A stretch of DNA of 64,000 nucleotides from Desulfuromonadaceae bacterium. GTDB taxonomy: Bacteria > Desulfobacterota > Desulfuromonadia > Desulfuromonadales > SZUA-401. The first letter of the stretch is position 1; every line of letters starts with the position of its first letter. The notes under the pieces are model-generated. The model worked only from the letters and a program-made list of their open reading frames with translations. It was not told the origin of the DNA and searched no databases. The translations under genes were made by a program, and so were the position numbers. Positions 1 to 64,000 of this stretch are shown piece after piece. The stretch covers positions 1 through 64,000 of the forward strand of contig QKBP01000108.1 of NCBI GenBank assembly GCA_003246035.1, read 5' to 3'.

Positions 1-145
1 GACCGAGATGGTCATGCCTGGCGACAACATTGCGATGAATGTCGAGCTGATCACCCCGATCGCGATGGACGAAGGTCTGCGTTTCGCGATCCGCGAGGGT
101 GGCCGTACTGTCGGCGCCGGCGTCGTCTCCAAGATCATCGAGTAG
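1..145 (+). CDS. tuf: Elongation factor Tu, C-terminal end (partial)
   Basis: The window opens inside this gene. Reading from base 2 there are 47 codons and a TAG at 143-145, ending in [14 protein letters not shown], the near-invariant C-terminus of EF-Tu domain 3. EF-Tu delivers aminoacyl-tRNA to the ribosome as a GTP complex. It sits 14 bases before rpsJ, the usual str-S10 junction, so the S10 genes are probably transcribed through from the str operon and there is no room for an E. coli-type L4-binding S10 leader. The GTPase domain lies outside the window. Confidence 0.95.
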
Positions 146-159
146 GTAAGGATAACGCT

Positions 160-468
160 ATGCCCAGCCAAAAGATCAGAATCCGTTTGAAGGCTTACGA
201 CCATAAGCTGCTCGACCAGTCGGTCAACGAGATCGTCGACACTGCCAAGCGCACCGGCGCCCGCGTTGCCGGTCCGATTCCGCTGCCGACCGTGATCAAC
301 AAGTACTGCGTCCTGCGTGGTCCGCACGTTGACAAGAAGAGCCGCGAGCAGTTCGAGATCCGCACTCACAAGCGCCTGCTCGATATTCTCGAGCCGACGC
401 AGCAGACCGTGGATGCGCTGATGAAACTCGATCTTTCCGCCGGCGTGGATGTCGAGATCAAGCTTTAA
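160..468 (+). CDS. rpsJ: 30S ribosomal protein S10
   Basis: 102 residues, the normal S10 length, with the family signature [12 protein letters not shown] near residues 68-79. S10 is part of the 30S head and, as NusE, pairs with NusB in transcription antitermination. The ATG follows GGTAAGGATAACGCT, which supplies a weak to moderate ribosome site. It is first in the S10 block after tuf, in the standard order S10-L3-L4-L23-L2. Confidence 0.98.
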
Positions 469-503
469 TCGAGACTCTTTTATTTCTGTTTAAGGGTAAA
501 CCG

Positions 504-1139
504 ATGATACAGGGAATTTTAGGTAAGAAGCTGGGGATGACCCAGATCTTTGCCGCCGACGGACGGCGCATTCCGGTGACAGTAGTCGAAGCCGGTCCGT
601 GCGTGGTGGTTCAGAAGAAGGTCGCTGAAACGGATGGCTACGATGCCCTGCAGGTAGGCTTCGGCGTCAAGAAGGCGCACCGCACCAACAAGCCGATGAT
701 GGGCCACTTCAAGCCCGCAGGCCAGGGTGCTTTTTCCCATCTGCGTGAATTCCAGGCCAACGACATCGACCAGTACAGCGTCGGTGATGAGGTCACCTGC
801 GAGATTTTCCAGCCTGGCGAACTGGTCGACGTGACCGGGACCAGCAAGGGTAAAGGTTTCCAGGGCGTCATCAAGCGCTGGGGTTTTGCCGGTGGTCGTG
901 CCACGCACGGTTCGATGTTTCACCGCGCTCCCGGCTCCATCGGCGCCAGCGCCTGGCCTTCCCGCGTGTTCAAGGGGAAGAAGATGGCCGGCCAGATGGG
1001 GAACGAGCGCGTCACCGTGCAGCGTCTGGAAGTCGTCGAGGTGCGTCCCGAGCAGAATCTCGTGCTGGTGTACGGAGCCGTTCCGGGTGCCAAGAACAGT
1101 GTCGTGATGCTTCGCAAGACGGCCAAGCCCGTCAAGTAA
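504..1139 (+). CDS. rplC: 50S ribosomal protein L3
   Basis: 211 residues. The N-terminus [16 protein letters not shown] and the central [14 protein letters not shown] / [20 protein letters not shown] regions are characteristic of L3, whose long loop reaches towards the peptidyl-transferase centre. L3 is an early assembly protein binding 23S domain VI. The gene lies 35 bases after rpsJ with an AAGG ribosome site, and 30 bases before rplD. Confidence 0.98.
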
Positions 1140-1169
1140 CGAGCCGAGCACAGGACTGGAGAAAGAATC

Positions 1170-1790
1170 ATGGCGAAGATTGCAGTTTACGACATCAACA
1201 ACCAGCAGGTCTCCGAGCGCGAGCTGGCCGATGATGTTTTTAACGTCGATGTGAAGGGTTACCTGATTCACGACATGGTCCGCTATCAGCTGGCCAAGCG
1301 TCGTCAGGGAACCGCCTGCACCAAGGGGCGCAGCGAAGTAGCCCGGACCGGCCGCAAGCCGTTCAAGCAGAAGGGGACCGGCAATGCCCGCCAGGGTATG
1401 CTCAGCGCGCCGATCCATGTCGGCGGTGGTGTGGTGTTCGGCCCTAAGCCTCGCGACTACGGCTTCAAGCTCAATCGCAAGGTCAAGAAGGCGGCCCTCA
1501 AGTGTGCCCTGTCGGCCCGTTTCAAGGAAAACAAGCTGACGGTGCTCAACGAGCTGAGCCTCGCCGAGGCCGGCACCAAGACCTTCAGCGAGATTCTTGG
1601 TCGTTTCGACCTTTCGAACGTGCTGGTGGTGGTCGATGGGGTGAACACCAACGTGGAGCTTTCCGCGCGCAATATCAAGGGTGTCAAGGTGCTGCGTGCC
1701 GAAGGCGCGAACGTCTATGACATCATGAAGCACCAGAACCTGGTGCTGACCGAGGGCGCGGTTTCGCAGCTGGAAGGAGCGTTGCAGTAA
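1170..1790 (+). CDS. rplD: 50S ribosomal protein L4
   Basis: 206 residues with the L4 signature around residues 38-75 ([20 protein letters not shown], then [11 protein letters not shown]), the extended loop that lines the peptide exit tunnel. In E. coli L4 represses its own operon by binding the S10 leader. No such leader is visible here because tuf runs straight into rpsJ, so that control is probably absent or works elsewhere. Its TAA overlaps the ATG of rplW by one base, implying translational coupling. Confidence 0.98.
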
Positions 1791-2080
1791 TGAAACCTCT
1801 GCATCAGATTCTGAAGAAACCTCTGGTGACCGAAAAGAGCAGTAGTCTCCAGAAGGGCGAAGAGCAGGTCGTGGCGTTTGAAGTCGCCCGCGATGCCAAC
1901 AAGATCGAGATCAAGCAGGCCGTCGAGAAAGCCTTCGACGTCAAGGTCAAGGACATCCGCACCATGATCGTCCGCGGCAAGGTGAAGCGTGTCGGCCGCA
2001 GTTTCGGCCAGCGGCAGAACCGCAAGAAGGCCTACGTCACTCTCGAGAAGAACAACACCATCGATTTTTTCGGTGTTTAA
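1790..2080 (+). CDS. rplW: 50S ribosomal protein L23
   Basis: 96 residues, typical for bacterial L23. It begins LHQILKKPLVTEKSSSLQ, the conserved N-terminal motif, and has a basic loop (RGKVKRVGRSFGQRQNRKKA, residues 64-83). L23 sits at the tunnel exit and is the docking site for trigger factor and SRP. The start codon overlaps the rplD stop by one base. Confidence 0.98.
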   Translation: MKPLHQILKKPLVTEKSSSLQKGEEQVVAFEVARDANKIEIKQAVEKAFDVKVKDIRTMIVRGKVKRVGRSFGQRQNRKKAYVTLEKNNTIDFFGV

Positions 2081-2113
2081 CCTGCTGACATCTGAAGTTA
2101 CGGAGTAACGATC

Positions 2114-2938
2114 ATGGGGATCAAGAAATACAAGCCGACATCGCCGGGACGTCGTCACATGACCTCCTCGAATTTCGAGGCGGTAACCCGTTCGACGCCC
2201 GAGAAGTCTCTGCTCGAGCCGCTCAAGAAATCCGGCGGTCGTAATAACGTTGGCCGGATCACCAAGCGTGCGACCGGTGGTGGCCACAAGCGCAAGTACC
2301 GCGTTATCGATTTTCGCCGCGACAAGCTGGCGATTCCCGGTACCGTTGCGGCGGTCGAGTACGACCCGAACCGTTCAGCCCGCATCGCCCTGATCCACTA
2401 CGCGGATGGTGAGAAGCGCTACATTCTCGCACCGGTCGGCCTGAGCGTCGGCGACGTGGTCGAGGCTGGCGAGAACGCCGATATCAAGCCGGGCAACGCC
2501 CTGCCGATCCGCTCGATCCCTCTCGGTACCTGGGTTCACAATGTTGAGCTCAAGGTCGGCAAGGGTGGGCAGCTGGCTCGCAGCGCCGGGACCTATGCGA
2601 TGATCGCCGCCAAGGAAGGGAAGTACGCCCAGCTGCGTCTCCCCTCCGGTGAGGTCCGCCTGGTTCTGCAGGAGTGTTGCGCTTCGATCGGTCAGGTCGG
2701 CAATACCGATCATGAGAACGTCAAGATTGGTAAGGCCGGCCGTAATCGCTGGGTGGGCAAGCGTCCCCAGTCGCGCGGCGTGGCCATGAACCCGGTCGAC
2801 CACCCCCATGGTGGTGGTGAGGGTAAGAGCTCCGGCGGCCGCCACCCGGTGACCCCGTGGGGCGTCCCGACCAAAGGTTACAAGACTCGTTCCAACAAGC
2901 GCACGGACAAGTTCATCGTGCGACGCCGTAACAAGTAG
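2114..2938 (+). CDS. rplB: 50S ribosomal protein L2
   Basis: 274 residues. The C-terminal motif [20 protein letters not shown] (about residues 223-242) contains the histidine implicated in peptidyl transfer, and the tail [18 protein letters not shown] is standard. L2 is one of the largest and most conserved 23S-binding proteins and is needed for subunit association. A GGAG-type site precedes the ATG. It lies 33 bases after rplW and 16 before rpsS. Confidence 0.98.
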
Positions 2939-2954
2939 GCCATAGGAGAGTATC

Positions 2955-3233
2955 GTGGCGAGATCGATTAAAAAAGGACCTTACGTTCAGGAAAGCCTTG
3001 CCCGCAAGGTTGAGAAGCTTGGTGAGGGCGCCAGCAAGACCGTGATCAAGACCTGGTCGCGTCGTTCCACCATTACGCCCGATTTCATCGGCATGACCTT
3101 CGCCGTTCACAACGGCCGCAAGTTCATCCCGGTGTTCGTGACCGAGAACATGGTCGGTCACAAACTGGGCGAGTTTTCACCGACCCGGACCTACTACGGT
3201 CACGGCGCGGACAAGAAGAGCAAGCGCAAGTAA
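2955..3233 (+). CDS. rpsS: 30S ribosomal protein S19
   Basis: 92 residues starting at GTG behind [22 protein letters not shown] and the C-terminal [20 protein letters not shown] are family signatures. S19 forms a complex with S13 in the 30S head and touches the A-site finger. Its place between L2 and L22 is the universal bacterial order. Confidence 0.98.
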
Positions 3234-3260
3234 GGCGTTTCCTTTCAGGAGAGTAGCTAG

Positions 3261-3596
3261 ATGGAAGCCACAGCTAAGTTGAAATTCGCGCGACTGTCCG
3301 CGCGCAAGGCCCGCCTGGTCGTTGACATGGTGCGCGGCAAGCAGGTCCAGGAAGCCCTGACCATGCTCCGTTTCTCGCCGCAGAAGGCCGCGGGGATCGT
3401 ATCCGGTGTCGTACAGTCGGCGGTTGCCAATGCCGAGCAGAAGGGCGTGTCCGATGTTGATCGCCTGTTTGTCAAGACCATTTTCGTTGACCAGGGACCG
3501 GCGCTGAAGCGTTTCATCCCGCGAGCCCAGGGCCGCGCGAGCCGCATCCGCAAACCGACCAGTCACATTACCGTCATTCTCGACGAGAAGAAGTAA
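3261..3596 (+). CDS. rplV: 50S ribosomal protein L22
   Basis: 111 residues. ARLSARKARLVVDMVRGKQV at the N-terminus and the C-terminal hairpin with RAQGRASRIRKPTSHITV are diagnostic; that hairpin extends into the exit tunnel near the macrolide site. AGGAGAGTAGCTAG gives a good ribosome site before the ATG. It lies 27 bases after rpsS and 12 before rpsC. Confidence 0.98.
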   Translation: MEATAKLKFARLSARKARLVVDMVRGKQVQEALTMLRFSPQKAAGIVSGVVQSAVANAEQKGVSDVDRLFVKTIFVDQGPALKRFIPRAQGRASRIRKPTSHITVILDEKK

Positions 3597-3608
3597 GGAG
3601 GTATCGGT

Positions 3609-4244
3609 TTGGGCCAGAAAGTTCATCCGATCGGATTTCGTTTGGGGTTCAACCGGACCTGGGAGTCCCGCTGGTACTCTGAAGCGGATTACGCCAAGCT
3701 GCTGCATGAAGACATCAAGCTGCGCAACTTCCTGAAGAAGCGCCTCTATCATGCCGGTATCTCGAAAATCGAGATCGAGCGCGCGGCCAGCAAAGCCAAG
3801 TTCAACATCTTCGCTGCCCGCCCCGGGATTATCATCGGCAAGAAGGGCGCTGAGGTCGAGACCCTCAAGAAGGAGCTCGCCAAGCTGACCGATAACGAGG
3901 TTTTCCTGAACATCCAGGAAGTCCGTAAGCCCGAGGTCGACGCCCAGCTCGTGGCCGAGAACGTGGCTCTTCAGTTGGAGCGCCGTGTCGCTTTCCGTCG
4001 CGCCATGAAGAAGTCGGTCGGCCAGGCCCTCAAGTTTGGCGCCCAGGGCGTCAAGATCGAGTGCTCGGGTCGTCTCGGCGGTGCGGAGATGAGTCGCCGC
4101 GAGTGGTACCGCGAAGGGCGCGTGCCTCTGCACACCCTGCGTGCCGACATCGACTACGGGTTCGCCGAGGCCAAGACCACCTATGGGATCATCGGTGTCA
4201 AGGTCCTTATTTTCAAGGGCGAGCTGCTCTCGAAAGACCAGTAA
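3609..4244 (+). CDS. rpsC: 30S ribosomal protein S3
   Basis: 211 residues, starting [20 protein letters not shown]. The type-II KH domain is visible as [18 protein letters not shown] near residues 74-91, with the GxxG loop. The C-terminal half carries [21 protein letters not shown]3 lines the mRNA entry tunnel. The start codon is TTG at 3609, rare for such a gene, and is backed by an almost perfect AAGGAGG (3596-3602). No ATG or GTG nearby would keep the invariant N-terminus. Confidence 0.97.
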
Positions 4245-4268
4245 GGTAGGGGTTAGGAGTACACTGCC

Positions 4269-4683
<415 letters not shown>

Positions 4684-4694
<11 letters not shown>

Positions 4695-4875
4695 TGAACT
4701 TAAAGGGATGAAGGTCGAGGACCTGCAGAAAAAGGTAGTCGAGCTGAACGAGGAGCTGTTCAACCTCCGTTTTCAGCTCCACACCGGCCAGCTGGAGAAC
4801 ACGTCACGTGTTGCCCAGACCCGCAAGGATATTGCCCGGGTCAAGACCATCCTGCGTGAAAAGCAGGCCCAGTAG
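4684..4875 (+). CDS. rpmC: 50S ribosomal protein L29
   Basis: 63 residues beginning [18 protein letters not shown], two-helix L29. A longer in-frame reading begins at 4660 inside rplP, but the ATG at 4684 sits behind GGGAGGATGCC and gives the normal length and N-terminus, so it is chosen. L29 sits beside L23 at the tunnel exit. The gene overlaps rplP by 11 bases. Confidence 0.96.
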
Positions 4876-4892
4876 AGAGTGTGAGGATAAAC

Positions 4893-5159
4893 ATGAACGC
4901 TTCGCGTGGAAATCGCAAGACCCGGGTTGGCATCGTTGTCAGTGACAAGATGGACAAGACCGTGGTGGTTCGGGTCGACCATATGGTCAAGCACCCGGTA
5001 TACAAGAAGTACATCAAGCGCAAGGTGACCTACAAGGCCCATGACGAGGCCAATGCCTGCACCGCAGGGGACAAGGTCCTGATCGTTGAGTCCCGCCCCC
5101 TGTCCCGTGACAAGCGCTGGCGGGTGCGCGAGATTCTCGAGAAATCTGTCATCGTTTAG
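4893..5159 (+). CDS. rpsQ: 30S ribosomal protein S17
   Basis: 88 residues, OB-fold S17, with the signature [20 protein letters not shown] (residues 23-42). A GTG at 4881 could extend it by four residues, but GTGAGGA at 4881-4887 is better read as the ribosome site for the ATG at 4893, and 88 residues fits the family. It lies 17 bases after rpmC and 12 before rplN. Confidence 0.96.
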
Positions 5160-5171
5160 GAGATACACGGC

Positions 5172-5540
5172 ATGATCCAGATGCAGTCAATGCTCAGTGT
5201 CGCAGACAACTCCGGTGCCCGGAAGCTCTGCTGCATTAAGGTTCTTGGTGGTTCCAAGAGAAAATATGCCGGCGTGGGCGATATCATCGTTTGCTCCGTC
5301 AAGGAAGCGATGCCCAACTCGAAGGTCAAGAAGGGCGATGTGGTCAAGGCCGTGATCGTGCGTACCTGCAAAGAGGTGCCTCGGCCCGACGGCTCGTACA
5401 TCCGCTTCGATACCAACTCGGCGGTCCTGATCAACAACGCCGGCGAGCCTGTCGGTACCCGTATCTTCGGCCCGGTAGCCCGCGAACTGCGTGCCCGCCG
5501 CTTCATGAAGATCGTGTCGCTGGCCCCCGAGGTTCTCTGA
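5172..5540 (+). CDS. rplN: 50S ribosomal protein L14
   Basis: 122 residues, exactly the usual bacterial length. [19 protein letters not shown] and the C-terminal [19 protein letters not shown] are diagnostic. L14 forms intersubunit bridges and is the target of silencing factor RsfS in other bacteria. AGGAGATACACGGC precedes the ATG. Confidence 0.98.
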
Positions 5541-5571
5541 TTCGCAGTCACTTATTGTTTGGAGCAAGCTA

Positions 5572-5904
5572 ATGGCGGCAAAGAAACTACATGTCAAAAA
5601 AGATGACATGGTCATGGTGCAAGTCGGGAAGGACAAAGGCAAGACCGGCAAGGTCCTGAAGGTCTTTCCTGCGAAAGAAAGGGTGCTGGTCGAGAGCCTG
5701 AACGTGGTCAAGCGCCACACGCGCCCGACCCAGCTCAATCCCGATGGCGGTATCGTCGAGAAGGAAGCCCCCCTGAACATCTCGAATGTGATGGTGGTGT
5801 GCGGCGCCTGCAACCAGGCGACCCGTACCGGTATCCGCGCCCTCGATGACGGCAAGCGCGTACGCTTCTGCAAGAAGTGCAACGAGCTGGTCGACCGGAA
5901 GTAA
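5572..5904 (+). CDS. rplX: 50S ribosomal protein L24, zinc-ribbon form
   Basis: 110 residues. The N-terminal KOW motif ([20 protein letters not shown], residues 9-28) binds 23S rRNA and starts 50S assembly. The C-terminal part has two CxxC pairs (C77/C80 and C100/C103), a zinc-ribbon arrangement absent from E. coli L24 but found in several other bacterial lineages. It lies 31 bases after rplN and 12 before rplE. Confidence 0.98.
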
Positions 5905-5916
5905 CGGAGGAATTCC

Positions 5917-6456
5917 ATGGCCAGGTTGAAAGAAATTTACAAGGAGAAGCTGGCTCCCCAGCTCCTCAAAGATCTCAACTGCAAGAACGTAATGGAAGTT
6001 CCTCGGGTTGAGAAAGTGGTCGTAAACATCGGTCTGGGTGAGGCTATCCAGAATCCGAAACTGCTCGAATCGGCTGTCGAGGAGCTGTCGAAGATTACTG
6101 GTCAGAAGGCCGTGATCACTCGCGCCAAGAACTCGATCGCGAGCTTCAAGCTCCGCGAGGGGATGCCGATCGGGTGCTGCGTGACGCTGCGTCGTGATCG
6201 TGCTTACGATTTCCTCGAGCGTCTGATCAATGTTGCTCTCCCCCGCGTGCGCGACTTCAAGGGCGTGTCCCCGAAGGCGTTCGATGGCCGCGGCAACTAT
6301 ACTCTCGGGATTCGTGAGCAGATCATCTTCCCCGAGATCGATATCGACAAGATCGCCAAGGTTAGTGGCCTGAACATCACCATCGTGACCAGTGCCAAGA
6401 CCGACGAGGCGGGGCGCGCTCTCCTGGCCGGGATGGGCATGCCTTTCCGTAAATAA
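5917..6456 (+). CDS. rplE: 50S ribosomal protein L5
   Basis: 179 residues, standard length. Conserved [13 protein letters not shown] and the loop near residues 115-145 ([20 protein letters not shown]) that contacts P-site tRNA are present. L5 is the core of the 5S RNP with L18. ACGGAGGAATTCC gives a strong ribosome site. Confidence 0.98.
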
Positions 6457-6482
6457 GTTACGGGCAAGCGGAGGACATTACA

Positions 6483-6668
6483 GTGGCAAAGAAATCGATG
6501 ATGATCAAGGCCAAACGGCCCAAGAAGTTTCAGGTCAGGGAATACAATCGCTGCCCTCTGTGCGGGCGCCCGCGTGCCTACTACCGTAAATTCGACATGT
6601 GCCGGATCTGCCTGCGTAAGCTGGCTTCCGAAGGGAAGATCCCCGGCGTCATCAAGTCGAGCTGGTAG
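6483..6668 (+). CDS. rpsN: 30S ribosomal protein S14, zinc-binding type
   Basis: 61 residues, the short S14 class. C24, C27, C40 and C43 form the CxxC-x12-CxxC zinc site ([20 protein letters not shown]). The longer cysteine-free S14 of enterobacteria is about 100 residues. The start codon is GTG at 6483 behind GCGGAGGACATTACA. Its place between L5 and S8 is canonical. Confidence 0.97.
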
Positions 6669-6692
6669 AGATCGAGAAGGAGAAACAAAGTT

Positions 6693-7091
6693 ATGTCGAT
6701 GACCGATCCTATCGCAGATTTGCTGACCCGGATCCGCAACGCCGGGACGGCTAAGCATCAGAAACTTGACATCCCCATGTCCAAGGTCAAGGTGGCGATT
6801 GCCACTGTCCTCAAGGATCAGGGTTATATCAAGAATTTTAAGACCATCAGCGATGATAAGCAGGGCATGTTGCGCATCTACCTCAAGTACGATGACAGCA
6901 ACCTCCCGATCATCCATGAGATCACCCGCGTGTCGACCCCCGGTCGCCGCATCTACGTCGGCAAGGACGACATCCCCTCGATCAAGAACGGTCTCGGGAT
7001 TGCCATCCTGTCGACCTCCCAGGGTGTGATGGATGACGCCACCGCGCGTCAGGCCCAGGTCGGCGGCGAACTCATCTGTACTGTCTGGTAA
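6693..7091 (+). CDS. rpsH: 30S ribosomal protein S8
   Basis: 132 residues. [16 protein letters not shown] at the start and GELICTVW at the end are standard S8. S8 binds the central 16S domain and in E. coli represses the spc operon by binding mRNA near rplE. I did not find a convincing copy of that site. AGAAGGAGAAAC precedes the ATG. Confidence 0.98.
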
Positions 7092-7106
7092 ATAGGAGCT
7101 GTAACG

Positions 7107-7646
7107 ATGTCGCGAATTGGCAAAATGCCTATTACTATCCCCTCCGGGGTCAAGGTCGCCATGAACGGTGAGGAGATGACGGTGCAGGGTCCCAAGGGGA
7201 AACTGAGCCAGGTCCTTCCCGCTGTGGTGGATATCAAGGTCGCTGCCGACGTGGTGACCGTGGAGCGCCGCGCCGATGACAAGGCCGACCACTCCATGCA
7301 GGGGCTGACCCGCACTTTGATCGCCAACATGGTCCAGGGCGTTTCGGAGGGCTTCGAGCGGATTCTCGAGATCACCGGTGTCGGTTACCGTGCCGAAGCG
7401 AGCGGCAAGAACCTCAACCTTTCCCTCGGCTATTCGCATCCCGTTGAGTATGCGCTCCCTGAAGGTATCTCGGTTGAAGTCGAGAAGCAGACCAAGATCA
7501 TGGTGCGCGGGATCGACAAGCAGCTCGTGGGTGCCACGGCAGCCAAGATCCGTTCGTTCCGTCCGCCGGAGCCCTACAAAGGCAAAGGGATCCGGTACGC
7601 CGACGAGCGGATCCTGCGCAAGGCCGGTAAGGCCGGCAAGAAATAA
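7107..7646 (+). CDS. rplF: 50S ribosomal protein L6
   Basis: 179 residues starting [20 protein letters not shown]. The two related L6 domains and the C-terminal signature [19 protein letters not shown] (residues about 151-169) are intact. L6 lies near the GTPase centre. It lies 15 bases after rpsH and 27 before rplR. Confidence 0.98.
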
Positions 7647-7673
7647 TCGCAACTAGGGCAAGGAGATAGAACA

Positions 7674-8042
7674 GTGAGTATCGCGAAACAGAGACGCGAC
7701 GGACGCTTAAAGCGCAAGAACCGGGTCCGCAAGAAAATCCGCGGCACGACCGAGCAGCCCCGGCTGAGCGTTTTCCGCAGCGGCAAGCACATCTATGCCC
7801 AGATCATCGAAGATGTGAACGGCAACACCCTGGCTGCGGCTTCGACGGTAACGAAAGAGGTTGCCAACGGTCTGAAGCAGACGGGGAATATCGATGCTGC
7901 CAAGGCTGTCGGCAAAGCGATTGCCGAGCAGGCGCTGAGCAAGAATATCAAGCAGGTCGTCTTCGACCGCAACGGCTTCCTGTACCACGGTCGCGTCAAG
8001 GCACTCGCCGAGGCGGCTCGTGAAGCCGGTCTGTCTTTCTAG
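7674..8042 (+). CDS. rplR: 50S ribosomal protein L18
   Basis: 122 residues, GTG start at 7674 behind AAGGAGATAGAACA. The Arg/Lys-rich N-terminus ([19 protein letters not shown]) and [20 protein letters not shown] are L18 signatures. L18 carries 5S rRNA into the 50S subunit with L5. It lies 11 bases before the chosen rpsE start. Confidence 0.97.
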
Positions 8043-8053
8043 GGGTGAAGAAT

Positions 8054-8563
8054 ATGTCTTTGCAGCGCAACGACTTGAATGAGATGGAACTGACCGATCG
8101 CGTTATCCACATCAACCGGAACGCTAAAGTGGTCAAAGGTGGCCGCCGTTTCAGCTTCTCGGCTCTTGTGGTCGTAGGTGACGGTCATGGTCGTGTTGGT
8201 TGCGGCCTCGGCAAGGCGAAAGAGGTTCCCGAGGCGATCCGCAAGGGTGTCGAGCAGGCCAAGAAGAGCCTGATCAAGGTCCCCCTGCAGGGACGCACGA
8301 TCCCCTTCGATGTGCTCGGTAAGTTCGGGGCGGGTAAGGTTCTGCTCAAGCCGGCGTCGGAAGGTACCGGTGTAATCGCCGGCGGCCCCGTGCGTGCCAT
8401 TCTCGAATCAGCAGGCGTTGGTAACATCCTTGCCAAGTGCCTCGGTTCGAACAATCCGCACAACGTGGTCAAGGCGACCCTGAATGCTCTTTCTCAGCTC
8501 AAGAGCCCCGAAGAAATGCTCGCCCGTCGCGGTATGGGCGAAAACGCTTCCGAACAGGAATAA
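8054..8563 (+). CDS. rpsE: 30S ribosomal protein S5
   Basis: 169 residues from the ATG at 8054. The S5 double-stranded-RNA-like domain ([20 protein letters not shown]) and the C-terminal fold ([19 protein letters not shown]) are clear. A GTG at 8045 would add three residues, but AGGGGTGAA at 8041-8049 works better as the ribosome site for 8054. S5 acts in decoding fidelity and mRNA unwinding at the entry tunnel. Confidence 0.95.
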
Positions 8564-8575
8564 CGGAGACTATCC

Positions 8576-8758
8576 ATGGCAGGCGAGATCAAGGTTACCC
8601 TCCGCCGGAGTGGTATTGGACGCAAGAAATACTTCACCAAGGTGTTGCATGGCCTGGGGCTGACCCGGCTGCACAAGACGGTGACCGTTCAGGACACTCC
8701 TGAAATGCGCGGCATGATCGCCAAGGTCGCCCACATGGTCGAAGTTCAGGAACAGTAA
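8576..8758 (+). CDS. rpmD: 50S ribosomal protein L30
   Basis: 60 residues, ferredoxin-like L30, with RSGIGRKKYFTKVLHGLGL and ending in a typical short C-terminal helix (VAHMVEVQEQ). It lies 12 bases after rpsE and 15 before rplO, the usual spc position. GGAGACTATCC precedes the ATG. Confidence 0.97.
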   Translation: MAGEIKVTLRRSGIGRKKYFTKVLHGLGLTRLHKTVTVQDTPEMRGMIAKVAHMVEVQEQ

Positions 8759-8773
8759 CCGAGGACGAATATC

Positions 8774-9214
8774 ATGGATCTGAGCAATCTCAAACCGGCA
8801 ATCGGTTCGACAAAGAGTAAGAAACGCATTGGCCGTGGCCCCGGTTCCGGGACCGGCAAGACCGCCGGCAAAGGACACAAGGGTCAGAAGGCCCGCAGCG
8901 GCGGCAGCATCAAGCCCGGCTTCGAGGGCGGGCAGATGCCTCTGCAGCGGCGCCTCCCCAAGCGCGGTTTCAAGAGCCTTGACAAGAAGGTTTACGTCCT
9001 GGTCAAGATCCAGGACCTCGAACTGTTCGAGGCGAACAGCGTTGTCGACATCGAGGCGCTTGGCAAGGCCGGTCTGGTCAAGGCGTTGAATGATGGCATC
9101 AAGGTGCTGGGTGATGGCGAGTTGACTAAGGCTCTGACCGTGCGTGCCCACAAGTTCAGCAAGTCGGCAATCGAGAAGATCGAGAAAGCCGGCGGCAAAG
9201 CCGAGGTGATTTAA
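8774..9214 (+). CDS. rplO: 50S ribosomal protein L15
   Basis: 146 residues. The Gly/Lys-rich N-terminal tail ([19 protein letters not shown], residues 16-34) penetrates the 50S core, and [20 protein letters not shown] is the second L15 signature. It ends one base before the secY start, so SecY synthesis is probably coupled to it. Confidence 0.98.
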
Positions 9215-9215
9215 G

Positions 9216-10526
9216 GTGCTCCAAGCCCTGCAGAACATCTTCAGTATCCCCGAACTGCGCCGCAGGGTCATGTTCACCCTCGGCATGCTTGCGGTCTATC
9301 GCGTCGGTTGCCATGTGCCGGTTCCGGGTGTCGATGCCACGGTTATCAGTCAGTTTTTTCAGGGGCAGGAAGGGAATCTGCTCGGGCTGGTAAGCGCCTT
9401 TACCGGCGGTGCGCTGGAGCGCATGACGGTTTTCGCGCTCGGCATCATGCCGTACATTAGTGCCTCGATTATCCTCCAGCTGCTGACCGTGGTCTTCGAA
9501 CCGGTCGAGCGGATGTCCAAAGAGGGTGAGCAGGGGCGCAAGAAGATCACCCAGTGGACGCGCTACGGCACCGTGGCCCTGTCTATCATCCAGGGGACTG
9601 GCATCGCAGTCGGACTGCAGACCATGATGGGCCCCGGCGGGGTTCCGGTGGTTGCCAACCCCGGACCCGGTTTCGTCATCCTGACGGTCATCACCCTGAC
9701 GGCCGGTACGGCGTTTATCATGTGGCTCGGCGAGCAGATCACCGAGCGCGGGATCGGCAACGGCATCTCGCTGATCATCTTCGCGGGAATCGTCGCCAAC
9801 CTCCCCTCGGCCCTGATCAATACCTATCGCCTGCTTGACACCGGTGCCATGTCGGTCGGGGCGCTTCTGGTGATTCTGATCATTGCGATCGTTTCCATCT
9901 GGTTCATCATCTTCATGGAGCGTGCGCAACGCCGTGTCCCTATCCATTACGCCAAGCGGGTTGTCGGCAGCCGTTCCTACGGTGGCCAGACCAGCCATCT
10001 GCCGCTCAAGGTCAACATGAGCGGTGTCATCCCGCCGATCTTTGCGAGCTCGATCATCATGTTTCCGGCGACAGTGGCGAATTTCGTCGACGTCCCCTGG
10101 GTTCAGACCCTGGCCGGGATGATGACCCCGACCCACTGGGTTTACAACGTTTTTTATGTTGCCTTTATCATTTTCTTCTGTTATTTCTACACGGCTATTA
10201 CGTTCAACCCTGTTGACGTCGCAGAAAACGTGAAGAAACAGGGTGGCTACATCCCCGGCATCCGCCCCGGCAAGGCAACTTCCGAGTACATCGATACGGT
10301 CCTGACGCGCATCACGTTCGCCGGTGCGATCTACGTCTCGGCGGTTTGCGTGTTGCCGACGATCCTGATTGGTCAGTTCAACGTTCCGTTCTTCTTCGGC
10401 GGCACGTCGTTGCTGATCGTAGTCGGTGTTGGTCTCGATACGGCCAGCCAGATCGAGGCTCATCTGATCTCGCGTTCGTACGAGGGGTTCATGCAGGGCG
10501 TTACCCTTCGGGGACGCCGCGGCTAA
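9216..10526 (+). CDS. secY: Preprotein translocase subunit SecY
   Basis: 436 residues starting at GTG 9216, one base after rplO. SecY is the pore of the SecYEG inner-membrane channel for exported and membrane proteins. Ten hydrophobic segments can be followed, with a first transmembrane helix at about 20-40, the plug region after it, and the conserved cytoplasmic loop ending [33 protein letters not shown] is a family motif. Placement between L15 and adk is common in bacteria. Confidence 0.98.
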
Positions 10527-10537
10527 CGGAACAGGCG

Positions 10538-11182
10538 ATGAAACTGATACTTCTTGGGCCTCCGGGGGCCGGAAAAGGGACCCAGGCCAAGCTTCTGGCC
10601 GAGCGCTTCAGTATCCCCCAGATCTCGACGGGGGATATTTTGCGCGCCGCCGTGCGTGAAGGAACTCCGCTCGGGATCAAGGCCAAGGAATACATGGATG
10701 GCGGCGCCCTGGTGCCGGACGAGGTCGTCGTGGGGATCGTGCGTGAGCGCCTGCGCGATGCCGACTGTGAAAATGGCTTTATTCTCGACGGGTTTCCCCG
10801 GACGGTGCCGCAGGCCGACGAACTGCAGAAGTCGCTCAAGGAGCTCGGGCGTGAGCTCGACGCGGTGATTTCCCTTGAGGTCGATACTGAGGCGCTCGTA
10901 GAGCGTCTGACCGGTCGCCGCACCTGTCGCTCGTGCACTCGTGGCTATCATGTCACGTTTGATCCTCCCCAGGCCGATGGCGTGTGCGCGTGTGGCGGAG
11001 AGTTGTATCAGCGCGACGATGACCAGGAGGCGACCATCCGTAACCGGCTGCAGGTCTACTCGGAACAGACCTCGCCGCTGATCGACTATTACAGCGAGCA
11101 CGGTCTGCTCTTCATGGTCGACGGCATGGCAGAAATCGACACGGTGCAGTCGGAGATCCTGAACATCCTTCAGGTCGCTTGA
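10538..11182 (+). CDS. adk: Adenylate kinase with an altered zinc lid
   Basis: 214 residues. Converts ATP + AMP to 2 ADP in the cytoplasm. The P-loop GPPGAGKGT spans residues 7-15, ILDGFPRT is at 82-89, and the long-form lid lies at about 122-160. Lid cysteines are C130, C133, C150 and C152; the usual zinc lid has a second CxxC, so here the second pair is one residue shorter (CxC). The ATG at 10538 is chosen over in-frame upstream sense codons that run back into secY. It is followed one base later by map. Confidence 0.96.
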
Positions 11183-11183
11183 G

Positions 11184-11930
11184 GTGATTGTCGTCAAGTC
11201 CGATCAAGAAATTGATCGGATGCGGATAGCCGGCCAGATGGTCGGAGAGATCCTTGCCCTGCTCAAGGAGCGGGTTGTTCCAGGGATCACAACTGCAGAG
11301 CTTGACGAGCTGGCGGAAAGAGAATGTCGCAAACGGAAGGCCAAGCCGGCCTTCAAGGGGTACGGCGGCTTTCCGTATACGATCTGCGCTTCACCGAATG
11401 AAAAGGTGGTGCACGGGTTCCCCGACAGGACGCCACTTCGGGACGGAGACATCCTGAGCGTCGATTTCGGGTTGATCATTGACGGTTTTTATGGTGATTC
11501 GGCGTTTACCGTGCCGGTCGGCGAGGTCGACGACGAGAAGTGCCGCCTGATGAAGGTAACCGAAGAGTCGCTGTATCTAGCGATCGAGGCGGCTCAGTCC
11601 GGTGGACGCATCTCGGATATCGGGGCGGCGGTTCAGCGTTATGTCGAGAAGGCCGGTTTCAGTGTGGTTCGCGAGTTCGTAGGCCACGGCATCGGTCGGG
11701 CGCTGCATGAATCACCGCAAATCCCCAACTTCGGAGTTCCCGGACAGGGGGCCAAGCTCAAGGAGGGGATGACGCTGGCGATCGAACCGATGATCAACGC
11801 CGGCGTACCCGGGGTTCGAATTCTTGGCGACGGCTGGACGGCCGTCACTGAAGACGGTCGCCCTTCAGCGCATTACGAGCATACAGTAGCCATCACCCGC
11901 AACGGACCGGAGATCCTTACCAAGATCTGA
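11184..11930 (+). CDS. map: Type I methionine aminopeptidase
   Basis: 248 residues, GTG start one base after adk. Removes initiator methionine from nascent proteins. The pita-bread metalloenzyme motifs are all present: VDFGLIIDGFYGDSAFT (the two metal Asp), EFVGHGIGRALHE (His), AIEPMINAG (Glu) and HYEHTVAI (Glu). The lack of an N-terminal zinc-finger extension makes it the plain bacterial type Ia form. Confidence 0.97.
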   Translation: MIVVKSDQEIDRMRIAGQMVGEILALLKERVVPGITTAELDELAERECRKRKAKPAFKGYGGFPYTICASPNEKVVHGFPDRTPLRDGDILSVDFGLIIDGFYGDSAFTVPVGEVDDEKCRLMKVTEESLYLAIEAAQSGGRISDIGAAVQRYVEKAGFSVVREFVGHGIGRALHESPQIPNFGVPGQGAKLKEGMTLAIEPMINAGVPGVRILGDGWTAVTEDGRPSAHYEHTVAITRNGPEILTKI

Positions 11931-11968
11931 CGGGGTTTCGGGGGGGGTAACCAGACGAGGATACGAAG

Positions 11969-12082
11969 ATGAAAGTAAGAGCTTCAGTCAAAAAGATGTG
12001 TGACAAGTGCAAGGTCATTCGACGCAAAGGGATCGTCCGGGTCATCTGTGAGAATCCCAAGCATAAACAGAGACAGGGTTAA
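11969..12082 (+). CDS. rpmJ: 50S ribosomal protein L36, zinc form
   Basis: 37 residues ([20 protein letters not shown] at the N-terminus). C11, C14, C27 and H32 are the zinc ligands of the C+ form. It lies 38 bases after map behind ACGAGGATACGAAG and 20 bases before rpsM, the usual start of the alpha operon. Confidence 0.97.
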
Positions 12083-12102
12083 CGGGTTCAGGAGGACGGA
12101 CA

Positions 12103-12471
<369 letters not shown>

Positions 12472-12483
12472 GGCGGAGGAATC

Positions 12484-12879
12484 ATGGCAAAGCCTGGTAA
12501 GAAGACGGTCAGAAAGAGTCGTGAAAAGAAGAACGTCGTTAACGGCGTTGCTCATATTCAGGCGACATTCAACAACACCATCATTACCATCAGCGACATC
12601 AACGGTAATGTCATTTCGTGGTGCACCGCAGGGTCCAAGGGGTTCAAGGGCTCGCGCAAGAGCACCCCGTTCGCCGCACAGGTGGCTGCCGAAGATGCGG
12701 CCAACAAGGCGAAGGAGCATGGTCTGCGCAATGTCGAGGTATTGGTCAAGGGACCCGGTTCGGGTCGCGAGTCGGCGCTGCGCGCGCTGGCTGCGGCTGG
12801 CCTGAATGTCACCCTGATCAAGGACGTCACGCCGATCCCTCACAACGGCTGCCGTCCGCCCAAGCGTAGACGCGTTTAA
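12484..12879 (+). CDS. rpsK: 30S ribosomal protein S11
   Basis: 131 residues. [20 protein letters not shown] and the C-terminal [18 protein letters not shown] are S11 signatures. S11 forms the platform by the E site and the Shine-Dalgarno duplex. GGCGGAGGAATC precedes the ATG, 12 bases after rpsM. Confidence 0.98.
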
Positions 12880-12900
12880 CAAGGAAAAAGGAGGCTTACC

Positions 12901-13530
12901 TTGGCACGTTATACTGGTCCCGTCTGCCGCATGTGCAGAAGAGAGAACATGAAGCTGTTCCTCAAGGGCGATCGTTGCTTTACCGATAAGTGCGCCGTCG
13001 AGCGCCGTAATTATGCTCCCGGCCAGCATGGCCAGGGGCGCACCAAGGTTTCCGATTACGGGACCCAGCTGCGCGAAAAGCAGCGCCTCAAGCGCACCTA
13101 CGGGCTGCAGGAGAAGCAGTTCCGCTCCTACTTCCAGCGCGCCGACCGCATGAAAGGCGTCACCGGTGAAAACCTGCTGGTCCTCCTGGAGCGGCGTCTC
13201 GACAGCGTCGTGTACCGCCTCGGGTTCGGGGTGTCGCGTAACGAGGCCCGTCAGCTCGTGCGCCACTCGCACTTCACCGTCAACGGTCGCAAGGTCAATA
13301 TCCCGTCCTTCATCGTGCGCCCCGGCGATGTCGTCGAGCTCCGCGAGAAGAGCCGCAAGGTCGTGCGCATCAACGAAGCCCTCGAAGGCGCAGGTCGCCG
13401 CGGCGTCCCCTCCTGGCTCGAGCTCGATCGTGACGGCTACAAGGGAACCCTCAAGACCCTGCCGGTACGTGCGGAGATGACCACGCCTGAATTCCAGGAG
13501 CAACTGGTCGTCGAACTCTACTCGAAGTAA
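12901..13530 (+). CDS. rpsD: 30S ribosomal protein S4, zinc-finger form
   Basis: 209 residues, TTG start at 12901 behind AAGGAGGCTTACC. The N-terminus has C9, C12, C26 and C31, a zinc-knuckle form of S4. The S4 RNA-binding domain follows at about 99-160 ([20 protein letters not shown]). S4 is a primary 16S binder and, in E. coli, the repressor of the alpha operon. The standard alpha order S13-S11-S4-RpoA-L17 is kept. Confidence 0.97.
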
Positions 13531-13574
13531 TTCGGCGGTCTTTGTTAGGTAAACACCTATCCGGGAGGATATGA

Positions 13575-14594
13575 ATGTATAAAAACTGGCGAGACCTCAT
13601 CAAACCCAAGCGCCTGCAGGTCGAGTCCGACTCCCTGAGTGAAACGTACGGGAAGTTTTCGGCCGAACCCTTTGAACGTGGTTTCGGGACGACCATGGGC
13701 AACTCGTTGCGCCGTGTCCTGCTCTCCTCGTTGCAGGGAGCTGCGATCGTGTCGGTGCGCATCAAGGGGGTTTTGCATGAATTCTCGACGATTCCCGGCG
13801 TGACCGAGGACGTGACCGATATCATCCTCAACCTCAAGGGAGTGCGTCTCAAGCTCCACAGCCAGGACAGCCGGAACATCCGGATCGTCAAGAAGGGGGC
13901 CGGTCAGATTACGGCCGGGGATATCATTACCGACTCGAACGTCGAAATCCTCAACACCGAGCACCACATCGCCACCTGCGGCAAAGACGCGGACCTGGAG
14001 ATGGAGATGGTCGTCTCGATGGGTAAAGGTTACGTGGCTGCCGAGCGCAATCGTGACGAGAAGGCTCCCGTCGGCACGATCCCGATCGATGCGATCTTCA
14101 GCCCGATCAAGAAGGTCAACTTTGCGGTGACCAACGCCCGTGTCGGCCAGATCACCGATTATGACAAGCTCGCCCTCGAGGTCTTTACCGACGGCAGCGT
14201 CCGTCCCGACGACGCCGTGGCTTACGCCGCCAAAATTCTCAAGGAGCAGCTGCAGATCTTCATCAACTTCGATGAAGAGCAGGCCGAGCCTCCTGAGGCC
14301 GAAGTTGAGACCGAGACCCGCAAGATCAACGACAACCTCTACCGCAGCGTCGAGGAGCTCGAACTTTCGGTGCGCAGCGCCAACTGTCTCAAGAACGCCA
14401 ACATTCGCCTGATCGGCGACTTGGTGCAGAAAACCGAGGCAGAGATGCTCAAGACTCAGAACTTCGGGCGCAAGAGTCTTAACGAAATCAAGGACATTCT
14501 TGCCGATATGGGGCTTTCCCTCGGCATGAAACTGGATAATTTCCCCGATCCGGAATATCTCAAGATGATTGAGAAGAGCCGGGAAGAGGAATAA
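13575..14594 (+). CDS. rpoA: RNA polymerase alpha subunit
   Basis: 339 residues. The N-terminal assembly domain (about 1-232, with [20 protein letters not shown] at 36-55) nucleates beta and beta prime. A 20-residue acidic linker follows, then the C-terminal domain (about 255-320, [20 protein letters not shown]) that binds UP elements and activators. GGGAGGATATGA gives a good ribosome site. It lies 44 bases after rpsD and 43 before rplQ. Confidence 0.98.
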
Positions 14595-14637
14595 GGCACG
14601 ACCGCAAGCGATTCAGCGCAAGAAAGGATAGTCAGCT

Positions 14638-15207
14638 ATGCGTCACAATAAAACCGGTCGTCGACTGGGTCGTAATACTCCTCACCGTAACGCGATGATG
14701 CGTAACATGGTGACCTCCCTGATCCAGCATGAGCGCATTACCACGACCGATGCCCGCGCCAAGGAACTGCGTAAAATTGCCGACAAGATGATTACTCTCG
14801 GCAAGCGCGGTGATTTGCATGCCCGTCGCCAGGCCCTGCAGGTGATCCAGGACAAGCAGGTTGTTGCCAAGCTGTTCGAGCGGGTTGCCCCCCGCTACAG
14901 CGAGCGTCCCGGCGGTTATACCCGCATCATCAAGGTGGCCAACCGTTCCGGTGACAACGCCGCGATGGCAGTCATCGAGTTGGTCGAGGAAGGGTTCACC
15001 GCCAAGCCGAAAAAGGCCAAGCCTGCCAAGCCCGCCAAGAAGGCTGCGAAGAAGGCAGAAGTAGCTCCGGAAGCCGCCGTCGAGGAAGCTCCTGAAGCCG
15101 CTGTCGAGGAAGCTCCCGAGGCTGCTATCGAGGAAGCTCCTGAAGCTGCTACCGAGGAAGCTCCTGAAGCTGCTGCCGAAGAGGCTGAGGAAGAGAAGAA
15201 GGACTGA
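14638..15207 (+). CDS. rplQ: 50S ribosomal protein L17 with acidic repeat tail
   Basis: 189 residues, about 70 longer than most bacterial L17. Residues 1-119 are ordinary L17 ([20 protein letters not shown] at the start). Then comes a Lys/Ala/Pro linker (122-141) and five tandem 8-residue units of the form APEAAxEE, ending AEEEKKD. The tail is strongly acidic, opposite in charge to the rRNA-binding core. The same octad is encoded by 24-base tandem repeats at 15064-15183. It is the last gene of the alpha operon, followed by a terminator 33 bases on. Confidence 0.97.
15064..15183 (+). repeat. Five 24-bp tandem units inside rplQ
   Basis: Five in-frame units at 15064, 15088, 15112, 15136 and 15160 each encode APEAAxEE, where x is V, V, I, T, A in order. 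Third positions vary (gcc/gct, cct/ccc/ccg), so the copies are not all recent. Such an array can change copy number by slippage without breaking the frame. Confidence 0.9.
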
Positions 15208-15239
15208 TCGAAGCGACAGAACTGAATGGTCAAGGTAAA

Positions 15240-15267
15240 GGCGGAGCGTTAGGCTCCGCCTTTTTTT
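15240..15267 (+). terminator. Intrinsic terminator of the ribosomal superoperon
   Basis: Perfect 8-bp stem GGCGGAGC / GCTCCGCC with a 5-base loop (15248-15252) and seven T residues after it. It closes the + strand operon 33 bases after rplQ. On the - strand the same hairpin holds the last codons and the TAA of the MscS-family gene, but there the hairpin is followed by only three T residues, so it is a weaker terminator in that direction. Confidence 0.9.
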
Positions 15268-17678
15268 GTGCGTGATTTCGGTGCCGCGGCTTTGTCCGGG
15301 GAGAGACGCTTGATCAGGTCGGCCTCGATGGAGCGCACATGCAGATCGCGTTGCGGGAAGGGGATTTCGATTCCCGCTTTGCCGAGCCCCTTCTCGATGG
15401 CCTGGAAGATTTCGCTCTTGACGCGTAGCCGTTCCTTGATGTCGGCGATCCAGACGCGCAGCTCAAAGTTGAGGGAGGAGTCCCCGAAGCCTGTGAAGAT
15501 TGCCGAGGGACCCGGGTCTTCGAGCGACAAGGGGTGGGCATCGGCGGCATCGTGGAGGATCTCAAGAACCTTGCCGATGTCCGATCCGTAAGCGACACCG
15601 ACAGGGTGAACGATGCGTGCCATCGCGGTCGATAGAGTCCAGTTGGTGACCTTTTCGCTGATAAGCAGCGAGTTGGGGACGATGATTTCGGAGTTGTCGA
15701 GGGTCTCCACGACGGTCGAGCGCAGACCGATCCGTTTGACCGTCCCCCACTCGTTTTCAATCACGATCGTATCCCCGGCCTTGATCGGTCGCTCGAACAG
15801 CAGGATGATGCCGCTGACGAAATTGTTGACGATGTTCTGCAGGCCGAAGCCGATCCCGATCCCGAAGGCCCCACCGAGAAGAGCAAAGACCCGGGGGTCG
15901 ACTCCGGCGGTCGTCAGGGCGACCAAGACCCCGATAGTGAGCAGCGAATAATGCACCAGTTTGCGCACAGCATCGCGCACGCCCCGGTCGTATCGTCGTG
16001 ATCTCAGGACGCTGACGTCCAGCAGGCTGCGAACCAGCCATGAAAGCTGGAAGGTCAGCAGCATCACCAGGCCTGCCCAGACGAACATTCCGATCTGGAG
16101 GTCGGTGTCCCCGATCGTGAATCCGTAGGCCGCGATGATCGCACGTGCCTCACCCGGCGAATCGAACACTCCCCAGACGACGGACAGGTAGAGACCCCCT
16201 TCGATGAGGACGCCAATCAGGGTCAGAAGCTTGAGCCGCTGGGCCAATGAGCTTCCGTGTTTGCTGAAAAATCGTATGTTCTGGAGGGTGTCGCTGGCGA
16301 TTATGAAGTCGATGGCGCCGCGCAGCAGGTGCAAGGTCATCAACAGCAGCAGCAGGGTGAAGGTCGTATTGGTGACAATGTCGGAGACCCAGAAGGCCAG
16401 GGTTGTGTAGCCGGTGAGCTGGGCGACGGCGGCCGCGCAGAAGAGCGCTGCCGCAAGGTACAGGGTCGTCGGAAGCAGGGGGGTCGACGCGTCTCGGCGT
16501 CCCTCGTCCCGAGCCGTGCGGAGAAGTAAGAAGGTGAGAAAGAGAGTGGCGCCGAGCATGTAGAGGCGCTGCAAGGTGATCGGGACGTAAAGGGCCTCGA
16601 GCAACCGTCTGCCGACAACCACGCCGATCAGTACGTAGAGGGGGCGACGGGCGTTGATCTGGTGCAGCAGCCCCTTCAGCAGGAAGGCTGCCGAAACGAT
16701 GGTCACGGTTTTCAGGACCAGGTTGATCAGGCTCGGGGGCTGCTGGTAGAAGAGCCCGCTGGCCACGAAGGTGACGAAGAGAGCGGTGGCGACGGGGTGC
16801 GAGGCCAGGAACTGCCACTCGGGGGCGACGGCGTCTCGGCTGTAGAGACGAACCAGCACCAAGATCGTGGCGAACACCAGCAACTGCACCAGGATAACTG
16901 TAGCATGCTGGGGATAAAACCCCGGACGGTTCAAGGAGCTGTTGCTCAAGCCCTGGCGCAGGGTGTTGAGCAGCTCCCGGTTGTACTGACGCCAGTAGCG
17001 CCCGGAGAAAAGTGCCGGCGCAGATTTTTTAAACACGTCCCGGCGCAGGCTCTCGAGATTCAGGTCGATGGTCCTGCTCACGTCGTTGGCGGCCTCCAGA
17101 AGCGCGGAGATTTCCTGCTGCAGCGCGACGTTGAGAGCCTGGCGTCGGTCCAGGGAGGCGAGCATCCCTTGGATGGTCTTGCCCGCCTCGTCGAAGGCAT
17201 TGCGGGTCGCCGTGGTCACCTGTCCGGCAAGCTTGTCCTGCCAGTCCGACCAGTAGGTCTGCTTGTCGAGCCAATCCTGGCGGAGGGTGTCTAGGGAGGC
17301 GGCCTCGGCCGAGATCTCTTCGAGGGATTTCTCCAACCCCAGGCGTTGCTCGTCCAACTGCTGGCGGGTGTCCAGTAGTCGTTCAATCGGCCAATCCTGG
17401 GGGTCACCCAGCTCGCCGACCTTGGCGAGCAGGTCGGTTTGGCGCTCGGTGAGGTCTGCAATCGTCTCTCTGATCGTCTGGGTGTCGGCTCCGGATTCTA
17501 TCTCGGCTAGCCGTGATGAGGCTTCCTCGAGAAGGCGGGTTTTGGCCGGGACGACCTCGGAAAGGCCGGGATAGGTCACTTCCTGGCCGGCGTCGGGGTT
17601 CGCCGGGGTCTCTTGCTGGCCGAGTACGGTGGAGGCCATCGCGAGCAGCAGGAGGATGGTCAGCAGGGTACGATGCAT
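15249..17678 (-). CDS. Large MscS-family mechanosensitive channel (MscK/MscM-like)
   Basis: 809 residues from the ATG at 17678, which has GGAG nine bases upstream; an ATG at 17693 would add five residues. A signal peptide (1-20, LLTILLLLAMASTVLG) is followed by a periplasmic coiled-coil domain (about 25-225), then many membrane helices, and the MscS core near 580-790. The pore-helix stretch GGAFGIGIGFGLQNIVNNFV and the beta-domain RPIKAGDTIVIENEWGTVKR are clear. Expected role: release of solutes on hypo-osmotic shock. The gene faces trpE across a 142-base divergent region and converges on the ribosomal operon. Confidence 0.9.
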   Translation of the reverse strand: MHRTLLTILLLLAMASTVLGQQETPANPDAGQEVTYPGLSEVVPAKTRLLEEASSRLAEIESGADTQTIRETIADLTERQTDLLAKVGELGDPQDWPIERLLDTRQQLDEQRLGLEKSLEEISAEAASLDTLRQDWLDKQTYWSDWQDKLAGQVTTATRNAFDEAGKTIQGMLASLDRRQALNVALQQEISALLEAANDVSRTIDLNLESLRRDVFKKSAPALFSGRYWRQYNRELLNTLRQGLSNSSLNRPGFYPQHATVILVQLLVFATILVLVRLYSRDAVAPEWQFLASHPVATALFVTFVASGLFYQQPPSLINLVLKTVTIVSAAFLLKGLLHQINARRPLYVLIGVVVGRRLLEALYVPITLQRLYMLGATLFLTFLLLRTARDEGRRDASTPLLPTTLYLAAALFCAAAVAQLTGYTTLAFWVSDIVTNTTFTLLLLLMTLHLLRGAIDFIIASDTLQNIRFFSKHGSSLAQRLKLLTLIGVLIEGGLYLSVVWGVFDSPGEARAIIAAYGFTIGDTDLQIGMFVWAGLVMLLTFQLSWLVRSLLDVSVLRSRRYDRGVRDAVRKLVHYSLLTIGVLVALTTAGVDPRVFALLGGAFGIGIGFGLQNIVNNFVSGIILLFERPIKAGDTIVIENEWGTVKRIGLRSTVVETLDNSEIIVPNSLLISEKVTNWTLSTAMARIVHPVGVAYGSDIGKVLEILHDAADAHPLSLEDPGPSAIFTGFGDSSLNFELRVWIADIKERLRVKSEIFQAIEKGLGKAGIEIPFPQRDLHVRSIEADLIKRLSPDKAAAPKSRTKKGGA

Positions 17679-17729
17679 GTCGGTCGGCTCCATGGCGGGT
17701 GGGGGCTGAAGTTCGTGACAGCTGCACAA

Positions 17730-17738
17730 AGCATAGCA
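17730..17738 (-). promoter_or_regulatory. Possible extended -10 promoter for the MscS-family gene
   Basis: On the - strand the sequence TGCTATGCT is a TGn-extended -10 box (TATGCT). No good -35 is seen 17 bases upstream. Transcription would start near 17723, giving a leader of about 45 bases. Confidence 0.3.
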
Positions 17739-17779
17739 GGTTTTGTAGTGAAATCCGCTTCTTGTCGGCCTCGCGCGGC

Positions 17780-17809
17780 TTGACGGTTTTGCGTGAAACA
17801 TGCTAGTTT
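17780..17809 (+). promoter_or_regulatory. trpE promoter
   Basis: TTGACG (17780-17785), 18-base spacer, then TAGTTT (17804-17809) preceded by TGC, an extended -10. Start of transcription would be near 17816, only about 20 bases before the trpE ATG, so there is no room for a leader peptide, T-box or other attenuator. Confidence 0.6.
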
Positions 17810-17812
17810 GAC
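17793..17812. promoter_or_regulatory. Imperfect palindrome over the trpE -10 box, candidate operator
   Basis: GTGAAAC (17793-17799) and GTTTGAC (17806-17812) are inverted repeats with 6 of 7 positions matching around ATGCTA. It covers the whole -10 element, the usual position of a repressor operator. It contains CTAGTT, a fragment found in the E. coli TrpR operator, but the rest does not match, so the regulator is unknown. Confidence 0.4.
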
Positions 17813-17835
17813 CCACTTCATCACACGGACATCCC

Positions 17836-19317
17836 ATGTATTTTCCGAACCAGAACGACTTTTTTGCCCGCGCCCGGCGAGGCAACCTGATCCCCGTCTA
17901 TCGCGAAGTGCTGGCCGACATGGAGACCCCGGTTTCGGCCTTCCGCAAGATTGATGACGGGCGCAGTGCTTTTCTGCTCGAGAGTATCGAGGGCGGGGAG
18001 AAGTGGGCGCGCTATTCTTTCCTTGGCGTCGGCAGCGGCCGCGTGTTCCGATCGCGGGGGAACTATTTCGAGGTGCTCGAGAACGGCGAGGTGGTGCGCA
18101 GCGGTGAATCCGTCGACCCGATCGCCGAGCTGAAAGCCTTCCTGGCCCCCTATTACCCGGTCGAAGATCCGGACCTGCCGCGTTTTTTCGGCGGTGCCGT
18201 CGGATATCTCGGCTACGACATGGTCCGTTTTGTCGAGGAGCTTCCGGCCGACAACCCGGCCGAAATCGGGGTCTGGGACTGCTGCTTCCTGATTACCGAG
18301 AACCTCTTGATCTTTGACAACACCCGCCAGAAGATCAAGGTGGTGAGCAATGTCCACCTCGGGGACTTCGACGATCCGGGGCGCGCCTACCGCGAGGCGG
18401 TCGAGTCGATCGATGCCATGGTCGAGAAGCTCCGCTCTCCTCTTCCCCGCCGCTCTCCCCGGGAGGCCGAGGGCCCCGCGGCCGAGCTGGTGTCCAACTT
18501 CCGCCGTGAGGCCTTTGAGGATGCGGTGCGGGCCTGCAAGGAATACGTGCGCGCCGGCGATGTGTTCCAGGTGGTCCTTTCGCAGCGGTTTTCGGGCGAG
18601 TTGAACGCCGACCCCTTCGACGTTTACCGGGCCCTGCGTACGATCAACCCTTCCCCCTACATGTACTACCTGCAGTTCGGCGAGACCCGGGTGATCGGCG
18701 CCTCCCCCGAAGTGCTGGTGCGCAAGGAAGGAGAGCGGGTCGAGGTGCGCCCGATCGCCGGCACCCGACCTCGGGGCGCGACGCCCGAAGAGGACCGGCA
18801 CCTCGAAGAGGAGCTGCTCGCCGACCCGAAGGAATGCGCCGAGCACATCATGCTGGTCGATCTGGGGCGCAACGACCTGGGGCGCGTGTGCCGCACCGGT
18901 ACCGTGGAAGTCAGCGAGCTGATGGTAGTGGAGCGCTACAGCCACGTAATGCATATCGTCTCCAACGTACGCGGAGAGCTGGCGGAAAAGTGCGACGCTT
19001 TGGACGTGTTCCGTGCAGCGTTTCCCGCCGGCACCCTGAGCGGCTCTCCGAAGATCCGGGCTATGGAGATCATCGAGGAACTCGAGCCGTGCCGACGTGA
19101 AATCTACGGTGGTGCGGTCGGCTACCTCTCCTTTACCGGCAACATGGATATGGCGATCGCCATTCGCACGCTGGTCGTCCACGAGGGAAAGGTCTACCTC
19201 CAGGCCGGAGCCGGGATTGTCGCCGATTCGGTTCCGGAGATGGAATACGAGGAGACGGTCAACAAGGCAATGAGCGTCAAGGTGGCCATCGAGATGGCCC
19301 AGCAAGGACTCGACTGA
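17836..19317 (+). CDS. trpE: Anthranilate synthase component I
   Basis: 493 residues. Makes anthranilate from chorismate with ammonia from TrpG, the first committed step to tryptophan. LLES at residues 47-50 is the tryptophan feedback-binding motif. The chorismate-binding domain (about 210-490) has [26 protein letters not shown] and GRNDLGRV. The ribosome site is weak (only GGA seven bases before the ATG). It heads the trp cluster, and the next gene starts one base after its stop. Confidence 0.97.
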
Positions 19318-19318
19318 C

Positions 19319-19885
19319 ATGCTGCTGATGATCGACAACTACGATTCCTTCACCTACAACCTCGTCCAGTACCTGCGCGAACTGGGGGAGGAGGTGGTCG
19401 TGGTCCGTAACGACAAGATCTCCCTCGAGGAGATCGCGCGCAAGGCGCCGCGGCGAATCGTGATCTCTCCCGGCCCGTGTACGCCCGACGAGGCAGGGAT
19501 CTCTCTCGATCTGATCCGCGAGTTCGCGGGCAAGATCCCCCTCTTCGGGGTCTGCCTCGGTCACCAGGCAATCGGCCAGGCCTTTGGCGGCAAGGTGATC
19601 CGGGCCGGCCGGTTGATGCACGGCAAGACCAGCCCGGTGCAGCACAACGACCGCGGCCTGTTCAAGGGGCTTTCCAATCCCTTTACGGCGACCCGCTACC
19701 ACAGCCTGATGGTCGAACGCGAAAGTCTCCCGGACTGCCTCGAGGTTACGGCCTGGACCGTAGAAGGGGAGATCATGGGGCTCGACCACCGCGACCTGCC
19801 GGTGTGGGGCGTGCAGTTCCATCCCGAGTCGATCCTGACGGTCGAGGGGAAGGCGCTGCTGAAGAATTTTCTCGAGATGAGCTAG
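19319..19885 (+). CDS. trpG: Anthranilate synthase component II (glutamine amidotransferase)
   Basis: 188 residues, class-I glutamine amidotransferase domain only, not fused to TrpD. The catalytic triad is C79 (FGVCLGHQ), H168 and E170 (VQFHPES). It supplies ammonia to TrpE. It may also serve as PabA in folate synthesis, because no separate pabA is in the window; that is only a possibility. One base separates it from trpE and it lies 10 bases before trpD. Confidence 0.96.
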
Positions 19886-19895
19886 GGGGAGGGTG

Positions 19896-20948
19896 ATGAT
19901 CAAGGAAGCCATTGCACGTGTCGTCGAAGGAGAAAACCTCGCCGAAGGCGAAATGGTCGAGGTGATGGACGAGGTCATGCGCGGCGAGGCGACCCCGGCC
20001 CAGATCGGAGCGTTCATCACCGCGCTGCGGATCAAGGGTGAGACCATCCCCGAGATCACGGGTGCGGCCAAGGTGATGCGCGCCCACGCCACACCGATCC
20101 GCGTCGGCAAGGTGCTCGACATCGACCGCGAGGACATCAACGAGGACCGCGAAACCATCCTCGACACCTGCGGAACAGGCGGAAGCGGCACCAAGAGTTT
20201 CAACATCTCCACGACGGTCGCGTTCGTGGTGTCCGCCTGCGGGGTCAAGGTTGCAAAACACGGCAACCGCAGCATCTCGTCGGCCTGCGGCAGCGCCGAT
20301 GTGCTCGAAGCGTTGGGGGTCAATCTCGACGTTACCCCCGAGGTCGTCGGCGAATGTATCGATTCGATCGGCGTCGGGTTCCTCTTCGCGCCGGCCCTGC
20401 ATGGTGCGATGAAGCACGCCATCGGCCCGCGGCGCGAGATCGGCATCCGCACGCTCTTCAACATCCTCGGCCCGCTCACCAACCCCGCGGGGGCCGACCG
20501 CCAGGTTCTCGGCGTGTACCGCCAGGAGTTGGTCGAGCCGCTTGCCCGGGTCCTGCAGAATCTCGGCTGCGGGCGGGGTTACGTGGTCCACGGCAGTGAC
20601 GGAATGGACGAGTTGACCCTCACCGGCCCGACCTCCGTCGCGGAGATCGACGGCGAAGAGATCACCTGTTACGAAATCACCCCGGAGCAGTTCGGCTTCC
20701 AGCGCTGCGCGCTTTCCGAACTTCAGGGAGGGGACGCCGCGGCCAACGCGACGATCGTGCGGAATATTCTCGCCGGAGAGCCGGGACCGAAGCGCGACAT
20801 CGTGCTGCTCAACAGCGCCTTTGCGCTGGCTGCCGCGGGGGTTGTCCCTACGCCGGAAGCCGGGCTTGCCAAGGCCTCCGGGGTCATCGACTCCGGGGCC
20901 GCGCGCCAGAAACTCGAGGCGCTGGTCGCCCAGACCAGCCGGGCGTGA
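19896..20948 (+). CDS. trpD: Anthranilate phosphoribosyltransferase
   Basis: 350 residues from the ATG at 19896; a GTG directly before it would add one residue. Transfers phosphoribosyl from PRPP to anthranilate. The glycine-rich PRPP motif [20 protein letters not shown] is near residues 88-107, and [20 protein letters not shown] follows. A stretch of G residues with AGGGGGAGGG provides the ribosome site. Confidence 0.96.
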
Positions 20949-20954
20949 GGACTC

Positions 20955-21767
20955 GTGGGTAATCTTCCGGACATTCTCGAACAGATTGTCGCGCACAAGC
21001 GGACCGAGGTCGCCGCGGCGAGGGAAGCCTTCCCCCTCGCGCGCCTCGAAGCCAACCTGGCCCAGATCGAGGACCAGCCGAGGGGCTTCACCCGTGCACT
21101 GCGCACCAGCGCCGAGTCGGGCTGGACTGCGGTCATCGCGGAGGTGAAGAAGGGCTCGCCGAGCAAAGGGGTCATCCGGGCCGACTTTGACCCGCAGGAG
21201 ACCGCCGAGATCTACGCGCAGCACGGCGCCACCTGTTTGTCCGTGCTGACCGACGAAAAGTTCTTCCTCGGGCACCTTCGCTACCTGAACCTGATCCGCG
21301 AAACCGTGAGCCTCCCGCTCCTGCGCAAGGATTTTATCTGCGACCCCTACCAGATCGTCGAGGCCCGCGCTGCCGGGGCCGACGCCATTTTGCTGATCGC
21401 TGCGATGCTGGACGCTCCGCGTATCCGCGAGTTCGCCGCGCTGGCCTCCAGTCTCCAGCTGGATGTCCTGCTCGAGGTTCACGATGAGCGGGAGCTCGAT
21501 CTCGCCCTCGAGAGCGGGATCGAGCTGATCGGGATCAATAACCGCAACCTGCGCACCTTCGAAACCGACCTGGCCACCAGCGAGCGCCTGCTCAAGCGAA
21601 TTCCTGCTGATCGCTTCGTGGTGACCGAGAGCGGCATCACCAGCCGCGCCGACGTGTTGCGCCTGCAGACGGCCGGCGCAGGGGCATTCCTGGTCGGTGA
21701 ATCGCTGATGCGCGAAGACGACATCGGCGCCAAGCTTGACGAGCTGCTGGGCGCCACGAACGCTTGA
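20955..21767 (+). CDS. trpC: Indole-3-glycerol-phosphate synthase
   Basis: 270 residues, GTG start at 20955 six bases after trpD. Closes the indole ring, using a TIM barrel with the catalytic EVKKGSPSKG (Glu and Lys, near residues 63-72), LLRKDFICDPYQIVEARAAG and GINNRNLRTFETDL motifs. It is monofunctional; TrpF is a separate gene downstream. Confidence 0.96.
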   Translation: MGNLPDILEQIVAHKRTEVAAAREAFPLARLEANLAQIEDQPRGFTRALRTSAESGWTAVIAEVKKGSPSKGVIRADFDPQETAEIYAQHGATCLSVLTDEKFFLGHLRYLNLIRETVSLPLLRKDFICDPYQIVEARAAGADAILLIAAMLDAPRIREFAALASSLQLDVLLEVHDERELDLALESGIELIGINNRNLRTFETDLATSERLLKRIPADRFVVTESGITSRADVLRLQTAGAGAFLVGESLMREDDIGAKLDELLGATNA

Positions 21768-21810
21768 GACACGCAACGGGTAGGCATTTTTAATGACAAA
21801 GGAGTCGAGC

Positions 21811-23163
21811 ATGCAGACCAAGATCCTTCTCCCCGAAGATCGCATCCCGAAACAGTGGTACAACATCATCCCGGATATGCCCGGAGCGCTCGCGCCGGTG
21901 ATCCACCCCGGGACCATGCAGCCGGTTTCGCCCGACGACCTGCTACCGCTGTTCCCCATGCCGCTGATCGAGCAGGAGGTCTCGTCGCAGCGTTGGATCG
22001 ACATCCCCCAGGAAGTGCTCGATATCTACCAGCTCTGGCGGCCGTCGCCGATGTTCCGGGCTCACCGGCTCGAGAAAGCGCTCGGTACTCCGGCCAAGAT
22101 CTACTACAAGTACGAGGGGGTCTCTCCGGCCGGCTCTCACAAACCGAACAGCGCCGTCCCCCAGGCCTACTACAACAAGATCTTCGGCACCAAGCGCATC
22201 GCCACCGAGACCGGGGCCGGGCAGTGGGGCTCGTCCATCTCCCTCGCCTGCCAGATGTTCGGGCTCGAGTGCACGGTCTACATGGTCAAGGTCTCCTACA
22301 ACCAGAAACCGTATCGCAAGAGCATGATGCAGCTCTGGGGGGCCGACGTGATCCCTTCGCCGTCGCCGCAGACCAACGCCGGTCGGGCGATCCTTGCGCA
22401 GGACCCGGAAAGCAACGGCTCGCTCGGGATCGCCATCAGCGAGGCGGTCGAGGACGCCGCGACGCGCGAGGATACCCGCTACGCGCTCGGTAGCGTGCTC
22501 AACCACGTCTGCCTGCATCAGACCATCATCGGCCTCGAGGCCAAGGCACAGATGGAGCTTGTGGGTGATTACCCCGACGTGGTGATCGGCTGTCACGGTG
22601 GTGGTTCCAACTTCGCCGGCGTCGCCTTCCCGTTTATTGCCGACAAGGCCAACGGCAAGGACGTGCGGGTGGTGGCTTTCGAGCCCGCGAGCTGCCCGAC
22701 GCTCTCACGGGGGGTCTACGCCTTCGACTATGGCGACACCGCCAAGATGGCGCCGGTGGCCAAGATGTACACCCTCGGCCACGATTTCATGCCACCCGGC
22801 ATTCACGCCGGTGGGCTTCGTTACCACGGCGCCTCTCCGCTGGTGTCACAACTGGTGCACGAGGGGGTAGTCGAGGCGAAGGCGGTCCACCAGCTCGCCT
22901 GTTTCGAGGCGGCGGTGCTCTTCTCGCGCAGCGAGGGGATTATCCCGGCGCCGGAGTCGAGCCACGCCATCCGCGGTGCCATCGACGAAGCGCTGCTGGC
23001 CAAGGAGGAGGGGAAGGAGAAGACCATCCTTTTCAACCTCTCCGGTCACGGTCACGTCGATATGGCGGCGTACGACGACTTCTTCGCCGGCAAGCTTTTT
23101 GATTACGATTACCCGGAAGAGGCAATCAAGGAGTCCCTCGCACACCTTCCCAAGGTCGGGTAA
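21811..23163 (+). CDS. trpB2: TrpB2-type tryptophan synthase beta paralogue
   Basis: 450 residues from the ATG at 21811, which follows AAAGGAG by six bases; an ATG at 21793 contains that site and is rejected. It belongs to the longer TrpB2 class: an N-terminal extension (about 1-70) before the PLP fold, lysine in [10 protein letters not shown] (K111) and the phosphate loop CHGGGSNF. It differs strongly from the classical TrpB 660 bases downstream. TrpB2 proteins convert indole and serine to tryptophan without needing TrpA in systems studied, and may salvage free indole. It sits between trpC and trpF. Confidence 0.9.
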
Positions 23164-23173
23164 GACGCGAGGT

Positions 23174-23195
23174 GGTCTCGCCCATCTGCGAGACC
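23174..23195 (+). other. Perfect 8-bp hairpin between trpB2 and trpF
   Basis: GGTCTCGC and GCGAGACC pair perfectly around the loop CCATCT. There is no T-tract, so it is unlikely to be a terminator. It lies in the only sizeable gap (45 bases) in the first part of the trp cluster and may be an mRNA processing or stability element. Confidence 0.5.
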
Positions 23196-23208
23196 CCTGG
23201 GGTAGAGA

Positions 23209-23826
23209 ATGGTTCGAGTCAAGATCTGCGGCATTACCCGCACTACTGACGCCCTGCATGCCGTCGCCTGCGGGGCGGATGCACTGGGGTTCGTGTTCTA
23301 TGCCCAGAGCCCCCGGTGCATCGACCCGGAGCAGGCGGCCAAGATCGTGACGGAGCTCCCCCCCTTCGTGACCTCCGTCGGTCTGTTCGTCAATGCCGAT
23401 GCCGGAACGGTCCGCGAGGTCGTGGCCCGCTGCCGTCTCGATGCGGTACAATACCACGGTGACGAAGAGCCCGCGGACTGTGCTCAAGCACCTGTCCGGG
23501 CCATCAAGGCGCTACGCGTCCGGGACGTCGAATCGCTCACGCATCACCAGCGCTTTCAGGTGTCGGCGCTGCTGCTCGATGCCTGGAGCCCCGATGCCTA
23601 CGGCGGTACCGGTCATACCTTCGACTGGGGGCTGGCCGCCGACATCGCAAGACAGCGTCCCGTGATTCTCGCCGGCGGTCTGACCCCGGAGAACGTTGCG
23701 GCGGCTGTCGACGCGGTAAACCCCTACGCCGTCGACGTTTCGAGCGGCGTGGAGATTGCCCCCGGGATCAAGGATCCCCATATGGTTGCCGCGTTTATCG
23801 CCGCGGCCAAAGGAAGCCGACCATGA
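23209..23826 (+). CDS. trpF: Phosphoribosylanthranilate isomerase
   Basis: 205 residues. Amadori rearrangement of PRA to CdRP on a TIM barrel. The acid-base pair is C7 (VKICGITR) and D124 (LLLDAWSP), and the phosphate site GGLTPENV is near the C-terminus. The 3 prime end overlaps trpB by four bases (ATGA). Confidence 0.96.
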
Positions 23827-25022
23827 GCAAGTATGCATACCCCGACGCGCAGGGGCATTTTGGCCAGTTCGGTGGTCGTTACGTCGCCGAGACGCTTATG
23901 CCTGCGCTTCTTGAACTCGAGGAGGCCTATCGCGAAGCCCTCGCCGACCCGACCTTCCAGGAGGAGTTCGAGTACTACCTCGCCCAGTACGTCGGTCGAC
24001 CCAGCCCGCTCTATTTCGCCGAGCGGTTGAGTGAGCACCTCGGCGGCGCAAAGATCTACCTCAAGCGCGAGGACCTCAACCACACCGGTGCCCACAAGGT
24101 CAACAACACCGTGGGGCAGGCGCTGCTTGCCAAGCGCATGGGGAAGAAGAAGGTGATCGCCGAGACCGGCGCCGGCCAGCACGGGGTTGCGACTGCCACC
24201 GTGGCGGCCCTGTTCGGCATGGAGTGCGAGGTCTTCATGGGGACCGAGGATATCCGTCGCCAGTCGCTCAACGTCTTCCGCATGCGACTGCTCGGGGCCA
24301 AGGTGCACGGCGTGACCAGCGGCACGGCGACCCTCAAGGACGCCATGAACGACGCCCTGCGCCACTGGGTGACCCACGTGCGCGACACCTTCTACGTGAT
24401 CGGGACCGTTGCCGGACCGCACCCCTACCCGATGCTGGTTCGTGATTTTCAGGCCGTGATCGGTCGCGAGGCGCGCCGCCAGCTGCTCGAGGTGGAAGGC
24501 CGGTTACCCGACGCAGCGCTCGCCTGCATCGGCGGAGGTTCCAACGCCATGGGGCTGTTCTATCCGTTTGTCGACGATCCCGGCGTGCGCCTGGTCGGAG
24601 TCGAAGCCGCCGGGCTCGGGGTCGAGACCGGCAAGCATGCCGCGAGCATCGGCGCCGGCAAGGTCGGGGTGCTGCACGGCAACAAGACCTATCTGCTCCA
24701 GGACGCCGATGGCCAGATCGAACACGCCCACTCGATTTCGGCAGGGCTCGACTATCCCGGGGTCGGCCCGGAGCATGCGCTCCTCAAGGAGCTTGGCCGC
24801 GCCGAGTACGTGTCGATTACCGACGACGAAGCCTTGGCCGGCTTCAAGCTGCTGACCGAGATGGAAGGGATCATTCCGGCCCTCGAGAGCGCCCACGCCA
24901 TTGCCCAGGTGGCGAAGATTGCTCCGCTCATGCCGCGTGATGCCGTGATCGTGGTCTGCCTGTCGGGGCGCGGCGACAAGGACATGCACACCGTCGCCGA
25001 GGCCATGGGCGTCGAACTCTAG
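23823..25022 (+). CDS. trpB: Tryptophan synthase beta subunit (classical TrpB1)
   Basis: 399 residues, normal length. PLP lysine K92 is in HTGAHKVNN, and the phosphate loop is [10 protein letters not shown]. Joins indole from TrpA to serine. It overlaps trpF by four bases. Its TrpA partner is not adjacent but 2.2 kb downstream, beyond two unrelated genes. Confidence 0.97.
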
Positions 25023-25110
25023 CGGTGGACGGACGTACTTGTCGCCGCCGCCGCGCAGGGTCTTCGCCTTGGCGACGCGACTGACGCTGCTCCATATCCC
25101 TTGAACTTCG

Positions 25111-25130
25111 AGTGCCTTTATCCAGGCACT
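25111..25130 (+). other. Perfect 7-bp hairpin upstream of rhlB
   Basis: AGTGCCT and AGGCACT pair around TTATCC in the 154-base gap between trpB and rhlB (25023-25176). No T-tract follows, so it could be a leader structure or a poor terminator. I see no convincing promoter in this gap and no open frame with a ribosome site. Confidence 0.4.
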
Positions 25131-25176
25131 TGCTCATCCTGACTCGCTCAGCTCGTCGCGAGGCTGAAAGGAACAC

Positions 25177-26445
25177 ATGAAATTTACCGAACTTAACCTG
25201 CCTGCCGAGGTCCTGAAGGGGGTCGAGCAGGTCGGTTTTGAAAAATTGACGCCGGTCCAGGAGGAATCGATCCCCCTGGCGCTCGAAGGGCGCGATGTCG
25301 CGGCACAGGCCCAGACCGGCACCGGAAAGACTGCGGCATTCCTGATCTCGCTCTTTTCCCGCCTGCTCGCCCAGCCCAAGGAGACCGGCAGCGATCCCCG
25401 CGCCCTGATCCTGGCCCCGACCCGTGAGCTCGTGGTGCAGATTTGCGAAGACGCCAAGGGGCTCGGGGCCTTCTGCCCCTTCAAGGTGCAGCCGATCTTC
25501 GGCGGCGTCGATTACGACAAGCAGCGCAATGCCCTGCGTGAGGGGGTCGACATCATCGTGGCCACGCCGGGGCGGCTGATCGACTATGCCAAGCAGCGGG
25601 TCTTTTCGTTCCGTGGGATCGAGGCGGTGGTGATCGATGAGGCCGACCGGATGTTCGACATGGGCTTCATCAAGGATTTGCGCTACCTGCTGCGCAAGCT
25701 CCCCCCGTACGATCAGCGCCAGACCATGCTCTTCTCGGCGACCCTTTCGCAGCGGGTGATGGAACTGGCCTACGAGTTCATGGACCTGGCGGAGAAGGTC
25801 CACATCGAACCGGAGCAGGTCACCACCGACCGTATCGAGCAGCTCCTCTACCATGTCTCGCTGCGTGAGAAGTTCCCGCTGCTGATGGGACTGCTGCGGC
25901 GCTCGTCCGATATGGAGCGGGTGCTGTTGTTCGTCAACACCAAGAAAGAGGCCGAATTCCTGGTCGATCGCCTCAAGGCCAATGATTACAAGGTGGCGGT
26001 GATCTCCGGGGATATCCCGCAGCGCAAGCGGATGCGCATCCTCGACGATTTCAAGGAGGGGAAGCTGCAGTTTCTGGTCGCGACGGATGTCGCCTCGCGT
26101 GGCCTGCACATCGAGGGTGTGACCCATGTCATCAACTACGATCTCCCCCAGGACTGCGAGGACTACGTCCATCGCATCGGGCGAACCGCGCGTGCCGGGG
26201 CCGTCGGCAAGGCGATCTCCTTTGCCGACGAGGACACGGTCTTCCACCTTGCCGACATCGAGGAGTACCTCGGCGCCAAGATCCCCAGCACCTTCCCCGT
26301 GGAAGAGGATCTCTGCCTGGATTACCGACGCGCCGCCCGCAAGCGCAAGCCTCCGGTCCCGGAGAAGAAGGCGGCTGAAGGCGGGGCACGGCGGCGCCCA
26401 CGTCGCCGCCGGCGCAAGCCCGGTTCGCCGGGAGGGGAGGGGTGA
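25177..26445 (+). CDS. rhlB: DEAD-box RNA helicase, RhlB-like
   Basis: 422 residues. Conserved motifs are in order: Q motif FEKLTPVQ, AQTGTGKT (45-52), PTREL, TPGR, DEAD (154-157), SAT, VATDVASRGLHIEG and HRIGRTAR. The GAKIPSTFPVEEDLCLDY segment near 365-382 resembles RhlB, the degradosome helicase. It has an Arg-rich C-terminal tail (RRRPRRRRRKP) likely to bind RNA. Its stop codon overlaps the GTG of the following glycosylase gene. It is inserted between trpB and trpA and is unrelated to tryptophan synthesis. Confidence 0.9.
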   Translation: MKFTELNLPAEVLKGVEQVGFEKLTPVQEESIPLALEGRDVAAQAQTGTGKTAAFLISLFSRLLAQPKETGSDPRALILAPTRELVVQICEDAKGLGAFCPFKVQPIFGGVDYDKQRNALREGVDIIVATPGRLIDYAKQRVFSFRGIEAVVIDEADRMFDMGFIKDLRYLLRKLPPYDQRQTMLFSATLSQRVMELAYEFMDLAEKVHIEPEQVTTDRIEQLLYHVSLREKFPLLMGLLRRSSDMERVLLFVNTKKEAEFLVDRLKANDYKVAVISGDIPQRKRMRILDDFKEGKLQFLVATDVASRGLHIEGVTHVINYDLPQDCEDYVHRIGRTARAGAVGKAISFADEDTVFHLADIEEYLGAKIPSTFPVEEDLCLDYRRAARKRKPPVPEKKAAEGGARRRPRRRRRKPGSPGGEG

Positions 26446-27137
26446 GACGCGCGGTCGGAGCGCGCTCCGTGCTCGGCGATGACCAGCCCGGGCTGCTGAC
26501 CTGCACCCGCTGCCCGCGCCTCGTCGAATACCGTACCACGCTCCCTCCCAAGGGGGGACGGAGCCGCACCGACTACTGGGCCCGCCCGGTCCCCGGCTTC
26601 GGCGATCCAGAGGCGCGGATCTGCCTGGTCGGGATGGCCCCGGGCGCTCACGGAGCCAACCGGACCGGACGTCCCTTTACCGGAGATGGCGCCGGTGATT
26701 TCATGTACCCGCTGCTGCACGAGGCGGGCTTGGCCAGTCAGGGGGACGCCGAATCGCGTCTCGATGGCTTGACACTCCGTGACCTCTACATCACCAACGC
26801 CGTCAAGTGTGTCCCGCCTGAGAACAAGCCGACCCGCGAGGAGTATGCCCACTGTCTCCCCTACCTCGCGCAGGAGCTTGAAGCGCTGACGAATCTGAAG
26901 GTGGTTCTGCTGCTCGGTCAGGGAGCATACCGCAGCTATCTCCAACTGCTCAAGTCGCGGGGGACAATCCGGAGCATGGGGGAGGCGCCCTTCGCCCATG
27001 CTGCCGAATATCGCTTCGGTGGTGGCCCGACCGTGGTGGCGAGCTATCACACCAGCCGTTATAACGTGCAGACCGGGCGGATCAACGCCGAGATGTTCCG
27101 CGCCCTGCTGGCGCGGGTGCGTGGTCTGGCCACTTAA
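26442..27137 (+). CDS. Uracil-DNA glycosylase family 5-like (Fe-S)
   Basis: 231 residues, GTG start overlapping the rhlB stop (GTGA). Motif 1 reads GMAPGAHGANRTGRPFTGD (64-82), which matches family 5 (UdgB) rather than family 4 because it lacks the usual catalytic acidic or Asn residue. C21 and C24 plus two later cysteines (KCVPP, HCLPY) fit the 4Fe-4S cluster. Motif 2 is SYHTSRYNVQTGR. Such enzymes remove uracil and deaminated purines from DNA. Coupling to rhlB suggests shared expression, not a shared pathway. Confidence 0.85.
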   Translation: MRRAVGARSVLGDDQPGLLTCTRCPRLVEYRTTLPPKGGRSRTDYWARPVPGFGDPEARICLVGMAPGAHGANRTGRPFTGDGAGDFMYPLLHEAGLASQGDAESRLDGLTLRDLYITNAVKCVPPENKPTREEYAHCLPYLAQELEALTNLKVVLLLGQGAYRSYLQLLKSRGTIRSMGEAPFAHAAEYRFGGGPTVVASYHTSRYNVQTGRINAEMFRALLARVRGLAT

Positions 27138-27145
27138 GAAAAGCC

Positions 27146-27174
27146 TTGATAAATACAGGTCTTTTTTTTAGAAT
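27146..27174 (+). promoter_or_regulatory. trpA promoter
   Basis: TTGATA (27146-27151), spacer of exactly 17, then TAGAAT (27169-27174): five of six matches in each box. The spacer contains a run of eight T residues. The start would be near 27181, about 25 bases before the trpA ATG. It gives trpA transcription independent of the rest of the trp genes. Confidence 0.75.
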
Positions 27175-27205
27175 CATCTGATTTGAGTCTGGAAAGGATT
27201 GGCCC

Positions 27206-28012
27206 ATGGGGCGTATATCGGCGACGTTTGAAAGACTGGCCCGCCGCGGCGAAAAAGCCCTGATCCCGTTCATCACCGCCGGGGATCCCGATCTGGCCAC
27301 GACCGAGGCGTTGATTCACGAGCTGGTCGAGGCGGGCGCCGATATCATCGAGCTCGGTTTCCCGTTCAGCGACCCGATGGCAGATGGTCCGACCATTCAG
27401 GCCGCTTCCGAGCGGGCGCTGAAGGCCGGGACGACTCTGTCGGGAGTGCTGGCGATGGTGCGTCGGGTGCGTGAGCATACCAATGTGCCGATCGTCCTGA
27501 TGGGCTACTACAATCCGATATTTCGTTTCGGCCCCGAGCGCTTCGCCCGCGAGGCGGCGGCAGCCGGGATCGACGGCTTGCTGCTGGTTGATCTCCCCGA
27601 CGAAGAGAGCGGAGAGCTGCGCGAGCAGCTGGGGCAGCACGGCATCGACCAGATCATGCTGCTGGCGCCGACGACGCCCCCGGAAAGACGCGATCGCCTG
27701 GCCCAGCACGGCAGAGGTTTTCTCTACTATGTCTCGATGACCGGCGTGACCGGGGTGCAGGCCGTCGACCCCCAGTCGATTCGGGCCGAAGTCGAGGCCC
27801 TTAAGAAGGTCAGCCCGGTCCCCGTGGCGGTCGGCTTCGGGATTTCCACCCCGGATGACGCTGCGGCCGTTGGCGCCTTCGCAGACGGGGTCGTGGTCGG
27901 TAGCGCCCTGGTCAAGCGGATTGCCGGTCTGGCCGACAGTGCGCAACTGAGGGAAGAGGTGCGCGGATTTGTCGCCAGCCTCAAGTCTCCGTTGCGGGTG
28001 GATGGGGCATAG
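27206..28012 (+). CDS. trpA: Tryptophan synthase alpha subunit
   Basis: 268 residues. Cleaves indole-3-glycerol phosphate to indole and glyceraldehyde-3-phosphate. E49 and D60 fall at exactly the catalytic positions of the Salmonella enzyme ([19 protein letters not shown]). GAAAGGATTGGCCC precedes the ATG. It is separated from trpB by rhlB and the glycosylase gene and has its own promoter. Confidence 0.97.
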
Positions 28013-28017
28013 GCACG

Positions 28018-28782
28018 ATGAAGTTCCAGGTCCTGGGGAGTTACGGGGCACGCCTTCCGGGGCATGGCACCGCAAGTTTCCTGGTGAACGACCGGATGCT
28101 GGTCGATGCCGGCACGGTGACCTGGCTGCTGAGTCTTGAACAGCAGATGGCTATCGACGATGTCCTGCTGACACATGCGCATCTCGACCATATCGTCGAC
28201 TTGGCCTTTATCGCCGACAACGTTCTCCCCTTTCGCGATCGCTCCATCCGCGTCTGGGCCCCCGCCGAGGTTCTCGATGCGGCGCGTCGGCACCTGTTCA
28301 ACAACGTGCTGTGGCCCGACTTCACCTCGATCAAAATCGGGCGTGAGCCGATTCTCGAGTTCCGGCCCCTCCCGGTGGGAGAGGTGATCGAGGTCGCCGG
28401 GGTCAAGGTGCGCTGGTGTGAGACCAACCACACGGTGTTTACAGCCGGCTATCTGCTCGAGGAGAACGGGCAAAGCCTGCTGCTCTCCGGGGATACCGGC
28501 CCGACCGAACAAATCTGGGCCCTCGGGAGAGAATCCGAAGGGCTCACCGGGGTGCTGGCCGAAGTCAGTTTCCCCAACCGATTGCAGGACCTTGCCCTGG
28601 CCAGCGGTCACCTCACCCCCGCACTGATCGGGGATGAGCTGGCGAAGCTTGCCCGGCCGGACGTTCCGGTATGGGTCTTTCACATGAAGCCGCAGTTCCT
28701 GGATGAAATTCTCTTCGAGCTGAATGCGCTGGAGGGATTGCATCTGAAGATGCTGCGTGGTAACGAAATCATTACAGTCTGA
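28018..28782 (+). CDS. Metallo-beta-lactamase-fold hydrolase, class II cyclic-nucleotide phosphodiesterase-like
   Basis: 254 residues. Metal site THAHLDH (52-58), then CETNHTV, LLSGDTGPT and FHMKP later, in the order seen in the RNase Z / class II cAMP phosphodiesterase branch. No signal peptide, so cytoplasmic. The GHLTP motif also fits class II phosphodiesterases. The substrate cannot be told from sequence; cAMP, another cyclic nucleotide or a lactone are options. It starts five bases after trpA and may share its transcript. Confidence 0.7.
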   Translation: MKFQVLGSYGARLPGHGTASFLVNDRMLVDAGTVTWLLSLEQQMAIDDVLLTHAHLDHIVDLAFIADNVLPFRDRSIRVWAPAEVLDAARRHLFNNVLWPDFTSIKIGREPILEFRPLPVGEVIEVAGVKVRWCETNHTVFTAGYLLEENGQSLLLSGDTGPTEQIWALGRESEGLTGVLAEVSFPNRLQDLALASGHLTPALIGDELAKLARPDVPVWVFHMKPQFLDEILFELNALEGLHLKMLRGNEIITV

Positions 28783-28809
28783 GCAAGAATAACTCACGAG
28801 GAACACGTT

Positions 28810-29658
<849 letters not shown>

Positions 29659-29663
29659 CGGCC

Positions 29664-30923
29664 GTGTCATACCGCGAAAGCCTCGACTACCTGTACGGCC
29701 TGCAGCGGTTCGGTATCAAACTCGGCCTTGAAAACGTTCGCCGCCTGCTTGCGCGGGCGGGAAACCCTCAGGACGGGATGCACCTGGTGCACGTCGCCGG
29801 GACCAACGGTAAGGGTTCGGTGTGCAGCATGCTCGCCGCCCTGCTCATGAAGGCCGGTCATCGTACCGGCCTTTATACGTCGCCTCACCTGCACGCCTTT
29901 AACGAGCGCATCCGGGTCGACGGTATGCCGATCGATGATGGTGAGATCGTGACCCTGACCGAGCAACTGCGCGCGCTCTGTGACGGCGATATCCCCGCGA
30001 CCTTCTTCGAGTTCACCACCGCCATGGCCTTGTGCTATTTCGCCCGGCAGGGTGTCGCATGGGGCGTGCTCGAAACGGGAATGGGGGGGCGTCTTGACGC
30101 GACTAACGCGGTGATGCCGCAGGTCAGCGTGATTACCTCCATCTCCCTGGACCATGCCGAGCATCTCGGCTCGGACCTGGAGGCGATCGCCGCGGAGAAG
30201 GCTGGGATCATCAAGCCGGGTGTGCCGCTCGTCACGACCGTCCAGCCCTCCGAAGTCCTCGAGGTCTTGCGGCGCTGTGCCGAGGACAAGGGCGCTCCCG
30301 TTTACCGTCTGGGGGTCGACTTCCATCTCGAAGCCAAACCGGACGGATCGGTCGACTATCGGGGGGTGGGGGCGTACTGCCCCGGTCTGCACGTCCCTCT
30401 GGCCGGTCGGCATCAGCAGGAGAACCTGGCCCTGGCCCTGGCCGCATTCGAGCTCTGTTCCGCCTCGGGTGGCGTGTCTCCCGAGACTATCCGCGAGGCT
30501 CTCGACGGTGTCGTCTGGCCGGGACGTCTGGAATGGCTCCCCGGCGAAAAACCCATCCTGCTGGACGGGGCGCACAACCTGGCCGGTTGCCAGGCTCTCG
30601 CCGACTATCTGGCAGCGCAGTCATGTTCAGACATCCTACTGATCTTCGGTGCCAAGGGGGATAAGGCCTCGGTCGAGATGCTCCGAGTCCTGCTTCCGTT
30701 CGCGGAGGCTGTTTTCCTGGTCGAGCCGCCCGTGGAGAGCGTGGCCCCCCTCGCGCCCATGGAGGACCTGGTACGGTCAGCCGGGATACGGGTACAACGA
30801 TTCGATTCTGTCGCATCGGCGCTGGCGGCTGGGGAACCCGGTGCGTATCCCGGCCAGACGTTGGTCGTCGCGGGTTCCCTGTTTCTGGTCGCGGCTGCCC
30901 GCGAAGTTCTTGGACTGGAGTGA
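29664..30923 (+). CDS. folC: Dihydrofolate synthase / folylpolyglutamate synthase
   Basis: 419 residues, GTG start at 29664. ATP site HVAGTNGKGSV (43-53), FEFTTAMALCYFA, ETGMGGRLDATN and the C-terminal LLDGAHNLAGCQALADYL are Mur-ligase-like FolC signatures. Adds glutamate to dihydropteroate and folates. The folate partner folP lies 10 kb downstream. Confidence 0.96.
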   Translation: MSYRESLDYLYGLQRFGIKLGLENVRRLLARAGNPQDGMHLVHVAGTNGKGSVCSMLAALLMKAGHRTGLYTSPHLHAFNERIRVDGMPIDDGEIVTLTEQLRALCDGDIPATFFEFTTAMALCYFARQGVAWGVLETGMGGRLDATNAVMPQVSVITSISLDHAEHLGSDLEAIAAEKAGIIKPGVPLVTTVQPSEVLEVLRRCAEDKGAPVYRLGVDFHLEAKPDGSVDYRGVGAYCPGLHVPLAGRHQQENLALALAAFELCSASGGVSPETIREALDGVVWPGRLEWLPGEKPILLDGAHNLAGCQALADYLAAQSCSDILLIFGAKGDKASVEMLRVLLPFAEAVFLVEPPVESVAPLAPMEDLVRSAGIRVQRFDSVASALAAGEPGAYPGQTLVVAGSLFLVAAAREVLGLE

Positions 30924-30927
30924 TAAC

Positions 30928-33009
30928 GTGGTGTACACGGGTCTCCGATACGCGCTGATGTGGATCCTGATGCTGGTGTGGGTGCAGCAGGCCGGCGCGG
31001 CGATTACTTCCCTGGCCGGCGGTGCGCCGGTTCAGGTCGAAGCTGACCAGTTCTGGCTGGAAGGGGAGACCAATACCTACAGGGCGATCGGTGATGTGAG
31101 CATCCGCGGGAATAATCTCCAGCTTGAAGCTCAGGAGGTCTCCTGGAACGCCGACAGCGGTGATGCCATCGCAACCGGGAAGGTCAGTCTCATTAGCCCC
31201 GGATCGGTTGTTCGGGGTGATTTCCTCTCCTTCAACCTTGAGACCGGGTTGGGCGAGCTCACCCAGGGAGACGTCCTGCTCGAGGAGGAGAATTTTCACT
31301 TCAGCGGCGAGCGGATCGCGCGTACCGGAGAACGAGATTTCGAGGTCGAAAGAGGGACCTTTACCAGCTGTGACCCTGAAGACCCTGACTGGCAGTTTGT
31401 CGCCAGCCGCCTCCGGGTGCGTAACGGACGCTGGGCCTCCGCCAAGCACGTCCGCTTTCATGTGGCCGATATCCCCGTTTTCTATCTCCCCTACCTGATC
31501 TACCCGATCCGCTACGAGCGGGAATCGGGGTTCCTCGAGCCTGAGATCGGTTATTCCAGCCGCAAGGGGACCGAGCTGTCGCTGGTTTACTACTGGGCCA
31601 TGGCCCAGCACATGGATGCTTCGATCGGACTTGATTACCTGTCGAAGATCGGCCTCGGCAAGTCCCTCGAGTATCGCTACGCCCTCTCGCGGGGCAACAA
31701 CGGCACCTTGAAGGCCTACCACGTCAGCGGGATCAAGGACAATCCCAACAGTCATGCCTTCTCCTGGGAACACGACGGTTGGCTCCCCGGGCAGATTCGG
31801 ATGCTGGCGGATACCGAATACGTCAGCCGCAGGGAGTTCCTCGAAGACTTCGGCGATGCCGCGGAGGTGTACAACCAGGACCTGACAGAGTCGACCCTGG
31901 CGTTCACACGGGCCTGGGAGCGCAGTTATGCCGGGGTTCGCTTCGACTATACCCAGGACCTGGCGACGGGCGACAAGGGCGTGCTTCAGGAGCTCCCGCG
32001 CCTCGATCTCTCACGGGTACGCAGCCGGGCAGGTACGACCCCGCTGTTTTATGGTATCGATACCACCAGCAGCTATTTCTGGCGTGACGAAGGACAGCAG
32101 GGGAAACGTGTCCTGCTGCGTCCGATGCTGGGTGCCGACCTCCACCTCGGGCGTTACCTCGCCTTTGAGCCGGAGATTGCCTACCTGCAGCGTTACTACG
32201 ATTCCGGCAACCCGGAGGAGAGCGAGGACGCGTTTGGCACTTACGAACTGGCCGCCCGGATCAAGAGCGAGTTGACGCGGGTTTTCGAGGTTGGCGGTGA
32301 ACGAATCGAACGGGTACGGCATGTTCTCGAGCCTCGCCTGAGCTATGAGTATCGTGCCGACGAGGAACAGCAGGGGCTCCCCGAGTTCGACTTTCGTGAT
32401 CGGGTCGAGGCGTTGAACGTTGTCGAGCTGGCCTTGGTCAACCGCCTGACGGCCAAGCTAATCGGCGAGGGCGATATCCCCTACTACCACGAGTTTCTCA
32501 ACCTGCGTCTCTCCCAGGGATTCGATGTTTCCGAACAGCGTCGGAACCTGGACCCCGGTGACGAACGTCGCCGACCCTGGAGGCCGTTCCGCAGCGAACT
32601 GGTGGTACGCCCGACGCGTAACAGCTTTATCGACGTCGATGCCCGTTTCGACGTCAACTCGGGTGCCAAGGCGCCCGACCGGCGTACTCTCAGCCTGGAC
32701 AGCCGGGCCGGAGTGAAGGATGCCCGGGGGAACAGCCTCCAGCTCGGTTACTACTATCGCCCCGAGGCTGAGAAGTACCTGTCGGGGAACCTCGAAACCG
32801 TCTGGCTCGACCCGCTCTTCCTGCAGTTCCTGCAGCGTTACGATTTTCGCGATCGCCGGAATCTCGAGAGTCGCCTGCGGACCGAGTATCGCAGCGAATG
32901 CTGGAGCGTGGCCCTGACGCTGACCGACAGGCTCGATGAGCAGTCGTTCATGATCTCGTTTTCTCTGGGGGGCTTCGGTGAACTCGGGGAGATGGGGGGA
33001 GGGCTGTAA
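30928..33009 (+). CDS. lptD: LPS-assembly protein LptD
   Basis: 693 residues, GTG start at 30928 behind CTGGAG; a second GTG follows at once. A signal peptide (about 1-25) leads to an LptA-like beta-jellyroll (about 35-145) and a 26-strand-type barrel region (about 165-693) that places lipopolysaccharide in the outer membrane with LptE. Only two cysteines are present, C148 (FTSCDPE) and C658 (SECWSV), where E. coli has four; they can form just one interdomain disulfide. It starts four bases after the folC stop. Confidence 0.92.
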   Translation: MVYTGLRYALMWILMLVWVQQAGAAITSLAGGAPVQVEADQFWLEGETNTYRAIGDVSIRGNNLQLEAQEVSWNADSGDAIATGKVSLISPGSVVRGDFLSFNLETGLGELTQGDVLLEEENFHFSGERIARTGERDFEVERGTFTSCDPEDPDWQFVASRLRVRNGRWASAKHVRFHVADIPVFYLPYLIYPIRYERESGFLEPEIGYSSRKGTELSLVYYWAMAQHMDASIGLDYLSKIGLGKSLEYRYALSRGNNGTLKAYHVSGIKDNPNSHAFSWEHDGWLPGQIRMLADTEYVSRREFLEDFGDAAEVYNQDLTESTLAFTRAWERSYAGVRFDYTQDLATGDKGVLQELPRLDLSRVRSRAGTTPLFYGIDTTSSYFWRDEGQQGKRVLLRPMLGADLHLGRYLAFEPEIAYLQRYYDSGNPEESEDAFGTYELAARIKSELTRVFEVGGERIERVRHVLEPRLSYEYRADEEQQGLPEFDFRDRVEALNVVELALVNRLTAKLIGEGDIPYYHEFLNLRLSQGFDVSEQRRNLDPGDERRRPWRPFRSELVVRPTRNSFIDVDARFDVNSGAKAPDRRTLSLDSRAGVKDARGNSLQLGYYYRPEAEKYLSGNLETVWLDPLFLQFLQRYDFRDRRNLESRLRTEYRSECWSVALTLTDRLDEQSFMISFSLGGFGELGEMGGGL

Positions 33010-33011
33010 GA

Positions 33012-33039
33012 AGGTGCGGAGTGGTGACACCCCGCACCT
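33012..33039. terminator. Hairpin between convergent lptD and the HhH gene
   Basis: AGGTGCGG (33012-33019) pairs with CCGCACCT (33032-33039), with a smaller GTG/CAC stem inside. It lies between two convergent stop codons and likely works for both strands, although the + side lacks a T-tract and the - side has only TTCTT. Confidence 0.5.
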
Positions 33040-33046
33040 GTCGATG

Positions 33047-33355
33047 TTACTTGAGGCTGATCCAGGGGAGGAGCTTGGCGAGGCTCTTCTCGCCGATGCC
33101 GCGTACCGCCGTCAGTTCCTCGGGAGCGGCAAACGGACCGTGTTCGGAGCGGTAGGTGACGATGCGTTCCGCAAGGGTGGCGCCGACCCCGGGGATGACC
33201 TGCAGTTCCTCGGCGCTGGCCTGGTTGATGTTGACCTTGCTGACGACCTGCTCGCGCTGCCCGGTCTCACCCGGATCGCCAGCCAGAACCGTCACCGGCA
33301 GCCCCATGCACGTCATCAGCGCAAGCACCATCACGAGCTTCTGAAACATTTTCAT
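33047..33355 (-). CDS. Secreted ComEA-like helix-hairpin-helix protein
   Basis: 102 residues. Signal peptide 1-25 (MVLALMTCMGLPVTVLA), then a tandem helix-hairpin-helix domain (about 40-102) with VNINQASAEELQVIPGVGAT and ELTAVRGIGEKSLAKLLPWI. The fold binds DNA backbone without sequence specificity; ComEA uses it in DNA uptake through the periplasm. No other competence gene is nearby, so DNA uptake is only inferred. AAGGAGGGTACAA gives an excellent ribosome site. Confidence 0.88.
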   Translation of the reverse strand: MKMFQKLVMVLALMTCMGLPVTVLAGDPGETGQREQVVSKVNINQASAEELQVIPGVGATLAERIVTYRSEHGPFAAPEELTAVRGIGEKSLAKLLPWISLK

Positions 33356-33399
33356 TTGTACCCTCCTTGGGATTGAATGGGCCGAATTGGGCCGATATG

Positions 33400-33429
33400 A
33401 AATTAATCAAAACTAACATATCTTGTCAA
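33400..33429 (-). promoter_or_regulatory. Promoter of the ComEA-like gene
   Basis: On the - strand, TTGACA (33424-33429, perfect -35), 18-base spacer, TAATTT (33400-33405). The region is AT-rich against a GC-rich genome. The start would be near 33393, leaving a leader of about 38 bases. Confidence 0.65.
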
Positions 33430-33450
33430 TAGCTGAGGTGAGGAGATTTT

Positions 33451-33480
33451 TTGACCTCTCCCCGCGGACGATGGCACAAT
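33451..33480 (+). promoter_or_regulatory. Possible promoter of ftsB
   Basis: TTGACC (33451-33456), 18-base spacer, CACAAT (33475-33480). It would start transcription about 40 bases before ftsB and is back to back with the ComEA-like promoter. Confidence 0.45.
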
Positions 33481-33525
33481 ACCGCTTGCAGTTTCCGTAG
33501 CGTCGCGTGACGAAAGAGAACGAGG

Positions 33526-33873
33526 ATGGATACACCCCGCGAAGAACATCCCCGCAGCAGCATGTTCGGCCGTCTTGCCCTGCTGGTCGTCCTGCTGATC
33601 CTCGGAGTGGCGCTTTTCGGTGAAAAGGGGATCGTTCGGCTGGTCAAGCTGATGCGCGAGCGCGAGATGCTGACCGTCGAGGTCGAGCAACTCAAGCAGG
33701 AGAATGAGCGGCTGCGCCAGGAGATCGATGCCCTGCGTTCCGACCAGCGCTACCTCGAGCAGTTGGCGCGCCGGGAACTCGGCATGGTACGCGAGGACGA
33801 ACAGGTCTACCAGTTTCGCCCCGCCAGGAAACCGGAGCCGGCGTTGTCCCCGCAGAGGGACGGAGAGCATTGA
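33526..33873 (+). CDS. ftsB: FtsB/DivIC-family septum protein
   Basis: 115 residues. One transmembrane helix (about 17-35, LALLVVLLILGVALF) and a heptad coiled coil (about 40-75, LTVEVEQLKQENERLRQEID), then the short FtsB-like LEQLARRELGMVREDEQVYQF. Such proteins join FtsL and FtsQ at the divisome. The C-terminal tail is Pro-rich and variable. AACGAGGATGG holds its ribosome site. Confidence 0.85.
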   Translation: MDTPREEHPRSSMFGRLALLVVLLILGVALFGEKGIVRLVKLMREREMLTVEVEQLKQENERLRQEIDALRSDQRYLEQLARRELGMVREDEQVYQFRPARKPEPALSPQRDGEH

Positions 33874-33927
33874 CAGCAAGGCGGACGGTCGATACGATAC
33901 GCCGTTTCGTCAAGGAGTGACCCCGTC

Positions 33928-34110
33928 ATGGCCTATCATGCCCCGAAATGCTGCCCCGTGTGTGCCTGGAGAGCTAACTGCGTGAAGCGCGCGACCGGTG
34001 GTGGTGACGGAATACTCAACTGCCCCGAATTTACCGAAGACGTCCTGTTGCGCAAGGAGCGGGAAAAGGAAGCCGCCGAGACGCGGCAGGACGACGACCA
34101 AGAGGCCTGA
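33928..34110 (+). CDS. Small Cys-rich protein of unknown function
   Basis: 60 residues, with AAGGAG ten bases upstream of the ATG. The N-terminal half holds five cysteines (KCCPVCAWRANC and LNCPEF), a likely metal site. The C-terminal half is charged and helical (LLRKEREKEAAETRQ). No signal peptide or membrane segment. It ends five bases before argS. I do not recognise a family; the codon use matches its neighbours. Confidence 0.75.
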   Translation: MAYHAPKCCPVCAWRANCVKRATGGGDGILNCPEFTEDVLLRKEREKEAAETRQDDDQEA

Positions 34111-34114
34111 ACGC

Positions 34115-35776
34115 ATGAAGAACCAGTTGCGAAAACACATACGACACGCCCTCGAGGCGTGTTTTAACGCCGGAACGCTCAGCAGCGGCACGATCCCCGA
34201 GTTTTCGATCGAAGTGCCCGCCCAGGCTGAACATGGCGACCTGGCGACCAATGCGGCCATGCTCATGGCCCGCGCCGAGCGCAAGGCGCCGCGCCAGATC
34301 GCCGAGATTCTGGTGGCGGCCCTCGGGGACGGCGACGGTCTCTGGAGCCGGATCGACATTGCCGGACCCGGTTTTATCAATTTCGTGCTCGCGCCGACCT
34401 GCTGGTACGCTGTGCTCGACCAGGTCATGCAGGAACAGGAGCGTTTCGGGCGCAGCCACATGGGGAAGGGCCAGAAGATCCAGGTCGAGTTCGTCAGCGC
34501 CAACCCGACCGGTCCCCTGCATATCGGTCACGGGCGCGGCGCCGCTGTCGGCGACGCGGTTGCGGAGATCCTCTCGGCTGCCGGTTTCGACGTGCAGCGT
34601 GAATACTACGTCAACGATGCCGGAAACCAGGTCTCCAATCTGGCCATCTCGATCTGGTCACGGCTGAGGGAGTTGCTGGGCGAGCAGGTGGCCTTCCCCG
34701 AGGACGGCTATCAGGGGGGGTACATTCGCGACCTCGCGGCGCGTCTCAACGATGAGCACCCCGATGTGGCGGGATTGCCCGAGGAGGATGGACTCAAGCG
34801 GTGCGCGGCCTTCGGCGTCAAGAGCGTGCTGGCGTGGATCGCCGACGATCTCGAGGCGTTCGGGATCCGTTTCGACAACTGGTACAGCGAGCAGAGCCTC
34901 TACGACAGGGACATGGTCCGGATCGAGCTCGGCAAGCTCGCCGACAAGGGGCTGAGCTACGAACAGGACGGTGCGCTGTGGTTCCGCACCACCGAATACG
35001 GCGACGACAAGGACCGGGTGCTGATCAAGTCGGATGGGAGCCCGACCTATTTTGCTTCCGACGTGGCCTACCACATGGAGAAGTTCGAGCGCGGTTTCGA
35101 GCGGGTCATCGACGTGTGGGGTGCCGACCACCACGGCTACGTGCCGCGTATGAAGGCGGTGCTGGCCGGTCTCGGCCATCCCCCCGAGGATCTCGAGGTG
35201 CTGCTGATCCAGATGGTCAACCTGCTGCGCGACGGGCAGCCGTTCACCATGGGGAAACGCTCCGGGAATTTCATCACCCTGCGCGAGGTGGTCGACGAGG
35301 TGGGGCGCGATGCCTGCCGCTTCTTCTTTCTGATGCGTCGTTCCGACAGCCAGCTTGATTTCGACCTCGAGCTGGCGAAAAAACAGAGCAACGAGAACCC
35401 CGTCTACTACGTGCAGTATCTGCACGCGCGGGTGCGCAGCATCCAACGCAATGCCGATGAAGCAGGAGTCACCACCCCGGGCTGTGGGGAGGTCGACTTT
35501 TCGCCGCTCACCGACGAGGACGAACTCACCCTTGCCAAGTACCTGAGCCGTTACCCGGAAGTGGTCGAGCAGGCCGCACGCGGCTGCGAGCCGCACCGGG
35601 TCGTCTATTACCTGCAGGAACTCGCGGCGCTGTTTCACAGCTACTACAACCGCCAGAAGGTGCTCGTCGAAGATCTCCCCACCGCCCAGGCGCGTCTCTA
35701 TCTGGTAGAATGTGTGCGCATAGTTGTCGCCAACGCTCTGGAGCTTCTCGGGGTTTCGGCGCCGGAACGGATGTAG
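34115..35776 (+). CDS. argS: Arginyl-tRNA synthetase
   Basis: 553 residues from the ATG at 34115. The class I HIGH motif appears as PTGPLHIGHGRGAAVGDA (residues about 127-144). FTMGKRSGNFITL takes the place of KMSKS, as is usual in ArgRS. The C-terminal DALR anticodon domain ends LVECVRIVVANALELLGVSA. Charges tRNA-Arg. Confidence 0.97.
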   Translation: MKNQLRKHIRHALEACFNAGTLSSGTIPEFSIEVPAQAEHGDLATNAAMLMARAERKAPRQIAEILVAALGDGDGLWSRIDIAGPGFINFVLAPTCWYAVLDQVMQEQERFGRSHMGKGQKIQVEFVSANPTGPLHIGHGRGAAVGDAVAEILSAAGFDVQREYYVNDAGNQVSNLAISIWSRLRELLGEQVAFPEDGYQGGYIRDLAARLNDEHPDVAGLPEEDGLKRCAAFGVKSVLAWIADDLEAFGIRFDNWYSEQSLYDRDMVRIELGKLADKGLSYEQDGALWFRTTEYGDDKDRVLIKSDGSPTYFASDVAYHMEKFERGFERVIDVWGADHHGYVPRMKAVLAGLGHPPEDLEVLLIQMVNLLRDGQPFTMGKRSGNFITLREVVDEVGRDACRFFFLMRRSDSQLDFDLELAKKQSNENPVYYVQYLHARVRSIQRNADEAGVTTPGCGEVDFSPLTDEDELTLAKYLSRYPEVVEQAARGCEPHRVVYYLQELAALFHSYYNRQKVLVEDLPTAQARLYLVECVRIVVANALELLGVSAPERM

Positions 35777-35792
35777 GCCGCGGAGAGAGGGT

Positions 35793-36473
35793 ATGCGAGA
35801 TCACAAGCCCCGTGCCCAGAAGCGCCAGGAATACAAGCAGGTGATCGGTCTGCTGGTGTTGGTGCTGGCCGTGGCGTCGGTCAGCTTCGCACTCGGAGTC
35901 GCCGTGGGGCGCCGGGGCGAGCCGGCCGTAACGGCCGAGAGTGCGGCCGGGGTTCGCAAGACCGTCGCCGAGACCTCAACGCCGGCCGGTCAACAGGCCT
36001 CCCCCGAGGATGCCCCGAAGGTCAACCTGACCTTTTACGACACCCTCCCCAAGGGCGAAGAGACCCCGCTGGGAAGCGGCATCAACCCCCCACCGCAGAA
36101 GACCGCAGCCGAACCTGTCGAGGCCGCTCCCCCAAAGGAGGAGAAGGTTGCTGCTCCCGAAAAGACGTCTGTCTCTTCGACGCTCAGTGCGAATGCCACG
36201 CCAGCGAGTACACCCAAGCCCCCCCCCGTCACGTCGGGCGAATACGTGGTCCAAGTCGCCTCCTTCAAGGGGGATGAGGACGCCCGGACACTGCAGACCA
36301 GGCTTCTTGGCAAGGGGCACAGGGCCTACCTGCAACGGGTCGATCTGGGTGAAAAGGGCATCTGGACTCGGGTCTACGTAGGCTTTTTCAATTCGGCCGA
36401 TGCGGCCAAAAAAGTTGCCGACAGGCTGGTCGCCGAGGACAAGCTTTCCCCCATGGTCAGGCGCCGCCCCTGA
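35793..36473 (+). CDS. SPOR-domain inner-membrane protein (DedD/FtsN-like)
   Basis: 226 residues. Cytoplasmic basic N-terminus, one transmembrane helix (about 18-40, IGLLVLVLAVASVSFALGVA), a Pro/Ala/Glu-rich periplasmic linker, and a C-terminal SPOR domain (about 148-225, GEYVVQVASFKGDEDARTLQ). SPOR domains bind denuded glycan at the septum, so a division role is likely; ftsB lies 2 kb upstream. A strong tRNA promoter follows 13 bases after the stop. Confidence 0.88.
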   Translation: MRDHKPRAQKRQEYKQVIGLLVLVLAVASVSFALGVAVGRRGEPAVTAESAAGVRKTVAETSTPAGQQASPEDAPKVNLTFYDTLPKGEETPLGSGINPPPQKTAAEPVEAAPPKEEKVAAPEKTSVSSTLSANATPASTPKPPPVTSGEYVVQVASFKGDEDARTLQTRLLGKGHRAYLQRVDLGEKGIWTRVYVGFFNSADAAKKVADRLVAEDKLSPMVRRRP

Positions 36474-36486
36474 GCCGAGAAAGTGC

Positions 36487-36515
36487 TTGACACGCAGTTC
36501 GACTGCGCATATATT
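36487..36515 (+). promoter_or_regulatory. tRNA operon promoter
   Basis: TTGACA (36487-36492), spacer 17, TATATT (36510-36515), one of the best promoters in the window. The start would be near 36522, seven bases before the first tRNA. The spacer itself is a perfect inverted repeat, CGCAGT-TCG-ACTGCG (36493-36507). Confidence 0.85.
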
Positions 36516-36528
36516 TCCGCTTCTGTGA

Positions 36529-36605
<77 letters not shown>

Positions 36606-36636
36606 AATTAGACAGCCGAGGCGCTGTTAAACGTTC

Positions 36637-36713
36637 GGCGGTGTAGCTCAGTTGGTTAGAGCATGCGGCTCATATCCGCAGTGTCCGGAGTTCGAATCTC
36701 TGCACCGCCACCA
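36637..36713 (+). tRNA. CAU tRNA, probably elongator tRNA-Met
   Basis: 77 bases with encoded CCA. A paired GGCGGTG/CACCGCC acceptor, loop CTCATAT, T-arm CGGAG/CTCTG with one G-T pair. The CAT anticodon could be elongator Met or, if C34 is changed to lysidine, Ile2. I favour Met from overall resemblance to GGCGGTG-type tRNA-Met, but the modifying enzyme TilS is encoded 84 bases downstream, so Ile2 stays open. Confidence 0.8.
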
Positions 36714-36722
36714 TACCTGCGA

Positions 36723-36750
36723 AGCCCTCCCGTAACCGGGGGGGCTTTTT
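36723..36750 (+). terminator. Terminator of the tRNA operon
   Basis: AGCCCTCCCG (36723-36732) pairs with CGGGGGGGCT (36737-36746) around TAAC, ten pairs with one T-G, followed by T residues to 36750 and a second T run. It ends the two-tRNA transcript before tilS. Confidence 0.85.
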
Positions 36751-36796
36751 GCTTTTGCGCCCCCGTGCGGAACGGTTTCTGGTACAATCCAAGCCT

Positions 36797-38188
36797 ATGA
36801 GCGTGTCGACTGTGGAAAGACGATTTCGGGACGTCCTTGAGGCCGGACTGGTGGCCAGGGGCGACCGGGTTCTGGCGGCGGTGTCCGGCGGTGCCGACTC
36901 GGTTGCGCTGCTTCATCTGCTCTTGCGGGCCTCGGGCGAGCTCGGCTTCGAAGTGGCGGCTGCCCATTGCGATCACGCTCTGCGCCCCGAAAGCGACCGG
37001 GATGCACGGTTTGTCGAAGAACTGTGTGCGTCCCTGGGGGTTCCGTTGCAGCGGGAACGCGTGGACGTGGGGGGGTGGGCCGCGGAAAAGTCGGTCGGGC
37101 TCGAGGAGGCTGGGCGCTATCTCCGCTATGCGTTTCTGCAGCGCAGCGCCGGCGAGCTCAATTGCCGTTCCATTGCCACGGGACACCATCGCCAGGACCA
37201 GGCAGAGACGGTTCTGCATCGCATCGTGCGCGGATGTGGCCTCAAGGGACTTGTGGCGATGCGTCCCCGAAGGGATCTGGTGATTCGCCCGCTCCTGTCG
37301 TTCAGCCGCGACGAACTGCGTCTTTATCTGGCCGATCGAGGCATCGCGTTTCGCGAGGATCCGAGTAATGCGGATCGTGCCTTCACGCGCAATCGCCTGC
37401 GTCACGACATCCTGCCGGCTCTACGCCAGATGAACCCGCGCCTTGATGATGCCCTCAGCAGGTTGGCTGACACCGCGGCGGCGGAGGAGGACTTCTGGCT
37501 GGGGCACATCGAAGGGTTGCGCGAGCGGTTGTACGACGACGGGTGCTGGCCCGTGGCGGAACTCGTTACGCTCCATGCCGCCGAACGTCGGCGCCTTCTC
37601 ATGGCGCTGCTGCAAGAGCAGGGAGGGGGAGAGGTCGAAGCCGAGCACGTTTTGGCGCTGGAACAGCTGCTGCTCTCGGCGCGTCCCCAGGCGCGTCTCG
37701 ATCTGCCCGGGTGCAAAGCGTACCGGCGGTATGATCGGTTTTTCATCACAACCACGGTGCCGGCGGGAAACGCCCCCTGGCAGCAGGAGATTCATGGTCC
37801 GGGCCGCTTTCTCCTCCCTCTGGGAGGAACGTTGGTCGTTGACGAGGGGGAGCGTGAGGCAGTAGAGACCCTCTGGCGGGTCGAGTTTTCCCGGCAGGAT
37901 CTCGGTTATCCGTTGCAGATTCGCACCTTCCTCCCGGGGGACCGTATCGGTCTCGAGGGGGGCGGGGGACACAAGAAGGTGAAAAAGCTCTACGCCGAGG
38001 CACGTCTCCCCCACGAGGTCCGGGGGGCTCTTCCCTTGGTGGCCCGGGGGGGCGAGGTCTTGTGGGTCCCGGGATTACGTCGCAGTGGCAAGTACCAGCC
38101 GGTAGACGGGGCGGACAGGGTGCTTCGCTTCTGGCTCGAAAAGCCCGAAAGTATTGAAAGTCTGCTTGTGAAGAGTGGTTGTTTATGC
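36797..38188 (+). CDS. tilS: tRNA(Ile)-lysidine synthetase (stop codon 38189-38191)
   Basis: 464 residues from the ATG at 36797. PP-loop ATP pyrophosphatase motif AAVSGGADSVALLHLLL (SGGADS at 30-35), HHRQDQAETVLHRI near 130-145, and a C-terminal domain after about 360. TilS converts C34 of tRNA-Ile2 (CAU) to lysidine so it reads AUA. No good ribosome site precedes the ATG. An extended -10-like TGGTACAAT at 36780-36788 would start transcription almost at the ATG, so initiation may be leaderless or begin at a nearby GTG (36803). Confidence 0.9.
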
Positions 38189-38265
38189 TAGGTTTCGAAT
38201 TTGACTTCACTCCTGCCCTATGACCCTTCCGGGGCGGAAAAGAACAACGCTATACGGGGGGACGC

Positions 38266-40146
<1,881 letters not shown>

Positions 40147-41376
40147 ATGGCGATCCCGCTCCGACGTCTGCAGTTCGTCAGCGAAGTGGATGTACGTCGG
40201 GAACTGGAGCAGATCGCCTGCGACCCCGAAGGGGTTCGGCGCATGGCGGACAAGGGCGTCGCGTGTTGCATCAAGATCGGGGCACTCCCCTGCCGGGCGG
40301 CCAATGTTCTCAAGCAGGAGATGCTCGCGCTGGGGGGGGATGCCGGCGTTGCCCGTGGCAGCGTGGCCTGTTCAATCCCCTCGACCGAGGTCGTGCTGCT
40401 CGGATCGCTCAAGCAGCTGCGTCGTCTCCCGGAACGTCTCAAGACTCAGCCGTTCGGGCTGACGACCCTCGGTCTTGAAATCGAGCGGTTGCTCGCGCGG
40501 CAGGGCTCGCGTCCCGGGGCGTTGCTGGGACGCAGCGTCGTTCTCGATTTGAGCCGTCCCCGTATCATGGGGATACTCAACCTGACCCCCGACTCGTTCT
40601 CGGATGGCGGAGCGTTCCTCGCCCCCGAAGCGGCCCTCGCGCAGGCCCGTCGCATGGTCGACGAGGGGGCCGATCTGATCGATATCGGTGGTGAGAGCTC
40701 GCGCCCCGGTTCGGAATCTGTTTCGCTTCAGCAGGAGCTCGACCGAACCATGCCGGTCATCGAGGCGTTGCGGCGCGAGTGCAATGTTCCGCTCTCCCTC
40801 GACACCACCAAGAGTGCTGTGGCGCGTGAAGGGATTTCCCTCGGGGTCGAGTTTGTCAACGACATCAGCGGCCTCGCGTTCGATGACCGGATGGCCGATG
40901 TGGTGGCCGAAGGCGGCGCCGGCCTGTTCGTCATGCACACCCCGGGGACGCCTGACGTGATGCAGCAGCGTACCGCGTACCTTGACTTGGTCGGCGAGGT
41001 GGTCGGAGCACTGGCCCAGAGCCTTGAGAGGGCGCGCTCAGCAGGCGTCGTTGACGAGAAGCTGGCGGTCGATCCCGGCATCGGCTTTGGCAAGACCGCC
41101 GAAGGAAACCTCACGCTGCTGCGCCGGTTGCCTGAGCTGACCTCTCTCGGACAGCCGATACTGCTCGGTACCTCACGTAAAAGCTTTATCGGCAAGGTAT
41201 TGCAACAGGACGATCCGCAACGGCGCGGCATCGGCACCCTGGCCACGGTGGCACTCGGCGTACAGGGGGGTGCTCAGCTTTTCCGGGTCCATGAAGTCGG
41301 CCCAGCGCGAGAAGCTGCGCTGATGGCCTGGTCGGTCTGTAATGAACGGCTCCCCACCGACAGGGCTGGAGCCTGA
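40147..41376 (+). CDS. folP: Dihydropteroate synthase with a 135-residue N-terminal extension
   Basis: 409 residues, against about 280 for the plain enzyme. The DHPS TIM barrel is at about 138-400: IMGILNLTPDSFSDGG, IDIGGESSRPGS, LSLDTTKSAVA, FVMHTPG, DPGIGFGKT and GTSRKSFIG. Residues 1-135 are an extra domain (ACCIKIGALPCRAANVLKQE) that I cannot assign; similar long forms are known in this bacterial group. It begins immediately after the ftsH stop. Confidence 0.92.
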   Translation: MAIPLRRLQFVSEVDVRRELEQIACDPEGVRRMADKGVACCIKIGALPCRAANVLKQEMLALGGDAGVARGSVACSIPSTEVVLLGSLKQLRRLPERLKTQPFGLTTLGLEIERLLARQGSRPGALLGRSVVLDLSRPRIMGILNLTPDSFSDGGAFLAPEAALAQARRMVDEGADLIDIGGESSRPGSESVSLQQELDRTMPVIEALRRECNVPLSLDTTKSAVAREGISLGVEFVNDISGLAFDDRMADVVAEGGAGLFVMHTPGTPDVMQQRTAYLDLVGEVVGALAQSLERARSAGVVDEKLAVDPGIGFGKTAEGNLTLLRRLPELTSLGQPILLGTSRKSFIGKVLQQDDPQRRGIGTLATVALGVQGGAQLFRVHEVGPAREAALMAWSVCNERLPTDRAGA

Positions 41377-41392
41377 TTGACGGGAACACGCC

Positions 41393-42178
41393 ATGGTTGA
41401 ACTGCTACAGAATTTTCGCCCCCTCGTCGACCTGTTCGACATCCTGATTGTAGCGTTCATCATCTACCGCATCATCCTGCTCATCAAGGGGACCCGGGCC
41501 GTGCAGATGCTGCTCGGTCTCGCCGTGATCCTGGTGATCTACGTGATCTCACAGGTGATCGGCCTCTATACCCTCCACTGGTTCCTCGACAATTTCCTCT
41601 CCTCGCTGATTCTGGTGATCATCGTCATCTTCCAGAGCGATATACGTCGTGCCCTGATGCATGTCGGTCGCAACCCGTTCTTTGCCGGGATGTCGTATCG
41701 CGAGGAAAAGGAGGTTATCGACGAACTCGCCCAGGCCAGCGCCGTGTTGGCCAGTCGGCGCATCGGGGCACTGATCGTCCTCGAGCGGGAGACCGGTCTC
41801 AAGGATTTTCTCGAGATCGGCACCGAACTCGATTCCAGGGTCAGCAGCGACCTGATTGTCTCGATTTTCCACCCCAGTTCGCCGATCCATGACGGCGCCC
41901 TTGTGGTCCAGCAGGGACGGCTGACCCGGGCCGGCTGTTTTCTCCCTCTCTCCCAGAACCCGGATATCAGCAAGACCCTGGGAACTCGGCACCGTGCCGC
42001 GATCGGTCTGACCGAACTGGTCGACGCCATCGTCATCGTGGTTTCCGAGGAGACCGGCAAGATCTCCGTGGTGCTCGGTGGAAGGATCACCCGGGATCTC
42101 GACATGGAAGCCCTCAAGAAAGTGCTCAAGCGGACCCTCGAGCCGGCGTCCCGCAAGCGGAAAAAGGCCAAGTCATGA
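41393..42178 (+). CDS. cdaA: Diadenylate cyclase CdaA (c-di-AMP synthase)
   Basis: 261 residues. Three N-terminal transmembrane helices (about 14-32, 36-56, 66-82), then the DAC domain with DGA (167-169, PIHDGALVV) and RHR (199-201, LGTRHRAA), the catalytic motifs that join two ATP into cyclic di-AMP. The membrane form is the CdaA/YbbP type. The last four bases overlap cdaR, and glmM follows, the same trio as in Gram-positive bacteria. Confidence 0.95.
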   Translation: MVELLQNFRPLVDLFDILIVAFIIYRIILLIKGTRAVQMLLGLAVILVIYVISQVIGLYTLHWFLDNFLSSLILVIIVIFQSDIRRALMHVGRNPFFAGMSYREEKEVIDELAQASAVLASRRIGALIVLERETGLKDFLEIGTELDSRVSSDLIVSIFHPSSPIHDGALVVQQGRLTRAGCFLPLSQNPDISKTLGTRHRAAIGLTELVDAIVIVVSEETGKISVVLGGRITRDLDMEALKKVLKRTLEPASRKRKKAKS

Positions 42179-42840
42179 TTCAGTCGCTGCTGAACAACTG
42201 GCATCTCAAGCTCCTCTCGCTGATGTTCGCGGTCGTACTGTGGCTCTTCATCGTCGGGGAGCAGAAGCTCGAGCGGGGCTTCAACGTCCCCCTCGAACTG
42301 CAGAACCTCCCCGAAGGGATGATGGTCACCAGTGAGGTCCCCTCTCACGTCGACGTACGCCTGATCGGCCCGCGGACCCTGCTGGTAAACATGGAAGCCT
42401 CCGGTCTGCGACTCGGTATCGATCTCAAGGGTCTCAAGGAAGGAGTTACGACCTTCAGGCGCCTCGAGGATCGGATCAACCTCCCCGGCGGCATGCGTGT
42501 CAGCCGACTTTCCCCCTCGTATGTGGACGTCCGGCTGGAGGAGGTGGTCACGCGCTCCCTGCAGCCCAAGGTGGTCTTCGAAGGGAAACTCCCCGCGGGG
42601 TTCGAGCTCGGCGAGGTCCTGGTCAACCCTGTCGAGGTAATCGTCGAGGGGGCGCGCAGCGAAGTACTCAAGGTGCGCGAAGTGGGGACCGAGCCGGTTA
42701 TCCTGACGGATCGTCGTGAGACGTTCACGGTTCAGGCTCCGCTGGTCTATGCCGGCAAGTTTTCCCGTCTGCTCTCGGGAGCTTTGGACGTGACCGTGAC
42801 TGTGCATGAGAAATCGCCCAAGGGGCGTTCAGCGAGGTAA
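42175..42840 (+). CDS. cdaR: YbbR-domain regulator of CdaA
   Basis: 221 residues. One N-terminal transmembrane helix (about 10-27, [20 protein letters not shown]) then two YbbR repeats outside the membrane (about 35-115 and 120-205). In Firmicutes CdaR modulates CdaA activity. Four-base overlap with cdaA (ATGA) couples their synthesis, and the gene ends four bases before glmM. Confidence 0.9.
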
Positions 42841-42844
42841 TGAG

Positions 42845-44206
42845 ATGAAAAAACTCTTCGGGACCGACGGGGTTCGCGGCATCGCCAATGTCGATCCTCT
42901 GACCACCGAAATGGTCATGCAGGTCGGCCGCGCAGCGGCCTTTCTTTTTAAGGATGCCAAGCGTCGTCACCGCATCGTGATCGGCAAGGATACCCGTCTT
43001 TCCGGGTACATGATCGAGAACGCCCTGGTGGCGGGGATCTGTTCCATGGGGGTCGATGTGCTGCTGGTCGGGCCGCTGCCGACCCCTGGGATTGCGTTCA
43101 TCACCGCCTCGATGCGCGCCGACGCCGGGGTGGTGATTTCGGCGTCGCACAACCCCTATCAGGACAACGGGATCAAGTTTTTCTCCCGCGACGGGTTCAA
43201 GCTCCCCGACGAGATGGAATTGCGCATCGAGGAACTGGTCTTCTCAGACAAGCTCAACGACCTGCGCCCGACCGCTACCGAGGTCGGCAAGGCCTTCCGC
43301 ATCGACGACGCCCAGGGGCGCTATATCGTGTTCCTGAAGAACACCTTTCCGCGCGATCTCGACCTGCAGGGTCTCAAGATCGTTCTCGACTGCGCCAACG
43401 GGGCCGCCTACAAGGTGGCCCCCGCAGTGCTCACCGAGCTCGGGGCCGAGGTGATTACCCTCGGGGTCTCGCCCGACGGGACCAACATCAACGCCGGTTG
43501 CGGATCGCTGCACCCCGAGGTCATGGCCGCGGCGGTACGGGAACACGGCGCCAACCTCGGCATGGCCCTCGACGGCGACGCCGACCGGGTGATCTTCGTC
43601 GACGAGCACGGGGAAGAGGTCGACGGTGACCATGTCATGGCCATCTGCGCCACCGAGATGCTCAAGCGGGGGGGGCTGGCGAAAAACACCCTGGTCACCA
43701 CGGTCATGAGCAACGTCGGCCTCGATGCCGCCCTGCGCAAGGCCGGTGGAAGCATGGTGCGCACCGCGGTCGGAGACCGCTACGTGGTGGAAGAGATGCG
43801 GGCCAACGGGTACAATTTTGGGGGAGAACAATCAGGGCACATGATCTTTCTCGATCACAATACCACCGGTGACGGCATGGTCAGCGCCCTTCAGCTGCTG
43901 GCCATCCTGCAGCGCAGCGGCAAACCGCTCTCCGAGCTGGCTTCGGTGATGACGGCGTTTCCTCAGGTCCTGGTCAATGTGGCCGTAGCCAGCCGCATCC
44001 CGGTCGACGACATTCCAGGGCTTTCCGAGGCGGTTGAAAGGATCGAGGGGAAACTGGGTGAGAGCGGCCGGGTGCTGCTGCGTTATTCGGGGACCGAGCC
44101 GCTGCTGAGGGTCATGATCGAGGGTGAGGACCAGGCCCAGATCGAAGCGTATGCCAAGGAGCTGGCCGAGCTGATCCGCCGGGTCGTTGGTTACAAGGGA
44201 GGTTGA
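42845..44206 (+). CDS. glmM: Phosphoglucosamine mutase
   Basis: 453 residues from the ATG at 42845. Active-site phosphoserine S101 in [14 protein letters not shown], the metal loop ALDGDADRV, sugar loop GGEQSGHMI and phosphate site [12 protein letters not shown]. Converts glucosamine-6-P to glucosamine-1-P for peptidoglycan and LPS. In Firmicutes GlmM also binds and inhibits CdaA, so the operon may couple c-di-AMP to wall precursor supply. Confidence 0.96.
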
Positions 44207-44210
44207 GGTC

Positions 44211-44930
44211 GTGGCCAAGCTGGGAGTCAATGTCGATCATGTCGCCACCGTCCGTCAGGCTCGGGGCGGGCGGGAGCCCGACCCGGTGACCGCGGCGGCA
44301 CTTTGCGAACTGGCCGGTGCCGACGGCATCACGGTGCACCTGCGCGAAGACCGACGCCACATCCAGGATCGGGACGTCGAGTTGCTGCGCGACACGGTCC
44401 AGACCCGCCTCAATCTCGAAATGGCCGCGACCGACGAGATGGTGGCGATCGCCCGGAGGATCCTTCCCGACATGGTCACCCTGGTGCCGGAAAAACGCCA
44501 GGAGCTGACGACCGAAGGAGGGCTCGATGTCGCCGCCCAGCTCGCCCCCCTGCGCGGGGCGATCGCTCGCCTCAAGGAGGTCGGTATCCCGGTCAGCCTG
44601 TTTGTCGAAGCGGACCCCCGGCAGCTCGAGGCGTGCCGCGAAGCGGATGCCGATTACATCGAGATCCACACCGGGACCTACTGCGAGGCGACTTCCGAGG
44701 CCGATCGTGCCGTGGAGCTCAATCGGATCTCCGAGGCGATCCGGACCGGCCAGCATCTCGGCCTGGGGGTTAATGCCGGTCACGGGCTCAATTACTGGAA
44801 CGTCTCTCCGGTCGCTGCCCTGGGCGGAATCGAGGAGTTCAACATCGGCCACAGTATCATTTCCCGGGCCGTCCTCGTCGGACTGGATCGGGCGGTGCGT
44901 GAGATGGCAGCCCTGGTCAGGAGGGTGTAG
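44211..44930 (+). CDS. pdxJ: Pyridoxine 5-phosphate synthase
   Basis: 239 residues from GTG 44211, which gives the standard N-terminus [19 protein letters not shown]. Condenses DXP-derived and aminoacetone-phosphate precursors in vitamin B6 synthesis. [13 protein letters not shown] and [15 protein letters not shown] are family signatures. It lies four bases after glmM and is followed one base later by acpS, an order also known in E. coli (pdxJ-acpS). Confidence 0.95.
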
Positions 44931-44931
44931 C

Positions 44932-45318
44932 GTGTCCCCGCTGGCAGGCATCGGCACTGACCTGTGTCGTTCCAGCCGCTTCGAGAAATACCTTGAGGCA
45001 GGAAAGGACGGAGTGCTGGTCAGGCTGTTCACGCCCGGTGAACGGGAGTATGCCCTGGCCAAGCGTTATCCGGCGCCGCACCTGGCGGCACGCTTTGCCG
45101 CCAAGGAGGCCTTTCTCAAGGCGCTCGGACTCGGCCTGCGCGACGGGATCAGCTGGCAGGATGTCGAGGTGGTCCGGAACGACCTCGGTGCGCCGTCGTT
45201 GCAGCTCAGCGGCCGGGCGGCCGAAATTACCCGGCAGCGCGGGATCGGGCGCATTCACCTCTCGTACAGTCACGACGGCGACTATGCCATGGCGACCGTG
45301 GTGCTGGAGGACGCATGA
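44932..45318 (+). CDS. acpS: Holo-[acyl-carrier-protein] synthase
   Basis: 128 residues, GTG start one base after pdxJ. GIGTDLCRSSRFEKYL (magnesium Asp) and RFAAKEAFLKALGLGLR (catalytic Glu and Lys) are the two AcpS motifs. Attaches phosphopantetheine to acyl carrier protein. The end overlaps the next gene by four bases. Confidence 0.95.
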   Translation: MSPLAGIGTDLCRSSRFEKYLEAGKDGVLVRLFTPGEREYALAKRYPAPHLAARFAAKEAFLKALGLGLRDGISWQDVEVVRNDLGAPSLQLSGRAAEITRQRGIGRIHLSYSHDGDYAMATVVLEDA

Positions 45319-46883
45319 AGCTGCTCAACGCCGACCAGATTCGCGAGCTCGACCGCAGGGCGATCCGTGAGATCGGCATCCCCGGGCCGGTGCTGATGGA
45401 GAACGCCGGTCGCGCGGTGGCCGATGCGATCCAGGCGCGTTTTGCCGAGCTCGCTCCCGGCCCCGTTCTGATCCTGGCCGGCAAGGGGAACAACGGTGGG
45501 GACGGCTACGTCATCGCGCGCGTGCTTATTGACCGTGGCTGGCAGGTGCGCACGGTCGTGATTGCCTCCGCGGGGGAGATCCGTGGCGACGCAGCGGTCC
45601 ATCTGCGGGCCCTCAAGCGTTGCGGTGGCGAGGTGGTCCATGCGGCCAGCGAAACCCGTCTCGAGGCGGTCCTGTCCCGCGGGGTGGCCGCGGCGCTGGT
45701 CGTCGATGCCCTGCTCGGCACCGGGCTCAATCAGGAGGTGCGCGGGGTGAGCCGCGAGGCGATCGTCTGGTGCAACCGCCAGGCGGCTCCCGTGGTGGCG
45801 GTCGACATCCCCTCCGGGGTGGCGGCGGATTCGGGTCAGATCCTGGGTGCTGCCGTGCGGGCCGATCTGACCGTCAGCTTTGCTGCCGCCAAACCGGGGC
45901 TGGTCAGTTACCCCGGAGCGGCCTGGAGCGGGGAGATCGAGGTGGCGGAGATCGGCATTCCTGCTGCTCTGCTGGCAGAAGAACAGGCGGATGGGGAGTT
46001 CGTTTCGGCCGCCGAAGCGTCAGGGGTTTTACCGTCGCGTCCGGTGTCGGGGCACAAGGGGAGTTTTGGCCATCTGCTGGTCCTCGCGGGTTCACGGGGA
46101 AAAAGCGGTGCCGCTCTGCTGGCCTGCGAGGGGGGACTCCGCTCCGGGGCCGGTCTGGTGACCCTGGCGACACCGCGCTCGCTGCAGGAAGTCTTCATGT
46201 CCCGGCTCAGCGAGGCGATGAGCCTGTCGGTTCCCGATTCGGAAGGGGCGCCGAGTGCCGCCGCCTTCGACGCCATCGCTGCCGCCCTGAATCAAATGGA
46301 TGTTCTGGCGCTCGGCCCCGGACTCGGTACCGCGGAAACCACCCAGTTGCTGGTGCAGCGCCTGGTGCGCGAATGCGAGAAACCCCTGGTGGTCGATGCC
46401 GATGGTCTGAACGCTTTGATCGGTCACCCTGACATCCTCGCTGCAAGACGCGGGAGCGTTCCGGTGCTGACCCCCCACCCGGGCGAGATGGCCCGTCTGA
46501 CCGGTCTCAGCGTTGCCGACATCGAAGCCGACCGCCTGCGCGTCACTCGGGCCTATGCCCGGGAACATCGCGCCGTGGTCATCCTCAAGGGGGCCCGCAC
46601 GATCATTGCCGGCCCGGACGGCCACTTCCGGGTCAACGGGTCGGGTAATCCCGGTCTGGCCAGCGGCGGCATGGGGGATGTGCTGACGGGGCTGGTCGGC
46701 GGGTTGCTGGCACAGGGACTCGAGCCCCTTGATGCGGCGACCCTCGGGGTGTACCTGCACGGCCTGGCCGCCGACCGGCTGGCGGTCCGGCTCGGTATCG
46801 CCGGGATGCTGGCTTCGGATGTAGCCGCTGAAATTCCCGCCGCCCGCCATTTTCTCGTAGCCAAGGGAGGACGATCATGCTGA
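45315..46883 (+). CDS. nnr: Bifunctional NAD(P)HX epimerase / dehydratase
   Basis: 522 residues, a fusion of two repair enzymes for hydrated NAD(P)H. The epimerase domain (about 1-215) has ILAGKGNNGGDGYVIAR and VVDALLGTGL. The ADP-dependent dehydratase domain (about 235-515) has HKGSFGHLLVLAGSRGKSGA, VDADGLNAL, TPHPGEMARL and NGSGNPGLASGGMGDVLTG. It overlaps acpS by four bases and the CBS gene by seven. Confidence 0.95.
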   Translation: MKLLNADQIRELDRRAIREIGIPGPVLMENAGRAVADAIQARFAELAPGPVLILAGKGNNGGDGYVIARVLIDRGWQVRTVVIASAGEIRGDAAVHLRALKRCGGEVVHAASETRLEAVLSRGVAAALVVDALLGTGLNQEVRGVSREAIVWCNRQAAPVVAVDIPSGVAADSGQILGAAVRADLTVSFAAAKPGLVSYPGAAWSGEIEVAEIGIPAALLAEEQADGEFVSAAEASGVLPSRPVSGHKGSFGHLLVLAGSRGKSGAALLACEGGLRSGAGLVTLATPRSLQEVFMSRLSEAMSLSVPDSEGAPSAAAFDAIAAALNQMDVLALGPGLGTAETTQLLVQRLVRECEKPLVVDADGLNALIGHPDILAARRGSVPVLTPHPGEMARLTGLSVADIEADRLRVTRAYAREHRAVVILKGARTIIAGPDGHFRVNGSGNPGLASGGMGDVLTGLVGGLLAQGLEPLDAATLGVYLHGLAADRLAVRLGIAGMLASDVAAEIPAARHFLVAKGGRSC

Positions 46884-47326
46884 AAGCCAAGGATATCATG
46901 ACCACCCAGGTCAAGTCGGTCCTCGAGGAGACGACCATCGAAGAACTGGCCCGTATTTTTGTCGAGGAGCAGGTCAGCACCATGCCGGTCGTCGACGAAG
47001 AAGGGAACCTGCGGGGCCTGATTTCGGAAACCGACCTGGTGGCCCAGAACAAGCCGCTGCACCTGCCGCGGGTGATTTCCCTGTTCGACTGGGTCCTGTA
47101 CCTCGAGAGTGAAAAGAACTTTCGCGAAGAAGTCGAGCGGATCACGGCCCGTACAGTCGGTGAAATCTGCGTGCGCGACGTCGTGACCTGTCGTTCTGAC
47201 AGCCCGCTCTCCGAGGTCGCCGAGTTGATGACCGAAAAGCGCTTCAACCTGTTGCCGGTTCTCGACGGCGACAAGGTCGTCGGGGTGGTCTCCCGACACG
47301 ACGTCGTACGGGCCATGGGACGTTGA
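46877..47326 (+). CDS. Two-CBS-domain protein
   Basis: 149 residues, essentially two CBS motifs (about 5-58 and 92-147; IMTTQVKSVLEETTIEELA and VVTCRSDSPLSEVAELMTE) joined by a helical insert at 60-90. CBS pairs bind adenosine nucleotides, sometimes c-di-AMP, and regulate partners. No effector domain is attached, so the target is unknown. It overlaps nnr by seven bases and tsaE by one. Confidence 0.88.
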   Translation: MLKAKDIMTTQVKSVLEETTIEELARIFVEEQVSTMPVVDEEGNLRGLISETDLVAQNKPLHLPRVISLFDWVLYLESEKNFREEVERITARTVGEICVRDVVTCRSDSPLSEVAELMTEKRFNLLPVLDGDKVVGVVSRHDVVRAMGR

Positions 47327-47802
47327 TGGCCTCCTGGGAGGTTGTCACAACCTCGCCGGACCAGACCCGTGATTTCGGCGCGGCCCTCGGCAGGGTGGCG
47401 GACGATGGGACCGTTGTTCTGCTCAAGGGTGAACTCGGGGCAGGGAAGACCTGTTTCGCCCAGGGGGTTGCACGCGGGCTGGGTGTCCCCGAAGCTTTAC
47501 CGGTCACCAGTCCGACTTTCGTCATCATGAACCATTACCCCGGCAGGCTTCAGCTCTTCCATTTCGACCTGTACCGTCTTTCCGGCCCGGACGACCTCGA
47601 GACCATCGGCGCCGAGGACCAGCTAGGTCGGCACGGAGTCTGCCTGGTCGAGTGGCCGGAGCAGGGAGGGGTCGCTGTCCCCGCCGTGACCGTGACCCTG
47701 CAGACCGCGTCGGATGACCGCCGGACCCTGCAGGTGGACGCTTCCGACGCCTTCCATGAAGCCCTTCTGGAGCGCTGGCGGCAGGCTTGGGGAGCAGGCT
47801 GA
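47326..47802 (+). CDS. tsaE: tRNA threonylcarbamoyl-adenosine synthesis ATPase TsaE
   Basis: 158 residues from ATG 47326 (TGATG overlap with the CBS gene). Walker A GELGAGKT (35-42), TSPTFVIMNHYPG, FHFDLYRL and CLVEWPEQG are TsaE signatures. Works with TsaB and TsaD to make t6A37 on ANN-decoding tRNAs. It is the last gene of the long ftsH-folP-cdaA group; a terminator follows eight bases later. Confidence 0.93.
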   Translation: MASWEVVTTSPDQTRDFGAALGRVADDGTVVLLKGELGAGKTCFAQGVARGLGVPEALPVTSPTFVIMNHYPGRLQLFHFDLYRLSGPDDLETIGAEDQLGRHGVCLVEWPEQGGVAVPAVTVTLQTASDDRRTLQVDASDAFHEALLERWRQAWGAG

Positions 47803-47809
47803 GGCTCTA

Positions 47810-47833
47810 CGCGCAAACGCGCGCTTTTTTTTT
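47810..47833 (+). terminator. Terminator after tsaE
   Basis: CGCGC (47810-47814) pairs with GCGCG (47819-47823) around AAAC, then one C and nine T residues (47825-47833). The last two T residues are also the first two of the lysC -35 box. Confidence 0.8.
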
Positions 47834-47860
47834 GACGGCCCCCGGGAATCCTGCTATTAA
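47832..47860 (+). promoter_or_regulatory. lysC promoter
   Basis: TTGACG (47832-47837), spacer 17, TATTAA (47855-47860) with an extended TGC before it. The start would be near 47867, leaving a 79-base leader. The sequence CCCCCGGGA occurs in the spacer (47839-47847) and again in the leader (47874-47882). Confidence 0.75.
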
Positions 47861-47873
47861 ATGGCTTTTCCCG

Positions 47874-47921
47874 CCCCCGGGAGGGGGTTTAGAACATTCA
47901 GCCCGGCACGACGGTGTCCGG
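47874..47921 (+). other. Structured lysC leader
   Basis: Two hairpins fit in the leader: CCCCC/GGGGG (47874-47887, followed by only TTT) and CCGGCAC with GTGTCCGG (47903-47921, one bulge). The leader is too short for a lysine riboswitch (about 170 bases) and holds no Lys-rich leader peptide. A weak attenuator or stability role is possible. Confidence 0.35.
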
Positions 47922-47945
47922 ATTCTACTACAGGAGTAGACGAAC

Positions 47946-49178
47946 ATGGCTCTGGTGGTACAGAAGTACGGCGGTACCTCGGTTGGCGATATCGAAAAGA
48001 TTCGCAACGTGGCACGCCGGGTCGCCAAGACCTACGACGAGGGGAACGATGTCGTGGTTATTGTCTCGGCCATGGCAGGCGAGACCAACAAGCTGGTCGC
48101 ACTGGCCAACGAAGTCTGCGAATTCCCCAGCGAGAGGGAATACGATGTCCTAGTCTCGACCGGTGAACAGGTCACAATCGCGCTACTTTCGATGTGTCTG
48201 CAGTCGATGGGGTACAAGGCCAAGAGCTACGTAGGGCACCAGATCCCCATCTGGACCGACAGTGCCTACTCCAAGGCCCGCATCGAGGAGATCGAGGACA
48301 AGAAGGTTCGCGAAGATCTCAGAAACGGGACCATCGTGGTGGTGGCCGGATTCCAGGGATGTGACCGCGAAGGCAACATCACCACGCTCGGGCGCGGCGG
48401 CTCCGACACCTCGGCGGTTGCCGTTGCTGCGGCGATGAAGGCCGACGTCTGTGAAATCTACACGGATGTCGACGGGATCTACAGCACAGACCCGCGCATG
48501 GTCCCCGAAGCGACCAAGATGGACAAGATCTCCTACGACGAGATGCTCGAGATGGCATCGCTGGGCTCCAAGGTGCTGCAGATCCGTTCGGTGGAGTTTG
48601 CCAAGAAATACGACGTGGTGGTTCACGTCCGTTCCAGTTTCAACGACAATCCAGGGACCCTGGTGATGAAGGAGGATGCCGATATGGAAGCCGTTCTGGT
48701 TTCGGGGATTACCTACAATAAGGATGAAGCCAAGATCTCCGTCAACCGCGTGCCTGACAAGCCGGGGATCGCAGCAAAGCTGTTTTCACCTCTTTCCGAG
48801 GCGAACATCACGGTCGACATGATCATCCAGAATATTTCCCACGAGGGGTTCACCGATCTCACCTTCACCGTCCCCCGTGCCGATTTCAAGAAGGCGCTCA
48901 AGATCGTCGAAGCGACGGCCGGCGAGATCGAGGCCGGCGGTGTGAGCGCGGACGAAAATATCGCCAAGGTGTCGATCGTCGGGGTCGGGATGCGTTCCCA
49001 TTCGGGGGTCGCCAGCAAAATGTTCCAGACCCTCTCCTCGGAAGGGATCAATATCCAGATGATTTCGACCAGCGAGATCAAGGTCTCCTGCGTCGTCGAC
49101 GAGAAATACACCGAACTCGCCGTGCGTGTGTTGCACCAGGCCTTCGGCCTTGGCGACAAAGACGTCAAGGTCGAATAG
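47946..49178 (+). CDS. lysC: Aspartate kinase, alpha subunit
   Basis: 410 residues. Phosphorylates aspartate, the first step to lysine, threonine and methionine. The kinase domain (about 1-235) has [11 protein letters not shown] and [14 protein letters not shown]. Two ACT domains follow (about 260-335 and 345-405), which bind the feedback amino acids. AGGAG lies nine bases before the ATG. A second start inside the gene (48684) would give the regulatory beta subunit. Confidence 0.96.
48684..49178 (+). CDS. Internal in-frame start: aspartate kinase beta subunit
   Basis: The ATG at 48684 (codon 247 of lysC) is preceded by AAGGAGG at 48669-48675 with an 8-base gap, a better ribosome site than that of lysC itself. 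Translation gives 164 residues, [20 protein letters not shown] onward, containing just the two ACT domains. Bacillus and Corynebacterium alpha2beta2 aspartokinases make their beta subunit from an internal start at this same position. Seen: site and frame; inferred: actual use. Confidence 0.75.
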
Positions 49179-49223
49179 CTGCCCGCTCCGACGTAACGCC
49201 AACGCCAGTGAAGGGATGAAGTC

Positions 49224-50807
49224 ATGAGTCTGATCAAGCTGTACGATACCACCCTGCGAGACGGTACCCAGGCCGAGGACATCTCGTTTCTCGTTCAGGA
49301 TAAAATCCGGATTGCCCAGATGCTGGACGATCTCGGAATCCATTACATCGAGGGGGGGTGGCCCGGCTCCAATCCGAAGGACATCGCCTTTTTCAAGGAC
49401 ATCAAGAAGGTCTCCCTGAAACAGGCCAAAATAGCTGCCTTCGGTTCGACCCGGCGTGCCAAGACGACTCCCGACAAGGACAGCAACCTTCAGACCCTCA
49501 TCGACTCGGCGCCCGATACCGCGACGATTTTCGGCAAAACCTGGGATTTCCATGTCCGTGAGGCGCTGCGTATCAGCCTCGAGGAGAACCTTGAGCTGAT
49601 CAACGACTCTCTGGCGTATCTCAAGCAGCACATCCCTGAAGTGGTCTACGATGCCGAGCACTTCTTCGACGGTTACAAGGCCAACCCGGAGTACGCTCTC
49701 AAGTCGCTGCAGGCGGCCCAGGATGCTGGCGTCGACTGTATCGTGCTGTGCGACACCAACGGTGGCAGCCTGCCGAACGAGGTCGGCCGGATTATCGAGA
49801 AGGTCAAAGCGGTGATCAGCACGCCCCTGGGAATTCACACGCACAACGACGGCGAGTGCGCCGTTGCCAATTCGCTGGTGGCGGTCGAGCACGGGATCGT
49901 GCACGTGCAGGGGACCATGAACGGTTTCGGTGAGCGCTGCGGCAACGCCAATCTCTGTTCGATTATCCCGGCGATCAAGCTCAAACTCGGCAAGGAGTGT
50001 GTCTCGGACGAGCAGATGAAGAGCCTGCGCCAGGTCTCCCGCTACGTCTACGAGCTTGCGAACCTGGTCCCCAACAAGCACCAGGCCTACGTCGGCAACT
50101 CGGCTTTTGCCCACAAGGGCGGGGTCCATGTCTCGGCCATCCAGCGTCACCCCGAGACCTATGAGCACATGCGTCCGGAGCTGGTCGGCAACACCACGCG
50201 AGTCCTGGTCTCCGATCTCTCGGGGCGCTCGAATATCCTGGCCAAGGCCGAGCAGTTCGATATCAACCTCGACAGTAAGGACCCGGTAACGCTCGAGATT
50301 CTCGACAAGATCAAGGACCTCGAGAACAAGGGCTTCCAGTTCGAAGGTGCCGAGGCGTCTTTCGAACTGCTCATGCGCCGGGCTCTCGGCAGCCTCAGGC
50401 CCTTCTTCTCGGTGATCGGCTTCCGGGTCATCGACTCCAAGCGTCACGAGTCGGAAATGGCTCTGTCCGAGGCGACCGTGCAGGTCAAGGTCGGCGGACG
50501 CATCGAGCATACCGCCGCCGATGGCAACGGCCCTGTGAACGCCCTCGACAATGCTCTGCGTAAGGCCCTGGAGAACTTTTATCCCGAAATTCGCGATATG
50601 AAGCTCTTCGACTACAAGGTTCGGGTTCTTCCGGCCGGGAAGGGAACGGCCTCGATGATCCGTGTGCTGGTCGAGTCGGGAGATCGAAGCGGTCGATGGG
50701 GAACGGTCGGTGTCAGCGAGAATATCGTCGAGGCGTCCTACCAGGCCCTCGTGGATGCTTTGCAGTACAAGCTGTTCAAGGGGCAGGAAAACAAGGGAGC
50801 CGTGTAG
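49224..50807 (+). CDS. cimA: (R)-citramalate synthase
   Basis: 527 residues. Condenses pyruvate and acetyl-CoA to citramalate, the threonine-independent route to isoleucine known in Geobacter. The HMGL-type barrel has DTTLRDGTQ (8-16), [16 protein letters not shown] (metal HxH) and [15 protein letters not shown]. The C-terminal LeuA dimer/regulatory domain (about 395-520) should bind isoleucine. Homocitrate or 2-isopropylmalate synthase are less likely because length and motifs fit the CimA branch. AGGGATGAAGTC precedes the ATG. Confidence 0.9.
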
Positions 50808-51334
50808 TGTCACGTCGTGCCGGACGGATCCCGGTGCTGTTGCTGACCCTGTTGGCGCTTTTTCAGACAAGCCGGTTGCTCTCCCGAGACGGGGGGGCAC
50901 CGGCTTTTTTTATACGCGCTGCTCCACGCCTGCAGGTGGCCCTGGATGGGTCATGGAGTCGCGAGGGTGTTCATCAATATTTTGACGATTTGGCCCGCGA
51001 ATGCGTCAATGTCTTGACGGATGCCGAATGTGTGGTGCTCAAGGCGAGAGAAACGAGCCTGATCAGCGGGATGGTGTTGAGCCAGAGCCAGACGGAGAGC
51101 GTGCGTTGGATGTCAGCTGGACAGAGAATGGCCCTGCAGATTCCGCTGCACCCTGATCGCATGAACCAGCAGGACTGGCAGGAACTACCCGGAATTGGTC
51201 CGCGTCTCGCTGAGGCGATCGAACGAGACCGTCAAAAAAGTGGCGATTTTTTGAGGCTTGAGCGGGTCGGGCGTGTCAAGGGGATCGGCCCCAAGCGGAT
51301 AGCGGCCTGGGAGAGATATTTTATGGGTCCATAA
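50807..51334 (+). CDS. Exported helix-hairpin-helix protein
   Basis: 175 residues, GTG overlapping the cimA stop by one base. N-terminal membrane anchor or signal (about 7-24, IPVLLLTLLALFQTSRLL), an unassigned middle region with two cysteines, and two HhH motifs at the C-terminus (QELPGIGPRLAEAIERD and GRVKGIGPKRIAAWERYF). It is ComEA-like in plan but longer, and unlike the 102-residue protein at 33047. Function unknown; DNA binding outside the cytoplasm is the obvious guess. Confidence 0.8.
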   Translation: MSRRAGRIPVLLLTLLALFQTSRLLSRDGGAPAFFIRAAPRLQVALDGSWSREGVHQYFDDLARECVNVLTDAECVVLKARETSLISGMVLSQSQTESVRWMSAGQRMALQIPLHPDRMNQQDWQELPGIGPRLAEAIERDRQKSGDFLRLERVGRVKGIGPKRIAAWERYFMGP

Positions 51335-51362
51335 CATACCGAAATTACAAAGAATATAAAAT

Positions 51363-51384
51363 GAGACAGATTGTGTCTCTTTTT
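51363..51384 (+). terminator. Probable terminator after the HhH gene
   Basis: GAGACA and TGTCTC pair perfectly around GATTG and are followed by five T residues; an A-rich stretch precedes. It would end the lysC-cimA transcript before the small zinc-ribbon gene. The stem is only six pairs, so efficiency is uncertain. Confidence 0.55.
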
Positions 51385-51480
51385 CGGAGGACAACTTCAG
51401 GAACTTTGGCATGCTTGGTGTATTACTTAAAGCTCGTATCGCATCATTGTACTGCTGATCCCATAACTGGAGGTGTCACG

Positions 51481-51636
51481 ATGAAATGTCCCAAATGCAA
51501 AGGCAGAATGTTCGCCGAGAAGTTCTACGATTTCGTCCGTACCTTTGATGCCTGGAAGTGCTGTTCGTGTGGAGAAGTCATCGACCCGACCATCCTGGCC
51601 AACCGAGCCCGCCGCGAGAACCTCTATATCGGTTAA
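51481..51636 (+). CDS. Small zinc-ribbon protein
   Basis: 51 residues from the ATG at 51481, which follows GGAGGTGTCACG. CPKC at residues 3-6 and CCSCG at 27-31 make a zinc ribbon. The C-terminal helix NRARRENLYIG is basic. It is flanked by terminators on both sides, so it is expressed alone, yet I see no convincing promoter in 51385-51480. Function unknown. Upstream in-frame codons from 51361 overlap the terminator and lack a ribosome site. Confidence 0.8.
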   Translation: MKCPKCKGRMFAEKFYDFVRTFDAWKCCSCGEVIDPTILANRARRENLYIG

Positions 51637-51655
51637 GCCGATGAACGTAATAGAA

Positions 51656-51685
51656 AAGGCCGTGACTGTGTCGCGGCCTTTTTTT
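51656..51685. terminator. Bidirectional terminator
   Basis: AAGGCCGTGAC (51656-51666) pairs with GTCGCGGCCTT (51670-51680) around TGT, eleven pairs with one T-G, then T residues to 51685. On the - strand the hairpin is followed by TTTTCT, so it can also end the convergent fadJ transcript. Confidence 0.85.
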
Positions 51686-51705
51686 ATTGATGTGATCGCT
51701 ATCTA

Positions 51706-53805
51706 CTATCTGTAGAAACTGGCCCTCCGGGCGACAACCCCCTGCGGGGCGAAGCGCTCGCCACATTCGGCCGCCAGTCCCTCCAGGGTATCCGCAATCC
51801 GGTTCATCCCCTCTCGCTCTGCCCAGCGGCACAAGCCACCGCGGAACGGTGGGAAGCCGATACCGAAGATCATCCCGGTGTCGATGTCTTCCGGTGAGCT
51901 GACCACCTGCTCCTCGAGACAGCGCGCTGCTTCATTGACCATCAGGTAGAGCATGCGCTGCAGTTCCTTTTCGCCAGGGTGATCGTTGCGCTTGAGGTCC
52001 AGCAGGGCGTCGATGGCCAGGTTCGGGCTCGGTTTGTGTTGAGCCTCGTAGGTGTAAAACCCTTTCCCCCCTTTTTTTCCAAGCAGGCCCTGCTCACAGG
52101 CGCGGCTCATCAGAAGACTCTCCGGAAGGTAGCTGAACGCCGAGCACAGGGTATGCCCGACCTCGGCAGCGACATCGATGCCGACCTCGTCAATCAGCCG
52201 GAAGGGGCCCATCGGAAGACCAAAGTCCCTTACCATGCGATCGAGGGTCAGCCAGTCGTAACCTTCCTGGGCAAGCAGGCCGGCCTCGTTGAGGTAGACC
52301 ATTAAAAGACGGTTAACCAGGAACCCGGGGCGGTCTGCCACGACAATCGGCGTTTTGCCGAGCTTGTCGGCAAAGGCAAAGAGGGTGTCGAGAGTCTCCT
52401 TCGAGGTTTGGTCACCGCGAATTACCTCAACCAGCGGCATACGGGAAACAGGGTTGAAGAAATGGAGCCCGCCGACCTGTGCAGGGCGCTCGCCGACCGA
52501 TTGCAGGCGCGTGACAGAGAGCGCCGAGGTGTTGGTCGCGAAGATCGCTTTCGCGCCGAGATGGGGTTCCAGCTCTTTCAGGACCTGCTGCTTCACTTCG
52601 AGCTTTTCGAGCACCGCTTCGATCGTTAGTTCAACACCGACAAACGGCTTGAAATCGCTACAGCCGGTCACCAGGCTCATGGTTTTTTCGACGGCGTCTT
52701 CCCCCTTGCCCCGTTTGGCAAACTTTTCGGTAATCCCCTCGCGGATATGCGCCAGGCCCTTGTCGACGGCTTCGGCGTTGAGGTCCTTAAGAACCACAGG
52801 GATCCCCTTTTCCGCGATCAGCTGGGCGATGCCGCTCCCCATGACCCCCGCACCGAGGACGGCGGCCTTGGTCGGAAGGGAACCCTCTCCGGAACGGACC
52901 TGCTTGCGGTGGCGTTGCGAGAGATGGAAAATGTAAATCAGGTTCTTGCTGACGGGAGTTGTGATCAGTTCGCCCAGGGCCTGCGCCTCGATCTCCAGTC
53001 CCCGCTCGAGGCTCATGCTGAAGGTCTGCTTGATTACGTCGAGCGCCTTGAGCGGTGCCGGGTAGTGTCCGCCCGTGGTCTTCAAGGCCTTTTTACGTGC
53101 TGCGCTGAAGACGATCTTGCGCCCCAGCACGGTGTTCATCAGGGTGTTCAGGATACCCCCGGAGTGGCTGCGGCGTCGGGCGAGGATCGGACGCGGGTCC
53201 ACGGCAACTGCCCGGGCCAGATCGAGCGCGGCGTCACGAAGCTTTTCGTTGCTGACGACCTGATCGACAAGACCGATGGCGTAGGCCTTTTTTGCCCGGA
53301 GGGTCTTGCCGGACAGGATCATGTCGAGCGCGTCGCGTAGAGGAACGAGCCGCGGAAGCCTCTGGGAGCCGCCGAAGCCGGGAAGGATGCCGAGGCGGGT
53401 CTCGGGTAGGGCGATTGCAAGGTTGTCGGCCGCAATGCGGAAATGGCAGGCCAGTGCCAGTTCCGTCCCCCCTCCCATGCAGTGGCCATGCAGTGCGGCA
53501 ACTACCGGGACGTTGAGCTTTTCGAGTCGGGTAAAGATCTGCTGACCGTTCCGGGCCAATTCGGCACCGACCTCAGGGTCGCTCACCCCCTCGATTTCGC
53601 TGATGTCTGCACCTGCAACAAATCCGGAGCTCTTGCTGCTGATCAGCACGACGGCGGTCAGGTCGTTCTGGGTCTCGAGTTGCGCGATGACGCTTTCGAG
53701 TTCCTGCATGAAGCTGGAGGTCAGGACGTTGACGCTGGCATTCGGATCGTCGAGGGTGACCACGGCCACGCCTTGAACCCGTTCAAGTGAAAGTGGTTGA
53801 GTCAT
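51706..53805 (-). CDS. fadJ: Bifunctional enoyl-CoA hydratase / 3-hydroxyacyl-CoA dehydrogenase
   Basis: 699 residues from the ATG at 53805, with AAGGA seven bases upstream. The crotonase domain (about 1-200) has the two catalytic glutamates E115 (GGGTE) and E135 (LPETRLG). The NAD-binding domain begins VLGAGVMGSGIA (316-327), with FFNPVSRMPLVEVIRG and the C-terminal dehydrogenase domains. Beta-oxidation of fatty acids. No thiolase gene is adjacent. FadB and FadJ cannot be separated by sequence reading alone. Confidence 0.9.
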   Translation of the reverse strand: MTQPLSLERVQGVAVVTLDDPNASVNVLTSSFMQELESVIAQLETQNDLTAVVLISSKSSGFVAGADISEIEGVSDPEVGAELARNGQQIFTRLEKLNVPVVAALHGHCMGGGTELALACHFRIAADNLAIALPETRLGILPGFGGSQRLPRLVPLRDALDMILSGKTLRAKKAYAIGLVDQVVSNEKLRDAALDLARAVAVDPRPILARRRSHSGGILNTLMNTVLGRKIVFSAARKKALKTTGGHYPAPLKALDVIKQTFSMSLERGLEIEAQALGELITTPVSKNLIYIFHLSQRHRKQVRSGEGSLPTKAAVLGAGVMGSGIAQLIAEKGIPVVLKDLNAEAVDKGLAHIREGITEKFAKRGKGEDAVEKTMSLVTGCSDFKPFVGVELTIEAVLEKLEVKQQVLKELEPHLGAKAIFATNTSALSVTRLQSVGERPAQVGGLHFFNPVSRMPLVEVIRGDQTSKETLDTLFAFADKLGKTPIVVADRPGFLVNRLLMVYLNEAGLLAQEGYDWLTLDRMVRDFGLPMGPFRLIDEVGIDVAAEVGHTLCSAFSYLPESLLMSRACEQGLLGKKGGKGFYTYEAQHKPSPNLAIDALLDLKRNDHPGEKELQRMLYLMVNEAARCLEEQVVSSPEDIDTGMIFGIGFPPFRGGLCRWAEREGMNRIADTLEGLAAECGERFAPQGVVARRASFYR

Positions 53806-53843
53806 GCGGGATCCTTTCGGGAGGGGGTAGGCTGTCTTCGGAA

Positions 53844-53871
53844 ATCTTAACAGATCGTTGTACGCTTCCAA
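53844..53871 (-). promoter_or_regulatory. fadJ promoter
   Basis: On the - strand TTGGAA (53866-53871), 16-base spacer, TAAGAT (53844-53849) with an extended TGT. The start would be near 53837, about 30 bases before the ATG. Confidence 0.5.
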
Positions 53872-53921
53872 GCATCATGCGTTCAGACTTCATTGAATAT
53901 TGGGAAAGCCTGCGACTGGGA

Positions 53922-53950
53922 TTGATCAAATGAAGATTAGCCGTTAACAT
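53922..53950 (+). promoter_or_regulatory. Promoter of the Lon-like gene
   Basis: TTGATC (53922-53927), spacer 17, TAACAT (53945-53950). The start would be near 53957, giving a leader of about 90 bases. It is divergent from the fadJ promoter with about 50 bases between the two -35 boxes. Confidence 0.5.
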
Positions 53951-53979
53951 GCGTAGATTGCATATGATGTACGTCTGAA

Positions 53980-54005
53980 CCGATGCGCGTATCTGCGCTC
54001 ATCGG
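53980..54005 (+). other. Hairpin in the leader of the Lon-like gene
   Basis: CCGATG pairs with CATCGG, with an inner CGC/GCG stem and loop GTATCT. No T-tract follows. It lies in the predicted 90-base leader and could affect mRNA stability or translation. Confidence 0.4.
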
Positions 54006-54047
54006 CGGGTACCAGCCCATAGACCCTTAGACCCCGAGGACGTTGCC

Positions 54048-56483
54048 ATGACCCAGAAGACACCTGACAACTCCGTGTCTGTCGACGAACTGCGCTGGCA
54101 TTGTGATCCTGCCCAATTCGAGTTTGCCTCGACATCGGAACTCCCTCCCCTCGAAAGTACCATCGGCCAGGACCGGGCGCTTACCGCCATCGAATTCGGT
54201 CTTGGGATGGCCCATGACGGCTTCAACATCTTCATTCTCGGGGAACCGGGGAGCGGCCGGGCCTCGACCATCAAGAAGATTCTCAAGGCGCGCTCCGAAG
54301 GGGAGAGTGTCCCCGACGACTGGTGCTACGTGCACGATTTTGAACAGCCGGATCGACCGGTGGCCTTCAGCCTCCCTTCCGGGACCGGGCAGCATCTGCG
54401 TGACGATGTCGAGGAGTTGGTCACCCAGCTCGCCGAGGAGGTTCCGAAGCTGTTTGAAAGTAAGGAGTACGAACAGCAGAAAGGGAAGATCACCAGCGAC
54501 CACCAGGAGCGTAACAAGCAGTACTTTCAGGAACTGGAGTCGGAGGCGGACCGCCAGGGGTTCATTCTCCAGCGGACGGTCAGCGGTCTGGTGCTGGTCC
54601 CGGTCCGCGAAGGGCATCCTCTCTCCCAACAGGAGTACGAGGAGCTCTCCGAGGACGAGCGGGAGGAGATCGACCGCAAGGGGAATCGGCTGCACGATAA
54701 GCTCAACGACGTGATGCGCGATGTCCGCGAGTCGGAAAAGGACATGCGCAAGGCTATCGAGGAGATGGAGCAGGCGATGCTGCTCTACACTCTCGGTCAC
54801 CTGTTCGAGGAGCTCGAGGAGAAATACGACCCCTACGAGGCGGTGCTGCGTCATTTCGAAGCCTGCAAGAAGGACATCCTCGGGCGCATCGAGGAGCTTC
54901 GCCCCGGCACCCAGCAGGTCGCAATCGGAAACCTGCGCATCGGCGGTCAGCAGGAAATTTCCTTTGAGCGCTACCGGATCAACCTGTTCCTCGACAACGG
55001 CAAGGGACAGGGCGCCCCGGTCGTCTACGAGTCGAACCCGACCTACTTCAACCTCTTCGGCCGGGTGGAACATGTCATCCAGATGGGGAATGCCACCACC
55101 AACTTCACCATGATCAAGCCCGGAGCCCTGCACAGAGCGAGTGGCGGCTATCTGATCCTCGATTGCCGCGAGGTGCTGATCAATCTGTTCACCTACGAGG
55201 CCCTCAAACGCTGTATCCGGCACGGTGAAATCCGTATCGAGGATATTACCGAGCAGTATCGCTTCTTTGCCACGGTCACCCTCAAACCCCAGGCGATCCC
55301 GCTTGACTGCAAGATCATCCTTATCGGTACGCCCCAGCTCTACTATCTGCTGTACCGCTACGACCCCGACTTCCGTAAGTTTTTCAAGGTCAAGGCCGAT
55401 TTCGACCGGATGATGGACAACACCTGGGAGAACATTCAGCAGTACGCGCTCTTCGTCGCCTCGAAGTGCAACGAAGAGGGGCTGCTCCACTTCGACCCGG
55501 GGGGAGTCTCCCGGATCGTGGAGTTCTCCACCCGCCTGATCGAGGATAAAAAGCGCCTCTCCTCGCAGTTCCTCGAGATCGCCGACCTGATCCGCGAAGC
55601 GGGATATTTCGCCCAGCGTCACGATCGCGAGCTGGTGCGTTCCGAAGATGTCGAGCTCGCCATCGAGGCGCGTATCTACCGCTCCAACAAGGTCGAAGAG
55701 CGGATTCAGGAGATGATCGAAGAAGGGACCCTGCTGGTCGACAGTGATGGCGACGTGGTGGGCCAGGTGAATGGACTGACGGTCTACCAGCTAGGGGATT
55801 TCAGCTTTGGACGCCCGGCCCGTGTCACGGTCAGGACCTTCCTCGGCAAGGCCGGGGTCATCAACATCGAGCGGGAGGCCAAGCTTTCCGGATCGATTCA
55901 CGACAAGGGCATCCTGATCCTCACCGGATTCTTCGGCTCCCGCTTTGCCCAGGACCGTCCCTTGTCGTTCGCCGCCTCGGTCTGTTTCGAGCAGTCGTAC
56001 GGCGGGGTCGATGGCGACAGCGCTTCTTCCACGGAGCTTTACGCCCTGCTCTCGTCCCTGTCCGGGCTGCCGATTCGCCAGGGGGTTGCCGTGACCGGCT
56101 CGGTCAACCAGCTCGGCCAGGTGCAGGCGATCGGCGGTGTCAACGAGAAGGTCGAGGGGTTCTATGCGGTCTGCAAGGCCCAGGGGCTGACCCACCGTCA
56201 GGGCGTGATCATCCCCCGCGCCAACGTCAAGAATCTGATGCTCAAGGACGAGGTGTGCGCGGCGGTCGAACGTGGCGAGTTTCATGTCTGGGCCATCGAA
56301 CATGTCGACGAGGGGATCGAGCTGCTCACAGGAGTCCCTGCCGGAGAACGGCAGGCGGACGGCAGCTGGCCACCGGAATCGGTCAACCTTCGGGTCGAGG
56401 AGCGCCTGCGGCAGCTGGCCGAGAGCGCGCGGCGTTTCGCCAAGGGGCGGGATAACGGTGACAACAACAGGGAGCCGGTATGA
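54048..56483 (+). CDS. Lon-like ATP-dependent protease (LonB/YcbZ type)
   Basis: 811 residues. The ATP site reads GEPGSGRAST (65-74), with Arg where Walker A normally has Lys. A long coiled-coil insert (about 120-260) follows, then AAA-type segments (PGALHRASGGYLILDCREVL, IPLDCKIILIGTPQLY) and a C-terminal Lon peptidase domain with the Ser-Lys dyad S658 (DGDSASSTELY) and K701 (GGVNEKVEGFY), 43 apart as in Lon. It lacks the Lon N-terminal substrate domain. It overlaps the next gene by four bases and is probably cytoplasmic. Confidence 0.88.
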   Translation: MTQKTPDNSVSVDELRWHCDPAQFEFASTSELPPLESTIGQDRALTAIEFGLGMAHDGFNIFILGEPGSGRASTIKKILKARSEGESVPDDWCYVHDFEQPDRPVAFSLPSGTGQHLRDDVEELVTQLAEEVPKLFESKEYEQQKGKITSDHQERNKQYFQELESEADRQGFILQRTVSGLVLVPVREGHPLSQQEYEELSEDEREEIDRKGNRLHDKLNDVMRDVRESEKDMRKAIEEMEQAMLLYTLGHLFEELEEKYDPYEAVLRHFEACKKDILGRIEELRPGTQQVAIGNLRIGGQQEISFERYRINLFLDNGKGQGAPVVYESNPTYFNLFGRVEHVIQMGNATTNFTMIKPGALHRASGGYLILDCREVLINLFTYEALKRCIRHGEIRIEDITEQYRFFATVTLKPQAIPLDCKIILIGTPQLYYLLYRYDPDFRKFFKVKADFDRMMDNTWENIQQYALFVASKCNEEGLLHFDPGGVSRIVEFSTRLIEDKKRLSSQFLEIADLIREAGYFAQRHDRELVRSEDVELAIEARIYRSNKVEERIQEMIEEGTLLVDSDGDVVGQVNGLTVYQLGDFSFGRPARVTVRTFLGKAGVINIEREAKLSGSIHDKGILILTGFFGSRFAQDRPLSFAASVCFEQSYGGVDGDSASSTELYALLSSLSGLPIRQGVAVTGSVNQLGQVQAIGGVNEKVEGFYAVCKAQGLTHRQGVIIPRANVKNLMLKDEVCAAVERGEFHVWAIEHVDEGIELLTGVPAGERQADGSWPPESVNLRVEERLRQLAESARRFAKGRDNGDNNREPV

Positions 56484-59400
56484 GGGCTCCCACGCGACTG
56501 ATGCGCAGCCTGATGTTCCTGCTCGTGCTGTTCGCGGCGAGCTCTTCGACCTTGGCGGCCGCTCCCCCGGGTTCGCCGTCCGCTCTCGAGGAGTGGACGC
56601 CGTGGGTGCTGCATGGCCAGGAAGAGAAGCTCTGCCCGGAGCTGCACGGCGGCGGAGGAAAGCGCTGCAGCTGGCCCGGACGCCTCGACCTTGAGCTCGA
56701 CGGTCGCGGGGGTCGCTTCACGCTCTCGGTCGAGATGTTTGCCCCCGGCTGGCTCTCCCTGCCCGGGGATCGGAGTCAATGGCCGCAACAGACCCGGTCC
56801 GCCTCGGGGGAGCTGGCGGTACTCGACAGGCAGGGTGTCCCCCAGGTCTATCTCGCGGAAGGGAAGCACCGCCTAGACGGCCGTTTCTTCTGGGAGGGGA
56901 TGCCCGACTGGCTAAGCGTACCAAACGATCTGGCCCTGATCGACCTCAAACGGAACGGTCGTCAGATCGCGCTCCCCGATCGGGATGAAAGTGGTCGTTT
57001 GTGGCTTCGCGAGCGTCTGGTCGAGGACAATGCGGAACAGCAGGAGACCCTCAAGGTTACGGTTTTCAGACGTCTGATCGACGAGGTCCCGTTCCAGGTC
57101 GAGACCCGTGTGGAAGTACAGGTGTCCGGCCCGCCGCGCGAGGAGCTGCTGGGTGGGGGACTGCTCTCCGGTGCCATTCCGCTGGAGCTGAGCAGCCAGA
57201 TCCCGGCCCGCCTGGAGTCGGACGGACGGCTGCGACTCCAGCTTCGTTCCGGAACCTGGTGGCTGACGCTGCACAGTCGCTTCATGCACCCCCCCGAGAC
57301 CCTCGGCGTGACACTCGGCGAAGGACCGTGGGACTCCAGCGAGATCTGGGTCTTCGACGCCCGCCCGAGCCTGCGCCTGGTTGAATTGAAGGGGGCTCCA
57401 GTCGTCGATCCCCAGCAGACGAGGCTTCCTGAGGGGTGGCGGCAATTTCCAGCGTACCAGATGGAGCGGGAGACCCGACTGCAGTTCCAGGAAAAACGTC
57501 GTGGAGCGAGCGGACAGCTGACGGACCGACTCACCCTCGAGCGGACGCTTTGGCTCGATTTCGATGGTGACGGCTACACCATTCAGGATCACGTCGGCGG
57601 AACCATGGGGGCAAGCTGGAGGCTCGATATGCCCCACCCCGGACAGCTCGGGCGCGTGGCCATCAACGGTGCCGACCAGTTCATCACCCGGGTCGAGGCC
57701 GACGGTCCGGCCGGCGTCGAGGTGCGTCGGGGCGAGATCGACCTGACGGCCGACAGTCGCTGGGAGGGGAGCCGCTCTCGCCTCAGTGCGGTCGGGTGGT
57801 CCCACGTCTTTCAGGAGGTTGCGGCGACCCTCAACCTCCCACCGGGGTGGCTGCTGGTCGATGTCTCCGGAGCCGATCGTGCTCCCGGGACCTGGCTGAA
57901 GCGCTGGACCCTGCTCGACCTGTTCCTGGTGCTGCTGGCCGCGATCGGAGCCTTTCGTCTCTGGGGGTGGCGCTGGGGGAGTGTTGCCCTGCTGGCGATC
58001 GGACTCTCCTGGCACGAACCGGGCGCACCGCGCTGGCTCTGGCTGCATCTGCTGGCCGCCGCCGCGCTGCTGAGGGTCCTCCCCAGGGGGAAGGCGCAGC
58101 TTTGGGTCGCCTGGTACCGGAGCCTGACGTTCCTGGTGCTCATTGCCGTCGCCGTGGTGTTCATGGTCGCGCAGGTGCGGGTCGGACTTTATCCTCAGCT
58201 GGCCCGCCCATGGCAGAGCGTCGAGCCGCTGCCGCGACCGGTCGCCGTGTCGCCGCAGGCCGAACCGGTCGAGAGAGCCGTGGAAGAAGCCCAGCAGGAC
58301 GTCGTGACGCTCTCTCTGCCGAGCAAGCGAGCCGGAAAGACCGCGTCGTCCCTTGCTCCGGCGGTCCCTGTCGGCGACCCGAACCTGCAGTTGCAGACCG
58401 GCCCCGGCCTGCCGCAGTGGCAGTGGCACAGCGTCCGACTGAGTTGGAACGGCCCGGTCGCTCACGAACAGCAGCTGCGCCTGTTGCTGTTCCCACCGTG
58501 GTTTTCCCTCGTGCTGAACCTGTTGCGGGTCGTTTTGATCGGGCTTCTCCTGTGGCGGGTCCTCGATCTCGAGGAGCCCCGGGGGGGGTGGCGTGGCTGG
58601 CTTCGTCCCGGCAGTACGCTCCTTGCTGCGTTGTTGCTGGGATGCCTGTTGATGCCGACGGCGTCCGCGCGGGCGGAGTACCCGTCCGAGGCGTTGCTCA
58701 ACCAGCTCCAGCAGCGTCTATTGGAGCCGCCTCCCTGCGGCGAGAACTGTGTCAGTGTCGCCCGGATGCACCTCGAGGCCGATACCCGCCAGCTGGCGTT
58801 GCGTTTACTGGTCGAGGCCCAAGCCCCGACGGCGATCCCCTTGCCTGGTCAGGTCGGTCACTGGGAGGCCGCGGAGGTTCTGCTCGATGGCCGTCAGGTC
58901 TCGGGGCTGCGTCGTGAAGGAGGGCACAGGCTGTTTCTGGTGATTCCGGAAGGGCGCCACCAGGTCCTGCTCCGCGCTCCGCTGGCGCATCGCAACAGGC
59001 TCCTGATCCCCTTGCCGCTCAAGCCGCATCAGGTCAGCTGGGATGTCGACGGCTGGGAACTCCAGGGAGTCGACAACCAGGGGCTCGCGGAAGATCAGCT
59101 CCAGTTGCAGCGCAGCGAACCACAGACCGAGGGCGAGTCCCGGAATCTCGAGCCGAGCCAGCTCCCGCCGTTTGTCCGCGTCGAACGGACGCTGCAGGTT
59201 GGCCTGAGCTGGCAGGTCGTGACCAACGTGACACGCCTGTCGTCCTTTGAACAGCCGCTCTCCCTTGAGCTCCCCCTGCTCGCCGGGGAATCGCCGATCG
59301 AGGACTTGCCGCGCGGCGAAGAGGGGAGGGTGCGTGTGGTCCTCCCCCCGGGGGTGGCATCCCGAAGCTTTATCTCCATCCTCGAGGAGCAGCCTCAAAT

Positions 59401-60565
59401 TACCCTCGCGGCAACGATGGAACATAACCGGGTGGAGGTCTGGCGGCTCGATCTCGCCCCGTTGTGGCATGCCGAATTCGATGGGATCCCGGAAATTTAT
59501 CCTGAGGATACCCGCCGGCAATATCTCCCCGAATGGCGCCCCTGGCCAGGCGAAAGGTTGATCCTGAAGCTTTCCCGTCCCCAGGGGGTGGCGGGTCAGA
59601 CCCTGACGATCGATGCCGCGCGACTGCAGCTCTCGCCGGGCGGGCGCGCGACCGACGCCACCCTGACACTCGACGTGCGCAGCAGCCAGGGAGGGCAGCA
59701 GCGCCTGGCTCTCCCCGCCGAAGCAGAGCTCCTTGCCGTATCGCTGGATGGCCGAGAACAACCGGTGCGCCGCGAAGGCGAAACCCTCTTCGTGCCGATT
59801 CACCCCGGGAGACAGCAGGTCGACGTGACCCTGAGGCTCGCAAGCGGCATGGGTCCCTTGTGGCAGACCCCCGATATCGATCTCGGCGCCCGTTCGGTGA
59901 ATAACCGCATCGACGTCAAGGTCCCTGGAGACCGCTGGGTGCTGTTTGCCGGCGGTCCGGATATGGGTCCGGCAGTGCTCTTCTGGGGGGTGGTGCTGAT
60001 CGTGGTCGGGGCCGGGCTGGTGCTGGGTAGGATCCCGTTGACTCCGATTCGCAGCTGGGAGTGGATACTGCTCGGTCTGGGACTCAGCCAGGGGCACGTG
60101 GTCATGGCCCTGCTGGTTGCAGGGTGGCTGCTGGCGCTTGGCTGGCGTCGCCGCCTCGATGCCCAAACCCGCGCCGAACTGTTCAACCTTGCGCAGATCG
60201 GTCTGGTTCTGCTCACGCTGTTGGCCCTCGGGGCGCTTTGTTGGGCGGTTCAATTCGGGCTGCTCGGTTACCCCGATATGCAGATCTCCGGCAACGGCTC
60301 CTCGAGCCAGCTGCTGCGCTGGTACCAGGATGTCGCTCCCGAGGCCTTCCCGCAGGCCTGGGTGGTCTCGCTGCCGATGTTTATCTACCGGCTTTTCATG
60401 CTGGCCTGGTCGCTTTGGCTCGCCTTCGCCCTGCTGAAGTGGCTGACCTGGGGGTGGCAGTCTTTCTCCACGGCCGGGCTGTGGCGTCATGCTTTGCGTA
60501 AAGGGAAGTTCCGATTCCTTTCCGCGGAAGGCAAGGAAGTTGATCATGAACACCCGCGGGACTAG
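56480..60565 (+). CDS. 1361-residue duplicated membrane protein, function unknown
   Basis: 1361 residues, ATGA overlap with the protease gene. Signal peptide 1-27, beta-rich periplasmic domain (about 30-470), four helices (about 476-495, 500-516, 519-534, 549-568), a Pro-rich linker and a helix at 675-695. Then the plan repeats: signal-like segment 711-732, ectodomain (733-1160), helices at about 1165-1183, 1193-1222, 1235-1262 and 1296-1325. Matched motifs recur at a constant offset of 692-701 residues, for example EIWVFDARP (288) with EVWRLDLAP (986). Cys pairs C52/C63 and C753/C757 start each half. I do not recognise a family. It precedes a receptor-like kinase. Confidence 0.85.
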   Translation: MRAPTRLMRSLMFLLVLFAASSSTLAAAPPGSPSALEEWTPWVLHGQEEKLCPELHGGGGKRCSWPGRLDLELDGRGGRFTLSVEMFAPGWLSLPGDRSQWPQQTRSASGELAVLDRQGVPQVYLAEGKHRLDGRFFWEGMPDWLSVPNDLALIDLKRNGRQIALPDRDESGRLWLRERLVEDNAEQQETLKVTVFRRLIDEVPFQVETRVEVQVSGPPREELLGGGLLSGAIPLELSSQIPARLESDGRLRLQLRSGTWWLTLHSRFMHPPETLGVTLGEGPWDSSEIWVFDARPSLRLVELKGAPVVDPQQTRLPEGWRQFPAYQMERETRLQFQEKRRGASGQLTDRLTLERTLWLDFDGDGYTIQDHVGGTMGASWRLDMPHPGQLGRVAINGADQFITRVEADGPAGVEVRRGEIDLTADSRWEGSRSRLSAVGWSHVFQEVAATLNLPPGWLLVDVSGADRAPGTWLKRWTLLDLFLVLLAAIGAFRLWGWRWGSVALLAIGLSWHEPGAPRWLWLHLLAAAALLRVLPRGKAQLWVAWYRSLTFLVLIAVAVVFMVAQVRVGLYPQLARPWQSVEPLPRPVAVSPQAEPVERAVEEAQQDVVTLSLPSKRAGKTASSLAPAVPVGDPNLQLQTGPGLPQWQWHSVRLSWNGPVAHEQQLRLLLFPPWFSLVLNLLRVVLIGLLLWRVLDLEEPRGGWRGWLRPGSTLLAALLLGCLLMPTASARAEYPSEALLNQLQQRLLEPPPCGENCVSVARMHLEADTRQLALRLLVEAQAPTAIPLPGQVGHWEAAEVLLDGRQVSGLRREGGHRLFLVIPEGRHQVLLRAPLAHRNRLLIPLPLKPHQVSWDVDGWELQGVDNQGLAEDQLQLQRSEPQTEGESRNLEPSQLPPFVRVERTLQVGLSWQVVTNVTRLSSFEQPLSLELPLLAGESPIEDLPRGEEGRVRVVLPPGVASRSFISILEEQPQITLAATMEHNRVEVWRLDLAPLWHAEFDGIPEIYPEDTRRQYLPEWRPWPGERLILKLSRPQGVAGQTLTIDAARLQLSPGGRATDATLTLDVRSSQGGQQRLALPAEAELLAVSLDGREQPVRREGETLFVPIHPGRQQVDVTLRLASGMGPLWQTPDIDLGARSVNNRIDVKVPGDRWVLFAGGPDMGPAVLFWGVVLIVVGAGLVLGRIPLTPIRSWEWILLGLGLSQGHVVMALLVAGWLLALGWRRRLDAQTRAELFNLAQIGLVLLTLLALGALCWAVQFGLLGYPDMQISGNGSSSQLLRWYQDVAPEAFPQAWVVSLPMFIYRLFMLAWSLWLAFALLKWLTWGWQSFSTAGLWRHALRKGKFRFLSAEGKEVDHEHPRD

Positions 60566-60595
60566 CCCCGTCGGGCAACGAATGACAGGAATGTG

Positions 60596-63043
60596 ATGAA
60601 GCGCTGGCTGTTCTCGGTTTCCTCTCTGATTCTGCTTTTGACCCTGCTGCTTGGTGCCGCAGTTCTCTGCCAGGCTCCGCCGCTGGTCGCAGTCGAGCGA
60701 CACATGCTGCAGCTGCGCTCCGGCTGGGTGCCGGTCCCGGAGGTGTCCCCGGTGGTCGCGGTGCGTCTCGGCGACGAGGTAGCTTCGCGCGACGCACTCG
60801 CCGCACTGGTCGAACGCCTGGCCGACGAGCGCGCGCGGGCCATTCTGCTGTACCTGCCGTTTGCCGAGCCTTCCCCAGCCGATGCGCGTACCCGGTTAGA
60901 GGCCATGCGGGACGCCTGGCGACGGGATCCCGGCGCCGGGCACAACGCCTTGTGGCGGCGTATCGATCGCGAGCTGCGCGAGTTCCAAGGCGAGCTCGAC
61001 GGTGATGCCCGTCTCGCCGAGGCGCTGCGCCTTGCGGGCAACGTGGTGCTGGCAGCCCCGGTGGTAACCGGGAACGAACCTGACGAAACCCTCGTGGAGC
61101 TGAAGAAGCTTTCGCTCAAGCTCGATGTCCCCGGCTGGAGCTGGGAGGAGCACCTGCGGCATTTTTCCAACCCGGTCGTGCCCCGCTGGAGACCGGAGGA
61201 GATCTCCTCGGTGGCACTCCCCTGGGGGGAGTTGCAACGACAGGCCGCGGCCGTCGGCTTCATCCCCATGGCGAGCGAACCCCTTCCGCCTGGCCTCCTG
61301 CTGCTTCCTAGCCAGGAGCGCTACTTCCCGTCGGCGCCCCTGGCCGCGCTGATGGTTGGCGACCGTTCCTCGTTCAGGACCCTCAAGTTTGCCCTGCGTG
61401 GCCCCTCCAGCGCACTCCTTGCCGGAAAACGCAGTTACCCGGTGGACCACTGGCTGCGTCTTCTCCCTCTCCCCGAGGCGATGCTGGCGCCGTTGCCGGT
61501 GATCAGCATGGACCAGCTGCTCGGCAAGGACCCTTCAGTCCCGGCTCTGGACGGGAAGGTGGTCATCGTCGGACGCTTTACCTCCCCGGGTGAGGCCGAT
61601 TACGCCGACGCCTACCTGCTCTCCCAGATGTTTGGAGATTTTCAGCTTGCGCGTCCCGGCTGGCTGCCTCTGGTCGAACTCCTGGGGCTTGGCTACTTCG
61701 CGTTTTTCCTCTGGCTGGTGGTCCCCCGTCTGCCGCAGCGTACCGCCCTGGTCCTGATGGGGCTGTTTGTCCTGGTCTGGGTGGCGGCTGCAAGCCTGCT
61801 GCTGGTCAATTTCGGCTGGTGGCTGCAGCTGACCCCGCCCTTGATCCTGACGATACTCGGTCTGGGCCTGCTCACTCTCGAGCGGGGCCTTCGCCAGCGT
61901 CGCGAGTCGTTGGTCGAGCTGAACTGTCGACTCGGTGAGCTGCTCCAGGAGAAAGGACTGCTCGATCGGGCCATGGTTGCCTACCAGGCCTGTCCGCCGG
62001 GACACGAGCAAGCCCGCGAGCATCTCTACAGCCTGGGTCTTGATTTCGAGCGCAAACGCCGCTTCGGACAGGCGCTCGCCGTGTACGAACACCTCGTCAA
62101 GGGGGGACGCTATAAGGACGTCGCGGAACGGCTAAACCGGCTGCGCGCCCACGATGGCAGCGCTCCGCTCGGCAAGACTTCCCGTGACAGTACCGTGGTG
62201 CTCGACAAGGGAGCCGTACACCCGACCCTCGGTCGCTACGAAATTGTCCGCGAGCTGGGGCAGGGGGCCATGGGGACCGTCTATCTCGGGCGCGACCCGA
62301 AGATCAATCGCGAGGTGGCGATCAAGACCCTGGCCTATGGAAGCGTTGACGATACCCAGTTGCCGATGATCAAGGAGCGATTCTTCCGTGAGGCGGAGGC
62401 TGCCGGGCGGCTCAACCATCCAGGGATCGTGACGATCTTCGACGCCGGCGAGGAGCACGATCTCGCCTATCTGGCCATGGAGTTTCTCAGCGGCGTCGAC
62501 CTGGTTCGTTACTGCAAGCCCGAGTCGCTCCTATCGCCTGCCGAGGTGTTGCGGGTCGTGGCGGATGTCGCCGAAGCCCTCGCCTATGCCCATGACAACG
62601 AGGTCGTTCATCGCGACATCAAGCCGGCCAACATCATGCTGCTGGACGACGGGAGCGTGAAGGTGACCGATTTCGGCATCGCCAGGGTAGTCTCCAATTC
62701 CCAGACCCAGACCGGGATGGTGCTCGGCACGCCGAGCTACATGTCGCCGGAACAGGTGGCGGCCAAGAAGGTCGACGGCCGCTCCGATCTGTTCTCTCTC
62801 GGCTCGGTCTGCTATGAGCTGCTGTGCGGTGACAAGGCCTTTGTCGGCGACAGCATGGCCTCGTTGATGTACAACATTTCCAACGTCAACTACACTCCGC
62901 TCCGCGAGAAGAAGCGTGGACTTCCTAAATGCTGTTACGCCCTGGTCGACAGCCTGCTGGTCAAGGCGGTGTCGCGGCGTCCGAAGGACGCCTCCGAAGT
63001 AGCTGCGGTTGCACGTGCGTGCCGCGAGAAAGCGAGGAAATGA
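60596..63043 (+). CDS. Receptor-like Ser/Thr protein kinase with CHASE2-like sensor
   Basis: 815 residues from ATG 60596 (AGGA five bases upstream). Signal anchor (about 6-27), a periplasmic CHASE2-like domain (about 30-350), three membrane helices (356-377, 383-404, 408-428), a TPR-like stretch (447-505), then the kinase (547-810): glycine loop GQGAMGTV (555-562), K577 (VAIK), HRDIKPAN (672-679), DFG (692-694) and GTPSYMSPEQ (711-720). All catalytic residues are present. It overlaps the phosphatase gene by four bases. The signal sensed is unknown; the giant upstream protein is a candidate partner. Confidence 0.9.
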   Translation: MKRWLFSVSSLILLLTLLLGAAVLCQAPPLVAVERHMLQLRSGWVPVPEVSPVVAVRLGDEVASRDALAALVERLADERARAILLYLPFAEPSPADARTRLEAMRDAWRRDPGAGHNALWRRIDRELREFQGELDGDARLAEALRLAGNVVLAAPVVTGNEPDETLVELKKLSLKLDVPGWSWEEHLRHFSNPVVPRWRPEEISSVALPWGELQRQAAAVGFIPMASEPLPPGLLLLPSQERYFPSAPLAALMVGDRSSFRTLKFALRGPSSALLAGKRSYPVDHWLRLLPLPEAMLAPLPVISMDQLLGKDPSVPALDGKVVIVGRFTSPGEADYADAYLLSQMFGDFQLARPGWLPLVELLGLGYFAFFLWLVVPRLPQRTALVLMGLFVLVWVAAASLLLVNFGWWLQLTPPLILTILGLGLLTLERGLRQRRESLVELNCRLGELLQEKGLLDRAMVAYQACPPGHEQAREHLYSLGLDFERKRRFGQALAVYEHLVKGGRYKDVAERLNRLRAHDGSAPLGKTSRDSTVVLDKGAVHPTLGRYEIVRELGQGAMGTVYLGRDPKINREVAIKTLAYGSVDDTQLPMIKERFFREAEAAGRLNHPGIVTIFDAGEEHDLAYLAMEFLSGVDLVRYCKPESLLSPAEVLRVVADVAEALAYAHDNEVVHRDIKPANIMLLDDGSVKVTDFGIARVVSNSQTQTGMVLGTPSYMSPEQVAAKKVDGRSDLFSLGSVCYELLCGDKAFVGDSMASLMYNISNVNYTPLREKKRGLPKCCYALVDSLLVKAVSRRPKDASEVAAVARACREKARK

Positions 63044-63816
63044 TGATTTTCGTCGCCGACGGGCGTAGCGATAGCGGCCTGGTCAGAGATCATAACGAAG
63101 ACAGTTTCCGCATCGATTGTGACGCCGGACTGTTCGTCGTCGCCGACGGTATGGGGGGACACGCTGCCGGTGAGGTGGCCAGCGCCCTGGCGGTAGAGGC
63201 CGTATTCGAGAGGCTCACCGGGACGTCGCCCGAAGCGGAGTGCACCGAAGAATACCTGCAGAGCGCGGTTCGCCACGCCAACCGGGTCATTTACTCGAAC
63301 GCGCTGGAGCACCCTGAGCGCAAAGGGATGGGGACCACGCTCACCTTCATGTGCTGGTACGCCGATGTGTTTCATTTCGGGCACGTCGGGGACAGTCGCG
63401 CCTATCGTTTGCGGGACGCTGAGCTGACCCAGCTCACCCGCGATCACACCTGGGTCAACATGCAGGTGCGCGCCGGAGTGATTTCCGCCGAAGAGGCTGC
63501 GCATGCGCAGTTGAGGCATGTGCTGGTCAAGGCACTCGGGACCGAGCCTGCGGTCGACGCCGACGTCATCGCGGTCGATGCCCGTCCCAAAGATCGTTTC
63601 CTGCTCTGCAGCGACGGTCTCAGCGACATGGTCAACGACGAAGACCTCAGACGTGTGCTTTCCGGGAAAGGGACACCGGGCGAGGTCGCCGAGCGGCTGG
63701 TTGAGCTGGCCAACGCCTTCGGGGGGAAAGACAATATCACCGCGGTGGTCATCGACTGCCACGATTCCAGATGGACGTCGAAACTCAAATCGGCCGTCGA
63801 TAAGATTCGGAGGTAA
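63040..63816 (+). CDS. PP2C-family Ser/Thr phosphatase
   Basis: 258 residues from the ATG at 63040, overlapping the kinase stop (ATGA); ATG 63043 is the alternative. PP2C motifs: RDHNEDS (16-22), VADGMGGHAAGE (34-45), GTTLTFM, GHVGDSRAYRL, LLCSDGLSDMV and GGKDNITAVVI. It is soluble, has no sensor domain, and probably reverses phosphorylation by the kinase just upstream. Confidence 0.95.
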   Translation: MMIFVADGRSDSGLVRDHNEDSFRIDCDAGLFVVADGMGGHAAGEVASALAVEAVFERLTGTSPEAECTEEYLQSAVRHANRVIYSNALEHPERKGMGTTLTFMCWYADVFHFGHVGDSRAYRLRDAELTQLTRDHTWVNMQVRAGVISAEEAAHAQLRHVLVKALGTEPAVDADVIAVDARPKDRFLLCSDGLSDMVNDEDLRRVLSGKGTPGEVAERLVELANAFGGKDNITAVVIDCHDSRWTSKLKSAVDKIRR

Positions 63817-63819
63817 TTC

Positions 63820-64000
63820 ATGCTGCGCATCCTGCTCAAGTTCAACGACAGCGTTCTCAAGGTTATCGAGAGCGACAAGGCCGAAATCACCATCGGTCGG
63901 AACATCAAGAACGACATCCAGATCGACAACCTGGCGGTCTCCAACTTCCACGCCAGGATCGAACATCAGCTCGGGCATTACTTTATCGAGGACCTCAAGA
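63820..64000 (+). CDS. FHA-domain protein (partial, runs off the window)
   Basis: Starts at ATG 63820, three bases after the phosphatase, behind GGAGGTAATTC. The first 60 residues begin an FHA domain: ITIGRNIKNDIQIDNLAVSN, with the phosphothreonine-binding GR (26-27) and SNFH (41-44) motifs. It is expected to bind a phosphothreonine made by the adjacent kinase. The remaining domains are outside the window. Confidence 0.9.
   Translation, partial: MLRILLKFNDSVLKVIESDKAEITIGRNIKNDIQIDNLAVSNFHARIEHQLGHYFIEDLK

Follow-up and report, generated by a model that had tools for sequence, protein, structure and literature searches.

A bacterial membrane precursor duplicated in tandem, with Ost1-like beta domains and an internal signal peptide that looks cleavable

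The FbcH cytochrome b/c1 precursor of Bradyrhizobium is a single chain from which signal peptidase, by cutting at an internal signal peptide, releases two membrane subunits, a precedent for which the literature searched gave no confirmation. The protein described here is likewise one chain with an internal signal peptide, but the two parts of FbcH are unrelated proteins, whereas those of the present protein are paralogues. In predicted fold, each part matches the N-terminal ('saddle') domain of the M1 aminopeptidases (LTA4H, PepN) and Ost1/ribophorin I, a subunit of the eukaryotic oligosaccharyltransferase. Yeast Ost1 is described as a non-catalytic subunit suggested to restrain the newly glycosylated peptide (PMC7226087), and OST1 is reported, by sequence, in eukaryotes and in TACK and Asgard archaea (PMC11417166). 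The present protein differs from Ost1 in being bacterial, in occurring as a tandem double copy, and in carrying an apparent insertion of four transmembrane (TM) helices.

The gene lies near one end of the window (the whole stretch of DNA analysed, 64,000 nucleotides). ORF 56480-60565 arose long ago when an entire precursor, from signal peptide to last TM helix, was duplicated in tandem, and its product is probably a polyprotein that signal peptidase I would process into two paralogous subunits, rather than an intramolecular dimer. What is new here is that the internal signal peptide, judged by its sequence, looks cleavable.

The gene, its neighbours and the layout of its product

The ATG of the ORF forms a 4-base overlap with the stop codon of the upstream ORF, and to judge from this overlap the upstream LonB/LonC-like gene is probably co-transcribed with it. 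The features are listed below in their order along the DNA.

54048..56483, + strand: upstream neighbour, a LonB/LonC-like AAA protease
56480..60565, + strand: ORF of the duplicated membrane precursor, 1361 aa, with an ATG start; homologues found
56480..56557, + strand: predicted N-terminal signal peptide, residues 1-26 (from sequence)
56657..57514, + strand: first beta region of the N-half, residues 60-345 (AlphaFold), homologous with its C-half counterpart
57515..57871, + strand: second beta region of the N-half, residues 346-464, resembling the M1 aminopeptidase N-domain
57911..58189, + strand: TM helices 1-4 of the N-half, residues 478-570 (AlphaFold helices)
58229..58375, + strand: disordered, non-conserved linker, residues 584-632 (pLDDT under 50; conservation 0.24)
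58376..58495, + strand: conserved QTGPGLP-W-W loop and beta hairpin, residues 633-672 (10/40 columns invariant)
58496..58561, + strand: TM helix 5 of the N-half, residues 673-694 (AlphaFold)
58580..58675, + strand: predicted internal signal peptide, residues 701-732 (site conservation and rule counts)
58751..59587, + strand: first beta region of the C-half, residues 758-1036 (AlphaFold, fold matches, profile alignment)
59588..59953, + strand: second beta region of the C-half, residues 1037-1158, resembling the M1 aminopeptidase N-domain
59981..60265, + strand: TM helices 1-4 of the C-half, residues 1168-1262 (AlphaFold)
60266..60376, + strand: conserved MQIxGNGS loop and beta hairpin, residues 1263-1299 (10/37 columns invariant; AlphaFold strands)
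60377..60469, + strand: TM helix 5 of the C-half, residues 1300-1330, then a basic tail (AlphaFold; conservation)
60593..63043, + strand: downstream neighbour, a CHASE2-Ser/Thr kinase, 27 bases past the ORF

The N-terminal signal peptide is likely to be cut after A26, the exact site being a prediction. A cysteine pair near the start of each subunit (C52/C63 and C753/C757) is invariant among the aligned members and would fit a periplasmic disulfide. The strands of the N-half hairpin are placed at residues 650-655 and 665-671 by AlphaFold, and 9/31 columns of the C-half TM5 are invariant. Judging from the alignment ranges to Ost1 and M1 structures, TM helices 1-4 appear to be inserted ahead of the last hairpin of the beta domain, which would set the protein apart from the M1 aminopeptidases. 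Basic stretches follow both TM5 helices and, because of the positive-inside rule, would fit a cytoplasmic location.

Directly downstream of the ORF, CHASE2 is joined to a Ser/Thr protein kinase (60593-63043), followed by a PP2C phosphatase (62929-63816), and the two are a sensor kinase/phosphatase pair. Elsewhere in the window, the region 38266-50807 encodes FtsH, pterin-binding (FolP-like), CdaA-like diadenylate cyclase and phosphoglucomutase/GlmM-like proteins, along with NAD(P)H-hydrate dehydratase, aspartate kinase-like and LeuA-like proteins. This gene order resembles that of Geobacter-like Desulfuromonadota, a group to which the window may belong. When the ORFs of 80 genome loci were clustered, the neighbours seen in the window were not conserved across them (Lon-like, 2/80; kinase, 1/80; PP2C, 0/80). 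The neighbour family met most often, which by eye is a methyltransferase, was present at only 15/80 loci, and a conserved operon partner was rejected as a guide to function. Loci of the Beggiatoa-like group have a divergent coiled-coil neighbour with a common LPEEVQRIG-type start, recognized by eye (L090:2365-3333, L111:3844-4803 and L115:8479-9441); one such protein was compared with Pfam and reached no cut-off.

Old tandem duplication of a whole precursor

The preliminary description of this DNA had proposed an old duplication of a whole precursor with both copies retained, pointing to motifs that recur between the halves, and had suggested that the halves be aligned by profile and their AlphaFold models compared. 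All of the quoted motifs (14/14) stand at the residue numbers given, at offsets of 691-698, and the starts of TM1-4 are offset by 689-695. The fixed offset is lost past residue ~570 because the disordered linker of the N-half (584-632) is absent from the C-half. By BLASTP, residues 1-700 matched 701-1361 with E=3.1e-8 (26% identity over 60-423 / 754-1117), and the Smith-Waterman score of 28-700 against 733-1361 was 165, compared to a mean of 49 (sd 7.4) and a maximum of 80 in 300 shuffles. Half profiles built from 42 members aligned over 471 columns with probability 98, E=5e-13 and a score of 111.9; the score fell to 25.8 with reversed columns and did not exceed 36.4 in 40 column shuffles, and another half-versus-half profile run gave E=1.9e-13. 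Among single members, the half-half score lay above all 30 shuffles in 40/42.

By region, similarity is very strong for the first beta parts (profile score 68.8, at most 20.2 in 60 shuffles) and modest for the second (25.6, at most 22.0 in 60 shuffles), and the second beta part taken with the TM/hairpin region scored 35.5 (at most 26.4 in 60 shuffles). The TM parts alone showed no similarity beyond shuffles (19.6, at most 22.5 in 60), a result that favours a reading without duplication, in which unrelated beta and TM stretches are alike through composition. That reading is already refuted for the beta part, and the profile and single-sequence controls, the equal fold order and the equal PDB matches of the two halves make it highly improbable overall.

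AlphaFold models of the N-half and C-half were built separately (pLDDT 86 and 89) and share a common plan of beta domains, four TM helices, a beta hairpin and a TM helix. The protein thus shows the half similarity and the equal element order of an internally duplicated membrane protein, the TM parts alone being not significant, and the old whole-precursor duplication with two retained copies, as proposed earlier, is upheld by BLASTP, by the profiles with their shuffles and by the matching models. In PDB structure comparisons, both half models match Ost1/ribophorin I and the M1 aminopeptidase N-domain, and the best Ost1 alignments of the N-half begin at residue 189. In the predicted models each half has the pair of beta domains and the TM helix after them that are found in Ost1, but the interdomain orientation is unmatched (TM-scores of 0.13-0.24 and rmsd of 16-24 A against Ost1) and the match is confident for single domains only. 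The N-terminal domain fold of M1 aminopeptidases is also present in the predicted models, but the HExxH zinc site of these enzymes was found in 0/76 of the loci proteins. No curated profile of Ost1/ribophorin I matched the sequence, and the window protein has no Pfam family at E<=1. Because the sequence-profile and HExxH tests gave no match, the window protein is filed neither as Ost1 nor as an M1 peptidase.

The halves are ~25% identical to each other and aligned homologues are 41-76% identical to the window protein; therefore, the duplication predates the spread of the family. The same identities would also allow divergence before fusion, as in an alternative origin, compatible with our best explanation, where operon read-through fused two related, already diverged genes. 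Separate half genes do occur in one draft genome (G036, below), which would suit such a fusion, but no accepted adjacent separate halves were seen among the matches listed in the genome searches, and the nesting of G036 among fused forms makes its split derived. We regard an origin by gene fusion as possible but doubtful.

The internal signal peptide and the separation of the halves

A counterpart of the signal peptide between the halves, noticed in the preliminary description, is present at residues 701-732, with a basic n-region, a Leu/Ala core (about 712-725) and PTASARA, then E733-Y-P, and a cut is predicted between A732 and E733 at a conserved Ala-x-Ala site. Conservation of the site was examined in 79 members less than 70% identical, picked greedily from 121 sequences and anchored on the invariant P735, sequences without a mapped P735 being left out. 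The -1 position is Ala in 68 of these, Gly in 4 and Ser in 3; [AVSTG]xA stands at the site in 61/79, and Asp/Glu at +1 in 60/79. Column entropy is 0.88 bits at -1 and 1.80 at -3, and 2.5-3.7 bits in the upstream columns of the core and n-region. Before dereplication, 86/118 sequences had [AVSTG]xA exactly at the site (three sequences were not mappable), and among 76 ORFs from named genome records, 55 had Ala at -1 at an unchanged spacing, while [AVSTG]xA was present in 52. Eighteen loci failed a looser rule at fixed spacing; in 17 of them a site ending in Ala can be recognized by eye, separated from the conserved start by additional residues. This extension past the internal site is often long in Beggiatoa-like loci (by eye), so sequence appears to have been added past the site and not within the signal.

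Rule counts were made on 197 sequences (the window protein, 120 homologues and 76 loci; not dereplicated), an earlier form of the count having used 182, with ten TM segments as controls. The strict rule, a hydrophobic core followed by [AVST]xA, was passed by the internal segment in 187/197, by the N-terminus in 153/197 and by the ten TM segments in 9 to 90 of 155-197. When D/E/Q was also required at +1, the internal segment passed in 153/197, the N-terminus in 36/197 and the TM segments in 0-12. Looser tests discriminated poorly or not at all: under the loosest rule, TM segments passed in 18 to 197 members, while a crude test ([AVSTG]xA within ten residues) was passed by the internal segment in 114/118, TM1 in 104/121 and TM3 in 113/121, and seldom by TM4 (5/121) or TM5 (26/105). 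The hydrophobic run also had the same median length (12) in the N-terminal signal, the internal segment and TM5. Since loose tests fail to separate the segments, weight is given to the strict forms and to positional conservation alone. Mean conservation is 0.37 for the internal segment, 0.35 for the N-terminal signal peptide and 0.59-0.84 for the TM parts (0.59 and 0.84 for TM5 in the two halves). On these features the internal signal peptide at 701-732 looks cleavable, and its conserved Ala-x-Ala site is of the kind expected in a polyprotein processed by signal peptidase.

Alternatively, the internal segment may stay uncut and act as an extra TM helix, bringing the chain back to the periplasm and giving a single-chain intramolecular pseudo-dimer. 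Going by the AlphaFold models such a topology would work, with TM5 ending inside and the next segment leading out, and the fused form is the usual one (32/38 near-full-length; 28/33 in one open frame). Against an uncut chain are the conservation of Ala-x-Ala and of the acidic +1 residue in a segment that elsewhere varies as much as a signal peptide does, a predicted helix of only 13 residues (712-724; AlphaFold, low pLDDT), and the position of the Beggiatoa-like extra residues after the site (by eye). We consider it rather unlikely that the chain stays whole.

The halves occur as two genes in one draft genome, G036, of the class of L025 (record titled Oceanisphaera arctica). They lie on separate contigs (20147 and 15293 bases), away from the contig ends and each among other genes. 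The N-half gene (713 aa) ends about nine residues beyond TM5, and the C-half gene (685 aa) has a basic, then hydrophobic start ending LTYA/ES, which fails the crude signal peptide rule through an Asn in the core. The coiled-coil neighbour (LPEEVQRIG...) of the N-half gene is matched in G305 and G311 by similar proteins next to the gene (by eye), so the N-half seems to be at its old place. Trees of 69 tips were built, one per half, with fused proteins retained if four anchor positions were mapped and others dropped. Both G036 halves fell into one 13-tip clade (supports 0.988 and 0.993), the other members of which are fused and include records titled Thiomargarita; the order inside this clade differs between the N-half and C-half trees. 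Being nested among fused relatives, the split is thus derived. The predicted products of G036 show that the halves can be separate polypeptides, and the natural split rests on this one draft genome.

Other apparent splits were set aside: those in G305 and G984 at contig ends, those in G310, G191, G114 and G183 because the matches reach contig ends by coordinates, that in G236 for a frame change inside the C-half, and that in G311 for a transposase-like insertion. In the last, an ORF of 343 aa (L115:5756-6787; transposase-like, IS630-like by eye) interrupts the gene near TM1. A search for single-half homologues, also suggested in the preliminary description, found no distant family of this kind among the 120 matches listed of 267; these 120 were pieces of the family described here (39-49% identical, many on short contigs, several with a signal-like start, e.g. 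P0128), none of them was accepted as a single-half gene, and the G036 halves were the only natural ones seen.

The preliminary picture was of one giant protein, perhaps acting as an intramolecular dimer. Its duplication stands, but its single uncut chain is probably wrong: because of the conserved signal-peptidase-like site and the separate halves of G036, two chains that pair after cleavage are the better reading. Our best overall explanation, which we hold with moderate confidence, is a duplicated precursor with two signal peptidase I cuts that gives a pseudo-symmetric heterodimer with, at a guess, a platform role. The chain would enter the membrane through Sec and be cut twice by signal peptidase I, once after the N-terminal signal peptide and once after A732. 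The N-subunit would be about 706 residues long (27-732) and would still have the spent internal signal peptide attached to its end; the C-subunit would have 629 residues (733-1361). Each would combine a periplasmic, Ost1-like beta part with a set of five TM helices, the first four of which were probably inserted close to where the second saddle-like domain ends, and the two paralogues would pair 1:1 as a pseudo-symmetric heterodimer. We lean, though only slightly, towards a history in which the gene arose by duplication of an Ost1-like precursor, cleavage yields two paralogous subunits at 1:1 in a pseudo-symmetric complex, and the halves became split in one lineage.

Distribution, possible role and significance of the family

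In one search, 3588 homologues were found at E<=0.001 among 7989 scored, and the 120 matches listed of the 3588 are full-length (1297-1426 aa). The main ORF, present in 78/80 genome loci, is 886-1559 aa long, all but two being at least 1313 aa. Homologues occur in genomes whose titles include Gammaproteobacteria, Myxococcaceae and Acidobacteria, among others. Counting matches at E<=0.001, 38/274 genomes of the class of L025 were positive (one near-full-length match in 32/38), as were 33/42 of the family of G036 (28/33 in one open frame), and the positives outside these fused forms consisted of fragments, a disrupted gene and the split form in G036. Counts by phylum were 20/146 for that of L058 (titled Myxococcaceae), 9/199 for that of L009 (titled Acidobacteria), including a marginal 43-residue match, 29/398 for that of L025, some being fragments, and 1/148 for that of L044 (titled Nitrospirales), the seed itself. 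G624, in the Acidobacteria set, has two family copies (C53 and C20), of which one spans the full length and the other matches positions 408-1347.

The earlier remark that no described family has such a plan agrees with the searches, in which Pfam, NCBIfam and PADLOC had no family for the window protein and no PDB entry matched it by sequence, and 30 members compared with Pfam gave only scattered, weak matches to other families. Among the paper titles listed for the FbcH precedent, internal signal peptides, bacterial polyproteins and Ost1/aminopeptidase likeness, none dealt with the family, which is nameless and so unsearchable by name.

As a guess, the most likely work of the protein is that of a non-catalytic platform on the outer side of the inner membrane, where it would hold a substrate or a partner; the role of yeast Ost1 was used solely to favour such a holding function, by analogy. 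The TM4-TM5 loops and hairpins are among the most constrained stretches (10/40 and 10/37 columns invariant), and we would guess that the paired interfacial loops QTGPGLP-W-W and MQIxGNGS are a candidate working site. A link to exosortase/PEP-CTERM was unsupported, with 18/38 genomes with the protein versus 73/236 without it (Fisher p=0.062; overlap counted by hand from two genome lists).

The family is widespread, about 1360 residues long, and stands without a Pfam/NCBIfam model or a sequence relative of solved structure. It places Ost1-like paired beta domains in bacteria, beyond the range reported by sequence (PMC11417166). If the processing proposed here is true, it would be a clean bacterial case of a duplicated precursor cut by signal peptidase into two subunits, and a simple route from homodimer to heterodimer with the stoichiometry locked.
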